Source: Alitta virens (lineage: Eukaryota; Annelida; Polychaeta; Phyllodocida; Nereididae). Taken from it: a stretch of 64,000 nt of DNA. The DNA lies in the NCBI GenBank assembly GCA_932294295.1, contig OW028578.1, forward strand, positions 38,090,685 through 38,154,684, read 5' to 3'. Positions 1 through 64,000 of the stretch are shown here, piece by piece; the stretch's first letter is position 1, and each line of letters starts with the position of its first letter. The notes beneath the pieces were generated by a model, which had not been told where the DNA came from, did no database searches, and saw only the letters and a program-made list of their open reading frames with translations. The position numbers and the translations under genes were made by a program.

Positions 1-50
1 CCCAAAATGTCTTAATTTGTGAACATCAAATAAAATATCATGTATGCGGC

Positions 51-1060
51 TCAAAGTGTCCTTCTATTTGCCTTTAACAGTAAATCTTTGTATTCTGAAT
101 TTAAATCATTATAAACATACCGAAGAGCTCGCTTTAACAATTTTTCAAGTTGCATAGAGTCACTCACACTGCAGTAATGATAAACAGAGTTACAATACCT
201 TAAGTTAGAACATATAAGAGCATCAACAATTTGTAATTTAGACTTAGTGGTTAATACAGTACTGAGCCTACCAATAACATTTACTTGCCTACTACATTTT
301 TTGATAAGATGTTTAATATGATGTGAGAATTTTAATTGATTGTCAATGTTGAAGCCCAAGAGTTTAACATAATCTGTACTTGCAATTACAGTGTCACCAA
401 TATTAAATACAAGGGTTTGATGAGATCTACTTAATGTCATATACTGAAACTTAGAAGGATTTGCCTTCATAAAATTGTCCTGAAACCAGTTGACAGAAAT
501 TTGTGATGCTTTTTCAAGGACGGATTTTACAACATTTGGATCTTTGTGACAAAAAGCTAAAGTATTGTCGTCGGCATAATTAAAGACATCACACTTTGTA
601 TTCAATAACCATAGCAAATCATTAATAAAGACCTTAAAAAAAACAGGGCCAACTATGGATCCCTGTGGGACACCTCTTTCTAAATATAACCAATTGCTTT
701 TGACATTACCTAATTTGACTCTCTGAGGTCTTCTGTACAAATAACTTTTGATAAAATTTACAGCATTTAAAAAAAAGCCATAATTTGCAAGTTTCATTTT
801 TATCAAGCGCACACTTCCAACTTTCTACACACTTTAAAATAACATTTTCACATCAATAAGATTTTCTATATGCAGATAGATTGGCTGAAATAATGTTAGA
901 AAAGTAAGTATTCATTTGGTCGCACATTAAACACATTAAACCCTCAACTACTTTTGATATTATAGTAAGTAAACTAACAGGTCTGTAATTACCTTTATAA
1001 TAACAATCGTCTTTTTTGAACAATGGAGATACTTCCCGTAATATACCACCTGTAATTTTT
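51..1060 (-). mobile_element. Decayed LINE reverse-transcriptase fragment
   Basis: A 253-residue open frame (812-51) contains the RT palm motifs GVPQGSIVGP and FNYADDNTL, followed by thumb-type sequence with NPSKFQ and a C-terminal region typical of CR1/Rex1/L2-like non-LTR elements. Reading further upstream on the minus strand (about 1060-830) in another frame gives NYRPVSLLTIISKVVEG, the RT motif that precedes the palm, so the fragment begins before the ORF and is frameshifted. The endonuclease and the rest of ORF2 are absent. This is a 5'-truncated, inactive copy. Clade placement within Jockey/CR1-like LINEs is inferred from motif style only. Confidence 0.85.
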
Positions 1061-2213
1061 TTGCCTGGTGTATGATTTCACTCATACACGCATCTGTGAG
1101 TTTTTGCAGGTGCATCAAAGCACACTTACACGCCTGCTATTTTTTACAGCTATGTAATATATGACACTTTCACGAGAGTAAATTTATGCCATTAAATAAT
1201 GTATCAAAAAAAAGCTTATGTTAGATGACATCAATATGACAGCAATGATAGTACATGTCTAGTTGTACAATGAAAATGCTTCATTTATACTCCTAATAAC
1301 ATTTAAAGAATATATGTATGTATATCACAAAATAATATGCATCTGTAATTTCTATTCAATCAAACTTTACAGTTAGTACTTATTATTGCATTTTTCTACC
1401 TTGTGCAGGTTATATATAATGGCCTAACTTGTTATTCAACTATTCATGACTAACTTCTCAATATATTAGGTATTAGTGTATTTTTATTGTTTTAATCAAT
1501 ATAGATGATAAGAATGTTGCAAATGAACTAATCAGAAAAAAAAGGCATTGTTCTATCATGTATAGAAGCCAAGTAATTTCCAGTTGAATTTTTGCACTCC
1601 TTCAATATCTTCAGGTGAGTTAAAGATGAACGTTTTTAGTTAAAGAAAGTCAGGTGAGAAGGCCAAGGGAAAAAATTAGCAGTTTCTGAATATAGGCCAA
1701 GGCCAAAGGTCTAGGCAAAGGCAAAAAGAGTTTCTCACAGACGTGAGAAAAATGTAGCTTTGCCTAATATTTAATTGTGATTGTGATTTGGATGGGGTGC
1801 AATATTCCCATACATGTACATTTATTTTGAAGATGAAAAAATACAGTAATCTAGCCATTGGAGTAAGATATAAAATAAGTTAATGAACTTTTTATCAACA
1901 ACACACGTGGGTCAAGATGTGATGATGCAGGAGATCTGCGCATTGGCGCGTTCATCCACTGTTATACTGTGCGTTGTTGTAGTTGCATATACACAAATTG
2001 CGCGTGCGAGCAATACTACGTTCACGCATGCGTGTATATGTCAGAAAGTACATTATACAGGTCAATCATGAGAAAAATGTGCTTGTATATGCAAGCTATG
2101 GCAGTTGTGTACATGCTAAATATGACAAAACATATAGCTCTTATTTTCATGATCTATATCAACGGTAATTCACACACGTTTTTGATGCATTTCAGGTAGA
2201 GATGATAACATAG
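1061..2213. other. AT-rich intergenic DNA, no gene seen
   Basis: Only short chance ORFs on both strands. No splice-flanked coding exon or recognisable repeat beyond simple AT-rich sequence. Confidence 0.5.
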
Positions 2214-2916
2214 TGTGACAGGCTGTAAAATATACTCATTGTTCCCTTTAGTTCTTTAAGCTAGCACAGAATCATCTAATCAACTGTTCTATTGTGTGGT
2301 GTGCAAGATGACCTATATTTAGCTGGCCTAATTTGGCTGACCTGGTTTTGAATGGAACTTAGTGGAAGCAGTTCTGGAAGATTCTGCAACACTCTAGAAC
2401 ACTCTACACTTTTCTGAACTTCTCTAGACTTTTCTAGACTTTTCTAGAAATATGCAGATTAGTGGCCAAGTATAAAAGGGGGTGAGTGACAGGCAAGAGG
2501 AGGGAGATTTCATCAGAAGCCCTGGAGAACTTACGTCACCACAAGAGCCTATTGCTATACATTAGTGTGGAGTTTGTGCCATCGTATTGCCTTGTTGGAA
2601 TTCATCATCATAAGAGTAGAGCGTCCGTGAAACTGAGTGAAGAGACATTAGTCCAAGTACGGGAAGACATCAACGTAACATCAGGACTATTGTGAGACTT
2701 TCTCAACTGTGGAACGACAGCAGGACCACACCAGGAGGGACACCACACATAGCTGTGCCAAAATAAGGACGATTTTGACATTGATAGACTGTGAGTGCAG
2801 AATATTGAATTATTTGTACATATTACTTCCTGTTGAGTGTATTAGTGTTTAGTAACCATTAAAGTGTTTAATTGTAAAATTTTGGGTTTGTCGTTCATTT
2901 CTGCTGAGTCGTAACA
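2214..2916 (+). mobile_element. Probable solo LTR (Gypsy-like)
   Basis: The segment starts TGTGACAGG and ends GTCGTAACA, so its ends are short imperfect inverted repeats of the TG...CA type. Inside it has LTR order: a TATAAAAG box at 2471, then about 380 bases, then a variant polyadenylation signal ATTAAA near 2858, then a T/G-rich end. No gag or pol reading frame lies on either side and no second LTR is present in the window, so a solo LTR is the simplest reading. I could not find a matching 4-6 bp target duplication (CATAG versus AAATC), which lowers confidence. A host promoter fragment is the alternative. Confidence 0.5.
2372..2477 (+). promoter_or_regulatory. Heat-shock-element-like cluster plus TATA box
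   Basis: TTCTGGAAGATTC at 2372-2384 is a perfect three-unit heat shock element (alternating TTC and GAA at 5-bp steps). A second TTCTAGAA follows at 2442-2449 after repeated CTAGA/TTTTCTAGA units, and TATAAAA lies at 2471-2477. The spacing is right for a stress-responsive promoter. Function is inferred. Confidence 0.5.
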
Positions 2917-3509
2917 AAATCCAGCCTTATTTTGTGCTTTGTTTTCTGCCAAGTAAGCATCCCTTGCACATCATATTAGGTAGAACTACGTTAAAGCTCA
3001 AGTGCCAAATTTTAAATATAATGAATTGAATACACATAATGTAAACACCAGTGGTAGGCTGCAATCTTAAAGATGAAATACTATACATCTTTATCAATCA
3101 AACAAGACAGAACAATTATTCTCAAATCATTATCATGGACATGGAAGTGTCAAAGAATCATTTTGTAACATGAATGTGGGTGTAATAATAGTTTAATTTC
3201 ATTACACTAAACCTTTCTGGGATGTATCTCAAGCAGAGGTGTTATTAACTATTTACCAGCCAAAGCACCATCGTTTCCAACGGCAACAAGAAAGGGATTG
3301 CCAATTTGTGCATAGCCAATTTCACGGATTTGAAAACCCATCTGATAGACTTGGGAACTAAACTCCAGAGGACTTCATGTGAATGCAGGGCTCCCATTGG
3401 TTGAGGCAGCCCTCTGGCGTATAGTTTCCAATAATTTGAAATCAGGGAATCATCTGATACACAAATATACAAAAGACATGCCCAACTGAAAGACCCACGG
3501 TATATTCTC
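2917..3509. other. Intergenic, no gene seen
   Basis: Unique-looking AT-rich sequence up to the start of the left inverted-repeat arm. The minus ORF here matches no family I recognise. Confidence 0.4.
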
Positions 3510-6500
3510 AAACTGACGAATCACATGGAAACTATGTACTAAATAGTGACAGCAATAGATTAAAGATATTAAAACGCATATTTGAGCTGTCAGAAACACT
3601 GTTTGAGTATCCCTATGTGCTTCCCATTATATATCTTAGGATATCTCATTGTAATTCCCTGGGGACGGAATTATCTCTGTGATGCTTGTGTTATTTACTT
3701 GTTTATTAACCTTTTTTTTTACTGGCAACTCCCACCACAGCTTGCAGCTTTAGGAGTTGACCATCACTTAGACCTATTTTAGTGTAAGTGTGACATAAAC
3801 TTTTCGAATCTTGAATGTGGGTTTTCACTAAGGGTATACTGCAGCGCAGCCTATGTTTTTGTAAACATTCTGAATTTTATATATACTTTGTTCTTTATAC
3901 TCTTAAATAAATATCATAATGTCAATAACAAGTACTAAAAACAAAACTAGGTGATGCAATTTATTAAAAGGTCAGCTAAATATTAAATATACAAAAAAAT
4001 ACAAAAACAATAAAATATATATGCACTTGAGTCATTTAATGTGAATGTGCCAAATATTAGCACATTTGAAAAACTTCACAATCATTCCTTTTCTTAAATC
4101 AGTAGAATGTGCTTATAACATTCCAATGTCACTGACAAACACATCAAACACAGTGTAAAATAGTCTCAAAAGTTTGCTTATATCAGTTTTTTACAATTGT
4201 GGAAAAATTGCAGAGGAAAGTAATTAACAAAGGTCTATACAAAATTTAATATGCTTGTCAATCAATTAAATAATGCCTGTCAAATGTGTCAAATATATAC
4301 AATGTATGTCCACCATAAGAAATATGCTGGTGAATTGTTCATCTGTTATTCATATTATATGCAGGCATTTAGTCGAAGAAAAATCTATATATTGTAATCA
4401 ATTCAATTAACCAATCAATCAACTGTATTATTTTTTATTGTCTTTGTTTCCTTGACAATTGTCTTTTATATCATTGCAGTCATTTAAAGTATATACATGC
4501 ATTTTGGTTAAATAACAATAAGCTATATGTTAGTGAATTGCAATAAAACAAAGTATATGCACATATTTAGTTGAATATAAATGTCATCAACTCAATCAAT
4601 TAATACACTTTATTACTGTTTATTGTCTATGTCTCTTTGTCAATTGTCTTTTATATCGTTGTTTAATAAATGAATGAATTTTATGGTCATGTAGAAGGCA
4701 CAAAAGAGCTGTCTATCAAAGCATTCTGAATGTCACTTATCCAAGATAGATTGTGCAAACTCCTTCAGGACTGCCTCTTGTATTTGGAATGTGCTGAAAG
4801 TGATAACATTTCTCATTCTGCACACACCACAATGCACAATGTTCATGATCAGGTAGATCCACAATTAACTTGGGAATGCTGTTGCTGACGTGTTGGTCGT
4901 TAGTGAATAAGATGCCCTGGTTGTCACGATTTAATGTTTTCATAATCCTTGCATCTGTCAATAAATGTACAGTATTTATATCATTATCTGATTGAGTATT
5001 GACAATGGGCAGAACCATTTTCAAGTTAGCAGTAGAACTTTCCTTCAGATTAACTGATAATTAATTCAAAATTAAATGGGCATGAACTGAGATCGAAAAG
5101 CGATTACATTTATCTGGTTAGGCAACATGCTTTATTGGTGTTTATTCAGAGTTGACAACTTTGTTGTGGTCATGACCACGACAACTTACAATGACGACTG
5201 CCTGATAACTCCCTGATATCCCTGCTCAGCATATTCATTTGGCTCAGACGCTTTACTCAATCAAAACTGGTGATGCCATACTTTGAGACAACAGCAGCCA
5301 TAATCAACAAATTATGAGAATGATGAATAATGCTTATATGTAAATTTATTTTTATTATTCATAAGGTAAAGTACTTGCTTTTGGTTTTATTAAAAATATT
5401 GTCAAAATATTCTAGCTAAATAAGATGCATTGAAGCATGATTGTTACGTTGCTTAGAAGGTTTGGTATCAGGCCCAATCAGCATTTGTTTGTATGTTTAA
5501 TTGTTTACAGTTTCTTGCAATATATCTAAAACAGGTAAAGCTGGATTGTCACTCCATATGACAGTGGCTAAAATCTGTTACATTCATTTCATTGCTTCAG
5601 AAAGAAAAGGATTAAGTCCCACCAGGACCTCGCTAGGTTCACTATATCTCTATAAAATTAATAAACTTCCCCTAGAATTTAATTTTTCATGCAATCAAAA
5701 TTGCCGATTTGTTTATATTGCACTGTACTTCTATGGCCAATGAGATGAAAATGAGGCATAAACAAACATCATTAGCGTCATCAGTTCGTAATGATTTTAC
5801 TTTTCAGTGCCTTCAATGTGTGTCCGATTTTCAAAATTCAAAGTTATTATGTACAAAAATTGGTAGATGTTTCACCTGTAGCATGAATGGAAACAATTTC
5901 GACCTTAATGTTTAATAAATTACTCTGAAATTGCGAATCAGCAACACCCTTAATTACATTTTAATTTATAATTAGCTTAACTGCAAATGTATATCCTATG
6001 GTAGATAGATGGCACTTCATTTGAAGACCACTATTCAACTGTATCTGTAGGCTGAGGAGTGTACTATGGATGGGCAAGGATGGGCAAGAAGCAAGGATGG
6101 TGCCAGGGCGGACAGTCAGCGGAAGTAGGACGGGCAGGCCATGGAGGTGCAAAGAGCGTCTCCCGAGCGTCTTCCAAGCTGTCCAACAATGATAACGTAT
6201 GGATGGCGAGTATACACTGATGGCCAGCCTCCCCTGTGTGTCTGAGGGGCCGCAAATGGCCACGTATGGTTGATTGACTCCTGATTGACTCCTGATTGAT
6301 TCCTGATTGACTCCTGATTGTCACCCGATTGACTTCAAATTGATTCAACTATGTATGAACAAGTATAAGCAAGAGTAAAAACATTTTTCCATCGGCACTC
6401 ACTCCCCATGCCCATCTGTGACATGAGAACACCCCTTAAGCGTGCAACATGGACTTATGGAGCGCACACAAAGCCTATGCCATATCAAGGTTATGTCGGC

Positions 6501-6555
6501 TCTGGCATCTGGTAACTGAATCTAAAAAGTCAGGGTTAGGGTAGTAGTAGAGCAC
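3510..6555 (-). repeat. Left arm (A) of a large inverted duplication
   Basis: Read on the minus strand, this block matches 12090-15620 on the plus strand in order: CTACTACCACCCTAACCC-type sequence, the GCCCGTCC-rich stretch near 6060-6330, the sequence around 5500-5900, the PAN exon, the AT-rich part near 4000-4600, the TGCAGCGCAGCCTATG motif near 3840, and ACATAGTTTCCATGTGA at the outer end. The copies differ by many substitutions and indels. The arm holds the 3' part of the LRR gene intron and its last exon. Confidence 0.85.
4737..4954 (-). CDS. Last exon of LRR gene: PAN/Apple domain
   Basis: This 218-base exon encodes 72 residues ending at a TAA. It contains CALWCVQNEKC followed 16 residues later by a fourth Cys, the C-x3-C-x5-C...C pattern and F/Y spacing of PAN/Apple domains, which bind proteins or glycans in secreted molecules. 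It is preceded on the minus strand by TTTATTGACAG, a good splice acceptor (AG at 4956-4955). The first codon is completed by one base from the LRR exon donor at 7208 (G+AT, giving Asp), so the two exons join in frame. AATAAA signals on the minus strand lie near 4619 and 4609. An inverted paralogous exon of identical length is at 13973-14190. Expression is not shown; the splice is predicted. Confidence 0.75.
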
Positions 6556-7207
6556 AAAATGCCAGATATTATTCCAAAATTTGGCATGTATCAGGATGTA
6601 ATTCAGCAGAATATTAAGGTATAGATTTAACCTACAATTATTGCCCAGATAGCACATCAAATAGGGGACGACATCATTGAAACATCAACCCATCGTTTTG
6701 TCACCAAATTGTCAGTCTGACAACTTGGCCCTTACTTGGTCATCTGTCCAGTGTCTGGTTAGCCCACGGTTGGCCTAGTGTTAGGTCAGCCCACTGCCTG
6801 GTTGATTCATTAATTTAACTGAATTATGAGTGTTGTTTCCCTCTCTCACTCCAATTTTTTTCTCTTTGTTTGCTTTCTCTGTCAAATTGTAAAAGGCACT
6901 TAGCCAGCAAACAAAACCCACCAAGCATGACTGTTTGTGACTTGGACATTCAAGCATGATGATTAGCTGGACTATTTTCGTCAAAGACAATAGAAACTGG
7001 TCACAACATCAAGTTCATGACAAATTCAAAGTTGTCAACTCTGAATAAACGCCATTGCAACCAAACTTTTAGTACCATTCATAATAATATTCTATGTGTT
7101 ACATAATTGGTCAAATTTTTCAATAACTAGATAGGGTACCGACAATTAAGCTGGACAAAATAAAATGTTCATACTGACAAAGATCAATCTAGTATAAGGA
7201 ATCTTAC
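6556..7207 (-). other. 5' part of the LRR gene intron
   Basis: Lies between the LRR exon donor (CCAG|GTAAG at 7208/7207) and the left repeat arm. A 27-base stretch near 7027-7053 is an inverted copy of sequence near 5130-5155. No coding signal. Confidence 0.6.
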
Positions 7208-8891
7208 CTGGACATTTCAAGTCCTCCAATGTCACATAATTCCAAATTTTGCCAAAGCAACGTTCAAAATAGGAAACTTTAATTGGTGTAGGATGTCTCT
7301 TTGCCCAGCATATCATTTCATTACACAACCCAGGGTTAGTGCCAAGGTAAACAGTCAGTTTATTGCATGTTACTCCAGTACACCAGCTGTATGGGTCTCC
7401 TAATTTGGTCAATTTATTTTCAGAGAGATGTATTTCAGTAAGTTGTGGCATGTATGCTAAACTATCAATAGGAAAATGTTCAAGAAGATTTCTTCTCAAA
7501 TCCAATTTATCCAATTTAGAACAACCATTGAGATAACCTGATGGAATGACAGATATTTTATTGCTGAACAGATTCAAAGTTAATAGGTTTGAACAGCTCT
7601 CATTAATATAAGGAGGTTCAGTCAGTTTGTTTTCAGAAATATCCAGTTGCATTAAGTTTTTGTTGAATCGAAAGGTTTCTTTAGGTAAGTATCAAATGTT
7701 GTTGTCATGGGCATCCAGTACTTGTAAGCTTGACAGGAGTGACAGATTTGGTAGCATTTGCAGCTTGTTACCATCAATGTACAACTTTACCAAGCTTGGT
7801 AGATCAATGGCTGCCTGATCTGTTTCCTTTGTGCCATTACTGCTGCAATTCTTTACAGGAATGTACTCTATGCCATTGTCTGATAAATCTATTAAAATAG
7901 CCTTTTTAATGGTATTTAAGGTGTTCACTTGAAGGCAGGTGTCACCAACACCACTTAACGCTAACGTCGTAATGTCTTCAAGACTATTAAACATCTGGTT
8001 AAGTTTAGCACCCCCCTGACCAGCCATTGATAGAAAAAAATCAATAGCATAGGGAAAGCTAGAGCAATTTGATGGGAGTGAAGCTATCTTTGTATCCATG
8101 GCCCAAAAAGCTCTGATTTTTGCCAATGGGCTGAAACATGGCATTGTAGTCAACTTTTTACATGAAGTGCATCTGAATGAGTTTAATAAAGGCAGGTCCG
8201 TAAAAGCATGCCATTCTGTCCTAACGAGTTCATAATTGTTTCTTATTTGGAGAACTCTTAATTTAATAAGTCCAGCAAATGTGTGATCTTCCAGGACAAC
8301 AAACTTGTTTTCATCTAAGTACAATGAGTACAAACGATCAAATCCCATGAAATAATTAGGCTCTATTGCTGATATTTCACATCCAACTAACTCAAGCATT
8401 TTTAGAGTAGATTTTGTTCTTTGAAAGTCAGGCATCCTCATCAGGCTGTTGTGACTGAGATACACAAACTCGACTCCTGCGTAAGGAAACACCAGATTCC
8501 AGGTATCATTTGTTATTGAGCAGTATTTCATGGAGAGTTTAGTCAGGATGCCATCAATGTTCTTGAAGAAAGGAACTGTCTTGATTGGGTTGTTATTCAA
8601 ATACAATGTTTTAACTTTTGTTCCATTGAAAGCATTTTCTGAGACATTTACAATTTTGTTCAATCCCAAGTCCACATGGATTATATTTGCCATTTTATTA
8701 AGAGTGTTGCCAGGTATCAATGTAAATGCATTAGAAATTAATTCGACATTAGTTACTGAAGCATCTATATCAGTTGGAATATCCACTAATGCTGCATTAT
8801 TTCTCTTGTACCATACCTCTCCATCCACTTTGATAACAATTATATTGAATGCCAAAAAAATTAATTTTAAAATAATCCAAACAACCTCCAT
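7208..8891 (-). CDS. Secreted leucine-rich-repeat protein, exon 1 (one in-frame TGA)
   Basis: The frame starts with an apparent signal peptide (MEVVWIILKLIFLAFNII, residues 1-24), followed by about 18 irregular LRRs (LxxLxLxxN units such as LYLNNNPIKTVP, LYLDENKF, LYIDGNKLQMLP, LDISENKL). A Cys-rich LRR C-terminal cap follows near residues 500-561 (GLCNEMICW, ERCFGK, DLKCP). Codon 400 (7694-7692) is TGA. Translation resumes in the same frame with YLPKETF and the 24-residue LRR period is kept, so one sense codon has become a stop. The exon ends at a consensus donor CCAG|GTAAGAT in phase 1, matching the PAN exon at 4954. Predicted total is 633 residues if the TGA is read through. No transmembrane segment is seen, so it is probably secreted. 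It may be a recent pseudogene, carry an assembly error, or use readthrough. Confidence 0.8.
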
Positions 8892-9257
8892 TTTCCTTCA
8901 ATTATGAGCACTTATGGTAATGATAGTCTCTCCAGCTTGGAATGATAAACATAAATGCTTGACAACTGAAAAGCATTTACTTTTAGGCAATTAAAATCAG
9001 GCACCGCGCCAAGAAAATGTCAGGGTCGAAAAGTTTTATCTGAATAATTCAGACTTTTAACAATGGCTGTTGGACACACAATATTATTGGAGACACTTCT
9101 ACAGAATATGTTTTGTTCAGACTTTTATTTCTTTATGGTCCACTTGAAAATCTCTTTTTACTGCATCAGAGGCCACACTAGCTCAACTGTCAAACAAATG
9201 TGTTACATTTAATTGAGATAAACCTTTTAAAAATCACTTGCAGAACTCTCATGTTTA
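8892..9257. other. Upstream region of the LRR gene
   Basis: AT-rich sequence immediately 5' of the LRR start codon. No clear TATA box or further upstream exon could be assigned. Confidence 0.4.
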
Positions 9258-9465
9258 TCAAGATCAAATAGATAAACAAATAGATAGATATATAGATAGA
9301 TAGATAGATATGGAAAGTGCAGCCCTGAAAGACAAATTCTTGCCACTTTTGAGGGTTGATTGATGAGGTGAGAGGGAGGAGTCCATCCGTGTTAAACACT
9401 TACCCATGAGTGGCTGCCTTAGCATAGACACTGAGTAGAAGCGACCACCAATTTCTCATTGAATT
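9258..9465 (-). mobile_element. SINE family II, truncated copy
   Basis: A GATA microsatellite tail is followed by GGAAAGTGCAGCCCTG and by ACTTACCCATG...AGCATAGACACTGAGTA. These match the longer copy at 39985-40316. The tRNA-like head is missing, as expected for a 5'-truncated minus-strand insertion. Confidence 0.65.
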
Positions 9466-9789
9466 TTTGTGGGCCTGGCCATAACCATACAGTGGTTTTT
9501 GTGTCAGTGGGCTCTATTGTGCTTGGAAACCTCAAGTGGGTGGTGGCAAAGGCTTTAACTCACAATTTGGAGGTGAAATTTTGCATGGTAGTTGATCTTT
9601 ATCATTGAAATGGAAAAAGCGCTGGGGAGTGATCTGTTTGAGAACACTGAAAAAAACTAATTTTATAGTACCATAATGTCTGTAAGGATGGTTGACCGCT
9701 AGACAGACAAACAAAATGGAGCAACAGACACTGCCAGGCAGGTGTCATCACAATAAAATCTTTTACATGACGTTACGATACGACATGAT

Positions 9790-10190
9790 ACAATACAATA
9801 TTATTTATTGGTCACAAAATGAAAGTTGTTTCATTGGTATATCAATACACAGGCAATTAACATATATATGGATAAATATATCTTACAGCAAAAACAATTA
9901 GAAATGCCATGGCTACGAATGTATGTCTGATTCCGGTAACAGCCACATTGTCCAGCCACAGTTCAATCTACGTAGGGTCAAAGTATAAAATCTTTACATG
10001 TATTTGCACAGCATCTCCATGGCAGGACTATTTCGATATTTGTCAAATGAAGCCAAATACTGCATTTTTCATACTTTTGTCGATCAAATTTCAATTACTG
10101 TACAACAGTGTATCAATTTTGTAGGACATGTAAATGATAAACATAGACATCTTCCCATGGCAGGATCATTTCGATATTTATCAAATGCCT
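9790..10190. repeat. Left inner arm (A') of the palindrome
   Basis: Matches 11760-12085 in inverted orientation (shared landmarks: GACAATGTGGCTGTTACC, CCATGGCAGGACTATTTC, GATCAAATTTCAATTAC). On the right side the corresponding sequence directly abuts arm B. On the left it is separated from arm A by the LRR exon region. Confidence 0.8.
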
Positions 10191-10199
10191 GACATCTCT

Positions 10200-11399
10200 A
10201 CCTGAGTAGCTGATGGCTTTTGTTTTGTCCTCCCACATACATCGAAGACACAATGCCCTTTGCTGTCATGTATGGTGGCCCTTTACAGTGTTCTTGGCCC
10301 TTTACAGTGTTCTTGGTCCTCTATATCTGACAAGGCTTTCTGGTGTCTATTACTAAAGGATTTTAATAGTTTTGGTTTGATAATCAGTACACCCTCTACT
10401 GAGGTATCACACTGTGTGAGTCTCTTTGTTGTGATACTTATCCAAAGCAAACTGTATCATCGTCCAGTGGCAAGCCCTTTTGCTGCATAGATAACTATCT
10501 GGCTTTCTTTCATTGTGAGTGGATTAGACTAAATTATCAGCCAATCAGAGACAATGCAATTAAACCCTTTTGTTTCATAGATAACTATCTGGCCTAGTAT
10601 TGTTGTGGATGGGTCAGACTAAATTATCAGTCCCTAAGACCATAGCAGATAAGTATTGTTTAATGATATCATCTAAATTGTGCTGGTTTTGCAAAAGGTA
10701 TCATCAGACCATAAAAGGCATTTACCTCCAGATCAGGCATTGCACCAAAACCATCTACGTTTACATAATAGCCTTTAAAGTTGTCATTTTTAAGATGTGA
10801 TGGCTTTTTTTCGAATGCAGAGTAAGGTATACATCACTCTCAAGTTTGCTGGATGGATACTCAAACTTCTATGAATCACTATATACAAGTTGTAAATAAA
10901 GAGCCGCTTACCTTGCAAATTAAACATAAAACCACCGGCACCAGGACATCATCCTCCTTCCAGCAAAACCTAAGCTAACAAACTGGGATTTCCATAGTAA
11001 CCAGCTTTCATGATATGATTTCACGCAGAGATGTATCTGGATAAAGCAGCTTGTTTGCTGCCCTTCACTTTCTCAATTGCTAAAATTAATCTGCTCTTCT
11101 TGCTCCCTGCTATTTCTTTCATTCTTTCTTTTTATCCCTCAGCGAATGAAGTTCGAAAAGGGTTTTTGTTATCATCAATGTCTGTCCGACGGCGGGCGGG
11201 CAGGCGGGGACGGGCATAACACTTTCATTTCTGGAGCAGAACTCTGACACTAATGCACTTACCCTAACAATATTTTTAGTAATAGTCTATTTATGGCCTA
11301 GTGGTGCCTTGTGATAGTCACATTGACATATTGTAAAGTTCTCCCACCCACTTTGTGTATTTTGCTTAGTCTCTATCGTGTAGCCATTTTACATGGAAG
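10200..11399. other. Spacer at the palindrome centre
   Basis: No gene. Contains a 20-bp tandem duplication (CCCTTTACAGTGTTCTTGG) near 10270-10310 and an approximately 95-bp imperfect tandem duplication with CATAGATAACTATCTGGC near 10480 and 10575. At 11100-11340 there is a minus-strand copy of the dispersed repeat with GGAGCAGAACTCTGAC, also seen near 20060, 16990 and 29420. Confidence 0.55.
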
Positions 11400-11760
11400 C
11401 ATGTCATCTTAGTGGACAAAAGTAAGACTAAATACGGGCCTTACTTTTTACAAAAAAAAAGTAAGACTTTATCCGACTTTGTAATAACCCATGGGAACAC
11501 TGTATTATTTCAGATGTAACAGAATATAATGAACAATTGAAGAAATTCAAGAGTTAAAGAAAATAGGACATCTTGGACTCTAATTAGCATCGTGTAACAG
11601 GCTATGTAGACCAAGTGGCAATTGTTTCGGTTCATTGCACACACTATATAAACACTCAAGAAATAATATTTTTCCAAATTTTGTGAAACATAGCCGAGAT
11701 ATGTCAGTGTAGCTATCACAAGGCACCACTCGGCCGTATAGAATGTCACTCTATAAAACA
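11400..11760 (+). repeat. Dispersed repeat family R, copy 1
   Basis: Shares long near-identical stretches with 16575-16945 and 29085-29365: TTAGTGGACAAAAGTAAGAC, TATCCGACTTTGTAATAACCC, ACATCTTGGACTCTAATTAG and the GGCCAAGTGGCAATTG segment. Short inverted units (GTAAGACTAAAT...AAGTAAGACTTTA) suggest a non-autonomous element, but no clean termini were found. Confidence 0.7.
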
Positions 11761-13972
11761 AATTGATATAAGGTTGTATAGTAATTGAAATTTGATCGAC
11801 AAAAGTATTAGAAATACAGTATTTGGCTTCATTTGACAAATATTGAAATAGTCCTGCCATGGGAAGATGCCGCGCTAATGCAATGTCATGTTTATATTTT
11901 GACCCTTATGTTATTGTACTGTAGCTGGACAATGTGGCTGTTACCAGAATCAGACATACATCTGTAGCTGTGACTGTAGAACCGCAGCAAGAACTCCTTT
12001 TTCTCATTTTGTTTGCTGTGTAAGATATATTTATTATTTATCCATGCATATGTTAATTGCCTGTGTATTAATATAATAATGTTGCCCTCTACTACCACCC
12101 TAACCCTGACTTTTTAGATTAAGTTACCAGATGCCAGAGCAGACATAACCATGATATGGGTAGGCTTTGTGTGAACTCCATAAGTCAATATTGCACACTT
12201 AAGGGGTGTTCTCACTGTCATGGATGGGAGTGCGTGCCGATGGAAATAATTTTTTACTCTTGCCTATTATTGTTCGTATGTAGTTCAATCGGCGAGAAAT
12301 GTACAAACACTGTAAAATGGTGCCGGTGAGTGCCGATGGAAAAATATTTTTATTCATGCTATTCAGTAGAATGGTCCTGGTTTCATTAAATCATCCGTGA
12401 CTATCCGTGGAGAGGTCAAGAATTTTTAAACATGTTTAAGAAAATGGCAAACTTTCTACGAGCCAATTGTTTTTTGCGGGAATCAATCAGGAGTCAATCC
12501 GCGAGCATTCTAAAACCTTAGTGGCCATTCACGGCCACTCGCGGGTACAGCTCGGGAAATGCTGAAGAAACGCTCTTCGCACTTCCATGGCCCACCCATC
12601 GTACTTTCACCGACCGTCCGCCCTGGCACCATGCCCATCCATAGCCCTCTCCTCCTCACGTACGTTTGCCAAAATGTTTTTTTTTTTTTCCATGTTTGGC
12701 GATTCTACACTGAATTTGCCTGAATCCTTTCCATGAATAATCACATTACAGTTAGAGCTGGATTGTCAAATGGTTTTTGTACCACTAAAAAGCTATCCAA
12801 ATGCAGGAAAATGCTTCTAACTGTTGAATTAAAAATCCTACATTGTCTAGATTAAGCTAAGTTAATAAATATCAGATGCAATGAATAATTAGCTAAAATG
12901 TACATCGACTTTGTTAACATTTAAAGTAATTATTCATTTGCAACGTAATAAAGAGCATCGCTGCTATGCAATTTCAGAGCAATTTTATAAATTAAGGTTG
13001 GAATTGTTTCAATTCATGCTACAGGTGAAACATCTACAAATTTTTGAACATATTAAATTTTGAATTTTGAAAATCTGACAAAAATTGAACTGAATAATAA
13101 AATGCATTACGAACCGATGACGCTAACGATATTCATTTATGCCTCGTTTTTATCTCATTGGCCATAGATGTACAGTGCAATGTAAACAAATCTGCAATTT
13201 TGATGGCATTACAAATTAAATGCTAGGGGAATTTTATTAATCTTAAGGAGATATAGTTAACCTCGCAAGGCCCTGATGGGGTTTAATCTGTTCTTTTAGA
13301 AGCAATGAAATGAATGCAACAGATTTTGGCCACTGTCATATGGTGTGACAATCCAGCTTTAACTGCCTTATAGACATATTGCTAACAAGAAACTGTAAAC
13401 AATTAAACCAGGCCTAATACCAAACCTTCTAAGCATAGTAACAGTCATCCTTCAATGTATCTTATATGGCCAGAAGATTTTGACAATCTTTTTGGAAAAA
13501 AAACCAAATAAATTACCTCATGAAAAAGAAAAAGAAATGCACATAGAAGCAGTATTCATCATTCTTATAATTTGTTGGTGCTTCTGGCTACTGTTGTCTC
13601 AAATTAATGAAATTGACCAGTGCACTACTGTTTGCAAGTGGATGTACGGCATGACCAGTTTTGATTGAGTTAAGCGTCTGAGCCAAATGAATATGCTGAG
13701 CAGGGATATCAGGGAGTTATCAGGCAGTTGTCATTGTAAGTTGTCGTGGTCATGACCACAACAAAGTTGTCAACTGAATAAACGCCAATAAAGCATGTAG
13801 CCTGACCAGATAACTGTAATTTTTTTATCGATCTCAGTTCATGCCCATTTAATTTTGAATTATTTATTAGTTATTCTTAAGGAAGTTCTCCTGTTAACTT
13901 GAAAATGGTTCTGCACATTGTCAATACTCAAATAGATAATGATATAAATACTTTACATTTATTTATTGACAG

Positions 13973-14190
13973 ATGCAAGGATTATGAAAATATTAAATCG
14001 AGACAAACAGGGCATCTTATTCATTAATGCCCAACAAGTCAGCAACAGCTCTCCCAAGTTAAGTGAGGATCTACCTGATCATGTACATTGTGCATTGTGG
14101 TGTGTGCTGAATGAGAAATGTTTTCAATTACAGCACATTCCTAATACAAGAGGCAGTCCTGAAGGAGTTTGCACAATCCATCTTGAATAA
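13973..14190 (+). pseudogene. Orphan PAN/Apple exon (inverted paralogue)
   Basis: Same length (218 bases), same acceptor (ATTTATTGACAG before 13973), same phase and a stop codon at the same place as the exon at 4954-4737. About 57 of 72 residues are identical, and all four cysteines (CALWCVLNEKC...C) are kept. No LRR exon precedes it on the plus strand in this window, so it has no partner in the current arrangement. The open frame could mean recent origin, selection, or use after an inversion. Labelled pseudogene because no start or 5' exon is present. Confidence 0.7.
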
Positions 14191-15040
14191 GTGACATAAA
14201 GAATGCTTTAACACATGGCTTTTTTGTGCCTTCTACATGTCCATAAAATTCATTCATTTATGACATAAAAGAAAATTGACAAAGAGTTATAGACAATAAA
14301 CAGTGATAAAGTTTAATAATTGATTGAGTTGATGACATTTATATTCGACTAAATATGTGCATAATATATTATACTTTATATGATTGCTATTCACCAACAT
14401 ATAGTTCATTGAAATTCAACCAAATGCGTGTATATGCTGCAATGATATAAAAGACAATTGTCAGGGAAACAAAGACAATAAATAGTAGTTAATTTGAGTA
14501 ATTGGTTAAATGAATTGATGACAATATATAGATATATCGTCAACTAAATGCTTACATTGTACATATTTAAAAAAACATTTGACAAGCATTATTTATTTGA
14601 TTGACACGCATATTAAATTTTACACAGTCTTTTGTCAATTACTTTCCTTTGCAAATTTTCCACAATTGTCAATGTAAAAAACTGATATAACCAAACTTAT
14701 GAGAAACAATTAGCAAGGATGAAGTTTTTCATATAATTGGTACATTCACATTAAATTACTCTGCTGAAGTGCATGTTTTCATTTTTTTTTAATTGTTTTT
14801 TTTTTAATATTAAACTGACTTATTCAAATAATTGCATCCCCTAGTTTTATTATTTATTGAAATTATATTTTTGTTGGAGTATGACAAACAAATTATACTG
14901 AATGTGAACAAAACATAGGCTGCGCTGCAGTAAATCCTCAGTGAAAGCCCACATTCAAGCTTATGTCACACTTAGATCATAATAAACACGCAATCATCAT
15001 CCACTTGAGTTATGCTATACATAAAAATAGGTCTAGTAAT

Positions 15041-15343
15041 GCCACTGTCACACGGGCCGGTTTTGCCGTAGTATTACGTAATAGTTGCGGAAATCGCTAC
15101 CCAGCTCCAAGCCGGCGGCCCTAATACGGCCACCCGTGGATACCCGGGGATACCCGGTAAGCACCCGTGGCACCCTTGGCCAAGCCGCGAAACCCGGTCG
15201 CCGGTTGTGCCATGCTTGCATGGTGCTGCCCCGCCCCTTTTTGCTGCCAGAAACTGTCGCCAAACCGGCGGAAAGAGCTGTTACATAACTATTACGTAAT
15301 ACTACGGGTTCACTACGGCAAAACCGGCCCGTGTGACAGTGGC
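15041..15343. mobile_element. GC-rich MITE with 32-bp terminal inverted repeats
   Basis: Both ends read GCCACTGTCACACGGGCCGG and continue identically for 32 bases, then share CGTAGTATTACGTAATAGTT. The 303-bp element is far more GC-rich than its surroundings and encodes no transposase. It interrupts arm B at a site that is uninterrupted in arm A (near 3770), so it inserted after the duplication. Flanks TCTAGTAAT and TTAAGTGAT may be a decayed 8-9 bp target duplication; superfamily unassigned. Confidence 0.85.
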
Positions 15344-15699
15344 TTAAGTGATGCTCCTCTCCTAAAGCTGCAAGCTGTGGTGGAAGTTGCCAGAATAAAA
15401 AGGTGAGTAATCAAGTAAATAACACAAGCATCACAAAGATAATTTTCCATCCTAGGGAATTGCAATGTGAATCTGATATCCTGAGATAATTACAAAACAA
15501 CAGAAAGCACACATAAATACTGAAACAGTGTTTCTAACAGCTCAAATATGCGTTTGAATATCTTTAATAATTACTGCAAATATCTATTTAATATATTGCT
15601 GTCACTATTTAGTACATAGTTTCCATGTGATCCATCAGTTTGGCTGGCTTTATATTTGCGTTTAGTTTTAAGCCATGGGTTTTTCAGTTGCACATGCCT

Positions 15700-16345
15700 T
15701 TTGTATATTTATACTTTTTCAAACCGCCATACAAAAGACACTATTTACATGCTGATGACATAATAATGGAAAATCAGAAAAAAGGCTAAAATTGTTGTTA
15801 AATTGTGTTTCCGGAATAGAACTCAAGCATTAATGCACTTACCCCAACAACATTTTATATGTTTTTACTCTATAAAGCTTAGTTGTGCATTTTGATAGTC
15901 ACACTGACATATCTCAGCTGTCTTTAAAAATATTAAGAGAAAAAAAAAAAAAAAAAATCCAAATTTCCTTGCACACTACTGCACGTACGTGCATACAAAA
16001 CATAAAAAACAATATGTCTAAAATAGTGTAGAGATATCTGTTTGTGGTTTCATGACCATTAATGACAAATAATTTTATATATCAAGGAAAATATGAAAAA
16101 TGTGGTACTCTTTCAAACCCTCATATCAATGACTCTATTATCCTTACATCAGAAACATTTTGCCAATGATATATATCTACATTATTATACTTTTACTTTT
16201 AAGCTCTATGATCCTTACATCAGTAACATTTTGCCAATGACTTCCTTCATATTCCTCAGCATCCTATGCTTAGCAATGACAGCTGTAAATTTCTTACAAT
16301 TTATGTGCCTACAATTATTAAATATTTGATCATATTATTGCCATA
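15700..16345 (+). repeat. Degenerate dispersed repeat, related to 20500-21150
   Basis: Shares with 20400-21150 the order: ACACTATTTAC, TTTCCAGAG/TTTCCGGAA...TTAATGCACTT, TTTTGATAGTCACA, GTCTAAAATAGTGTAGAGAT, TTCATGACCATTAATGACA, TTGCCAA(T/C)GATATATCTA, and ending ATTATTAAATATTTGATCAT. A third copy of the last part is at 28360-28480. Highly diverged and non-coding. Confidence 0.65.
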
Positions 16346-16574
16346 AGATATTTGTAAGATATTATAATATCATACGCACATGAAAAATAAGATCACTAAT
16401 GTAGTAATATGCACCAATTGTCCAAAAATCAATCAGGAAATGGGCCATTAAGTAATAAAATAAACACAATTCTTGTGTATTAAAGAAAGTCAATAATTTA
16501 TATTCATTCATAAATACCAAATTGTCTGAATGTTACAATGTGGATGTTAATATCCAAGTATATTTGCATCAAAA

Positions 16575-17140
16575 TAAGACAATGTAAGACTTAGTGGACA
16601 AAAGTAAGACTAAATATGGGCCTTACTTTTTACCAAAAAAAAAGTAAGACTTTATCCGACTTTGTAATAACCCACGAGAAAACACTGTCTTATTTCACAC
16701 ATAACCGAATATAATGACAAAATGAATAAATTTAAGAGTTAAAAATAGGACATCTTAGACTCTAATTAGTATGTTGTGTAACAAGCTATGTAGGCCAAGT
16801 GGCAATTGTCTTGGTTCATCGCACACACTATATAATTAATCAAGAAATAGTTGTCCAAATTATGTAAAACATAAACAAGATATATGTCAGTGTGGCTATC
16901 ACAAAGTACCACTAGGCCATATAGAGTGTTACTGTATACAATTTCAATAGGGTAAGTGCATTACTGTTAGAGTTCAGCTCGAAACGAAAGTGTGTATTAG
17001 AGTTCTGCTCTGGAAATGAAAGTGTAACACCCGCCCTCCTGCCTGACAAAAACTTATTAATAATAACAATTTTAATGATGCCTGTGTACTATGTGGGATT
17101 TGCTGAGGGTTTAGCTGCAGCGCAGCCTATGTTTTATCTT
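16575..17140 (+). repeat. Dispersed repeat family R, copy 2
   Basis: Aligns with 11400-11760 over its first 370 bases. It continues through GGCCATATAGAGTGTTACTG, a duplicated TTAGAGTTCTGCTCTGGAAATG segment and TTTAGCTGCAGCGCAGCCTATG, as in the copy at 29085-29540. The last motif also occurs in both palindrome arms (near 3840 and 14920). Confidence 0.7.
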
Positions 17141-18956
17141 GTAAAATATCTTTATATACTTTGTCAAGTAAACTTCTTCTGAGTTCTTGGTTCTTACAGC
17201 CTTACCAGAATAAAATCAATCCCCTTGAACTGGAAAATATACAATTTAATTCTGTTACAAATCTATGTCACATCAACATTCAGCCAATTTAGCAAATAAT
17301 GTGATAGTAACCATTGTAGCGTTATATTTTGATCGACTGCGCTTTTTTCTTTTATATTTTCTAAAATCTAAATTGTGATTATGATTGGTGTTGGATAATA
17401 CTATAAATCGATGCTGCTATCTTCCTTGTTCCTTTCAAATTTCTAAACAAATTTTTATTGTTGTTCTATATCTGAATTGCATCTATACTTTTTTCAGCTT
17501 TTGCTTTCACAATACGATGTAATGCGCCTGACAGTTTGTTAATTTTTTCTAAAACTTTCACAAAATATATCGTATTATACATACTTTTTTGTGACATAAA
17601 GGTCTTTTCTAACCTCTACATGCCATTAAGATGCATCCATTGTAGTTTGTGTTTTTTTTCTTAAATAAAAGAGTGTCAAATGCATTTTTGTAAAATCAAA
17701 TTGAATTGATTTGCTTTGTAGGAGACATTTCAAACATATCAAAAAAAGATTTACAATAGAAGAGGGAGAAAAAAATAAGTAAAACTCAATTAAATCAAAT
17801 ATATCCAAAAGTCAACTTAAGGAACAAAACCTAGAGGAATATACCAAAAAGCAAAGTTAGTTAATAGTGCACACCATAAATTCGGTAAAGAAAGTCCAAG
17901 GGAGAAAAGAAGCGAGGGAAACATAAGAGAAAAAAAACATTATAATAGAAGAGGGATAAAAAACTAAGTAAAAATGGAAAAATTAAGGACCAGATTTAAA
18001 TATGAAATTTGGACTGTACTTTGGGGTTAAAATAATTAAACACGAATTAAGTCAATGTAGTAGAAGTTTATTCTGGATCTCTGTGTGTACAGATGGGTCA
18101 AAATTACCATTTTCTAAGGTTATACTGTATGTATATACTAAACATTCTGTGTAAACATACTTAGTGTAGGGTTTTCTCAACGGCTGCCGTTTGCATGCTA
18201 ATTGCTATTTAAAGGTAGCTTCCACAGGGTCTAAATGACAGGATAATCACATAAAAGCCCCTTAAAGACACAAGTAAGTAACAGGTATCCATGGCAACAT
18301 TCACTGCATAATTCGGAGTGAACACCTGTAAAACTGAACTGCTGGCACATGAATGACTCAACTGGCTTTTTCAAAGCATCTCTGAACAGTTTGAGGACAA
18401 TTTTCACTGTATATACACTGCCAGTCACAAAACAATGACCGGACAATCCCACTTAGGAAAATAAATAAAATTACATATGCAAAAACTGATGAAATATTGA
18501 TTGATGTATATTCATAATTAATAGAGTAGTTACGCCTCTTATTATTTACATATTATTAAGTTAAAGTTTTTCGCTTTTCAAGTGTCTTAAATTGGTATTC
18601 TTCTGTTTCTTTTTTATTAAATTTATCGTCAAATTTATTATCATTATGCGTAAACATGTAAATGAGTGTATCTCTACCTTGGTCAATAGATTATATCAAG
18701 TTCTGTCACAAAAAGGTTCTGTATTGCATGCAAAAGGCCGACTAGGATAAACTATGCACACGAATCAGGGATATTTTGCTTACAGAAATTTGGACCGTTT
18801 GATGTATGGGCACAATTTCTAAATATTGAAAAAAAGAAAAGAATCAAAACCAGCAGTAAAAAATCAAAAGCTAAATTTTGATATTAGTGCATTTTGATTA
18901 TAACATACAATAGTTACTTTCATTCGAGGGAAATGTTATCTTCAATTACAAAAGAG
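17141..18956. other. AT-rich intergenic DNA
   Basis: No supported gene. A short repeat of AGAGGGA(G/T)AAAAAA(T/C)AAGTAAAA occurs at about 17760 and 17950. All ORFs are below 75 codons without family resemblance. Confidence 0.5.
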
Positions 18957-19236
18957 GGGTGAGGGTCTAGCTTAGTGGTACAAACTATAGTAGTGCGATG
19001 GGCTTCCAACCACTGGGCCACGGGTTCGATTCCCAGTCGAGCCTAAGTTGTTTATTGTTTATTGCTGAAAAGTTCTCCTCCCTAAGGCAATTATAGCATT
19101 CTAATATTGTTCATGGCATTTTCTATCTTTTCAAGTTGGGTGGCTGTTTCATTCATCATCGCATTGCAATGTTCCCTGCCTGTCTTAATTAGCCCATCAA
19201 GTGCAGAAATACAGGACGTAAATCCCTAATACAATC
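18957..19236 (+). mobile_element. tRNA-derived SINE family I, copy 1
   Basis: The tRNA-like head has an A-box-like CTAGCTTAGTGGTA and a B box GGTTCGATTCCC, followed by the family body (TGGCTGTTTCATTCATC, CCCTGCCTGTC, AGCCCATCAAGTGCAGA, TACAGGACGTAAATCCCTAA). This copy has an extra stretch of about 18 bases after the A box and is diverged. The tRNA cloverleaf is degenerate, so it is not a tRNA gene. Confidence 0.85.
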
Positions 19237-19984
19237 ACTTACTTTTCAATACATATATATATATACAGCTTTTATTGACATTTTTTCATAAATAAAATAT
19301 TTAACATAGCGATGACAGATAATTTTATATAAATTTTAATAAGGAAAATTTCCTTTCCAATATCATTTTCTCAAGCACCATTCACAACCTGAAATAACAT
19401 CCCATTCTGTTCAGCGTTCTCGAGTCTGTTTACGGGATAACATTTGATATTTGTTTGATGTTTATTGAAAAAAAGTACATAAAATCAAAAATGATGTAGA
19501 ATAATAGAACACTTCACAAATTGCAGTTCAGAACTCTGGATCATTTTATTCTTATTACACATATATGTTATATCGCTACTGAGGTGCCACCCATGATTTC
19601 AGAGGATTCCCTTCCAATCCATGTTTATAATGACTATTGTTAAAAACATTTATTTATGAATTATTGAAAGCACAGATTTATATTTATATAATTTACCTTA
19701 ACATACTAATAAGTGCATGGTATGATATATAAAGACAACCGTAAATGAATCCTGAGGGAGCTGTTGGTCGACACAAAGGACAAAATTAGGAAGGGGTGAA
19801 AGAGGAATCCTACAAGAACCATAGACATATAATGTGAAAGGGCGAAGAGGACCAAAGAGGAAGATAGGCAGGAAAGCAACAAATGATACTTTTCGAAAGC
19901 TGGAGCACCCAAGAGAAATATTAAATTTTGCTAAAAAAAAAATTCTCATGGTTATTAGAAATTCCGTTAAAAAAATCGATAAAC
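19237..19984. other. AT-rich intergenic DNA
   Basis: Contains a TA-repeat next to GCTTTTATTGACA near 19255-19285, similar to the LINE-A 3' end at 21158-21185. A minus ORF near 19700-20042 shows no recognisable domain. Confidence 0.4.
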
Positions 19985-21157
19985 CGTGACTCCTTTTAAC
20001 CCTCACAGAACGAAGTTCGAAAAGGGTATTGGTTATCATCAATGTCTGTCAGGCGGGCTGGCGTAACACTTTCGTTTCCGGAGCAGAACTCTTACACAAA
20101 TGCACTTACCCAAACAGAATTTTGTACAGTAATACTTTATATGGCCTAGTGGTGCCTTTTGAATAGTCACATTGACATATTATTTAAGCTATGTTTTACA
20201 AATAAAAAATAAAAAATAGAAATCCTTTTTCCATTTCTGGAGCAGAACTCTGACAATACTGGACCTACATGCTTAAAACTTTGTAAGGATATGTCTAAAA
20301 TAGTGTAGTAGTGCCTTTTGGGGGTCTCATGGCCGTATATACTATAGAATTTTCAACATAAGGGCTAGGTAGGGAAAATTCCTACTTTTTCAAACCTCCA
20401 TGCAAAAGACACTATTTACCCTACATGAATGAAATTGTATCAATAACATTTGTAAATTATAGTATTTTCACTTTTCAAACTTCATTTTGATATTCATTTC
20501 ATGCTGATTACATAATAATGGAAAACCAGAAAAAAATGCTGAAAATTGTGTTTCCAGAGATTAATGCACTTTCCCTAACAACGTTCTAATGTTATTACTC
20601 TATATAGCTTAATTGTGCATTTTAAAAGTCACATCGACATATCTCAGCGGTGTTTTAAAATATTTAGAGAAAAAATAAATTAATTAATAAACATTTCTGT
20701 TTCCAGAGCAGGACTCACACACTACTGCACCTACATGCATACAAAACTGAATAAAAACATGTCTAAAATAGTGTAGAGATACCTTTTTTGGGTTTCATGA
20801 CCATTAATGACAGATAATTTTATTTATATTTTAATAAGGAAAATATGAAAATCAACCCTCTTATTAATGACTTTATGTTCATTACATAAGTAAAATTTTG
20901 CCAACGATATATCTAGATTATAGTAATTTCACTTTTAGGCTTAATTTTGACATTTGTTTCATCCTTCTTTGTTCTTTTTTTTTTTTAAATACTGGAAAAT
21001 CTGGAAAACAAATGCTAACAAGTGTGATGCTGCCTTCATATTCCTAAGCATCCCATACAATGACAGCAATAAATGTTGTACAATTCATGTGCATACAATT
21101 ATTAAATATTTGATCATAGTATTGCCATGCTCAACCAATTTAACAGTTTTTGTTTAT
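19985..21157 (-). repeat. Block of degenerate 250-300 bp repeat units
   Basis: At least three successive units carry variants of GGAGCAGAACTC...TGCACTTACCC, TATGGCCTAGTGGTGCC or GTCTAAAATAGTGTAG, and GTCACATTGACATAT (near 20060, 20230, 20550, 20700). Similar units occur at 11215-11335, 15800-16070, 16990 and 29400. The first unit includes GAACGAAGTTCGAAAAGGGT, also at 11145. Non-coding. Confidence 0.6.
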
Positions 21158-21459
21158 AATATATATATATATCGTTTTATTGACAAGCCTGATATCAGGA
21201 ATTGATACATGTGTCATACAACATTACAAAACAAACAAATATACAACATAACAAAAACAGGTCTAGTGTCTACATCTACTATATATACAATCTATAATCT
21301 ACCAGTATTTCTAAATATTTACTTGATAAAGTCGGTTCCAGTTTTGTTTACATATACATACATGACTATAAAAATGAGAGTTAATACTGTACAGGTCAAT
21401 ACTTCAAGTGGGTAATACTGTAATGATTTCAAAACAAATTTGAATAAAAAGTCAGTTAA

Positions 21460-21605
21460 AATGGCAAAAGAAGGTGTCCATGGGTTGGGTCAGTGGGTGG
21501 GGTCTTCAGAGCAGCATTGCGCTGACCTCTGAAATGGCGAAAGGGGGTGTCCATGGGCTGGGTCAATGAGTGGAATCTTCAGAGCAACATTGCGCTGACC
21601 TCTGA
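21460..21605 (-). repeat. Tandem 75-bp duplication in LINE-A 3' UTR
   Basis: Two copies of a unit containing GGTGTCCATGGG(T/C)TGGGTCA and GCAACATTGCGCTGACCTCTG lie between the ORF2 stop and the tail. Confidence 0.8.
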
Positions 21606-21679
21606 GATTGTCATCATGGGGTGTTTGAATTGAAAGGTTCCCTGTCTAGTGGAAGGGGGGCACCAATACTGAATTAACA

Positions 21680-24600
21680 TTATGAAAAAACTCTATTTAG
21701 AAAGTTGCCTAATGCCTTTAGCACTTCTGGATTCTTACATGACAATAGGGCTTGGAATTGTTGAGATTTTTCTAGGTCATGAAAATTAGGTATACTATCT
21801 GTTGCTATATTAAGTAATTCTAGCCTTGGTATTTCATTTTTATTACATGTCAGTAAGCAGTGAGATTCATCTTCTATTTCACCACTGTCACAATATTCAC
21901 ATATTCTCTCATGCAAAGGAATTTTTGGGGATTCATGTCTACCAGTTTCAATTTTAAGATTGTGGGAGCTAACTCTGAATCTTGCTATATTACTGTATGT
22001 TTTTTTGGGCAGATTTAACAGTAGGTATGGCTCAATGCAGTAGCTGGTTTTAAATGTTTTATAGGTCCTAAGTTTAGGTTGGGCGTTTGTGTCATTTATT
22101 TCATGAAGAATTCTATCCTTTTCATTGTCATAAAGTACTAGTTTTATCTTATTTGTCAGTACGCTGGGTTCTAGAGCTTGCCAATTAATTATGTTTGCTT
22201 CAGAGATGATATGCTTTACTTTAGTGTACCAGTTTCTCTGACCATTTGTGTGTAGTTTTTCTTGTATTTTCAAGCACTTATTTAATATTTCACTATTAGG
22301 CATTGTCTGAAGTCTTGCCCAGTAGTTTACTGTAGCAAGTTTTTGTCTGATGTGAAGTGTAAATCGTCCTGTTTCTGCATACACAGCTAAGGAAGGGGTT
22401 TGTTTTCGTACATTTAATACATTCTTCAGGTAACCTAATTGCACTTTCTCTATTTCAGAAATAGGTGAATTTTGTGACCATAGTACACTATTATATTCTA
22501 GAATGGGAAGTATATAACTGTCAAACATTTTTATGGCAAGCAAAGGGGGTATATGACCCAATGCTGGTTTAAGTTTACTTCGTAGAGCAAAGAGAGCCTT
22601 TTGGGCTTGGGTTATTAAGTGACTTGTCACCTTGTGATGTATGCGTTTATGGTTATTTGTGATGATGTGGCCTAGGTATTTATATGTGTCTACATTTTCT
22701 ATACTCTGAGTGTTATATATGAAATTAATAGAGCTTTTCGTACCAATTTTCATCACTTTAGTTTTTAATATATTCACTATAAGATGCCATTTAGCACAGA
22801 ATTTGTGCAGTGAATTGATACTGTTTTGTAGGCCTGCAGCTGAGTTAGATATGAGAACTATGTCATCTGCATAGAGGAGGTGAGTGAAATGTGTGCCGTC
22901 TATTTCTATTCCATTGTTTATACTTAGATGGTTTGGTAGGTCAGACATAAATTCATTAAATAGCTTTGGGCTTAAAATACCACCTTGCAGTACCCCAAAT
23001 ATACTTTCAATGGGAGGACTAATTTCTCCCAGCTGGTGGACTTTAGCTTGGGTTTTGTCAAACATACTCATGATGATTTTCAGCATTTTCTGGCTCATTT
23101 TTTGTTTGTGGAGTTTGTAATATAGCGCATTTCTGTTTATATAGTCAAAGGCTTTTGTGAAGTCTACGAAACATAGATATACAGGCATTTTTTTAAATTG
23201 TTCGTGTCTGATGATTGTGTCTAACACAAATACACAGTCAGTTGTTCCTCGAGAGGGAGTAAAACCGAATTGAAAAGGATCATCTAAGGACATGGCATCA
23301 TTTTTAAAATATAGCCTGGCATTAAGGATGGAGTCAAATATTTTTGCCATGGCAACTGTAATAGTAATTTTCCTATAATTGTCAGGATTTGAGTGATCTC
23401 CCTTTTTGTGCAGTGCATTAATTAGTCCCTCTGCCCACTGAGATGGATAATCACCTTTATCAAATATGAAATTGAAGATTGCACAAAATGGAACAATAAG
23501 TTCATTTTCAACACATTTATAGAATTCACCAGTAATGCCATCAATACCTGCTGCTTTATTATTCTTCAACTTTTTAAGATGTAGAGCTACCTCAGATTCT
23601 GTGATGTAGCTGTCACAAATATTTGCAGGGAGAGTGTCAATTATGTTGTTATCTGGGATGGTTTTAATTTTATGTATGTATTCATCAATTTCTGCCATGT
23701 GTTCTTGATCAAAATATGTGCATACTGGGGGATTAATCTGATTTTTAAAATAGCTATAGAATGTGTCTATATCTGGCAGATTCTGTGTTGTTTTATCATT
23801 ACTACTATTCGTGAGTTTATTCCATAATTTCCAACACTCTGTTTGATTGGTGGAGTGCAGTTGGTGTAATTTATCTCTATTTGACTGTAGGTGTAGTCTT
23901 TTCTTTCGCTGTATGATTCTTTTATAATTTTTATGCAGTAATTTGTAATGTTGGTTACAAGTAGTGATATTAATGTCATGTTTTACAGCATATTCATTGG
24001 CTGTTTTCCTAGCTTTTTTGCACTCTTCATCATACCATGAATTAGTTGGAAACTTGTTTGTCACAGATTTGAAATATTTATTTTTAAATATTGGGTCTAT
24101 ACCAGTTTTTATGTACTCATAAGTGGCATGTATTACAGCATCTGAACTAGTGTTCTCAGACAGTTGATTAGTTAAATGGAAAAGTTTTTCTTGGGCATAT
24201 TCACTGTTGAGAGCATCCTTGTAGTCTGTTACTCTAAACTTGTCAAAAGCATACCTATAGCGTTTATTATGATTAGAGTTTTTACTTTGCTTGCTGTTGG
24301 TATTAATACTACCAAGCATTGAATCTGTCGCGATTGAGAAAGTCAAAGGTGTGTGATCAGATTCCACCAATTTTGCACAAATTTTAAATTCATTTAATAG
24401 TTCTGTTAGTCTCTCTGTAGTGAGTAGGTAGTCCACCATACTTTTACCAAGGGGAGCATGACATGTGAAGTCATCTGTGTTATTGGGATTATAAAACCCA
24501 TTCATAATTCTCATGTTACTATTTTGACATAGTTGAATGAGGTCCTTACCGAAACTATTATGAGCCTTATCCCTTGTCTGTCTTACTTTAGATAGCCAGG

Positions 24601-25738
24601 TGGAGTTAAGTGAATATCCTAAATCTGAGTTTGTATTGTTTAACATTATTAAGTCATTGGTATCTTTACCATGTACATTTGGGGCTACATCATTTAGACC
24701 ACCTGTGCGACTATTGAAGTCGCCACAAAGAGCAACGAGTGGGGTGCATTGGAGGAACTTTCCAATATCATCTTGTAGGGCTTGGAAAATGTCATTACTG
24801 TTACTACTGTTACTATTCAGATAAACTTTTGAGCCAGCCGGTGGAATATATGTACCTCCAATAATTATAGCAGGGAGTGGATGTTTTTGTTTAATATGTA
24901 GCCAAATAACATTTTCATTGAACTTTTCTATTTTGATTAGATGTTTTACGCTATTTTTAATTAGGACAGCTATGCCACCTGCTGGTCTCCTTGCTCGAGG
25001 ATGTTTATATTTACGTTGACAGTGGAAGTATTGATAATTAGGGAGAGGGGGATTATAAGTATCAAGTTTCATTGTCTCAAAGAGAAATATCACTTCGTAA
25101 CCAGAGAGAAATTTACTTACACTATCTAATTCAAATTTACTGCCTATCCCTTGGATATTCCAGAAAAGTATGTTTATATTACCACGAGACATTTCACATA
25201 ACTGTTTATTTACATGAGGTGTCTTTAGTTTATTAGGTAGATAGCTTATATTTAGTATGTCCTTTCTCCTTATATTATTGCTACTACTGAGGCTTTTCTG
25301 ACTTGATATGGTTGAGTGAGCCAAGACATTTTTAGTTGAGTCTACAAAACCCTTAGCAATGGCATTATTAATTAAGTCTAAAACATCATTATCAATGGCA
25401 TTTTTAGTTAAGTCTACAAAATCGTTTTCAATGGCATTATTAGTTAAGTCTACAAAATTTTTATCAATGGCATTTTTAGTTAAGTCTACAAAATCATTAT
25501 CAATGGCATTATAAGTTAAGTCTACAGAATCATTATCAGTTAATTCTATGTTTATATTTACCATATGTCGTCCATACTTATTGTTTGTGTTAGAAATTCC
25601 CATTTGTGCCCCCCCACCAGGAACAGGGGTGTTGAAGCAGATGTCTTTACATGACTGGGTGGCTGAAACCAACTCATCGAAACCTTTGTATGGAGTCAAG
25701 ATAGGGTTTCTTAACGATTGAGGCGATACGTCGGCCAA
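21680..25738 (-). CDS. LINE-A ORF2: endonuclease-reverse transcriptase with SIM-like repeats
   Basis: The 1352-residue protein has an N-terminal extension. Residues 69-140 are six tandem 12-residue units of the form NDFVDLTKNAID. An APE-type endonuclease follows at about 188-470 (NILFWNIQG, FETM, GGTYIPP, CGDFN, MVDYLL, ESDHTPL). The RT domain spans about 718-1000 (GIDGI, NYRKI, FVDFTKAFD, GVLQGGILSP, LLYADDIVLI with YADD at 956-959). A C-terminal Cys/His knuckle starts at 1280 (CEYC, then H and C). Endonuclease and RT catalytic residues appear intact. The protein would nick target DNA and prime reverse transcription. Its ATG lies inside ORF1, 62 bases before the ORF1 stop, suggesting coupled or reinitiated translation. 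Clade not assigned. Confidence 0.95.
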   Translation of the reverse strand: MADVSPQSLRNPILTPYKGFDELVSATQSCKDICFNTPVPGGGAQMGISNTNNKYGRHMVNINIELTDNDSVDLTYNAIDNDFVDLTKNAIDKNFVDLTNNAIENDFVDLTKNAIDNDVLDLINNAIAKGFVDSTKNVLAHSTISSQKSLSSSNNIRRKDILNISYLPNKLKTPHVNKQLCEMSRGNINILFWNIQGIGSKFELDSVSKFLSGYEVIFLFETMKLDTYNPPLPNYQYFHCQRKYKHPRARRPAGGIAVLIKNSVKHLIKIEKFNENVIWLHIKQKHPLPAIIIGGTYIPPAGSKVYLNSNSSNSNDIFQALQDDIGKFLQCTPLVALCGDFNSRTGGLNDVAPNVHGKDTNDLIMLNNTNSDLGYSLNSTWLSKVRQTRDKAHNSFGKDLIQLCQNSNMRIMNGFYNPNNTDDFTCHAPLGKSMVDYLLTTERLTELLNEFKICAKLVESDHTPLTFSIATDSMLGSINTNSKQSKNSNHNKRYRYAFDKFRVTDYKDALNSEYAQEKLFHLTNQLSENTSSDAVIHATYEYIKTGIDPIFKNKYFKSVTNKFPTNSWYDEECKKARKTANEYAVKHDINITTCNQHYKLLHKNYKRIIQRKKRLHLQSNRDKLHQLHSTNQTECWKLWNKLTNSSNDKTTQNLPDIDTFYSYFKNQINPPVCTYFDQEHMAEIDEYIHKIKTIPDNNIIDTLPANICDSYITESEVALHLKKLKNNKAAGIDGITGEFYKCVENELIVPFCAIFNFIFDKGDYPSQWAEGLINALHKKGDHSNPDNYRKITITVAMAKIFDSILNARLYFKNDAMSLDDPFQFGFTPSRGTTDCVFVLDTIIRHEQFKKMPVYLCFVDFTKAFDYINRNALYYKLHKQKMSQKMLKIIMSMFDKTQAKVHQLGEISPPIESIFGVLQGGILSPKLFNEFMSDLPNHLSINNGIEIDGTHFTHLLYADDIVLISNSAAGLQNSINSLHKFCAKWHLIVNILKTKVMKIGTKSSINFIYNTQSIENVDTYKYLGHIITNNHKRIHHKVTSHLITQAQKALFALRSKLKPALGHIPPLLAIKMFDSYILPILEYNSVLWSQNSPISEIEKVQLGYLKNVLNVRKQTPSLAVYAETGRFTLHIRQKLATVNYWARLQTMPNSEILNKCLKIQEKLHTNGQRNWYTKVKHIISEANIINWQALEPSVLTNKIKLVLYDNEKDRILHEINDTNAQPKLRTYKTFKTSYCIEPYLLLNLPKKTYSNIARFRVSSHNLKIETGRHESPKIPLHERICEYCDSGEIEDESHCLLTCNKNEIPRLELLNIATDSIPNFHDLEKSQQFQALLSCKNPEVLKALGNFLNRVFS
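25319..25534 (-). repeat. 36-bp tandem repeat in ORF2 encoding VDLT-type units
   Basis: Six in-frame copies of a 36-bp unit near AATGGCATTTTTAGTTAAG. Each encodes a hydrophobic-acidic core (SVDLT, FVDLT, FVDLT, FVDLT, VLDLI, FVDST) flanked by Asp/Asn/Glu. INIELTD just upstream resembles a seventh core. Confidence 0.9.
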
Positions 25739-27356
25739 GCATCATCTTTGAGGCATATGACAGATGGATATTATCTTGAAGTTTCGAGTTGTTGTTGTCA
25801 AGGTAACTTATCATGCGCTCATTTAAGGCCAGATGTTGCATAAGTGCGTTTACCCTTTGAATGGACTGGCGTCTCTGCAGGTTGCCGACGATAGTGAGTC
25901 CGACCAGGATTATCCGGGACCAAGGGTAAACGAGTTGTAGTTCACGAACCACTCTTTCATATTGTGAGTTAATCTGGTTGGGGGACATTGCATTTGCCGC
26001 TTCAATATCGCCCGCCATGAGGACAATATGGCTTGGGTCTGGACCGTGTGGGATGTGACGTATGCGAGTGCCAATGTACTCCAATGTACCACCGGGGTAG
26101 AAAACAGATTTTGCCGAGAGTTCATTTTCACTGAGAAAACTGGCCATCTGACGCACATTAGAATTTCCAATGATTAGCACGGTTGAATTTGTTGAAACGG
26201 GTACCGGCAGGCACCGAGCACCTGATGAGTTGTGTGATGAGCTGTGCGGGGTAGTATTCTGATTATTCAATGAAGGGGCTTTGTTAGTACTGTTTGCGGT
26301 TATGGGGAATGCTGGTTTGCTTTTAGGGGCTGGAGACTGACTGGTCCAGGCCTTTCTTTTTTCCATGGGAGCAGTAGGTGGTACGAGGAGTGAGGACTGA
26401 TTCAACTTCAGTCTTTCTCTTAGCTCTTCAAGAAGGTTTCCCATCATATTCAAACCCATCAAGTTGGGACCGCATCCCCAATAACTGTCTGTTTCAATGT
26501 TGTGGATCAATCTCTTATTCCCCGTTTTGACAAGTGTTTCACTGAACAAACGACACTGCTTCACCTTAGTATTGAGAATTTCAGCCATAATGGAGGACTT
26601 AGCCTCATGCCATTGTTCACACTTTCGGAATGTTTTGCTGATTTCTTTGGCTTGAGCAGGTGTCCTCGCATGAAGTATTTTGTGAGCAACATCAGTGCGG
26701 GCATGGTACATGGCCATCTGATACTGATAGGCATGCTCCGCACTTCCAAAGTTCATGCCATTGTACGTCAACTTAGTGGGATAGAAATTGGAAAGCACCG
26801 AGAGGTTTCCATTTGACCGGAAAAGGGCAGCTTCCTTCTCTGTGGTGGAGCTTCCTATCACAAGAGTCTGTGTACTTTTGTTAGAGGGACGTTTTGGGTT
26901 TGTATCTACTGAGGGTTCTATGCTGGGCATTGGTGTGGAGGTCAGTAGATCAGACATGTCGCTCCGATGTATTGTGTGATCAGTCATGGGGAGAAGAGAT
27001 GGAGATGCAAGTAATGACTGGGACAGGGCAGATCGCATCAATGTGCCATGATGAGATTGGGGTGTAGCAGCAACCTCATCCTGGGACTGAGTTGATATCA
27101 GCAAAGAGTCATTTCCTTGTGTAATTGGCTGTGTGTCAAGAACATAGTTTTGCAAGGATTTATCGATAAATGAAAGTTGACTCTCGGTGATGGTGGAATC
27201 AACATCAATAGAATGTTGATCAGGATATACAAAGGCATCATGATGTTGTTTTCGAGCATTGCGTAAGGGCTGAATTCTCGTGCGTTTTGGAGCCTCAGTA
27301 GTCTGGGCAGGAGAAAACAATGCTGAGACCTGTGAAAATGCTGCTTGAAAGGCCAT
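25674..27356 (-). CDS. LINE-A ORF1: NADAR domain plus SGNH-hydrolase-like domain
   Basis: 560 residues. Residues 1-170 are low-complexity and Ser/Thr/Gln-rich. Residues 176-316 match the NADAR (YbiA-like) fold: LSNFYPTKLTYNGMNF, SAEHAYQYQ (Glu207), TPAQAKE, W249, MAEILNTKVKQ, LLxTG-like spacing, D290-SYWGCG, GLNMMGNLLEELRERL. A Ser/Asn/Pro linker follows. Residues 392-548 resemble SGNH hydrolases: VLIIGNSNVRQM (block I, Ser399), LMAGDIEAAN, and DNIHLS with Asp528 and His531. Esterase-like domains are known in CR1-type ORF1 proteins; a NADAR domain beside one is unusual. No zinc knuckle or RRM was seen. Expected to act in the retrotransposon ribonucleoprotein. Confidence 0.88.
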   Translation of the reverse strand: MAFQAAFSQVSALFSPAQTTEAPKRTRIQPLRNARKQHHDAFVYPDQHSIDVDSTITESQLSFIDKSLQNYVLDTQPITQGNDSLLISTQSQDEVAATPQSHHGTLMRSALSQSLLASPSLLPMTDHTIHRSDMSDLLTSTPMPSIEPSVDTNPKRPSNKSTQTLVIGSSTTEKEAALFRSNGNLSVLSNFYPTKLTYNGMNFGSAEHAYQYQMAMYHARTDVAHKILHARTPAQAKEISKTFRKCEQWHEAKSSIMAEILNTKVKQCRLFSETLVKTGNKRLIHNIETDSYWGCGPNLMGLNMMGNLLEELRERLKLNQSSLLVPPTAPMEKRKAWTSQSPAPKSKPAFPITANSTNKAPSLNNQNTTPHSSSHNSSGARCLPVPVSTNSTVLIIGNSNVRQMASFLSENELSAKSVFYPGGTLEYIGTRIRHIPHGPDPSHIVLMAGDIEAANAMSPNQINSQYERVVRELQLVYPWSRIILVGLTIVGNLQRRQSIQRVNALMQHLALNERMISYLDNNNSKLQDNIHLSYASKMMLGRRIASIVKKPYLDSIQRFR

Positions 27357-27509
27357 TTTAGCTCAGCTGCTGCAGAGTCCGTTTTCTGGTCCTGCAACAG
27401 GGAGGGTAACAGAGTAGACACTGGTACGATATAGTGGTAATAATAATGGCTCATCAAGTGGTAATAATAACGAACAATAGTCTTGACCAATATATTGATA
27501 AAGCCTAAC

Positions 27510-27577
27510 TATAGTATAGAGCCTTACTATAGTATGTTACAAATATAGTATAGAGCCTTACTATAGTATGTTACAAA
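27510..27577. repeat. 34-bp tandem duplication
   Basis: Two copies of TATAGTATAGAGCCTTACTA... just upstream of the LINE-A 5' region. Possibly part of its 5' UTR. Confidence 0.8.
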
Positions 27578-29084
27578 TATGCCACTTTATTGAGAAACAA
27601 TGATGGGAAATCCCCTACAAAAGGGGAATTCCCGGGAAAAGCTTAATGCAAAATTTACGGAGTATCTAAAATGTGAAGGAGTAATTTAGATGATTAATCT
27701 CACTCCTAGTTCAGCACAATTTTAGTTGCACAAGTTAGTTGTGGTTAGTTTAACTTTTAAACTTAGTTTTGGTGATCAGCAAGTCAAAGTATAGCCCCTA
27801 ATTGACGTAATTTGCGCCAAAATCCGTGGGCGATAATACAGTGAATGAGGCGCAAAAATGTAAACAAGTTTACCGGCGTTTACCGGCGTGCCTTTAAACG
27901 GTCAGTTTAAGCAATCAACATAACATTTTGACTCGGAAATTTAGGTTATCATTGAGCAATAAGATCTAAACACTGTGTGTGTACTGTCGTTATCAATAAA
28001 AGTTACAATAGTAAGTAGAAAACTTATCTTTTGGTGGAGCAACTCTGGAACACCTCCTCTCAGTCCGACCGTCATATATCATTAGCAATTTCATAAATAT
28101 TATATTATATAATACACCTGTAAAGTATTCGGTTATAAATACTAATTTAATGCCATAGATTTTAATGCAAATTAACAACCCAACAATTCACGAACTGTTG
28201 AAGGGACTATAGCAATTGATGATATATAATTCCTTCAGTTGCCAACTAAATGTAAACAGCAAGCAAAATATATTTTGATTGATAAAGGGATTAAAATGGG
28301 TGTGTTGAGTAATAACAGAAAATATGGAAAAAATGCTTCAAGTTGCGTTGCTTCCTTCCTATTTGTTAGCATCCCATGCTTAGCAATGACAGCCATAAAC
28401 ATTGTACAATTCATGTTCATGCAATTATTTAATATTTGATCATAGTATTGACATGCTCAACCCATTCAACAGTTTTTGTTTATAATAAGCAATTTCATAA
28501 AAATTAGTTGCATAATGATCTAAATTACTTTCACTTGACTCCAATACTTATTGTTTTCTTCATATACACCTGTAAAGTGTTCGGTTATAAATAATAATCT
28601 ACATGCCATAGATTTAATGCAAATCAGCAACACAACAACTCAGTAACTGTTGAAGGGAATAGCTAAATGTAAAAAGTAGGCATTAAAATGGGTGTGTTGA
28701 GTATCATATCATACAAAATAAACCTTTAAGATTTGTATTTATTTGTATTTAGACTTTATTTATTTGAATACAAGTAAATACAAACCTTAAAGGTTCATTT
28801 TGCATGAAATTATACCCGACATCTTTATGTGGCATAACATTGTTGCTGAATTGCATGTATATTCCTTAGGATCATTGCCATATTCCATATATTACTATTT
28901 TGGACATATAAATGATAATCGCAGTTGTAGATTAGTTAGGGGAACATGCTATTGTGTTGATAATTCTAGCGAACTGAATACTCCTTATTGTGCATAAAAT
29001 CTTTGAAACAGAACGATTAAATGGCAGGAAAAGGATAGACAATACTTTTTATGCTCACTTGGCTTTACTCTGAACAGAATGGAT
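27578..29084. other. Intergenic with repeat fragments
   Basis: No gene. Includes GTTTACCGGCGTTTACCGGCG near 27870, two diverged direct copies of CACCTGTAAAGTGTTCGGTTATAAAT...TTAATGCAAATCAGCAAC (about 28105-28200 and 28565-28650), and a copy of the GCATCCCATGCTTAGCAATG repeat at 28360-28480 shared with 16250 and 21040. Confidence 0.55.
28714..28802. repeat. Foldback hairpin, 36-bp arms
   Basis: CAAAATAAACCTTTAAG... (28714-28749) and its inverted copy (28767-28802) differ at about three positions, with a 17-base loop. Possibly a small MITE remnant. Confidence 0.8.
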
Positions 29085-29540
29085 TGCTGTTAATTAGTAA
29101 GATGTTTGTAAGACATTATAACCTACGGGAACATTGTATTATTTAACACTTAACGGAATATAATGAACAATGAAAAAATTCAAGAGTTAAAAAAAAAGGA
29201 CATCTTGGACTCTAATTAGCATTGCGTAACAGGCTATGAAGGCCAAGTGGCAATTGTTTTGGTTCATCGCACACTATATAATCACTCAAGAAATAATATT
29301 TTCAAAATTTTGTAAAACATAGCCAATGCACCACTAGGCCATATAGAGTGTTACTGTATAAAATGTCAATAGGGTGAGTGGATTAGTGTTAGAGTTCAGC
29401 TCTAGAAACAAAAATGTGTGTTAGAGTTCAGCTCTGGAAATGGAAGTGTAACGCCCACCCTCCTGCCTGTTGGACGAACAATTTTAATTATGCCTGTGTG
29501 CTATGTGGGAGTCGCTGAGGGTTTAGCTGCAGAGCAGCCT
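29085..29540 (+). repeat. Dispersed repeat family R, copy 3
   Basis: Same order as 16575-17140, from AAGATGTTTGTAAGACATTATAAC through GACATCTTGGACTCTAATTAGC, the GGCCAAGTGGCAATTG part, GGCCATATAGAGTGTTACTG and GAGGGTTTAGCTGCAGAGCAGC. Confidence 0.7.
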
Positions 29541-29731
29541 ATATTTTTACTGAAAATAAGCATGAATACAAAATCCACTGAAACTAAATTTTCAAAAGTT
29601 TCTAATACTGTAATCAAATTTAGCATCTGTTGATAGGACAGTGCAAAATTTAGCATTTGTTGATAGGACAGTGCAAAACCTCAGCTTTCATTCCTCTGAA
29701 GACCAATGCCAAGCAATAATTTCAGCAGATT

Positions 29732-31066
29732 ATGGTGCTAACGCCACAGGCAACTCATGCATCTGAAAATTCCACACAAGAAGAAGCCACGACTCAAGAA
29801 AATAGCCAAGGATTGTACAAATGCCCTCTGGACACTTTGGATATCAATATGGCTACCCATGAAAACACCACTGCTCCAATGCAACAGCCAGAATGGTTCA
29901 AAGAGGTGAGAGAAAAACTCTCTAACATTGATATACTTGGCGATAAACTTGCAAATATCAGTAATAAGCTGGATGAAGTGAAGGATTCCGTAAACTTTGC
30001 ATGTGAATCTGCTAAAAATGCAATTGAAAGAGCAAGCAATGCAGAAAAAATTTCAATTACACTGCAAAATGAAAATTCTCAACTCAAAAATGATATTGCT
30101 TCAATACAAATTAGACTTGTTCAAATGGAGTGTCAATCAATGGCATTACGGAAAAGATGGGCAAAGAGACGTGGGAAGATTGTGAGACTTCAGTAAAATA
30201 TATTTTTTTGCAAAACTTTGGGCATTAATGGTGCCCCTACCATTAAATTTGAACGTGTCCACAGATTAGGCCCAAACAAAGCTGACAAAAAAAGACCAAT
30301 AATAGCAAGATTTTCAAGCTTCAAAGACCGTGAATTGATATGGAAAAGCCGACATAAACTGTTAAAATCAAACTTTAGTATACTTGAGGATTACCCGGTT
30401 GAAATTCAAAATGAGCGCAAGCTGCTATTTCTAATCCTCAAGGTGCTAAAAACTCTGGATCATGTTGAGTCTGCTTCATTGAAACTGGACAAACTGTACA
30501 TAAATGGAAAGTGGTACACATCAAAAACACTCCACAAACTGCCTGCCAATCTCAAGGTGCAAACTTTATTCACCAGAAGTGAAAAGGGTGTAACTCTTTT
30601 CTGCTCCAAGTACTCACCTTTAAGTAACCTGTATTCTGAGGCAGAATTCACTATTGATGGTGAGCACTACATTTCTACTGAACAATATATTCAGCACGCA
30701 AAAGCTACACTATTTCATGATGACCTTACTGCTGTCAAGATAAAAGCTGAAACTAACCCCTACATAATAATGGGACTAGGCAAAATGGTGAAGGGCTTCA
30801 AGCCAGCTATATGGAAGAAAGATGTGCGTTCTGTCCTGAAGAAAGCATGCTCAGCTAAATTCCACCAGGTGGCCTTTGCTAGAGAGACCCTGTTGGCAAC
30901 TAATAATGACCTGATTGGAGAGGCTACTCTTGACAAAACCTTTGGAATAGGGCTGCACCTTACAGATGAAGCTGCCAAGGACCCTTCAAACTGGTTGGGA
31001 GAAAATACTTTTGGCAATATCCTGCAGGAAATTCGAAATGAACTGAAAAAACACTTTACCAAATGA
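29732..31066 (+). pseudogene. LINE-B ORF1: coiled coil, RRM-type and NADAR domains (frameshifted)
   Basis: Segment 1 (29732-30196, 154 codons) ends in a coiled-coil-like region (KLSNIDILGDKLANISNKLD... LQNENSQLKND). The protein then changes frame: GITEKMGKETWEDCE is readable in another frame around 30143-30190, preceded by a small deletion. A 7-T run near 30204 shifts into segment 2 (30218-31066, 282 codons). Segment 2 has the L1-ORF1-type RRM/C-terminal signature (FERVHRLGPN, RPIIARFSSFKDRE, FSILEDYPVEIQ, ERKLL). Its residues 127-278 are a NADAR domain (FCSKYSPLSNLYS, STEQYIQHAKA, W199, KFHQVAF, LLATNN, GIGLHLTD, NWLGENTFGNILQEIR). The parental protein was an RNA-binding ORF1p fused to NADAR. 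Confidence 0.85.
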
Positions 31067-32028
31067 TTTCTGTAATTTGGATTTCCCTCAAAAATTGACC
31101 CCCCGATTACCATTTGAATTATTGTGTTATTTTTAATTGTATCAAATGTTTCAATTACATGTATCAGGTGATATTTTCACAATGTATTTATAAATATAAT
31201 GTTGTGTATTATAGATGAGGAATAACTATTAACACAGAGTATAGCTTGGCATAGAAAGGGTGGCTTTTAATCCAACATATAATGCAGTGTATGTCATGTA
31301 ATGCTCAGCTACAGCTGGTAAACTGCTTAAACTTAAGGTTACAGAAGTATTTCAAAGCCCCCTTTTCCAGGGGTCAGTTTGCTATTGGTTCTCTCTACTC
31401 CAGTGCACATATACATGGCCTGTTCTTATTGGCTTGTGCCTTGGGGTGGACAGTGGTTACTACCCCCATCTCTGGTTCACTTATCTTTGTTTAAGTTTTA
31501 GACTTTAAATGCCTTAAAGCAGGCTTGCTTAAAGTTCTTATTACTGAACTCTTAGGTCATAGTTCAGTAATACATAATAGATTGATATTTTGTTACATTA
31601 ATACATTTTGACTATATGACAATAAAACGCCTTTATTTAGAAAACACTCCAACAAAGTTAGTGACCTGTCTACACTAGCAAAATATGTTATTCAGATTCA
31701 AATTTATGCTAGTATTGCATCCTCTAATCTATGTACATTATGAATCATATTTGGAAGTTTGTATTTTGCAGGGCAGAACTTTGCTGCCTACTTTGCTCTC
31801 TGAAGTAATATTGATAATAATTCTTATTTTTATTTATTATTAATCTGATAATTATAGCTTTTTTTTTTATTACTTTTGTTTTCTTCTTTTATGATTTATG
31901 CCTCTAAATATTAATGTTAATTGTTCACAAAGCAATCAAATACTCAGCCATGCTACTTCACTTTGTATTTTTAAGTTTCAGACAGATCCTTGCAGACCAC
32001 TGCCAGCACTTGTATTTAAACCAGAAAT
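31067..32028 (+). other. LINE-B inter-ORF region
   Basis: About 960 bases between ORF1 and ORF2 with no open frame of note. Unusually long for LINE ORF spacing; it may include an insertion, but no TIRs or target duplications were seen. Confidence 0.4.
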
Positions 32029-35000
32029 ATGGAATCCCTACTAGATATTCTAAACACTGGAGATGGTAATGATGACAATAATCATGATGAGATGCCAAAT
32101 CTTTTTACCCATTCACCTTATTTTGATAATGCTTCTGCTATAAAAGTTATGAAAAGTACAAATGGTTCACCTTCAATACTAAGTTTAAACTGTCAGTCGT
32201 TGCAATCTAAATTTGATCAACTACTAATATATCTACAATTATTTGAAGATGCTAACTGTCCTTTCTCTATTATTTGTTTACAAGAAACTTGGTTAAAAGA
32301 TAATTATGATGTGTCTCTTTTGCAGCTTGAAGGCTACAACTTCATCCATGCTAGAAGCTCCTGCAATTCACACGGTGGAGTTGCCATGTATATAAGAGAT
32401 AACTTGGAATATAGAATCTTACATATAAATGGTGATAGAACTATATGGGATGGTCTATTCATTGAAATTTTACTCGAAAATGAAGGAATTCAAAGAAAAA
32501 TTATAATTGGAAATATATATAGACCCCCTAGAGATACTTCTGACAATTTTAGTACCTTCTTTAATGATATTGATGAACTACTTACCTCATTTCATAGAAC
32601 AAATGATGTCATATTGGTGGGTGACTTCAACATTGACCTGTTAAAAATTTATCATAAACCTCAAGCTAAAGAATTTTTTGATATTGTACTAGCTAATAGT
32701 TTCCTACCTAAAGTTACCATGCCAACCAGACTAACTGATACGAGTGGTACTCTTATTGATAACTGCTTTGTTAAAATTACAGAAAACATTTCAGAAACTA
32801 CAGCAGGAATACTTTATCATAATATCTCCGACCATCAGCCATATTTCATATTATTAAACCACTTGACAACATCGCGAAATAACAGAAGAAAAATTAAAAC
32901 ATATTCTAATTCCTACGAGGCCAAAAGTAACTTTAAAAATGAAATTCTACTTACCTGTGATACTCAAAACTTTGAAAACTCTACAAACACTGACCCAAAT
33001 ACAAATTATAATAAGTTAGATCAAATATTACAAAATGCACTAGATAATCATATGCCGAGTAGAATAATGAAGTATAACAAACATAAACACAAGAAAGGCT
33101 CATGGATTACTAAAGGTATAATTCGATCTATCAAATTCAGGGATAAACTTTATAAAACACTGAAGTCAACTGATATTAATTCCGAAAGATGTAACACATA
33201 CAAAATAAACCTACAAACTTAAAACCGCATACTAAAACAAAATATACGTTTAGCAAAAAAGACATATTATCATTCTTGTTTTGAAATAATTAAAAAAAGA
33301 CATCAAGAATACATGGCTAACAATAAAGAATATTTTGAATACACAACAAAATGTCAAAGAATTTCCTAAGTACTTTCTCATAGATAATATTAATGTTAAT
33401 GACCCTAAATTAATTGCAAATAAATTTAACGATTACTTCATAGAGATAGGTCCCACCCTAGCTGAATCCATAGGGCCACCAACTAGAAAATCATTTAATG
33501 ACTATCTTATGAATCCAGTACACACTAACTTTGAATTTAAAGTGGTGACTGAAAAAAACTGTTAAAGAAATTATAGAAAACCTAAAACCTAAAACAAGCT
33601 GTGGGGTAGATAGATTATCCAATAAATTACTAAAATTTATAAAAGATGAAATAGCCAAACCATTAACCATGATCATTAATCAATCATTACAAACTGGTAT
33701 ATTCCCTGATAAATTAAAATTAGCCAAAGTTTTGCCTATACATAAGAAAAATGATGACAATATTCTGGATAATTATCGTCCAATATCAGTTCCTCCCACC
33801 ATCTCTAAAGTATTAGAAAGAATAATGTATAATCAAATATATAATCACTTCACTGAACTTAAACTTTTCTTAGACAGTCAATATGGTTTTAGGACTAAAC
33901 ATTCAACAGAACTTGCGGCACTTGAATTAATTGGTATAATAGTTGTTAAAATGGACCAAAATAAAATCCCTCTAAATATTTATCTAGATCTATCCAAAGC
34001 TTTCGACACCATAAATCATGAAATTCTTATATATAAATTAAAACATTATGGTATTATTGGAAACTCACTAAATCTACTTAAAAGTTATTTAACAAACCGT
34101 AAACAGTATATTGAATTAGGAGAAACTATATCTAATTATCTTAATATAACGACAGAAGTTCCACAAGGCTCGATCTTAGGCCCTTTATTTTTATGATTTA
34201 TTTAAATGATTTAGTTAATGCAACAGACAAATTTTATCCAATAGTATATGCAGATGACACTGCCCTCTCTACAACACTAAATGCTTTTAACTCCTTAAAT
34301 GTAAATGCTGAAGTAGAAATAAATCAAGAACTTAATAACATAAATGATTGGTTTAAGCTTAATAAACTCTCTTTAAATCTAAATAAAACAAAGGCGATGT
34401 ACTTTCACTTTCCAAATAAAGTTGTAAGACCTATGAACTTAAAAATTGACAATACTGACATTGAATTTGTCACTCATTTTAATTATTTAGGTATCATAAT
34501 TGACACACATCTGTCGTGGAAGTCACACACCAATATGATATCCCAGAAAATAGCCAAAATAATTGGTATTATGTGTAAAATGAAAAAGTTTGTCCCTTCA
34601 ATTATTTTACAAACAATATATAGTTCACTAATAACTCCTTATTTAAATTATGGAATTTTAACATGGGGCACTCAAGCATCAAAATTATGCAAGTTACAAA
34701 AAAAGGGCTTTCAGAATTATTTCAAACTGAAAATATAATGCCCATACCGACCCACTTTTCATAAAATTTAATGTTCTGAAGGTAACAGATCTGTGTGCTC
34801 TGCAGGAACTTAAGTTTGCCTTCAAGCTGGAAAACGGAACTCTTCCATCTTATTTCACGAATTCTATGTACCAAAGACACTCTGAAATTCACCAATATGA
34901 AACCAGAAATGCAAATAATTTGGTCACCCCACAGAGTAAGCATTATTTCACAAACAAAAGTATAAGATTTCGTTTGCCCAATATATATAATAATTGTCCA

Positions 35001-35048
35001 GCTAATATAAAGAATAAAATTACACACATAGTTTCCATAGTTTTGTAA
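32029..35048 (+). pseudogene. LINE-B ORF2: endonuclease-reverse transcriptase (four breaks)
   Basis: The endonuclease is intact in 32029-33222: SLNCQSLQSKFD, CLQETWL, GGVAMYI, IGNIYRPP, LVGDFNIDLL, IDNCFV, SDHQPYF. An in-frame TAA ends that frame at 33222. The reading frame then shifts at an A7 run near 33290, at a second A7 run near 33553 and at a T run near 34188. Across these pieces the RT motifs are all present: CGVDRLSNKLL, NYRPISVPPTISKVLERI, YLDLSKAFDTINH, VPQGSILGP, IYLNDL and VYADDTALS. The C-terminal domain (ELKFAFKLENG, QYETRNANN) reaches 35048. Motif style is Jockey-superclade (CR1/L2/Crack/Daphne-like). Non-functional as read, unless the breaks are sequence errors. Confidence 0.9.
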
Positions 35049-35424
35049 ATTACATCAAATTCAATTAGCAAGTATGTATCAAACACTTTGCTCTGTAAGA
35101 AACTGTTATATATGCCATTCCTCTTAATCAACTGTGACATACACATATATATATATGTATACTTAAGTGTAATCTTCAAAGTGGCGTCTCATTATGATAT
35201 ACAGTGTCTCTCATTGCCTTCTCCAAACTAGATATTTAATCTTATCATAAATAAATTTATTTAAAATACTAAAATCTGTCTGGTAGGGTCTGCTGGGATC
35301 GGGATGAAGAATATTCTGGTGGCACCCCGGTAGCGATAAGAAAGTATCTTAGGGGTGTCTCCACCTGTATATACCGTTTGTATATGTATAGGAAATAAAA
35401 TGAGTCTGAGTCTGAGTCTGAGTC

Positions 35425-35870
35425 AGTGGGTTTTCCATTTTAAGCCAGAGAAAATTTAAAGCTTCACGGAAGTTGTGCCACTTGTACTTGACAAACTGGA
35501 AACAGAGCGCGATTAAGAAAACAAATTTCATTAAAATCATGGTGGTAATGAAAGGATTTAAGTGTGTTTCAAACTGTTTCCATTAAATTTAACTTGAAAA
35601 TAAGTGTTGGGAAATGAATTATCGCTTCTGTCGGAATCATTTATTATTGTCGATTAACACCATTTTGGTTTAAGCGGCTTAGAATATGAGAAGCATGCGG
35701 AAGACCTACATGACAGGACAATGGCTGCCTGGAATAGAGAATGGATTCCAAATTAAGACAAATTACCAAATTAAGACAGTTGCTAATGGACAAATCTTTA
35801 ATTTCAAGGTAATGTATTGTATCACATTGTATTGTATTGTATTGTATTGTGTTGTATCATACTGCTTTGT
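35425..35870. other. Short unique spacer
   Basis: No gene. Ends in TATTG-type simple sequence (about 35815-35860) next to the SINE target site. Confidence 0.5.
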
Positions 35871-35884
35871 CTTGTATTATACAC

Positions 35885-36072
35885 AGGGGTGGGGGCCTAG
35901 CTCAGTGGTAGCGCGCTGGGCTTCCAACCACTAGGTCCCGGGTTCAATTCCCGGTCGAGCCTATGTTGGATGGCTGTTTCATCCTTCGTCTCATTGCCAT
36001 GGTCCCTACCTGTCCTAATAAGCCCATCAATTGCAGATATACAGGAAGTAAAGCCCTAAACCACCACCAACA
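35885..36072 (+). mobile_element. tRNA-derived SINE family I, copy 2, with 14-bp target duplication
   Basis: The head GGGGGCCTAGCTCAGTGGTA (A box) and GGTTCAATTCCC (B box) continue into the family body and a CCACCACCAA tail. It is flanked by perfect direct repeats CTTGTATTATACAC (35871-35884 and 36073-36086), showing LINE-type insertion. The tRNA-like part has a CTTCCAA loop but the anticodon stem is imperfect. Confidence 0.95.
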
Positions 36073-36086
36073 CTTGTATTATACAC

Positions 36087-37234
36087 TCTTAGAATAGTCT
36101 GTCTGTTTCAGACAATCAATAGTTTCACTGGTGTCCTTATAACTTTGGTTTAAAATTAGCCAACATATTGTTTGTCCTTATAAGAAAATGATTGTATATA
36201 GCAACAATTATGTTTGTTAGCTTGCACGTTCAATGTCTAAGTAAGACAATCCTTTTTGTTTAAAACAGACAATTATTTCTGAGAGCATAATGTCTCAGGA
36301 CGACTAATTAGTCTGTATCTTAATCAGCTCATTCAAAAAATCATGTCGTCAATTTTATTATTATAATTTTTTTGTAATGGCTTATTATAGCACAGCTACA
36401 TATCTTACCAATGAAATTGTCTAGGAATAATTGTTATTCTCTATTGTCAACATATTTACTCTTTACCTTGAATAAATGCATTTTATCAATCAATCAATTA
36501 ATCAGTCAGTCAATCAATATAATTACGCCTCCTTAAGCCCTTGTCCTTAAGCCCTTGTCCTTAAGCCCCCACCTTTACCAGTGAAGATAACCTGCTTGAC
36601 AACATACAGTTAGTTTAATAACATATGGTGGACTCTAGCTGCTTCTGTCTACTCCTAGCTTATGGTCAGCTTACAAATACCACCATTGAAAAAATATAAA
36701 TGTTGGTGAATGTAAGAAACTAATATATCATAAAATATGTACTTTTAGATCCGGCTTTATTAGCCAGCTACAGTCAGACAGTTCTGTTTAGTGGCAGGTA
36801 GCATCATATGGCGGAAGTTGTTTAGGTTTTATTTGACAGTCCGTTTTCAATGAAACTTACTGTGCTTTGCTTTTCACATTGGGTTTGCTTCAACATTTGG
36901 AAACAGAATAGCTCATTTTAAATTAGATTCCATTTAATACGGGGGGGGGGGGGATGCCAAATGGTTAAAGATGCCTAAAATATAAAGTGACTCATCGGTT
37001 CTAAGTCAGTAATAATCTTACTTATCAAAGAAGTCATTAAGCATCTTTGAAGTAACTTAAAAACCCAAAGTAACTTAAGAATTATTTGGAGGTTTACAAA
37101 ATGTGTCCCCATTAATGGACTCCTTCCAATCGTTCGTAAAGTTTTGGGTTTTGCTGCTGAAGTTTGATTATTAGATTAAAGAAATTAATATAAAGGCTCT
37201 GGAAATGTTCTACATGTACTTGTACTCATCAAAT
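36087..37234. other. Intergenic with one retroelement 3' tail
   Basis: GAATAAATGCATTTTATC followed by (AATC)n-like repeats at 36470-36522 looks like a LINE/SINE 3' end. A 15-bp unit CCTTAAGCCCTTGT is repeated near 36533-36570. A 12-G run lies near 36942. No gene. Confidence 0.5.
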
Positions 37235-37905
37235 TTGAGATAGATAGAAGATAGATATATAGATAGATAGATAGGTAGGTAAGTAGATAGGTAGGTAGAT
37301 AGGTATACATACAAATGGTGCATAGATAGATAGATAGATAGATAGGTTGGTAAGTAAATAGGTAGGAAGATAGGTATACATAGATATGTATACGTAGAAA
37401 GATAGATAGATAGATAGATAGATAGGTAGATAGATAGGTAGGTATACATAGATATGTATATGTAGATGAAGATAGATAGATAGATAGGTTGGTAAGTAGA
37501 TAGGTAGGTAGATAGGTATACATAGAAAGGGTGCATAGATCGATAGATAGATAGATAGATGGATAGGTAGGTAAGTAGATAGGTAGGTAGATAGGTATAC
37601 ATAGATATGTATACGTAGATAGATAGATAGATACATACATACATAGACAGATAGACAGATAGATAGATAAACAGATAGAAAGATAGATAGATAGAGAGAT
37701 AGATAGACAGATAGACAGATAGGTAGGTAGGTAGATAGGTAGATAGATAGGTAGATAAATAGGTATAAGTAGATAGATAGATATATAGATAGATAGATAG
37801 ACAGACAGGCAGACAGAGAGACAGACAGGCATACAGATAGACAGACAGATAGATAGGCAGATAGACAGATAGACATATAGATAGATAGATAGGTAGATAG
37901 ATATG
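37235..37905. repeat. 670-bp (GATA/GGTA/GACA)n microsatellite
   Basis: Nearly pure tetranucleotide repeat with blocks of GATA, GGTA and GACA plus interspersed ATGTATACGTAGA-type phrases repeated at longer spacing. Long Tyr/Leu/Ser/Ile ORFs on the minus strand are artefacts of the repeat. Confidence 0.97.
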
Positions 37906-38569
37906 TTGTTCACGTCAGCCACATAAATCCACCTGAATTGGCCGGAATGGAATGAGCTATTTGAGTTCTTAGAACTTTCAAGCATTTGAAGCTAATGCTT
38001 AGGCACAATGGTTGCCCATCAAGAAAGGACCTACAGTTGTCTGTTTTTCTTTCAAAAAGAGACATTGTGATGACGGCCTGAATGCAACTTTCTAGCTCCA
38101 CTTAGACTGTCTGCCAAATGATAAAAGACACAATTAGACCTGTGTTGTGTATCCATCAGTTTGACAATCTGACATTTGTATCACTTCAGAAAAGAAGGTG
38201 AACAGGAAAAGAAGAAACAGTTTTCACAGCTAGAACTAGAATCTTATAAAACAGTTCAAATGACCTAGGTAGATTTCCTAGTGGTCATTGGGTTCCAATG
38301 ATGATCACTGTATATCAGATCAGTGATCATCTATCACTATACAGTATGTTAAAAATGTATGCGCACTGTACACCCTAGAGCGACATCAGTATACTCTTGA
38401 ATAATTTTAAAAATGTCCGTTTATTTGGCTTTTTTTTAATATTTAATTTTACGGAATGTAGTGTTTGTCTTTGTAGACCAAGATAGCATTCCAAATCGTT
38501 TCAATGTTAACAGTTAAGGTAGGTAGGTAGATAGGTAGGTACCTTTATCTTAATCAGTTAATTAAAGGT
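37906..38569. other. Intergenic, no gene
   Basis: Contains a short GTAGGTAG repeat at 38517-38550 and a local inverted repeat ATGATCACTGTATATCAG/ATCAGTGATCAT near 38300-38330. No coding evidence. Confidence 0.45.
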
Positions 38570-38965
38570 AGGTACCTAGACATATCAACAATATAAAGCT
38601 ACCCGCTGTGAGACATGAATTTGCCAGACACTGTATATCCTATACCTATCCTAAAACGTTAAACAATAGGCCAAGTATTTGTAAAGAAACAAATAAACAC
38701 ACATAGCTTCCACGGTTTTAAATTATATGTGAAAAAGAAGGCAGTTGAGGCTTATATTGAGGAATGCCATATACCAAATTGTTACTCATGCCAATTTAAT
38801 AGGCCTACAAATCAAAATTGCTTGTCATAATCTTCTACTCTTATGCAAATTTCATTTTATTACATTACATTTGTAACTGTATACTCTTCCCTAAAGCGGC
38901 ATGCCATTAGGCCTTTGGGAAGAGTAGCTTTATTCAATAAACAATAAACAATCAATAATCAGGTA
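38570..38965 (+). mobile_element. Decayed LINE 3' end with hairpin and tail
   Basis: Traces of a LINE C-terminal region (stop-ridden, with ACACACATAGCTTCCACGG similar to LINE-B near 35020) lead to an 8-bp perfect stem CTCTTCCC/GGGAAGAG (38884-38891, 38917-38924). AATAAA (38936) and an (AACAATC)-type tail follow. Confidence 0.5.
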
Positions 38966-39044
38966 ATTATAGGTAGGTACCTATATCTTAATAAGTTGAC
39001 TTATTATCTTAATTGTAAAATAGATCTGACTCTATCATATAGAT

Positions 39045-39096
39045 ACCTACCTGTCTACCTACCTATCTATACCTATAGATAAAAATTTTCTATCTA

Positions 39097-39128
<32 letters not shown>
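39045..39128. repeat. CTAT/CTGT microsatellite
   Basis: CTACCTACCTATCTAT... then CTATCTGTCTGTC...CTATCTAT. Opposite strand sense to the array at 37235. Confidence 0.9.
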
Positions 39129-39984
39129 ATGAAAGTAGCCTAGTATATGAAACGATGCTGGGCCGATTTGGGATGATATCTGGGAATCAATTTAGCCTCA
39201 TTTACTACTTTTGTTTCTTGAAGGATCTAGCTATCTGGAGATAGGATTTGGATTAAGACCAGGCGCTAGGCAACTCTTTAAAGCTAATCTCATCAGGGTC
39301 GGTTGATAAAATGAAAAATAGGGATGTGGGGGTGGATTCAATACGAAGTTTCCTATAGTATCAATTGGAATTAAGACTGGTCCTAGTATAATTATCAGAC
39401 GTAACTCAAGTGAAGACATTCATTGAAAAATATAATATTATGTTGCTCATTATTGGCAAGTTTGATAAAGCATTTTTATTTATTTAGCATTTCTAATTAA
39501 AGAAGTAAACTTTATTTTGAATATCCTTTTTTATTAAGATTATTAAGATGAAATGACATTTTTAGTTACCATGCACTTAAATGGAACATTTTCGTGCTAT
39601 TTCTACAGCATATTTGTGTCTTTTTAAGCTGATTCAAGAGCAACACTAACCTACCCCACAAGACAAACACACAGTGGTAAATGTAAAGTGCTTCAAACAG
39701 ACGTTTCAGATCAATTTACTTTGTAATTCGAGAGTGCAAAGAGACCTCAACGTCCTTTTAATTCTCTTTGAACTCCGGCCTTTTTTGTTTTTATGTATAT
39801 ATCCTTTTGTTTTATTGTATTTTGTGTTTTATATCTTTCGTCTTACTGATATGGCTCAAAAGCCAGGTTTTTAGCTTATGTAAGCCCAGCTATCAAAGAC
39901 ATAAAGCACCCACAGTGATGGCACTGGTGTGAACTCTTAAGCCCCTGCGGTTAACCCTGTGTTTAAGGCTGACTCCCATGCGGT
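39129..39984. other. Intergenic, no gene
   Basis: No supported gene or repeat apart from AAGCCCCTGCGGTTAACCCTG near 39940, a phrase also found diverged near 58975. Confidence 0.45.
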
Positions 39985-40316
39985 AGATATATTTATAAAT
40001 AGATATATAGATAGATATATATGGAAAGTGCTGCCCTGGAAGGCAAGTTCTTGCTGCTATCGAGGGTTGAATGATGAAGTGAGAGAGAGAGGAGGAGTCC
40101 ACTAATGTTAAACATTTCCCCCATGGGTGGGGTATTTTACTTGCCCCAGCATAGACACCGAGTACAAGGGACAGCCAATTAAACTTCTCATCTGAACTAC
40201 ATCCAGCTGGGATGTTGCTCATGAAGGGTGCTCATAAAGGGTGCCCGGGCCTGGGATAAAACTCGGGTCCCTCAGAGGAGCAGGCGAGCATCTTACCACT
40301 AGACCACCCAGCTGTA
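39985..40316 (-). mobile_element. SINE family II, most complete copy
   Basis: On the minus strand the head reads CAGCTGGGTGGTCTAGTGGT (A-box region) and GAGTTTTATCCC (B box, diverged). The body carries CATGAGCAACATCCCAGC-type sequence, ACTCGGTGTCTATGC and CCCATGGGGGAAATG, and ends in a TATC-rich tail near 39990-40020. Related copies: 9258-9465, 54100-54304 and 55160-55297. Confidence 0.8.
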
Positions 40317-40552
40317 GGAATTTCAGATTGACTCTGGATTGGCCAGCCAAGGGTATAAATTGTAAAGTCTATTGGAACTGCTTTAGTGTTGATTCTAATC
40401 TATAATCGCCTACATTTACATTTATTTCTTAAGTATGAAATGCTGTCCATGTTTTTCTACACATTACCCCATTCATATTTGGTGGGTTCTTTAATTATCT
40501 AATTGACCCAGTACAGAGGCTTGTTTGAAGGTATACTGTGGAACCTCTGCAT

Positions 40553-40640
40553 GCTAACTGAAGGTCCCAGGTTCAATCCCCAGCCCAGGCACTTTTCATG
40601 AGCTACATCCCAGCCGGATGATCATCGCATGAGATAATAA
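40553..40640 (+). mobile_element. SINE family II-like fragment
   Basis: Contains a B-box-like GGTTCAATCCCC then GAGCTACATCCCAGCCGGATG and ATCGCATGAGAT. The latter is shared with the fragment at 52775-53045. Confidence 0.55.
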
Positions 40641-40646
40641 ATAGGA

Positions 40647-42490
40647 CAGACAGACAAAGACAGACAAAGACATTTATTTACACAAAGAGACACACATTTC
40701 ATATACAGACATTGTTTGAAACATACATAGACAAATAGACAAATAAACAAGTAAATAAATATTTAAAATGTATTTTTCTCTATGTGTGGGAGGCCTCTCT
40801 AAGGTCTTAAGACCGCTATCGAGAGGCCACCCAGGCGTTTAAAGGTAGGCTGAAATCTCCTGAGTCACCGATTACAATTTATCAAGTAAATAAAATATTT
40901 TAAGAATAATAATAGTAACAATAATGATAATAGAAATGACTGGACAGAAACATTGATGAACAAAATACTAAATGAAATTCACATGCTATTGTTACAAGCA
41001 TTTTCTATTTAGAACCTGATTAAATGAAATTCACATGCCATGTTGAAGTTACTGAAACGAAAATCACATGCTACTTTTACAAGCATTTTCTGTGCAGTGA
41101 ATGACTTTTGGTTCATCACCTCCGAATAAAAAGTATACTGGATATCTTAGAACCCCATAAAATAAGATGAACTGTAGAAAATTAGTAATTAAAATTCACA
41201 AAAGGGATGTAATGAGTGCAACACAGGCATTTATGAAGCAAAGCTCACCCTGAAGAGGACTGACAAATGTAACAATTTCTTATTAAGCAATTTTCTTTAT
41301 AATTGTTTAGATAGTCATTGTTGATATATTTTGCGAATCCAGAAAGACTGGGTGTAAATTTTGTTTATGATAAGCGGAACACTATTATTATAAGCCATGG
41401 GAATTATATAATGAATGCCATGTTTGGCAAATTCATGCCCAACTCTGGGAATATGGCATGCATTGGCAGATCTGGTGTTGTGTCGATGAATCTTTCTATT
41501 TTTTACAAATATGTTGTCTTGAAAGTAAGCGGGTACCAATTTGTTCTCTAATTTGTAACAAAATTTTAATTCTTGAAGGTTACATAGATCATTAACTTTC
41601 AGAAGGCTTAGATACTTAAAAATTGGTTCTGTGTGAGCATTGTATTTCGCACCCATTATGATTCTGACAGCTTCCTTTGAAACTTTACAACTGAATTAAT
41701 CTTTGATTTCCAACAAAGAATCCCATAATTATTGAGATATGGCATGAATAAGCTATAATATAAAACGAGAAGGATATCCTTCGGGATAAAATTTTTCATT
41801 TTTAACATTATTCCTATAATTTTAGACATTTTCAAGGATATCTTATGAATATGAGACTTCCAACTAAGATGTGTATCTATTGTAATTCCTAGATAGTTAA
41901 AAGAATCCAGAAAGTCTATAATTGTACCATTTATCATAATATTTGGATAATTCACATTTTTGCGTACAGTATGAAAAAGCATGGCCTTTGTCTTGGAAGA
42001 ATTTAATGATAATTTATTAAGTTTTAGCCACAGAGAGATATTTTCAAGTTCTGTATCTATATTTCTATCCCTGTTTTGACCTGCACTGTCAAAGGCACTT
42101 AAAGTTGCAGATAATGCTGTATCATCAGCATAGATGATGGGTTTAAAGATAGGGCTAGACAAATTAAGATCATTTATATATATTATGAAAGGTAATGGCC
42201 CTAAAATTGATCCCTGAGGGACACCTGTTTTAATTGGTAATAATTCAGAACTGATATTGTCCATATAGATATATTGCTTTCGATTAAATAAGTAATTCGT
42301 AATCAGCTATAATGACTTGTCTTTCACACCATATTAACATAATGTGTCAAAGGCCTTAGATAAATCAAGGAAAATAGCCAGAGGTACTTCTTTCTTATCC
42401 ATACTATTGATGATTCTGTTAGTAATTTCTAATGCTGCCAATTCAGTTGAATGTGATATCATAAAATAAATTGAATCTTGAGAAGTAGGA
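40647..42490 (-). mobile_element. LINE-C: 5'-truncated element related to LINE-B
   Basis: Minus-strand order: RT (42490-41656), C-terminal domain (41656-41315), 3' UTR with an 8-bp stem GGCCTCTC/GAGAGGCC (40792-40799, 40821-40828), AATAAA and a TGTCT-type tail (about 40680-40647). The RT and C-terminal protein are clearly similar to LINE-B but from a distinct subfamily. Confidence 0.8.
41315..42490 (-). pseudogene. LINE-C reverse-transcriptase remnant
   Basis: Readable pieces: HSTELAALEI and FLDLSKAFDT (42490-42330, stop-interrupted). Then a 202-codon frame has GVPQGSILGP, INDLNL, IYADDTALSATLS, LNKLSLNSSKTKAM and YLGITIDTHLSWKSH. A 113-codon frame continues with LQELKFCYKLENKLVPAYF and RHNTRSANA. 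The two last frames abut at 41656 with a frameshift. No endonuclease. Confidence 0.88.
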
Positions 42491-43480
42491 GACCAATTGT
42501 GAATGGCATTTAGGTTTTATTTTCCTATGTCATGCATATGACCTTAGTATTGCAATGGCCTGCACGTCTGTCAGTTTTTCTCTCACTTTTGTCGCTATCA
42601 ATCACATTTTTGGACATGATAACTCCAGGTCTATTGATGCTGAATTCAAGAACTAGGCCTACACACTATGTGTCATCACCTGGGCGACCTAATTTGTACA
42701 TTTTGCTTGTTTTCTCATCTAAAGTAAATTAATCAATTACTCTTATATTCTATAGGATTGCCTATGGTATTCAAGGTCTGACAATGAAATTACAGAATAA
42801 TTAGAATTTCATAAGCTGAGTTTTAGCAATTCTTGTTCTGAAAAGCAGGCAATTCAGAAAAATTGCCTAAACTAAAAAATATGAATTGATTTCTCTTATT
42901 TTTTTAAGAGAAGATTTCTTAAGTCTATACTCGGCCTATCGGCTACATAGTTTAACAAATCATTTTGTTTAACTAGGTGAACTAGCAAAGAATGTCCATA
43001 ATTAGGTCGCTTGGCTTGTCATAATTTGGTAATTTTGGCTGTATTTCAGGTCGCTGCCAGCCAAACATGTGGTACTTAATTTGCAGGACAGACCCTAAAG
43101 AAACTTTTTCAAGGAGAATGCTATGACCAAAATCATCTATTTCAAAGTTTCCTAAAAAGTTCATAATTTTCTTGTTTTGTTATGCAAATATTATTTCAGG
43201 TTTCCTTAATGTTCAAATGTACCCAGCTATTACAAAGAACTTTCAGAATATTTCTTAAAGGAACCTACTTCATTGACATGTTTCAGTAACCAATGTAGTG
43301 TCCTCATGAAGTTCTGGTTAAATTATATTTGCTAAATGGTCAGATAAAATGCTCTCTGAGTTTTTTAACAGATTCACTAAAGTTCTCAGCATGGTGGCGC
43401 TTGAATGGTGTGTATTTAACTTCGTGAGTCATTGCTTATCTTTTCTCAAGTTAAATTGCGAAGTTAGTCTTGGAATATTG
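42491..43480. other. Intergenic, no gene
   Basis: AT-rich sequence with no recognisable repeats or coding exons. Confidence 0.45.
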
Positions 43481-43586
43481 GCAGGTTTTGCGACATCAAT
43501 TGACAGGTTTTGCGACATCAATTGACAGGTTTTGCGACATCAATTGACAGGTTTTGTGACATCAATTGACAGGTTTTGCGACATCC
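43481..43586. repeat. 22-bp tandem repeat, about 5 copies
   Basis: Unit GACAGGTTTTGCGACATCAA(TT), near-identical copies with one C-to-T variant. Confidence 0.95.
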
Positions 43587-45297
43587 ATTTCAGACATCTT
43601 TCATCTTACCAAGAATCAAAGAGACACGAAACGCTTAAAATTGTAAGTCTCAGAACATTTTCTTTATTGATTTACACAATAAATACAATGGCTAAACGTT
43701 TTGATCACATTTTCAATTAACAAGGTAAAACCAACCTTTTAATGACAATCTTTTGAATTCAACTTCAGCTTAAGTTTGACACTTAAAATTGACATGCCAT
43801 TGGTTATAGTGATCTTAATGCTAACAGATTGTAACAAACATACCACAACATATAAGGTAGTCTTAACTGTCCACTTAAACTTAACTGTTAAGGCATAATT
43901 GCAAAAATGCAATTCCCCCAAGTATATCATCAAACATTTGACATGATATTTAAGTATTTAAACTAAATGTAAGGGCAACTGTGGCACAATGAATACTTTT
44001 TTGTATCAGAATCACTGGTGGATCCAGCAAAAGCTCTACAGGGGGCCCAAATGTCCCTGTTAGTCATTTCATAGGCCACGATTAGAATCAATGCCCCTCC
44101 CTGGATTCGCCAGTGATACCAATCAAAATCCTTATTAATAAAGTATCCTATATGTATTAGAACTCTTATGGATTATGATACATACTACAGTCCAAGTTAC
44201 TAAGTTTTGGCACAGTTCTGTGAAGATTGGCTGTGACATCACTGGTGTTTGTGCACTTTCAAATTCAGACCTGTGCTACAACTAATTCTGATACAGGTCT
44301 CTTTTTTAAAGAGACGTTTACTTGTTGCATCTTTTAATGCCTCAGCGCTGCTTTTTTTGGCTGCGGCGGCTTCTCTGCCATCTCACATAAGATTTGGTAT
44401 ATTTCCGTTTTAAGACACCTACAGAAAACTGATAAACTATTCTATACATTGAAGTGATTAACTTCGATGTTTGTTGCCTCTCTGTTGCATAAAATTACTT
44501 AAAAATTGTCAAGTACGTGATGCTCTTCATGATGTTGGCCGGGACATTGGAGAATTTTGTACCAATTGTGAACTTAAAAAGCCACACATTACTGTGTTGC
44601 TGCGGCCACCTTCTAATGGAGTTCATTTCGGCCTTTGGCATATAAGTCTATGGTTTCAGAATGTATCTTGTCTTTCATCAAAAATGCACGTCATTACTCT
44701 TAACTATCAAAAACAACTTTGTGCTGCATTGTATAGATTCAAAATACCCAGTCTGCATTGGCAAGATTTAAGTTTGCATTTAATCAGGTTGTTTGAACTA
44801 TAGTAAGTTTATTGACAGGTTGTATTTGTGCATAATAAATAAAGAATCATGATATGTACAGGTTTCATCTTCACAATTGCACAGACACTTTCAAAACAAT
44901 ATCAAATATGTACATAAACATTATATTAGGTATACAAGTAATCATACAAGACATCAATTCACAATGTACATTATATAAAGATAAACAATGTATGGACAGA
45001 TGCAGTGTTTTTGATGCCCCCTTATTGTAAACACAGGCGTCAGCCGGTTAATCTAATCAAAATATTCAGTATATTAATAATACAGGCACAACAAAGAGGA
45101 ACTGAGCAGATCCTCCTTCAACTAATGGCTTCACTTCACCCAGGATGTAAATGAGGAGGCTGGCTGATGGTACTGGGTTGCCTACTGTACACTCTCTAGA
45201 GAGTTGAGAAAATGTCAGAGAGAACAGAGCCTAGCAACCAAGGTATTGTGTGAAGTCAGCTGATAGCTATATGCACCTTACAGGCTAACAGCACTAA
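43587..45297. other. Intergenic, no convincing gene
   Basis: A 110-codon ORF at 44471-44803 has no recognised domain, no splice context and no neighbours, and is not called. GTTTATTGACAGG...AATAAATAAAG near 44808-44850 could be a retroelement end. Confidence 0.4.
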
Positions 45298-45364
45298 TAC
45301 ACTAGTTATCCTTTCTCTGGGGAATCTGCTGTCAGATTCCCCTTGAGAAAGGAGAACTAGTGTA
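45298..45364. repeat. 67-bp near-perfect hairpin
   Basis: TACACTAGTT-x-TCCTTTCTC-x-GGGGAATCTG pairs with its inverted copy around a 4-base CTGT loop. Only two mismatch positions and one bulge. May be a foldback element or a structured RNA. Confidence 0.9.
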
Positions 45365-45649
45365 CGTAAGAAATGAGACATTTATATACCCAACTGTTAC
45401 CTTTAAGAAGGCTGCACACAATATTTGGCTGTATCAGAATGCTCAAGTGCCCAGCAGGAAGCCTCTGATAGACCAGAAATGGTTACAAAGACTTCTGAGG
45501 AGCCACATGCGGACAGAACAGATACTTGTAATTGTTATGCAAATCCAGATCAAGTCATTCAAGGTGACTAATTATTCCCCAGACCCACTGGAGTGCAGAA
45601 CCTTATGATAGGGTGGCCAATTCTTGTGTGACCTTGAACCCCAGAAGTA

Positions 45650-45773
45650 CATGGCCAAGGATAAACGCATGGAAAACGAATGGTTTTTAGCTAAATATAA
45701 TGAGGCAAAAACCATGCGTTTTCCATGCGTTTATCCAAATGCATGGAAAACGCATGCGGCACAATTGGCCATG
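45650..45773 (-). mobile_element. TA-flanked MITE, copy 1
   Basis: Ends CATGGCCAA and TTGGCCATG are inverted, with TA on each outer side (45648-45649, 45774-45775). The inside carries repeated CATGCGTTTTCCATGCGTTT units and their inverses. The second copy is inverted, at 61835-61983. Confidence 0.85.
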
Positions 45774-46042
45774 TAATACATTACCAATGCACAATCCTGG
45801 ATGATGTCATCCATGATCGGGCTGCGGTGACGTCATGTATTAACCTATTACTTCCGGGTCCTAGGTCACACATCAACTGGTCAGTCCTATTAGTATACTG
45901 CATCGTTCAAATATAATTTATTAAAATAAATTTAGTTAAACGTTAATGCTCCCTTTGATTCCGGGCACCGCCGATTCTCATACTGCCCAATCATAGCCCA
46001 TATCACTGACACGCAGGAGGAGCCCCTGCGTGTCTTCATTCG
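45774..46042. other. Spacer, no gene
   Basis: Nothing recognisable beyond CACGCAGGAGGAGCCCCTGCGTGT, a short inverted repeat at 46010-46034. Confidence 0.4.
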
Positions 46043-46148
46043 CCTTCACCACTCCTTCACCACTCCTTCACCACTCCTTCCCCACTCCTTCGTCACTCCT
46101 TCGTCACTCCTTCGTCACTCCTTCGTCACTCCTTCGTCACTCCTTCGC
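46043..46148. repeat. 11-bp tandem repeat, about 9 copies
   Basis: Unit TCCTTC(ACC/GTC)ACT. The first part has ACC variants and the second part homogeneous GTC variants. Confidence 0.95.
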
Positions 46149-46818
46149 CGGCTAAATACCTGTGTTGTAATACAATCATCAGCTGATCACTTTTTCAATG
46201 ACATGCTATAAATCTTTACAGGTAACATGCTTAATATCAAAAAGTGATAGCTACCAAACAATGCAGTTCCATGAGAAAAAGTGACAATATTACACACAAT
46301 ATATACAGACTATGCTAGCAATGAATAAACATGCCCATATCCAAGATTTTCGTAACACATCATGAAAAATGTCAATAAATTAAATGCATTTGTAAGAGTC
46401 CACAACACTAGAAGTAGGACGAATGAAACTATTATGATGTTAAGAACTTTCACAGAATACATTTTTCCTCTTAGAATTGATGTAATCTTGTTATATACAA
46501 CTCATAGAGGGTCTGAGCTAACATGAAAAATATCAGGAAAATATCTTGGCCTTGTGCAAATCATGTAAATCGTTAATCTACAATAAATTTAGTTTTTATG
46601 ATGGCATGTAGTGTTATCTCTGGTATGATTCAAACATTGTATGCAAATTGTTTTCAAATTTTGTTGGTAATGCTTCATCCGAAATAGAGTCAATATATTC
46701 AGCGATTTGAGCTTTGGATCTGACGACCTCATGCTAATGGTATCAATATTTCATGAAAAGCAGTTTGATTGATTGATGTTTTTGCACCTGATAACCATCC
46801 CAGTGCTGCCTTATTTTC
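46149..46818. other. 3' flank of the GPCR gene
   Basis: AT-rich. No clear minus-strand AATAAA close to the stop codon. No other feature. Confidence 0.45.
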
Positions 46819-47955
46819 TTATACCATGTTACTATCCCATGGACTATTTGTCCTCTTTAAGACAATCTTCGTTGTTTGCAATGACATATCCCGATAATGA
46901 GAGCGCGATCGCTGTGTGCATCCACGGCATTTTTGAAAACACAATGTGTCCGCTAGTTCTGATCTAAACTTGTTTCCAGTTAAGCAATATAGGAGAAAAT
47001 TGATGCCATGATTGGTGTACATCAGCAGAAAACATACAGTGCGAATCAACAAATTTCTTGCGCGTTCGTTCATGTCTTTCGGTGTGATCTTCTGGCTGTC
47101 CATAAGAGAGCGAGCCGTGAAGGGAGCGGTAAGAGTCAACCACACAAAAGATACAGTTAACAGCATGACAGTGATTCTATACTGAGCCATTTTGTTAGCG
47201 GAGCTCTCTGTACTTCTTCGGAGACTGTCTTGCTGGAAGGCTTTACGCGACTGCCACAACTTGCAAGTTATCAAAACATTAAGGATAATTACTATGATAA
47301 AAGGCACAATGGTGTAAGAGGCTAGTTTGAGTAACGGATAGGTGTTCAGCATGAAATGGGATTGAGATGCACATTTCATACGTCCACGTACGTGCAGCAA
47401 GTCTATGGTCCAGAACAAATGTAGCTTGTATAAACATATCGCGATGAACAGGATGGCTGTAATGATTCGCGCTCTCCGAATGTCACATAATCTGTTTGCT
47501 CGCAATGGGCACCATATGACAATAAATCTATCTGTTGTCATGGCAACCACTAACCAAGCACTAGAATGGGTCGACACCATGAAAATGAACATCAACGTCT
47601 TGCACCCCACCCAGCTTACGTGCAGCAATTCGAAATCTGTAGTGACGCGAATCCATGTTCGAAAAGCGCTCGAGTACAACACGCACGTGTCGGTGACGGC
47701 TAATATCGCCAAGTAAAAATAGACAGATGTGTTTCTCATCCTCTTACGTATCAAAACCAGGAAGGAGAGCAAATTTCCTATGGTCCCACATCCCACCACC
47801 AGGGGAAAACCATAAGTGACAATTGCCATGGCGATATGGTATTCCGGAATGCCATCCATTGGACTGGTCCTATAGGTGGCAGCGGTGTGTTGGGTGTTAT
47901 TGTCTAATGGAACGAAGGCCAACAGGTCCACTTCTTCAGTGTCATTCGATTCCAT
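46819..47955 (-). CDS. Class A (rhodopsin-like) peptide G-protein-coupled receptor
   Basis: 378 residues in one coding exon. Seven membrane segments fit with class A landmarks: GTIGN (Asn61, helix 1), LAILAVTD (Asp89, helix 2), Cys118 before helix 3 paired with Cys195 in loop 2, TDRF at 141-144 in place of DRY, Pro218 in helix 5, Pro278 in helix 6 (the usual CWxP Trp/Cys are replaced: LTLTAPF), and NFLLY at 319-323 for NPxxY. The N terminus has a likely N-glycosylation site near NNTQ and no signal peptide. Overall style resembles invertebrate FMRFamide/TRH/ghrelin-like neuropeptide receptor expansions, which are often single-exon. The ligand cannot be told from sequence. A splice acceptor at 48214-48213 suggests an intron in the 5' UTR. 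Confidence 0.92.
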   Translation of the reverse strand: MESNDTEEVDLLAFVPLDNNTQHTAATYRTSPMDGIPEYHIAMAIVTYGFPLVVGCGTIGNLLSFLVLIRKRMRNTSVYFYLAILAVTDTCVLYSSAFRTWIRVTTDFELLHVSWVGCKTLMFIFMVSTHSSAWLVVAMTTDRFIVIWCPLRANRLCDIRRARIITAILFIAICLYKLHLFWTIDLLHVRGRMKCASQSHFMLNTYPLLKLASYTIVPFIIVIILNVLITCKLWQSRKAFQQDSLRRSTESSANKMAQYRITVMLLTVSFVWLTLTAPFTARSLMDSQKITPKDMNERARNLLIRTVCFLLMYTNHGINFLLYCLTGNKFRSELADTLCFQKCRGCTQRSRSHYRDMSLQTTKIVLKRTNSPWDSNMV

Positions 47956-48212
47956 TATTGGTAGTTTTATTCCACGGGGAAAAACTTCACGGAAGTCGTT
48001 TCATGAACAACCACAATGATGGTCTCAAGTTGTTTCTTTGTGATTACAACAAAATTGTCTAGTCGTAATACAATATGCGTCCAATTTGTAGTCTTAGTCT
48101 GTCTCAATTAAATTGTGATACTGGTAGGGTTCTCATTTTATTCCAGGAGCTCAGTTTGATGGCTGCTGATGGTTAATTTTGTGCTTGATGCCTCATCTTC
48201 TAAGATATCTCT
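47956..48212 (-). other. Predicted 5' UTR exon part of the GPCR
   Basis: On the minus strand TTATTTTTCTATTTCAG|AG (AG at 48214-48213) is a strong pyrimidine-tract acceptor about 260 bases before the ATG. The upstream exon was not identified. Confidence 0.45.
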
Positions 48213-48873
48213 CTGAAATAGAAAAATAAATGCACAACTTTAAAACCAATTTCATGTAATTGGCTAACTTCTACACAATGATTATGGAAAAAGGCAGCCA
48301 ATTGATGGCATAGGAAAATGTTATCAAATAACTACCTAGATCATGCTTCAGTTATTCCCAGACGGGTTTTTACATGGAAAACTCATCTAATCGTGAATTC
48401 AATTCGATCTGTAAGCATCCATTCAGAAATATCCATTATCGTAAGCCTTTTATCTTGATAATATTAAAGATACTGTGATTCGTGTAGCTCTCTGCATAGT
48501 CATTTATAGGAATTGATTTGTAAATTTATATTTCAAACATTTCATCTGGGAGCGAGCGACATTAACTCTTTGGAGCTTCCTGACTATGATGTAACGCTCC
48601 TAATTCTCTTAGGAAAGTTTGTAGCACACGTGATAATGTTCAAAGTATTTGCTTAATTTTATGCAGCATATCCTTTGGTTGTTCATTAAAAATCATTTTA
48701 TCTTATGTTTCAGCAAAACGGTTTTGATCTATCCAAATCGCACATGCAATTAGTGTATTCTGAAATGCCTTGCTAAGAACAACGTAATTAAAACAGCTTT
48801 TCCCCCCTGCTTTGCCTTACTATAAAATGGAACTCAATATTTTCTCAACACAGCGACAATATGTTTGAAAGAA
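48213..48873. other. Upstream of GPCR, no feature assigned
   Basis: Likely intron or promoter of the GPCR gene. No TATA box or exon could be fixed. Confidence 0.4.
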
Positions 48874-49078
48874 GGAGATATGGCAATCCAATGCACTTTA
48901 AGAAATAAGGAGATATGGCAATTCAATGCACTTTAAGAAATAAGGAGATATGGCAATCCAATGCACTTTAAGAAATAAGGAGATATGGCAATCCAATGCA
49001 CTTTAAGAAATAAGGAGATATGGCAATCCAATGCACTTTAAGAAATAAGGAGATATGGCAATCCAATGCACTTTAAAA
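48874..49078. repeat. 35-bp tandem repeat, 6 copies
   Basis: GGAGATATGGCAATCCAATG units start at 48874, 48909, 48944, 48979, 49014 and 49049, exactly 35 bp apart and almost identical (one C/T variant). No unique spacers, so not a CRISPR array. Confidence 0.97.
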
Positions 49079-49894
49079 CAATCATAACGTATACATACAG
49101 TCATGAGTGCAATAACACATTGTGATATTACCATGCCCTGTGTTACACCTTTATACTGCTACCTTGTATCTAATTAGCATATGAATGACGAAGGTCATGG
49201 CGTCATCTCCTTGAGCAGTGACGTCTCAACAGACCATAATTTAAAAAACATGTGAGCTAACTACCCTTTTATCAGTTTCCACCTTGGAAACGGTTGTAAT
49301 CAATCATCATGCAAGGAACCAGTTACTATGTTTTCCTGCTAATATTTTTTATATTTCATAAATTGGACTCACTTTCCATTCTTGGTATTAATTACCCTCG
49401 CCACCCATCAAGGTAAATCGTTACTACATCCTTCAATAAGGAGAATATAATAATTTATCTTGATAAATACCTTCATAAAAGGTGGGTAGATGCCATAATC
49501 ACTGCATAAAATTGATGGATTGTACTTATTGTTGTCAATGTTTCGGAAGGTATCAAATTATAACGATTATCCAGTTCTCCATCTCAGATGCAATAATTAA
49601 CAGGAAAATTACAGCAAAAATGTTTACAGTAAAAATGTTTTCAGCAAGATTCATGTGGGAATGGTCAAGATGATGCAGGTGGAACTTCATACCATTTGTG
49701 ATTTATTGTTCCAGAAATTATTAGTTGATGTTTTGCTCGATAAAAAAGCATTTATTGTCTCAAAGACGAACACTGATTTATTGTAGTTGGTGAAAGAGTT
49801 ATACAATCGAAGCAGATATGAAATAATGAGTTTTCATACAATGCTTCAGATTGCCTCAATGCTACCAGTCTGATGCTTAGATAAGGTAAATGCC
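49079..49894. other. Intergenic, no gene
   Basis: AT-rich with no recognisable exon or repeat. Confidence 0.45.
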
Positions 49895-50260
49895 AAATTT
49901 AGACAGAAACATTTACCCCATGAATGGGGTTTTACAATTGCCCCACCATAGACCCAGAGAACAAGGCACCACCAATTTAACGGCGATTATACTCCACTGA
50001 GGCTGTTTTCCTATTGTTTTGAGAGGGATATAACCAATGGAAATGTTAGTTAATACCCTCCTGAATGCAAACTGAACTAGTGTTGTGCAATAAAGGCATT
50101 AAAACAAAACCAACAATCAAACAAATTAGTAAATATGCCTAATGAAGTATAAACAAGTTATAACCCTCAAAGTCAGGAGTTGACTAACATATTTGTTTTG
50201 GCCTTCGGTGTCGGCTTATAACCAACAAAAATATTAGTTAACTCCCTCCTACTCTGGATA
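49895..50260. repeat. SINE-II fragment plus a dispersed repeat shared with 56955-57133
   Basis: 49895-49980 resembles the SINE-II body (ACATTTACCCCATG, CCATAGACCCAGAGAACAAGG). 49981-50167 matches 57133-56955 in inverted orientation (ATATAACCAA, TGTTAGTTAA, CCCTCCTGA(A/G)TGCAAACTGAACT, AATAAAGGCATTAAAA). Part of the same unit recurs at 50215-50255. Confidence 0.65.
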
Positions 50261-50456
50261 TAACTATTATGCATCTGTATCTGAGAGCACGTTCTCACTG
50301 AGATTATCTTGTTCTAACCTGAGACCTGTAAGTTGCAGTTTGGCTCAAACTATCTTGTAAAAGTGAACATAAAGTATGAGTTGAGTGGCAATAGAGTTAG
50401 TCAATTATTGACTTGGGCCTTGTTCAAAAGGCACCCCTAGATGTCATCCCGAATTG

Positions 50457-51460
50457 AGATGTTGATACGATGTTGATACGATGTTTATACAATGTTGATA
50501 CGATGTTGATATGATGTTTATACGATGTTGATACAATGTTTAAACGATGTTTATCGATGTTTATACGATGTTGATACGATGTTGATACGATGTATATACG
50601 ATGTTGATACATGTTTATACGATGTTTATACGATGTTGATACGATGCTTATACGATGTTGATACGATGTTTATACGATGCTGATACGATGTTTATACGAT
50701 GTTGATACGATGTTTATACGATGTTGATACGATGTTGATACAATGTTCATAAATACGATGTTGATACGATGTATATACGATGTTGATACATGTTTATACG
50801 ATGTTTATACGATGTTGATACGATGCTTATACGATGTTGATACGATGTTTATACGATGCTGATACGATGTTTATACGATGTTGATACGATGTTTATACGA
50901 TGTTGATACAATGTTGATACAATGTTGATACGATGTTGAGACGATGTTGAGACGATGTTGATACGATGTTTATACAATGGTTGATACGATGTTATATAAT
51001 GTTGATACGATGTTGATACGATGATGATACGATGTTGATACGATGTTTATACAATGTTGATACGATGTTGATACCATGTTTATACAATGTTGATACGATG
51101 TTGATACGATGTTGATACGATGTTTATACGATGTTGATACGATGTTTATACGATGTTTATCGATGTTTATACGATGTTGATACGATGTATATACGATGTT
51201 GATACAATGTTTACACGATGTTTATACGATGTTGATACATCTTTATACGATGTTTATACGATGTTGATACGATGCTTATACGATGCTGATACGATGTTTA
51301 TATGATGCTGATACGATGTTTATACGATGTTGATACGATGTTTATACGATGTTGATACGATGTTTATAAATACGATTTTGATACGATGTTAATACGATGT
51401 TTATACGATGTTGATACAATGTTTATACGATGTTGTTACGATGTTGTTCCGATTGCGGCC
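50457..51460. repeat. 1-kb minisatellite of 11-bp units with higher-order structure
   Basis: About 90 units of GATGTTGATAC / GATGTTTATAC. A long block beginning TTGATACGATGTATATACG at 50582 recurs at 50761, a 179-bp period, with a third diverged copy near 51180. Some units are 10 bp (CATGTTTATAC after loss of G) or carry AAATAC insertions. Confidence 0.97.
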
Positions 51461-52100
51461 AATGTAGACACAATGTTGGCCTGACTTGCAGCGAGAAATA
51501 CATTGATGAATAAATCTTCAAAAATGCAGGACCTCAATCAATTTTACCACCAATCCCAATCAACATTTGAAAAGTTGATTTGCAAGAAGATCAATTAAAA
51601 CCACTGACAGTTAAGTACCGACAAGTTTTGTGAGATGTTAAAATCTTGGAGCAGAATTTCCGTTAAATAATATATATATATATATTAAGCTGCATTGCTA
51701 TATATTAACAGAAATTGCAGAGAGTAGTTAGTTTTGAAATGGTCTCTAAAATATCTTAATTATTTCGTGTGATAGTAAATTACAAAAGATAATATGGCTG
51801 TTCGAAATTATCTGGTATTGTGCTTAGTTTTCAAACCTTCCCATCCTCTGAGCTTTGATGTGTAGAATCCCAAGCAAAGAGGACCCTGTTTAAAAATTTT
51901 TACAAACATCAAAGGAATACGTTTTACAATAATCTGCTTTTGCATGGTAAAGTTTTAGTTTTGTTTGCTGAAACCTGTTCAGTACGTAATGGAAAGAAGA
52001 TTGAATCATGATAACAGCGGATATGAAACGTTTAAGTGTTCAGGTGGTTTGCAAAATTCTAAAATGATATTCTTAAACATTGCAGAATACATCGTCACAG
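51461..52100. other. Intergenic, no gene
   Basis: Includes a TA microsatellite at 51669-51686. No exon or repeat identified. Confidence 0.45.
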
Positions 52101-52116
52101 CATGAAAGTGATCAAT

Positions 52117-52301
52117 GGTGGTGGTGGTGGATTAGGGCTTTATGTCCTGTATTTCTGCACCTGATGGGCTAATTAGGACAGGTAGGGACCATGGCAATGA
52201 GACAAATGATGAAACAGCCATCCAACATAGGCTCGACCGGGAATTGAACCCGGGACCCAGTGGTTGGAAGCCCGCGCTACCTCTGAGCTAGGCCCCCACC
52301 C
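52117..52301 (-). mobile_element. tRNA-derived SINE family I, copy 3, 16-bp target duplication
   Basis: Minus-strand head GGGGTGGGGGCCTAGCTCAG and B box GGTTCAATTCCC; the body matches copy 2; tail (ACC)n. Flanked by identical CATGAAAGTGATCAAT at 52101-52116 and 52302-52317. One of the youngest copies here. Confidence 0.96.
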
Positions 52302-52774
52302 CATGAAAGTGATCAATCAAATTTACAGACATACAAATGTAAGACAGACAAACAGGTGACAACATTGGCCAAAGAGGATAGTATTACTTAAGAACTTTAA
52401 GCAATTAAATCTACAGCTTTCCCTTCTTTGTCATCTATGGTCTCAGCTTGTTCAGAAAGACTTTGACCTTTCATGCAGGTTTTACTTCTTATTAGATTAT
52501 TCTGCAAAGAAAGAAGTACCTTCTTAAGTAGAAATATATGTAGCTCCGTTGCATCAAAAGCATCAGAGAATTGCTGTATTACGTAATGAGTTTTTGATCT
52601 GACGAGAAATATCTTATTAAAATGAATGCGAGCAGCTTTAGATCACTGTCCAAAAGGCCCTTATTGGATACTAAGTTTCACAAACTCATTTTCCAAAAGT
52701 CTCTTTGAACTGCCCTAAGATACTGTTGATCAGCTTTACTTTTTTTCTAATTTTATACAGTCCTACCATAAGAA

Positions 52775-53045
52775 GATGGTGGCTTAATGCCTAAGGCATC
52801 CGCCAGTTCTATATTGGCCAGCTCTGCTAAGGTACCATGTCAAAACTGTGGTCCAGGTGCTCTTTATGAACTATATCTCAGCTGGATGTCGATCGCATGA
52901 GATGTTATTTTGGAGGTGCCTCGTGTCTATGCTGGGTCAAGTAAAAGAACCAACTCTTGGGGTAAATGTGTAACATGGTGTTGACTCCAAGCAGCTTTAT
53001 CATCTCATCATTATGTCGGTCTCTAGCAGCTGGTCATGTAAGTTG
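52775..53045 (+). mobile_element. SINE family II-like element, diverged
   Basis: TGGTGGCTTAATGCCTAAGG looks like a tRNA A-box region. It is followed by AGCTGGATGTCGATCGCATG, GTGTCTATGCTGGG, TAAATGTGTAACATG and CATCTCATCATT, matching the family in plus orientation. Confidence 0.55.
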
Positions 53046-53070
53046 ACTAAGCTTTAGACCTGGTAGCATT

Positions 53071-53073
<3 letters not shown>

Positions 53074-53112
<39 letters not shown>

Positions 53113-53297
53113 TTAGGGCTTTACGTCCTGTATTTCTGCACCAGTTGGGCTAATTAGGACAGGCAGAGACCAGGCAGAGACCATGGCAATGAGATGAAAG
53201 AGGAAACAGCCATCCAACTTAGGCTCGACCGGGAATCGAACCCGGGACCCAGCGGTTGGAAGCCCAGCATGCTACCACTGAGCTAGGCCCCCGCCCC
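53074..53297 (-). mobile_element. tRNA-derived SINE family I, copy 4, 12-bp target duplication
   Basis: The tail is a (GT/CA)n tract (53074-53110) and the body has a duplicated CAGGCAGAGACC. Head with A and B boxes at the right end. Flanked by GGTAGCATTGAG at 53062-53073 and 53298-53309. Confidence 0.95.
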
Positions 53298-53405
53298 GGT
53301 AGCATTGAGACATAGCATTGAGACATAGCATTGAGACCTAGCATTGAGACATAGCATTGAGACATAGCATTGAGACATAGCATTGAGACATAGCATTGAG
53401 ACACA
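53298..53405. repeat. 13-bp tandem repeat grown from the SINE target site
   Basis: About eight copies of TAGCATTGAGACA. The first overlaps the right target duplication of the SINE. Confidence 0.93.
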
Positions 53406-54099
53406 TATATATATGGCATTTTTACCCAAATGATGACTTGACTATGCCAAATTGGTTGAATGTTGGCTTAACGTTGGCCACAACATTGTTTCAATGCCTC
53501 ACAACATTTATTATATCTCACACAGTTATTAGATACTGAAGATGTCTGGAATAGCTGTCCTTGATAGCAATTGTATAATTGAATTAATTAATCAGCTTTA
53601 TTCAGCTTTATTCAATGTCATCTACATCTGATATGAAAAATTAGTGATTTAGATCCAACAAGATCAAAGCTAGCAAGTTATATCCCAGATAGCATGCCAA
53701 ATCAGTTCTACATTGTCTAATGTTGGCTGTCTATGGCTTTTGTCAGGCCGTTTATTTGCACAATGAAAATCAGCGTTATTCAGGAGGCACAGAGAGAGAC
53801 AGAACATCTGCAGGACAGCAGAGATACCTGGCTATTTAGTCATGTATTCGTGAGTGAAGGCTGATCTCACATAGGACATTATTTTCAATATGTAATTATT
53901 TGGACTTGGAACACACAGTTTGATATGACTATACAATAAACCATTCAACTTTACTTTGGACTCCATCTTCATTTGACTTTAATTGGATTGTACTAAGGCT
54001 TCAGATCCTGGACTCTCACTGCTTAGCAAAATAACCACTTCATTAAACAATAGATTTAATTTCTGAAGCTTTATTGCAACAGATGTGTATTGTCCCGCA
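53406..54099. other. Intergenic, no gene
   Basis: Contains a duplicated AATCAGCTTTATTCAGCTTTATTC near 53587. Nothing else identified. Confidence 0.45.
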
Positions 54100-54304
54100 C
54101 TAGATAGATACAGAAAGTGCATTTACCCCATGGCTTGGATCTTTTACTTGCCTCAGCACTGATAACAAGTACAAAGGACTGCCAATTCAATATCTAATCC
54201 AAACAACATCCAGCTGGAATGTTGCCCATGAAGGTTGCCCGAGCCTGGGATTGAACCTTTAGAGGAGCAGGAGAAAATCTTACTAATTTAGATCACCCAG
54301 CTTC
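54100..54304 (-). mobile_element. SINE family II copy
   Basis: ATACAGAAAGTGCATTTACCCC...CATCCAGCTGGAATGTTGCCC...CGAGCCTGGGATTGAACC...GATCACCCAGCT matches 39985-40316, with an internal deletion after GTGC. Confidence 0.75.
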
Positions 54305-55159
54305 CCTATCTCAGTTTACCCCAGTCTGGGTCGAGTGGTAGATTCATAGGGGTGATAAATGTACCAACCTCGGTTGATTGACCAGTGACGCGGCATTGTG
54401 GACCAATTTTCTGCTCCCCTGAAAATCGGGGAGGGAAATGCTTCCGCGCGTCGTCTGCAGACAAAGTAGTGTGATCACTATGCACAAATTATTTTATGCA
54501 AAAAGCTACTCACTGCAAAACTGATGGAGATTGTTTAATTTGCCCAAGAAATTATCAACACGATATAATAAATATCAACTTCATGTGAGAATTCCACCAA
54601 CTCCATGAAGTACCATTTTCGTTGAAGTCGCTGAACAAGCGTGTCAATGACGTTGCAACGGTTCTCCAACGACTTTTACAAAATTTTGGAAAAACCGAGA
54701 TGGATTTTATCCTGACAAAGTCAGACTTTGAAAAAAAAAATCACTTAATGGAGGTCAAAACTCATAATAACTTGTGCTAAGCGGATGCACTTGGTGCTTA
54801 TTATTATTATTTTTTTTCTTTACATATCATTTTATTTTACTTTCATCCTTTCTTGTTTTTCCCAATTAATATATATATGATTAATAATTTATAATCAATC
54901 TCATGGGGAGTCACCCCCCTTGTGGTAAAGTATGTATATACTCGGGTGTCTTCCCCCAACATACCCTGAGTATAAATCTATGTATATGTGTTCTATTATT
55001 GTAAAAAATGTACTTTGTATGTTGCAAATAAAAAAAGCAATCAATCTTCAGTTGTTTCAAGTTCATGTCGATTAATCTATAGGCATTGGGGCCTACATTA
55101 GCGCTCGATGTACCAAAGTCGGTTAATAAAACGAGCTCAGCAGATCTACCACTCCGCCC
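54305..55159. other. Intergenic with a possible LINE 3' end
   Basis: AATAAAAAAAGCAATCAATC near 55027-55046 resembles a LINE polyadenylation site and short tail on the plus strand. No readable protein. Confidence 0.4.
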
Positions 55160-55297
55160 TGACTGACCCATGTTACACATTTACCCCATGGGTGGGATCT
55201 TTTACTTGTCTCAGCATAGCCACAGAGTACAAGGGACTGCCAATTTAATGTCTCAAATGAACGACATCCAGCAAGGATGTTGCTCATGAAGGTTCCT
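55160..55297 (-). mobile_element. SINE family II fragment
   Basis: ACACATTTACCCCATGGGTG, CTTTTACTTGTCTCAGCATAG and CATCCAGCAAGGATGTTGC match the family body. The tRNA head is lost. Confidence 0.7.
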
Positions 55298-55977
55298 AAC
55301 TATTGTCTCCGTGCTAATGTATGAATTATCTGATATGAATGTTTAAAATGACATTACAAAAGGCATGTTCGATGTTAAATTGAATTTATTTTGGCCATGT
55401 GGCTTTCATTTTGGTGGATACTTCAGGCATGAAATTGCAACTTTGATAAAGAGCTCGAAGCAAACAAACTGCCATGTTTAATCCACAGGAATCATTTTGA
55501 CATTGCAATTAAACACCACGAAATGCTGTTCTTTTTTAATGGTATCTGCCCGTTTCATCTTGCTTGTTATTTGTATTTTTTTCTCTGTTATAGCCACAGC
55601 AAAACACCACAAACAATGTCTTCACAAAGCTATAGACACAGAATGACGTTGAGTCGCTTGATAAGCACTATATAAATGTTTAATTTGCTGCCGTGTTTAA
55701 CTATTTATAAACCATTTATCAATATGGTGTATTTAAATAATCTAAATAAATGCTAGATAATTGTAATTGTACTCATTAGCAGCCAGCTGCCTCTTCCAAG
55801 GAATTTGATAAACTTTTGATTTATCATTTCATCTCTTAATTAAGTTAATTGAGCACTCTTTTGTCACAGGCATTATATTATGTGAAATGATTATGAAGAT
55901 ATGGTTGCCCCCTTGTTAGTGATGTATAAATATCTTAAAGGGGGCATCATTGATTTTGTATGTATGATCTAAATAAA
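55298..55977. other. Intergenic, no gene
   Basis: No exon or repeat found. GAGTCGCTTGATAAGCACTATATAAATG near 55651 resembles a SINE/LINE 3' phrase but is isolated. Confidence 0.4.
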
Positions 55978-56165
55978 AGTGTCTGTCTGTTAGTCTGTGA
56001 GTCTGTGGCGCTGTCTGTGATTCTGTCTGTGAGTCTGTCTAGCTGTCTAGCTGTCTGTCTGTATGTCCATCTGTCTAGCTGTCTAGCTGTCAGTCTGTCA
56101 GTCTAGCTATATGTCTAGCTGTCTAGCTGTCTGTCTGTCTGTCTGTCTAGTTGTCTTTCTGTCTG
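55978..56165. repeat. GTCT-type microsatellite with AGCT interruptions
   Basis: TGTCTGTC and TAGCTGTC units alternate over about 190 bases. Confidence 0.93.
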
Positions 56166-56390
56166 TGAAATAATGTGTCAAGATAAAATTGTTCTTCCCA
56201 GATTTGCATTGCCCTTAAATCACTATTTTATTTCAGCAACTATTGATTACATTTTCTTTACTGTTCTTGCATGTTAAATCAGTGATTCTGTTGTTGAGCA
56301 ACGCTTAATCGCAATGGCTCAGCATTTGCATTTGCAAGTTATCGCTATCTCAGTTTCCTGCAGGAAGTCAGCCATATCATCAGTCACCAT

Positions 56391-56731
56391 TAGAGCTGTA
56401 GACCTTTATCTTTATAACGATACGATACGTATCACGATACAGTAAAACCGATACGATATGTATCATGATACGTATCGTTAAGCTATATCAAGGAAAAAAG
56501 CCTACAATACTGACAATCAATTATGAAATGTAATGATGGAATAATCCAGACTGTTGTTTAATGTCATTAAAATTAAAGTGGCTGATATTTTTCTTTAAAA
56601 GCACCGGAACATCTGGGTAGCAGGTGTTACTATTTAATTGTATCGTTATTATTACCTAACGGTTATCAATACCCGTATTGTTATCCTTGTACCAGTACAA
56701 GCGGTATATCGAGAACCGGCGTACAGCCCTA
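56391..56731. mobile_element. hAT-like non-autonomous element (MITE)
   Basis: Ends TAGAGCTGTA and TACAGCCCTA are inverted. Flanks GTCACCAT (56383-56390) and GTCGCCAT (56732-56739) form an 8-bp target duplication with one mismatch, as in hAT transposons. The inside has palindromic ATACGATACGTATC stretches near the left end. No transposase. Confidence 0.85.
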
Positions 56732-56739
56732 GTCGCCAT

Positions 56740-56954
56740 TAATTCAAGCTAGACAACAATCAGTCTCTTTCAACAATTCTTCAGCATTGATCATAAGCTC
56801 ATTCATAAATGAAGGCAATGTTTGAATGAAGAGTTCCTTCGAGCGAGCTGGTTTTGACTATCTATTTCATTTTTACATTATCGCATTTGTGGAAAGTTCT
56901 GAGCAGTTTTCATAAGAAAAACAAAAATAAGTTAACTTCCGACTTAAACTGAGC
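56740..56954. other. Spacer, no feature
   Basis: No feature identified. Confidence 0.4.
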
Positions 56955-57133
56955 TAACCCTAACTAACTTATACTCCATTTGGCATATTTACTAATTTGT
57001 TTGTTTTATTTTAATGCCTTTATTACGCATATCAGTTCAGTTTGCACTCAGGAGGGAGTTAACTAACATTTTTGTTGGTTATATTCCACAAAAGAACAAT
57101 AGAAAAGGTCACGTGGTGGAGTATAACTGATCT
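56955..57133. repeat. Inverted partner of the repeat at 49981-50167
   Basis: Reverse complement shares the ATATAACCAACAAAAATG, TTAGTTAACTCCCTCCTGAG, TGCAAACTGAACT and AATAAAGGCATTAAAA order. Confidence 0.75.
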
Positions 57134-57277
57134 TGTTCCCGTGATTCTTGATGCAGCCCGAAAGACAATTACTGCATTGCTTCTAGCGATGAAATCACTC
57201 TTTTTAAGTTTGATGTCATCAGATTATCGGATTCACTATATATATTATTAATCATATTTCCAAGATGCTTTGCATTG

Positions 57278-57568
57278 TTAGTCCATGGGGTGACATTCTC
57301 CATTGAGGAGAACATTGGGATAATAAGGCAATGCAGTGTCAGTCCGATCTGACATCACCTCAACTATTTCTTTTGAATAACTTTTGTATCCGTGGTTTTT
57401 TTCTGTCCGTGGTATACAAAGTGATTTGCTCGCATTGTAGGTGACGTCGAATTCATGACCAAATTGCTCACATATTGTCACCATTTTTTGAAGAAGGGAT
57501 AAAGTTATTGACAAAACCTGGAACTTTTGCATCAAAGATGTGATGAAAGGCAATGTCAGAATTTGCAT
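57278..57568 (-). pseudogene. Small LINE reverse-transcriptase relic
   Basis: The 96-codon frame contains LQKMVTICEQFGHEFDVTYN followed by ASKSLCI and VLLNGE. This is the post-YADD/thumb region of LINE RTs (pattern LL..C..FG.EFDV.FN..KS). The catalytic YADD segment is lost. Confidence 0.65.
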
Positions 57569-58204
57569 CCAAACAAATGAGTTATTGGTACAAAGAGCAG
57601 GTGTTATTCTGGACTTTATGGACTGTTAAACCGATCCAATTTCCTCCATAATTTGCAATTATCTTTGTAAATATAAACTTAAATACTGTATTACTCAAGC
57701 ATTGCATATAAACTATGCAAATAAATACAATATATATTAAGACCACCCTTAGTAGGAATACACTGGTCATTTACAGTGAGGTAGGTCTTAATAGTAGGTC
57801 CTGTATGGTAGAATATATTATTCCCCAATTGCAGCCATATCACATGAAAAAGTGGGTGACACGGGCCGGGTGATCTACATTAAATTTTCATAACACACAG
57901 CATGACGCTAATGTATTGTCCAAATGGTGAAAGGCATTTTATCGCTTTTGTTCTTATGTTAATCTGACTTTAAATACATTTTTTTATTTTTTTTATTCTT
58001 TATTCTTGAGGAAACTCAAGATGTTGCTATTTCTCAAACCAATAACAAACGCGTACCCCCGCAAAACCGCCCGTGTGTCTACAGTTTGTCAGGTAGATTA
58101 ATAACAATCGTATGATGTGATAGCTATAAATGTATCTACAAAACAAAGTTCAAATTTTGAAAATCAGACAATAACTTACTGAATTATGCAATAAAATATA
58201 AGCA
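57569..58204. other. Intergenic, no gene
   Basis: No supported exon. GGTCTTAATA phrases near 57785 recur near 58690-58760. Confidence 0.4.
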
Positions 58205-58444
58205 AAGCAAGGATGTTCACTCTGGATTGGTATGTTTATGGTGCGTTTGTATGAAGTTGACGGATTGCGCCCATGCATCTTAAAATCTGAAAAAGTGTAA
58301 TTTCTTGATCTAGCTGTGTCCTCTATTAATCCTGGGGCGGCATCATGCAAGCGACAAAATTTGTCTTTATGATGCCACCCCACTTATTGTAACTATTTTG
58401 TTTTGATAAGTGAATAAAATTTCTTAAGTCTTGAGTCTTGAGTC
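58205..58444 (+). mobile_element. LINE-like 3' end: hairpin, AATAAA and TCTTGAG tail
   Basis: GGGGCGGCATCAT (58334) pairs with ATGATGCCACCCC (58369-58381) at 12 of 13 positions, with an inner GACAAA/TTTGTC stem. AATAAA follows at 58413, then repeated TCTTGAG to 58444. The upstream part (58205-58320) is repeated at 60711-60824. Confidence 0.6.
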
Positions 58445-59412
58445 ACAACGCTGGTGAAGCTGGTATTCAATCCCGTGACGAATGTAGCAGCCATCATTTC
58501 TTGGTACATTTTATTCAATAACTTCGCCAATTTTCATCCAATTTTTAAATTTTAACGTTCTAAATGGCTGAAATTATTTGGTAAATAAAATGAATTCGGG
58601 CGTTAGTACATACTAACCTACCTTGTCTGATCTGTCAAGCAGATCAGTGACTTTCTTATAGGCTTGTATAGCTCCCTCGTCACTGAGACCATTCTTGGTG
58701 CAAATTATATTGTTCTTAATAGAGAGGTGGTCTTATTAGAGGGGTAAAAATGGTCTTAATAATGAGGTGGTTTAAAGCAATGTTCAAATGTATCTCATAT
58801 AAGCCGTAAAACTTGACTCACAGGAAGTACTTGCCTACATTAACTGATTGTAAGGCAGACCAAATATTTTATGGACATGGACAATCGCCCAAAATATATA
58901 ATATTTCTGCCATTATTTCCAATAATATATTTCTAGAATGATAACCTAATGTAATTAATCGTAACCTTTTAGCCTCTGCTGTTAACCCAGTGTTCTAAGC
59001 TGAACAATCCCATAGGAGTTGAGAAAGACTCAGGATTGGCCTGCTAGCGGCATCAATGTCAACGGATTGTGGTTATTAATGAAAAAATTACTCCATACAT
59101 ATATATGTTAACATTTCCACCCTTGGCATAATTATGTAAACCTTACAATGTGCTAAGACGCTGTTCTATCACATGATACACCATTACATCATGGGTTTCC
59201 ATGGCAACAACTATTGTGGAATCTTCACAATCTTCCATGACAGAACCTCATTTGCATCGTAATGATTCCAATCAACGAAACAATAAAACCAAATGTTCAC
59301 CCCATTGACATGCAGTTGCTGGTATTTAACATAACAGCCAAAAATCACCAAACACCATTGTTACATGACTTCATCTGCATTGTATGACTAAAAAGTGGTC
59401 AATATCTCAATG
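58445..59412. other. Intergenic, no gene
   Basis: AT-rich with no recognised features. Confidence 0.45.
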
Positions 59413-60557
59413 CTAAGATAAGATAAGATAAGATAAGATAAGAGAAGAGAAGAGAAGAGAAGAGAAGAGAAGAGAAGAGAAGAGAAGAGAAGAGAAGAGA
59501 AGAGAAGAGAAGAGAAGAGAAGAGAAGAGAATATAAGAGAAGATGAGAGTAAGATAAGATAAGATAAGATAATATAAGATAAGATAGATAAGAGAAGAGA
59601 AGAGAATATAAGAGAAGATGAGAGTAAGATAAGATAAGATAAGATAATATAAGATAAGATAGATAAGAGAAGAGAAGAGAATATAAGAGAAGATGAGAGT
59701 AAGATAAGATAAGATAAGATAAGATAAGAGAATATAAGATAAGATAAGATAAGATAAGATAAGATAAGATAAGAGAGGAGAAGAGAAGAGAAGAGAATAT
59801 AAGAGAAGATGAGAGTAAGATAAGATACGATAAGATAAGATAAGATAGATAAGAGAAGAGAAGAGAATATAAGAGAAGATGAGAGTAAGATAAGATAAGA
59901 TAAGATAAGATAAGATAAGATAAGATAAGATAAGAGAAGAGAAGAGAAGAGAAGAGAAGAGAAGAGAAGAGAAGATAAGATAAGATAAGATAAGATAAGA
60001 TAAGATAAGATAAGATAAGAGAAGAGAAGAGAAGAGAAGAGAAGAGAAGAAAAGATAGGATAAGATGAGAGTAAGATAAGATAAGATAAGATAAGATAAG
60101 ATAAGATAAGATAAGAGAAGAGAAGAGAAGAGAAGAGAAGAGAAGAGACGAGAAGAGAAGAGAAGAGAAGATAATATAAGAGAAGAGAAGAGAAGAGAAG
60201 AGAAGAGAAGAGAAGAGAAGAGAAGAGAAGAGAAGAGAATATAAGAGAAGAGAATATAAGAGAAGATGAGAGTAAGATAAGATAAGATAAGATAAGATAA
60301 GATAAGATAAGATAAGAGAAGAGAAGAGAAGAGAAGAGAAGAGAAGAGAAGAGAAGAGACGAGAAGAGAAGAGAAGATAATATAAGAGAAGATAATATAA
60401 GAGAAGATAAGATAAGATAAGATAAGATAAGAGAAGAGAAGAGAAGAGAAGAGAAGAGAAGAGAAGAGAAGAGAAGAGAAGATAAGATAAGATAAGATAA
60501 GATAAGATAAGATAAGATAAGATAAGATAAGATAAGATAAGATAAGAGAACATAACA
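59413..60557. repeat. 1.15-kb (AAGAT/AAGAG)n pentanucleotide satellite with 75-bp blocks
   Basis: Almost pure 5-bp units switching between AGATA and AGAGA blocks. ATATAAGAGAAGATGAGAGT recurs at about 59531, 59606 and 59681 (75-bp period) and again later. The three long overlapping minus ORFs rich in Leu/Ser/Phe/Tyr are artefacts of a stop-free 5-bp repeat. Confidence 0.97.
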
Positions 60558-60710
60558 TAACATACCATTACATAAAATGTAACATAGAACTAAACTATTT
60601 ATAAAGCACTTTCATTATGATTTACTTCTTTGTCATAGTCATATACAACCATGATGGCAATTGTGTAAGCTCTTAATCACCAAATGTTCAAGGTTGAATA
60701 CACCCCAGCA

Positions 60711-60824
60711 AGTTGAGAAAGACTCTGGATTGGTATGTTTATGCTGTGTTTCTATGAAGTTGACGGATTGCAGCCGTGCATCTTAAAATCTGACATAGTG
60801 TAATGTCTTGCTCTAGCTGTGTCT
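60711..60824 (+). repeat. Direct repeat of 58205-58320
   Basis: Shares ACTCTGGATTGGTATGTTTA, GAAGTTGACGGATTGC and GTGCATCTTAAAATCTGA with the earlier copy. It lacks the 3' hairpin and tail. Confidence 0.8.
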
Positions 60825-61834
60825 ACATAGATCTCAGTTTAAGTTGGTTGTGAATGCAAACTCACTAGGTTTTAATAATTGGCATAAATCAGCCATAAAC
60901 TTGAAATGGATGGATCCTCTTACTACTGTGTATGTCTTTACTTGGAAAGAATGTTGCCTTATAAACTAATATTCCTGTACGGTATTTTTATGCCAAAAGG
61001 AGTGATCCCGCGCTATTGCCATACTATGTGACGTGCACAATATCTCATGTTGTCGCTTGTATGTTGTATGCCTTTCTGATATTCTGGTTGTCTGCGCATA
61101 CAACTCTCTGTGGACCTGACTGTTTTTTTTTTTTGTCTGTCAGCCTTTAGTGTTTGTCGACCATATTTCCCATTAATGCCTGGGTTCCTTTTAAAAAGTC
61201 ATGAACTTCCAAGGGAGCATGTCTTAGCGAAACCTCAGTTCACTGGCGAAGATATTCTGGCATCTTGGAAAAAATGTGCATAATAGATATCTATATATAT
61301 ATATATATATATATTTAACAAATTTATGTAAACAAAAATTAATGCTCATATTACCGTGCTATTGTTCAGCAACTGGGACCATGGATGTGTAGATAATCCG
61401 TTGATAATATATACCTTTAACTTTTATACACTGTATATATATATTGAATATAGAAATAGTGAGTAGAAATAGACATAGTACATGTTTTGTTTCTGTTACT
61501 TTTGACAAATGTATCATGTATGATATTACTGTGTCAATAAAGCATTTATATAATAAAGTATTGATGCACGGACATTAGTGGGCAGTCATAAACTGGAAAC
61601 TCTCTCTTGCTCCTGTTACTCTGACATCTGTAAGGGTGAAGACTTTTCTGTAACTGAAAAGTGGCCTATGTGTCCCATGTTACCTTGGTGACTCATAACT
61701 AAAATCGCATCAAGATGATGACTCATTATGGGCCAGAAACAGCTTTAAAATTATATAAAATGCCTGACTGGCTTTTTTTTTTACACCAGTTGGTAGGCTA
61801 CTCTGCCCACTGATTATTTGGATCAGTGAATCTA
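60825..61834. other. Intergenic, no gene
   Basis: TA microsatellites near 61285-61312 and 61433. GTCAATAAAGCATTTATATAATAAAG near 61530 may be a retroelement end. Confidence 0.4.
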
Positions 61835-61983
61835 TGGCCAATTGTGCCACGTGCGTTTTCCATGCGTTTGGATAAACGCATGGAAAACGCACGGTTTTTG
61901 CCTCATTATAATTAGCTAAAAACCATGCGTTTTCAATGCGTTTATCTTTCTCATGGAATATGCATGTGGCACATTTGGCCATG
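61835..61983 (+). mobile_element. TA-flanked MITE, copy 2, with perfect 17-bp hairpin
   Basis: TATGGCCAATTGTGCCAC at the left and GTGGCACATTTGGCCATGTA at the right are inverted, with TA outside. Inside, GCGTTTTCCATGCGTTT (61853-61869) and its perfect inverse (61874-61890) are separated by four bases. Inverted relative to copy 1 at 45650. Confidence 0.9.
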
Positions 61984-63591
61984 TAGGACTCTCATTCAGC
62001 TGATCAAGTACTCAGTAGATCAAGTGCATCATACTGTTATGCAACATCTTCAGACCCGCTGCCTATCATGAGTCATCATACAGCATACACATTTGCAATA
62101 GAAAAGATAGAGATATGTGTCACTGATGACTCATAATGCACAAATTTGACTCCCTAAAGCAGGAATATTCTTCACTCTCACATATCACTGTAAGAAACAA
62201 TGCCATTGATATAACAATCTGTTGTAACATCTTAATGGCTAACCATTATTGCTGGCTACGATGTCACAATTGTGTGGGATAAAGAGCGTCAATTGCCGCG
62301 TGTTTGCCGATTTTCTGACATAAAACCAGGGCATCCCATTTCAGTTTCCCGGGAAGTTGTTATTGAAGCTCTGGCCAATCCATCAGTTTGTTGTTAGCCC
62401 AAAATAATTGTTGCTTCAAGGGACGGTCTGAAATATTAAATAGGGGCTAGATTGATCGAACAAGCAGTAACATATATCCTGGGCAACAATCCATCTCTCC
62501 TTATTTATGCTCATATCGGTGACAAGCGCTTGCGCTTTTGTTTATTGTTAATTGTACTATACTGAGTTTAAAATAATATTTACTTACTAACTTACTTACT
62601 TCCAGTGATTCTACTTTTGACTTTTTCTTGGTAGATGATTGGTTTATTATATTTACTTGCTTGAGTTAATCATTGTCAGATATCTGCTTAAGATTACTTA
62701 CTTCTTAGTCAAAAACATTTAGGCAATCCAAAAATAAAACATGGAGATTTTTATTAGAATCCACTTACTACATAAAACCATCTTGCTCATCCTATCTGCT
62801 AGAAACTGTGACTAAAGTGTTCCATAATGATGTTTATATTAGATTTTTGCCAATAATGAAGCCACATCATGATTGGTATTTAGTCACATGTCATTCGCTG
62901 TGAATACAAGTTGTGGCTGGAGCGGCATTCTTTAATTATTCTTATTTTATTTTGGTGGCACGCATTTCCTTTTTTGGACATGCGCAACACCATGAACATC
63001 TCGATTCGTGATATAGATTTTGGCCATAACGTAATAATTTATGATCCTATTTCCAAAATTTTAAGTTTGTCAGAAAACTAAAATTATTACAAGCTAATAA
63101 ATGTAACTGATATCAATCATAAAACAATGTTGTGGGAAAATCGCTGTGTTATTCAATTTAATGTGCCACGAAATGATCGCTGATATTGGGCACGTGACTG
63201 GGGGCCAGCGTATTAACGTCTTCGCTTTCCCGTTTTTGTGAGATTTTCAAATTTAAATGTACAAGCGATTTACTGCCATATCATATAAGGTTACATGTAA
63301 CATGAACTGGCGTCGTGTGGGCATTTTTTCGGCCGTATGCATTTGGAAATAGCAACATTTGGAGTTTCCTTATTTGGGCAATGCATGAACGTCATTCTGT
63401 GTGGTATGAAAGGCAGATCACTCAGCCTGTATCACCCTCTATTTCAAGTGATATGGCTGCAATTGGGGACTAATATTGCACACCCAATACCAGTCTCTTT
63501 TTAAGATCTTGAAGTTCCTAACTTGTTAAATAATGCTGCCAGGAAAAAAAGGTACCAACTTATCATAGTTATGTTCTCATATCATATGCAT
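61984..63591. other. Intergenic, no gene
   Basis: No exon or repeat recognised. Confidence 0.45.
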
Positions 63592-63783
63592 GGGGTTTGG
63601 GCCTAGCTCAGTGATAGTGCGTAGGGCTTCCAACCACTTGGTCCTGAGTTCGATTCCCAGTTGAGCCTAAGTAGGATTGCTGTTTCATCCATCATCTCAT
63701 TGCCATGATCCCTGCCTGTTCTAATTAACCCATCAGGTGCAGTAAATACAGGAAGTAAAGCCTTAATACACCCACCCACCACC
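63592..63783 (+). mobile_element. tRNA-derived SINE family I, copy 5
   Basis: GGGCCTAGCTCAGTGATAG (A box) and GAGTTCGATTCCCAG (B box) are followed by the body (GCTGTTTCATCCATCATC, CCCTGCCTGTTC, ACAGGAAGTAAAGCC) and an ACCCACCCACCACC tail. Flanks are not a clean duplication. Confidence 0.88.
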
Positions 63784-64000
63784 ATATGATATACACTATC
63801 TCATAAAGCCTTTATCTTTGCATATATATGATCATGAAAGAACATACAAACATTTGCACGTGTGAGCGGAGTGAACCTATCTTAGAGATCCTTCCATTAG
63901 CTTAGCCAAATCATAAGTGGTTATAAGGAATCCTAAGGTTATGAAGAAGGCCAATCATCCACTCATAGCTAATGGTTAGGGGATGTAGGCTCTCTTGAGG
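63784..64000. other. Window end, no feature
   Basis: No feature. Near the edge, AGGAATCCTAAGGTTATGAAG is followed by TAATGGTTAGGGGATG. Confidence 0.4.

Follow-up and report, generated by a model that had tools for sequence, protein, structure and literature searches.

Our analysis of 64,000 nucleotides of the Alitta virens genome (contig OW028578.1, positions 38,090,685 to 38,154,684; hereafter the window) revealed a LINE, here termed class A, whose ORF1 joins a NADAR domain to an SGNH-fold domain, a fusion already claimed by a sequence-only reading of this DNA and on which profile, fold and alignment now agree. The NADAR is likely to serve the retrotransposon RNP as an accessory domain directed at ADP-ribose.

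The full-length class A element occupies 21161..28070 on the minus strand (approximately 6.9 kb), as delimited by blastn against seven other genomic copies. Its 5′ end, GGTCGGACTGAG..., is common to the window copy and two of these seven, and its 3′ end, ...CAATAAAACG(AT)n, to the window copy and all seven; the host repeat flanking the element stops at 28112 and resumes at 21161. The 5′ untranslated region (27357..28070, minus strand) runs from the shared 5′ end to the ORF1 ATG, and the 3′ untranslated region (21161..21679, minus strand) contains a 73-bp tandem duplication (21459-21605) and the AT-repeat end. Including that of the window, the genome holds eight near-identical, stop-free class A ORF1 copies, with further NADAR-SGNH families bringing the distinct groups to at least five; the NADAR is present in many copies and families of the element, and the absence from all other copies by which the sequence-only reading could have fallen is not observed. 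The 3′ flanks of the eight copies all differ, and the 5′ end is common to three of the eight. Near-identical copies scattered through the genome, which share ends but not flanks, together with an ORF2 encoding an endonuclease and a reverse transcriptase, identify class A as an APE-type non-LTR retrotransposon. A 10-bp candidate target-site duplication, ATTAATAATG, was spotted by eye in one copy (L016) and is not clear in that of the window. Rfam gathering and tRNA scans of the window were both empty.

ORF2 (21680..25738, minus strand) is an open frame of 1352 aa, counted from a TTG that is not necessarily its true start, and overlaps ORF1 by 65 nt. Its endonuclease domain spans residues 192-445 (24404..25165; Exo_endo_phos 1e-9) and its reverse transcriptase domain residues 777-1026 (22661..23410; RVT_1 4.1e-28). 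A sequence search against the PDB tied R2 (4.7e-20) with L1 (2.3e-19), matches that do not settle the reverse transcriptase clade. VDLT repeats, with a pattern count of 4 in the window ORF2 against 0 in each of 26 relatives (P0040-P0065), several of which begin downstream of the repeat region, are likely not a feature of the ORF2 family.

ORF1 (25674..27356, minus strand) is intact and encodes 560 aa. Its N-terminal region (residues 1-175; 26832..27356) is mostly of low confidence in the structural model, with pLDDT below 60 in each ten-residue block up to 170. There follow the NADAR domain (residues 176-322; 26391..26831), a poorly conserved linker (323-388; 26193..26390) and the SGNH-fold domain (389-552; 25701..26192). 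The profile search bore out the NADAR assignment: residues 184-317 match Pfam at 6e-27, with scores of 95.3 bits for PF08719 (cut-off 35.1) and 92.5 for TIGR02464 (cut-off 73.7). The modeled domain has the YbiA-like fold and matches the ADP-ribose-bound structure 8bau with an rmsd of 2.0 A. This fold is shared with YbiA (2b3w) and the P. nicotianae NADAR (8bau), and the Glu, Trp and Asp-x-x-Trp-Gly residues of YbiA recur in the window domain; in contrast, both known proteins are stand-alone and carry Lys and Glu where the window has M214 and H285.

Sequence databases yielded 37 homologues. In the 37 aligned LINE rows, from which P0038 was dropped and in which P0039 was included though class B by architecture, E207, W249, D290 and W293 are invariant and H285 is present in 36. 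E207 occupies the catalytic/ribose Glu position of the hydrolases (Pn E43, C7 E88). H285 sits at the position of Pn E125, where Glu, Asp or His is allowed, and represents the phage state: T4 gp30.3, a very divergent NADAR on a long tree branch, likewise has His there, but unlike the window it keeps the Lys. It is this Lys (Pn K50, C7 K95), seven residues beyond the Glu, that is expected of an active guanine-ADPr hydrolase and that is M214 in the window. Among the 37 rows, 21 have Met at this position, 13 have Lys, two Cys and one Arg. The comparison with 14 NADARs from bacteria and phages, including T4, showed Lys there in every case. In the E. coli C7 NADAR, K95 is reported as essential for ADPr-guanine hydrolysis, with Arg alone able to substitute, in vitro (PMC11543638). 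Because the essential Lys is Met, removal of ADP-ribose by the window ORF1 copy, as put forward in the sequence-only reading, is doubtful, although it is plausible for the Lys-keeping sister families and for class B NADAR LINEs. Loss of active-site residues from the family alignment, named in that reading as a ground for refuting it, has thus occurred in part: the Glu, Trp, Asp and Trp have endured, and the Lys has given way to Met in more than half of the rows.

The SGNH-fold domain is related to the esterase of the ZfL2-1 retrotransposon (profile match 1.2e-14), and here too the active site is partly retained. The Ser-Asp-His triad and the oxyanion Gly are present (S399, D528, H531 and G422), and the S/D/H residues are almost invariant across the aligned rows. 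The oxyanion Asn (ZfL2-1 N195) is replaced by I451; among the 35 rows that have a residue at this position, P0039 excluded, just one has the Asn. The transposon-specific His191 and Ser228 are M447 and V485 in the window, although nine of the 13 K-type rows have Ser at position 485.

A second NADAR LINE, overlooked by the sequence-only reading, lies on the plus strand at 29732-34738. This class B element comprises an ORF1 N-terminal piece (29732..30196) with weak coiled-coil-type hits; a further ORF1 piece (30218..31066) with a region that we take to be RRM-like from its resemblance to such sequences, and a C-terminal NADAR (~30605-31048; Pfam NADAR 3.3e-30); an ORF2 endonuclease piece (32029..33222; Exo_endo_phos 2.5e-12); and a reverse transcriptase in two overlapping frames (33669-34196 and 34193-34738; RVT_1 1.8e-20 for one match and, falling short of the curated cut-off, 1.3e-5 for the other). 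The second ORF1 piece matches 8bau at 1.5e-7 and is 30% identical to P0039 over 271 columns. Its model is poor (mean pLDDT 56); the fold search nonetheless placed NADAR structures on top (8bau 5.6e-4, 2b3w 2.2e-3) and gave nothing convincing for the RRM-like part. The window class B NADAR retains Glu, Lys and Glu, and six of the eight class B rows have the Lys. Across the genome there are 762 NADAR candidates; all 150 that were scored exceeded the cut-off, 107 of these showed no overlap with a class A match, and the 20 that were opened all proved to be class B.

Four relatives have ORF1 and ORF2 contigs of equal lengths, and in these the conservation of the NADAR roughly matches that of ORF2: the NADAR values are 67, 61, 58 and 57% and the ORF2 values 65, 62, 63 and 61%, respectively, whereas the linker reaches only 8-33%. 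Cross-family pairs are mostly saturated at synonymous sites; between L020 and L022 the dN/dS is 0.06 for the NADAR, itself near-saturated (pS 0.73), and 0.41 for the linker. Among the eight young copies, pN/pS is 0.32 for the NADAR, a moderate purifying signal, and 2.62 for the SGNH domain, where the few, non-independent changes carry no such signal.

We propose that class A ORF1 would be a component of the RNP that combines two domains of enzymatic origin. A host ADP-ribosyltransferase may mark guanine in the retrotransposon RNA or first-strand cDNA with ADP-ribose, and the linked ADP-ribose could block translation or reverse transcription. The NADAR would act on this ADP-ribose on the element's own nucleic acid and, on our proposal, be kept by selection because it does so. 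The mark would most likely be hydrolysed in Lys-keeping families, both those among the SGNH sisters and those of class B with its coiled-coil-like ORF1; the window clade, with its Lys-to-Met change, would most likely still bind ADP-ribose-like ligands, its hydrolytic chemistry having been lost or changed. The SGNH domain probably serves RNP or membrane association, as proposed for ZfL2-1. We favor this division, with catalysis in the Lys-keeping families and either binding or altered enzymatic activity in the window clade, tentatively and with somewhat less than even confidence. It is in keeping with reports that all NADARs tested in one study, T4 and YbiA included, reverse guanosine-ADPr on RNA (PMC11833690) and that guanine-ADPr in DNA is likewise acted on by NADARs (PMC11543638). 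Circumstantial support for host marking may come from the N2-guanine DNA ADP-ribosylating activity described in six edible clams (PMC11209040). The Scabin-like ART family PF22596 gave no match in this genome, but likewise none in any of 14 control genomes.

Parallel erosion of the active sites of two enzyme domains within one protein, through loss of the catalytic Lys to Met in the NADAR and of the oxyanion Asn in the SGNH domain, would also suit a non-catalytic scaffold in which both folds were exapted to bind RNA, nucleotides or protein partners within the RNP, with no class A ADP-ribose chemistry. We consider this unlikely, for the invariant NADAR residues and near-invariant SGNH S/D/H residues go beyond the needs of a plain scaffold, and the Lys persists in 13 of the 37 LINE rows and in most class B rows. 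Conversely, the window clade might remain a fully active ADP-ribosyl-guanine hydrolase in which H285 together with the nearby basic residues K237, K241 and K253 compensates for the lost Lys. K237 and K264 are present in 37/37 LINE rows, K253 in 33/37 and K241 in 24/37, and T4 gp30.3, which shares the H285 state, is reported to be active (PMC11125620). This alternative seems improbable, however, since T4 and the other bacterial and phage NADARs all have the Lys, for which C7 tolerates only Arg.

Alternatively, the substrates could be small NAD-derived molecules or RNA NAD caps rather than ADP-ribosylated nucleic acid. YbiA is described as an N-glycosidase of riboflavin intermediates (PMC11543638), and for viral NADARs, chiefly those of phages, soluble ADPr derivatives have been put forward as substrates (PMC9503650). 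The same source argues that NADARs of eukaryotic RNA viruses target primarily macromolecular ADP-ribosylation, and the location of the LINE domain within an RNP protein further lowers our estimate, such that we give this possibility little weight. Least credible by far is the one-off capture of a functionless host NADAR exon: the eroded active site is the one observation in its favor, and the idea is contradicted by conservation between families, by the 37 database homologues and by the several NADAR-SGNH groups of the genome.

NADAR domains in LINE ORF1 are already known. They have been described in ORF1 of Crassostrea gigas Tx1 LINEs and within the Pol protein of a Gypsy lineage from Ectocarpus (PMC12477816), where their role was left unclear and RNA processing was suggested; the relevant passages of that report make no mention of an SGNH fusion, two LINE architectures, residue loss or copy-number scale, and we found no published report of SGNH fusion, the two classes, lysine loss or scale. 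ZfL2-1 ORF1p (PDB 4c1b; PMC3905857) resembles the window ORF1 in its SGNH-type domain with Ser, Gly, Asp and His kept, but is described as a coiled coil plus esterase, lacks a described NADAR, and has the oxyanion Asn and the transposon-specific His and Ser that the window has not. Positive-strand RNA viruses of invertebrates offer a further parallel, carrying a NADAR inside the replication polyprotein of an RNA-based parasite (PMC9503650), although these NADARs are viral and those of LINEs retroelement-borne.

The occurrence of NADAR in a second ORF1 architecture and in the Gypsy Pol of a brown alga speaks for repeated use by retroelements. It is conceivable, though we regard it as less likely than our favored reading, that the two ORF1 architectures gained their NADARs in separate events and multiplied them to at least 150 matches in the genome as a counter-defence, the host ADP-ribosylating guanine of retrotransposon RNA or cDNA to defend itself against transposons and the Lys-to-Met clade being an escape or decoy stage of this arms race. 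What NADARs do in the various eukaryotes is described as unclear (PMC11125620). The genome has at least 150 NADAR matches, of which those opened all sit in retrotransposons. Some keep every catalytic residue and others have lost the key Lys; together they constitute a natural mutant series that makes it testable whether retrotransposon nucleic acid is ADP-ribosylated in animals and whether LINE ORF1 removes or reads the mark. If so, ADP-ribosylation would join the known host barriers against LINEs.

A YbiA query recovered 23 bacterial loci, six of which, with YbiA itself, entered the first tree. Relatives of the LINE NADARs were confirmed in none of the 3 pattern-matching stretches from a viral_contigs scan with P0001, the 73 from a scan of the prokaryote genome_contigs with A3 or the 92 from a viral_contigs scan with A3. 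In the tree with T4, class A needs two changes; with T4 left out, class A NADARs form one clade (100/98.6), and neither the holding together of classes A and B (p-AU 0.132) nor that of class B alone (0.347) is rejected.

The window carries a young LINE of the kind we call class A, in which ORF1 (25674-27356, minus strand, 560 aa) joins a NADAR domain to an SGNH domain. Because the 5′ and 3′ ends are common to copies, its full span can be placed at ~28070-21161 (minus strand). By blastn, the 5′ end GGTCGGACTGAG was found in three of eight class A copies (the window copy and two others), and the 3′ terminus CAATAAAACG(AT)n is common to all eight, with differing 3′ flanks. A host repeat, intact in a copy elsewhere, matches the left flank down to 28112 and resumes at 21161 in the right flank. 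A tblastn search of the source genome (G000; 671 Mb, 23 contigs) with ORF1 gave at least 102 matches, a lower bound from scoring 78 of 756 first-look candidates. Eight ORF1 copies are stop-free with 95-100% identity over 553-560 residues, confirming that the NADAR ORF1 proposed by the sequence-only reading is present in other copies of this LINE. Long pieces of the window element are ~97.5-99.6% identical to seven other copies and some shorter pieces 93.5-94.7% (blastn); the database ORF2 protein P0040 shares 99% identity with the window ORF2 over 81% of the query region. The element has probably been mobile recently. Elsewhere, five NADAR-SGNH ORF1 matches lie inside 100 kb (C14:3.89-3.99 Mb) at a spacing of ~21-27 kb, a cluster that looks like local duplication; its single opened member, L037, has Lys at the position of P. 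nicotianae NADAR K50 (K-type).

Homologues of ORF1 numbered 37 at E <= 0.001 in a protein database search, 36 with a precomputed NADAR, and at least 42 at 1e-10 in a family-profile search scoring the 7990 candidates sharing most words. Pairing of ORF1 with ORF2 is probably conserved in relatives, since four ORF1 homologues have a longest contig equal in size to that of an ORF2 homologue (7023, 7018, 6716, 6928). These four are 67, 61, 58 and 57% identical to the window in NADAR, close to the 65, 62, 63 and 61% of their ORF2 proteins; the linker (residues 323-388) is 8-33% identical. The source genome holds further NADAR-SGNH groups: L020/L021, at 620 aa; L022; L026 with its relatives, which reach 536 aa; and L037, at 529 aa. 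Of 20 regions fetched, L025 and L039 showed no NADAR-SGNH ORF. Between L020 and L022, dN/dS was 0.06 in NADAR, where pS (0.73) comes close to saturation, compared with 0.14 in SGNH and 0.41 in the linker; synonymous sites are saturated in most other cross-family pairs. Among the eight young copies, pN/pS summed over 28 pairs was 0.32 for NADAR, 0.50 for the N-terminus, 0.65 for the linker and 2.62 for SGNH (14 summed synonymous changes). This last value argues against recent purifying selection on SGNH, although the changes behind it are few and non-independent.

In the C7 NADAR, residues E88, K95 and D171 have been shown to be important: K95 is essential, although Arg can stand in for it in vitro. 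Their P. nicotianae counterparts are E43, K50 and E125 (PMC11543638). We counted residues on 37 LINE rows, dropping P0038 and keeping the class B protein P0039. The loss of active-site residues that the sequence-only reading named as counting against it is partly seen: E207 (equivalent to E43), W249, D290 and W293 are each 37/37, as are K237 and K264, but the K50 position is Met in 21 rows (M214 in the window), Lys in 13, Cys in two and Arg in one. At the E125 position, 36 rows carry His and P0039 carries Glu. Bacterial and phage NADARs, in contrast to the window, keep the Lys in 14/14 (two nearly identical); their E125 position is Glu in 13 and His in phage T4 gp30.3, the same state as in class A. 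The SGNH residues singled out earlier, Ser399, Asp528 and His531, are indeed kept, as is G422. The ZfL2-1 oxyanion N195, however, aligns with Ile in the window, and P0034 is the one row with Asn there. Two transposon-specific residues of ZfL2-1, His191 and Ser228, correspond to M447 and V485; Ser at 485 is retained in 9/13 K-type rows. From M214 and the missing oxyanion Asn, with other residues kept, the NADAR and SGNH domains of the window clade thus each lack one catalytic-site residue. Since the Met clade is itself conserved across many families, we infer that these losses reflect a change of function and not decay.

A second kind of LINE, class B, has a coiled-coil-like ORF1 with a C-terminal NADAR. 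Its window copy (29732-34738, plus strand) comprises an N-terminal piece with weak coiled-coil-type matches (29732-30196) preceding the NADAR ORF (30218-31066; NADAR 3.3e-30), with endonuclease and reverse transcriptase pieces downstream (32029-34738). The NADAR ORF is 30% identical to P0039 across an RRM-like part and NADAR. A PF08719 search of the source genome yielded 762 candidates; 150 were scored and every one exceeded the cut-off, giving at least 150 NADAR matches. By hand count, 43 of them overlap class A ORF1 matches, which leaves 107. The 20 opened from this remainder (L040-L059) are all NADARs of the second kind: at L041, L043, L044, L048, L053, L056 and L057 the NADAR is C-terminal in a long open frame of 421-508 aa, and the other 13 are shorter or fragmentary. 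Exo_endo_phos lies downstream at all six loci checked (E 8.5e-7 to 0.033; above the curated cut-off at L048 only). At the start of ORF2, before the endonuclease, a PHD-like finger scored below cut-off at L046 (3-791, minus strand; E 7e-4) and L048 (2279-3334, plus strand; E 6e-3); PHD fingers are reportedly present in CR1-like LINEs.

Across eight class B rows, the E125 position is always Glu, and the K50 position is Lys in six, with Arg in P0039 and Gln in L048. Trp293 is likewise kept in six, being replaced by Phe in the window copy and by Tyr in L053. The L048 family (520-1932, plus strand), with Gln at the catalytic-Lys position, is possibly a separate loss of the Lys also lost in the class A Met clade. 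In a NADAR tree without T4, class A formed one clade (support 100/98.6) and class B fell on the phage/bacterial side. A single clade of all LINE NADARs is not rejected (p-AU 0.132); tree and residue types together nevertheless favour separate NADAR captures by class A and class B.

NADAR in retrotransposons is already known, because PMC12477816 describes it in an Ectocarpus Gypsy lineage and also, in a single sentence, places it in the ORF1 of Pacific oyster Tx1 LINEs. Within the openly licensed literature, judged partly by title, we found no further report on NADAR in LINEs, nor mention of a fusion with SGNH, of two architectures side by side, of the missing Lys or of the copy-number scale; the NADAR-SGNH and two-class form is thus a new, informative addition. 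NADARs including T4 and YbiA are described as reversing ADP-ribose linked to guanosine on RNA, but not ADP-ribose at phosphate ends (PMC11833690), and guanine-ADPr in DNA is also a substrate (PMC11543638). A clam enzyme activity makes N2-guanine ADPr in DNA (PMC11209040); that NADARs would erase the product of this clam enzyme is an assumption of PMC11543638 itself. A search of the source genome for a Scabin-like ART gave no match, with control searches equally silent. On the simplest reading, NADAR would be an ADP-ribose-directed accessory domain within the retrotransposon RNP, acting as an eraser in Lys-keeping families; in the Met clade it would bind ADP-ribose or have an altered enzyme activity.

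Relatives of ORF2 among the best 120 of 279 include molluscan proteins (Mactra antiquata 32%, Patella caerulea 29%) and Candidatus Thiodiazotropha symbiont MAG records, which probably hold host DNA. The ORF2 N-terminus of the window's class A element contains about six 36-bp tandem repeats (25327-25538, minus strand) encoding NDFVDLTxNAID, in which VDLT resembles a SUMO-interacting motif; the VDLT pattern was absent from 26 ORF2 relatives, several of which begin downstream of the repeat region. The window further contains, all on the minus strand, reverse transcriptase fragments at 51-812 (RVT_1 3.1e-15) and 41656-42264 (RVT_1 6.9e-10), a leucine-rich-repeat protein in two adjoining ORFs (7146-8891) and a rhodopsin-type 7TM receptor in one 378-aa ORF (46819-47955). 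At 59388-60568 the same strand has three open frames, each of 381-391 aa, that overlap one another and could stem from a repeat array.
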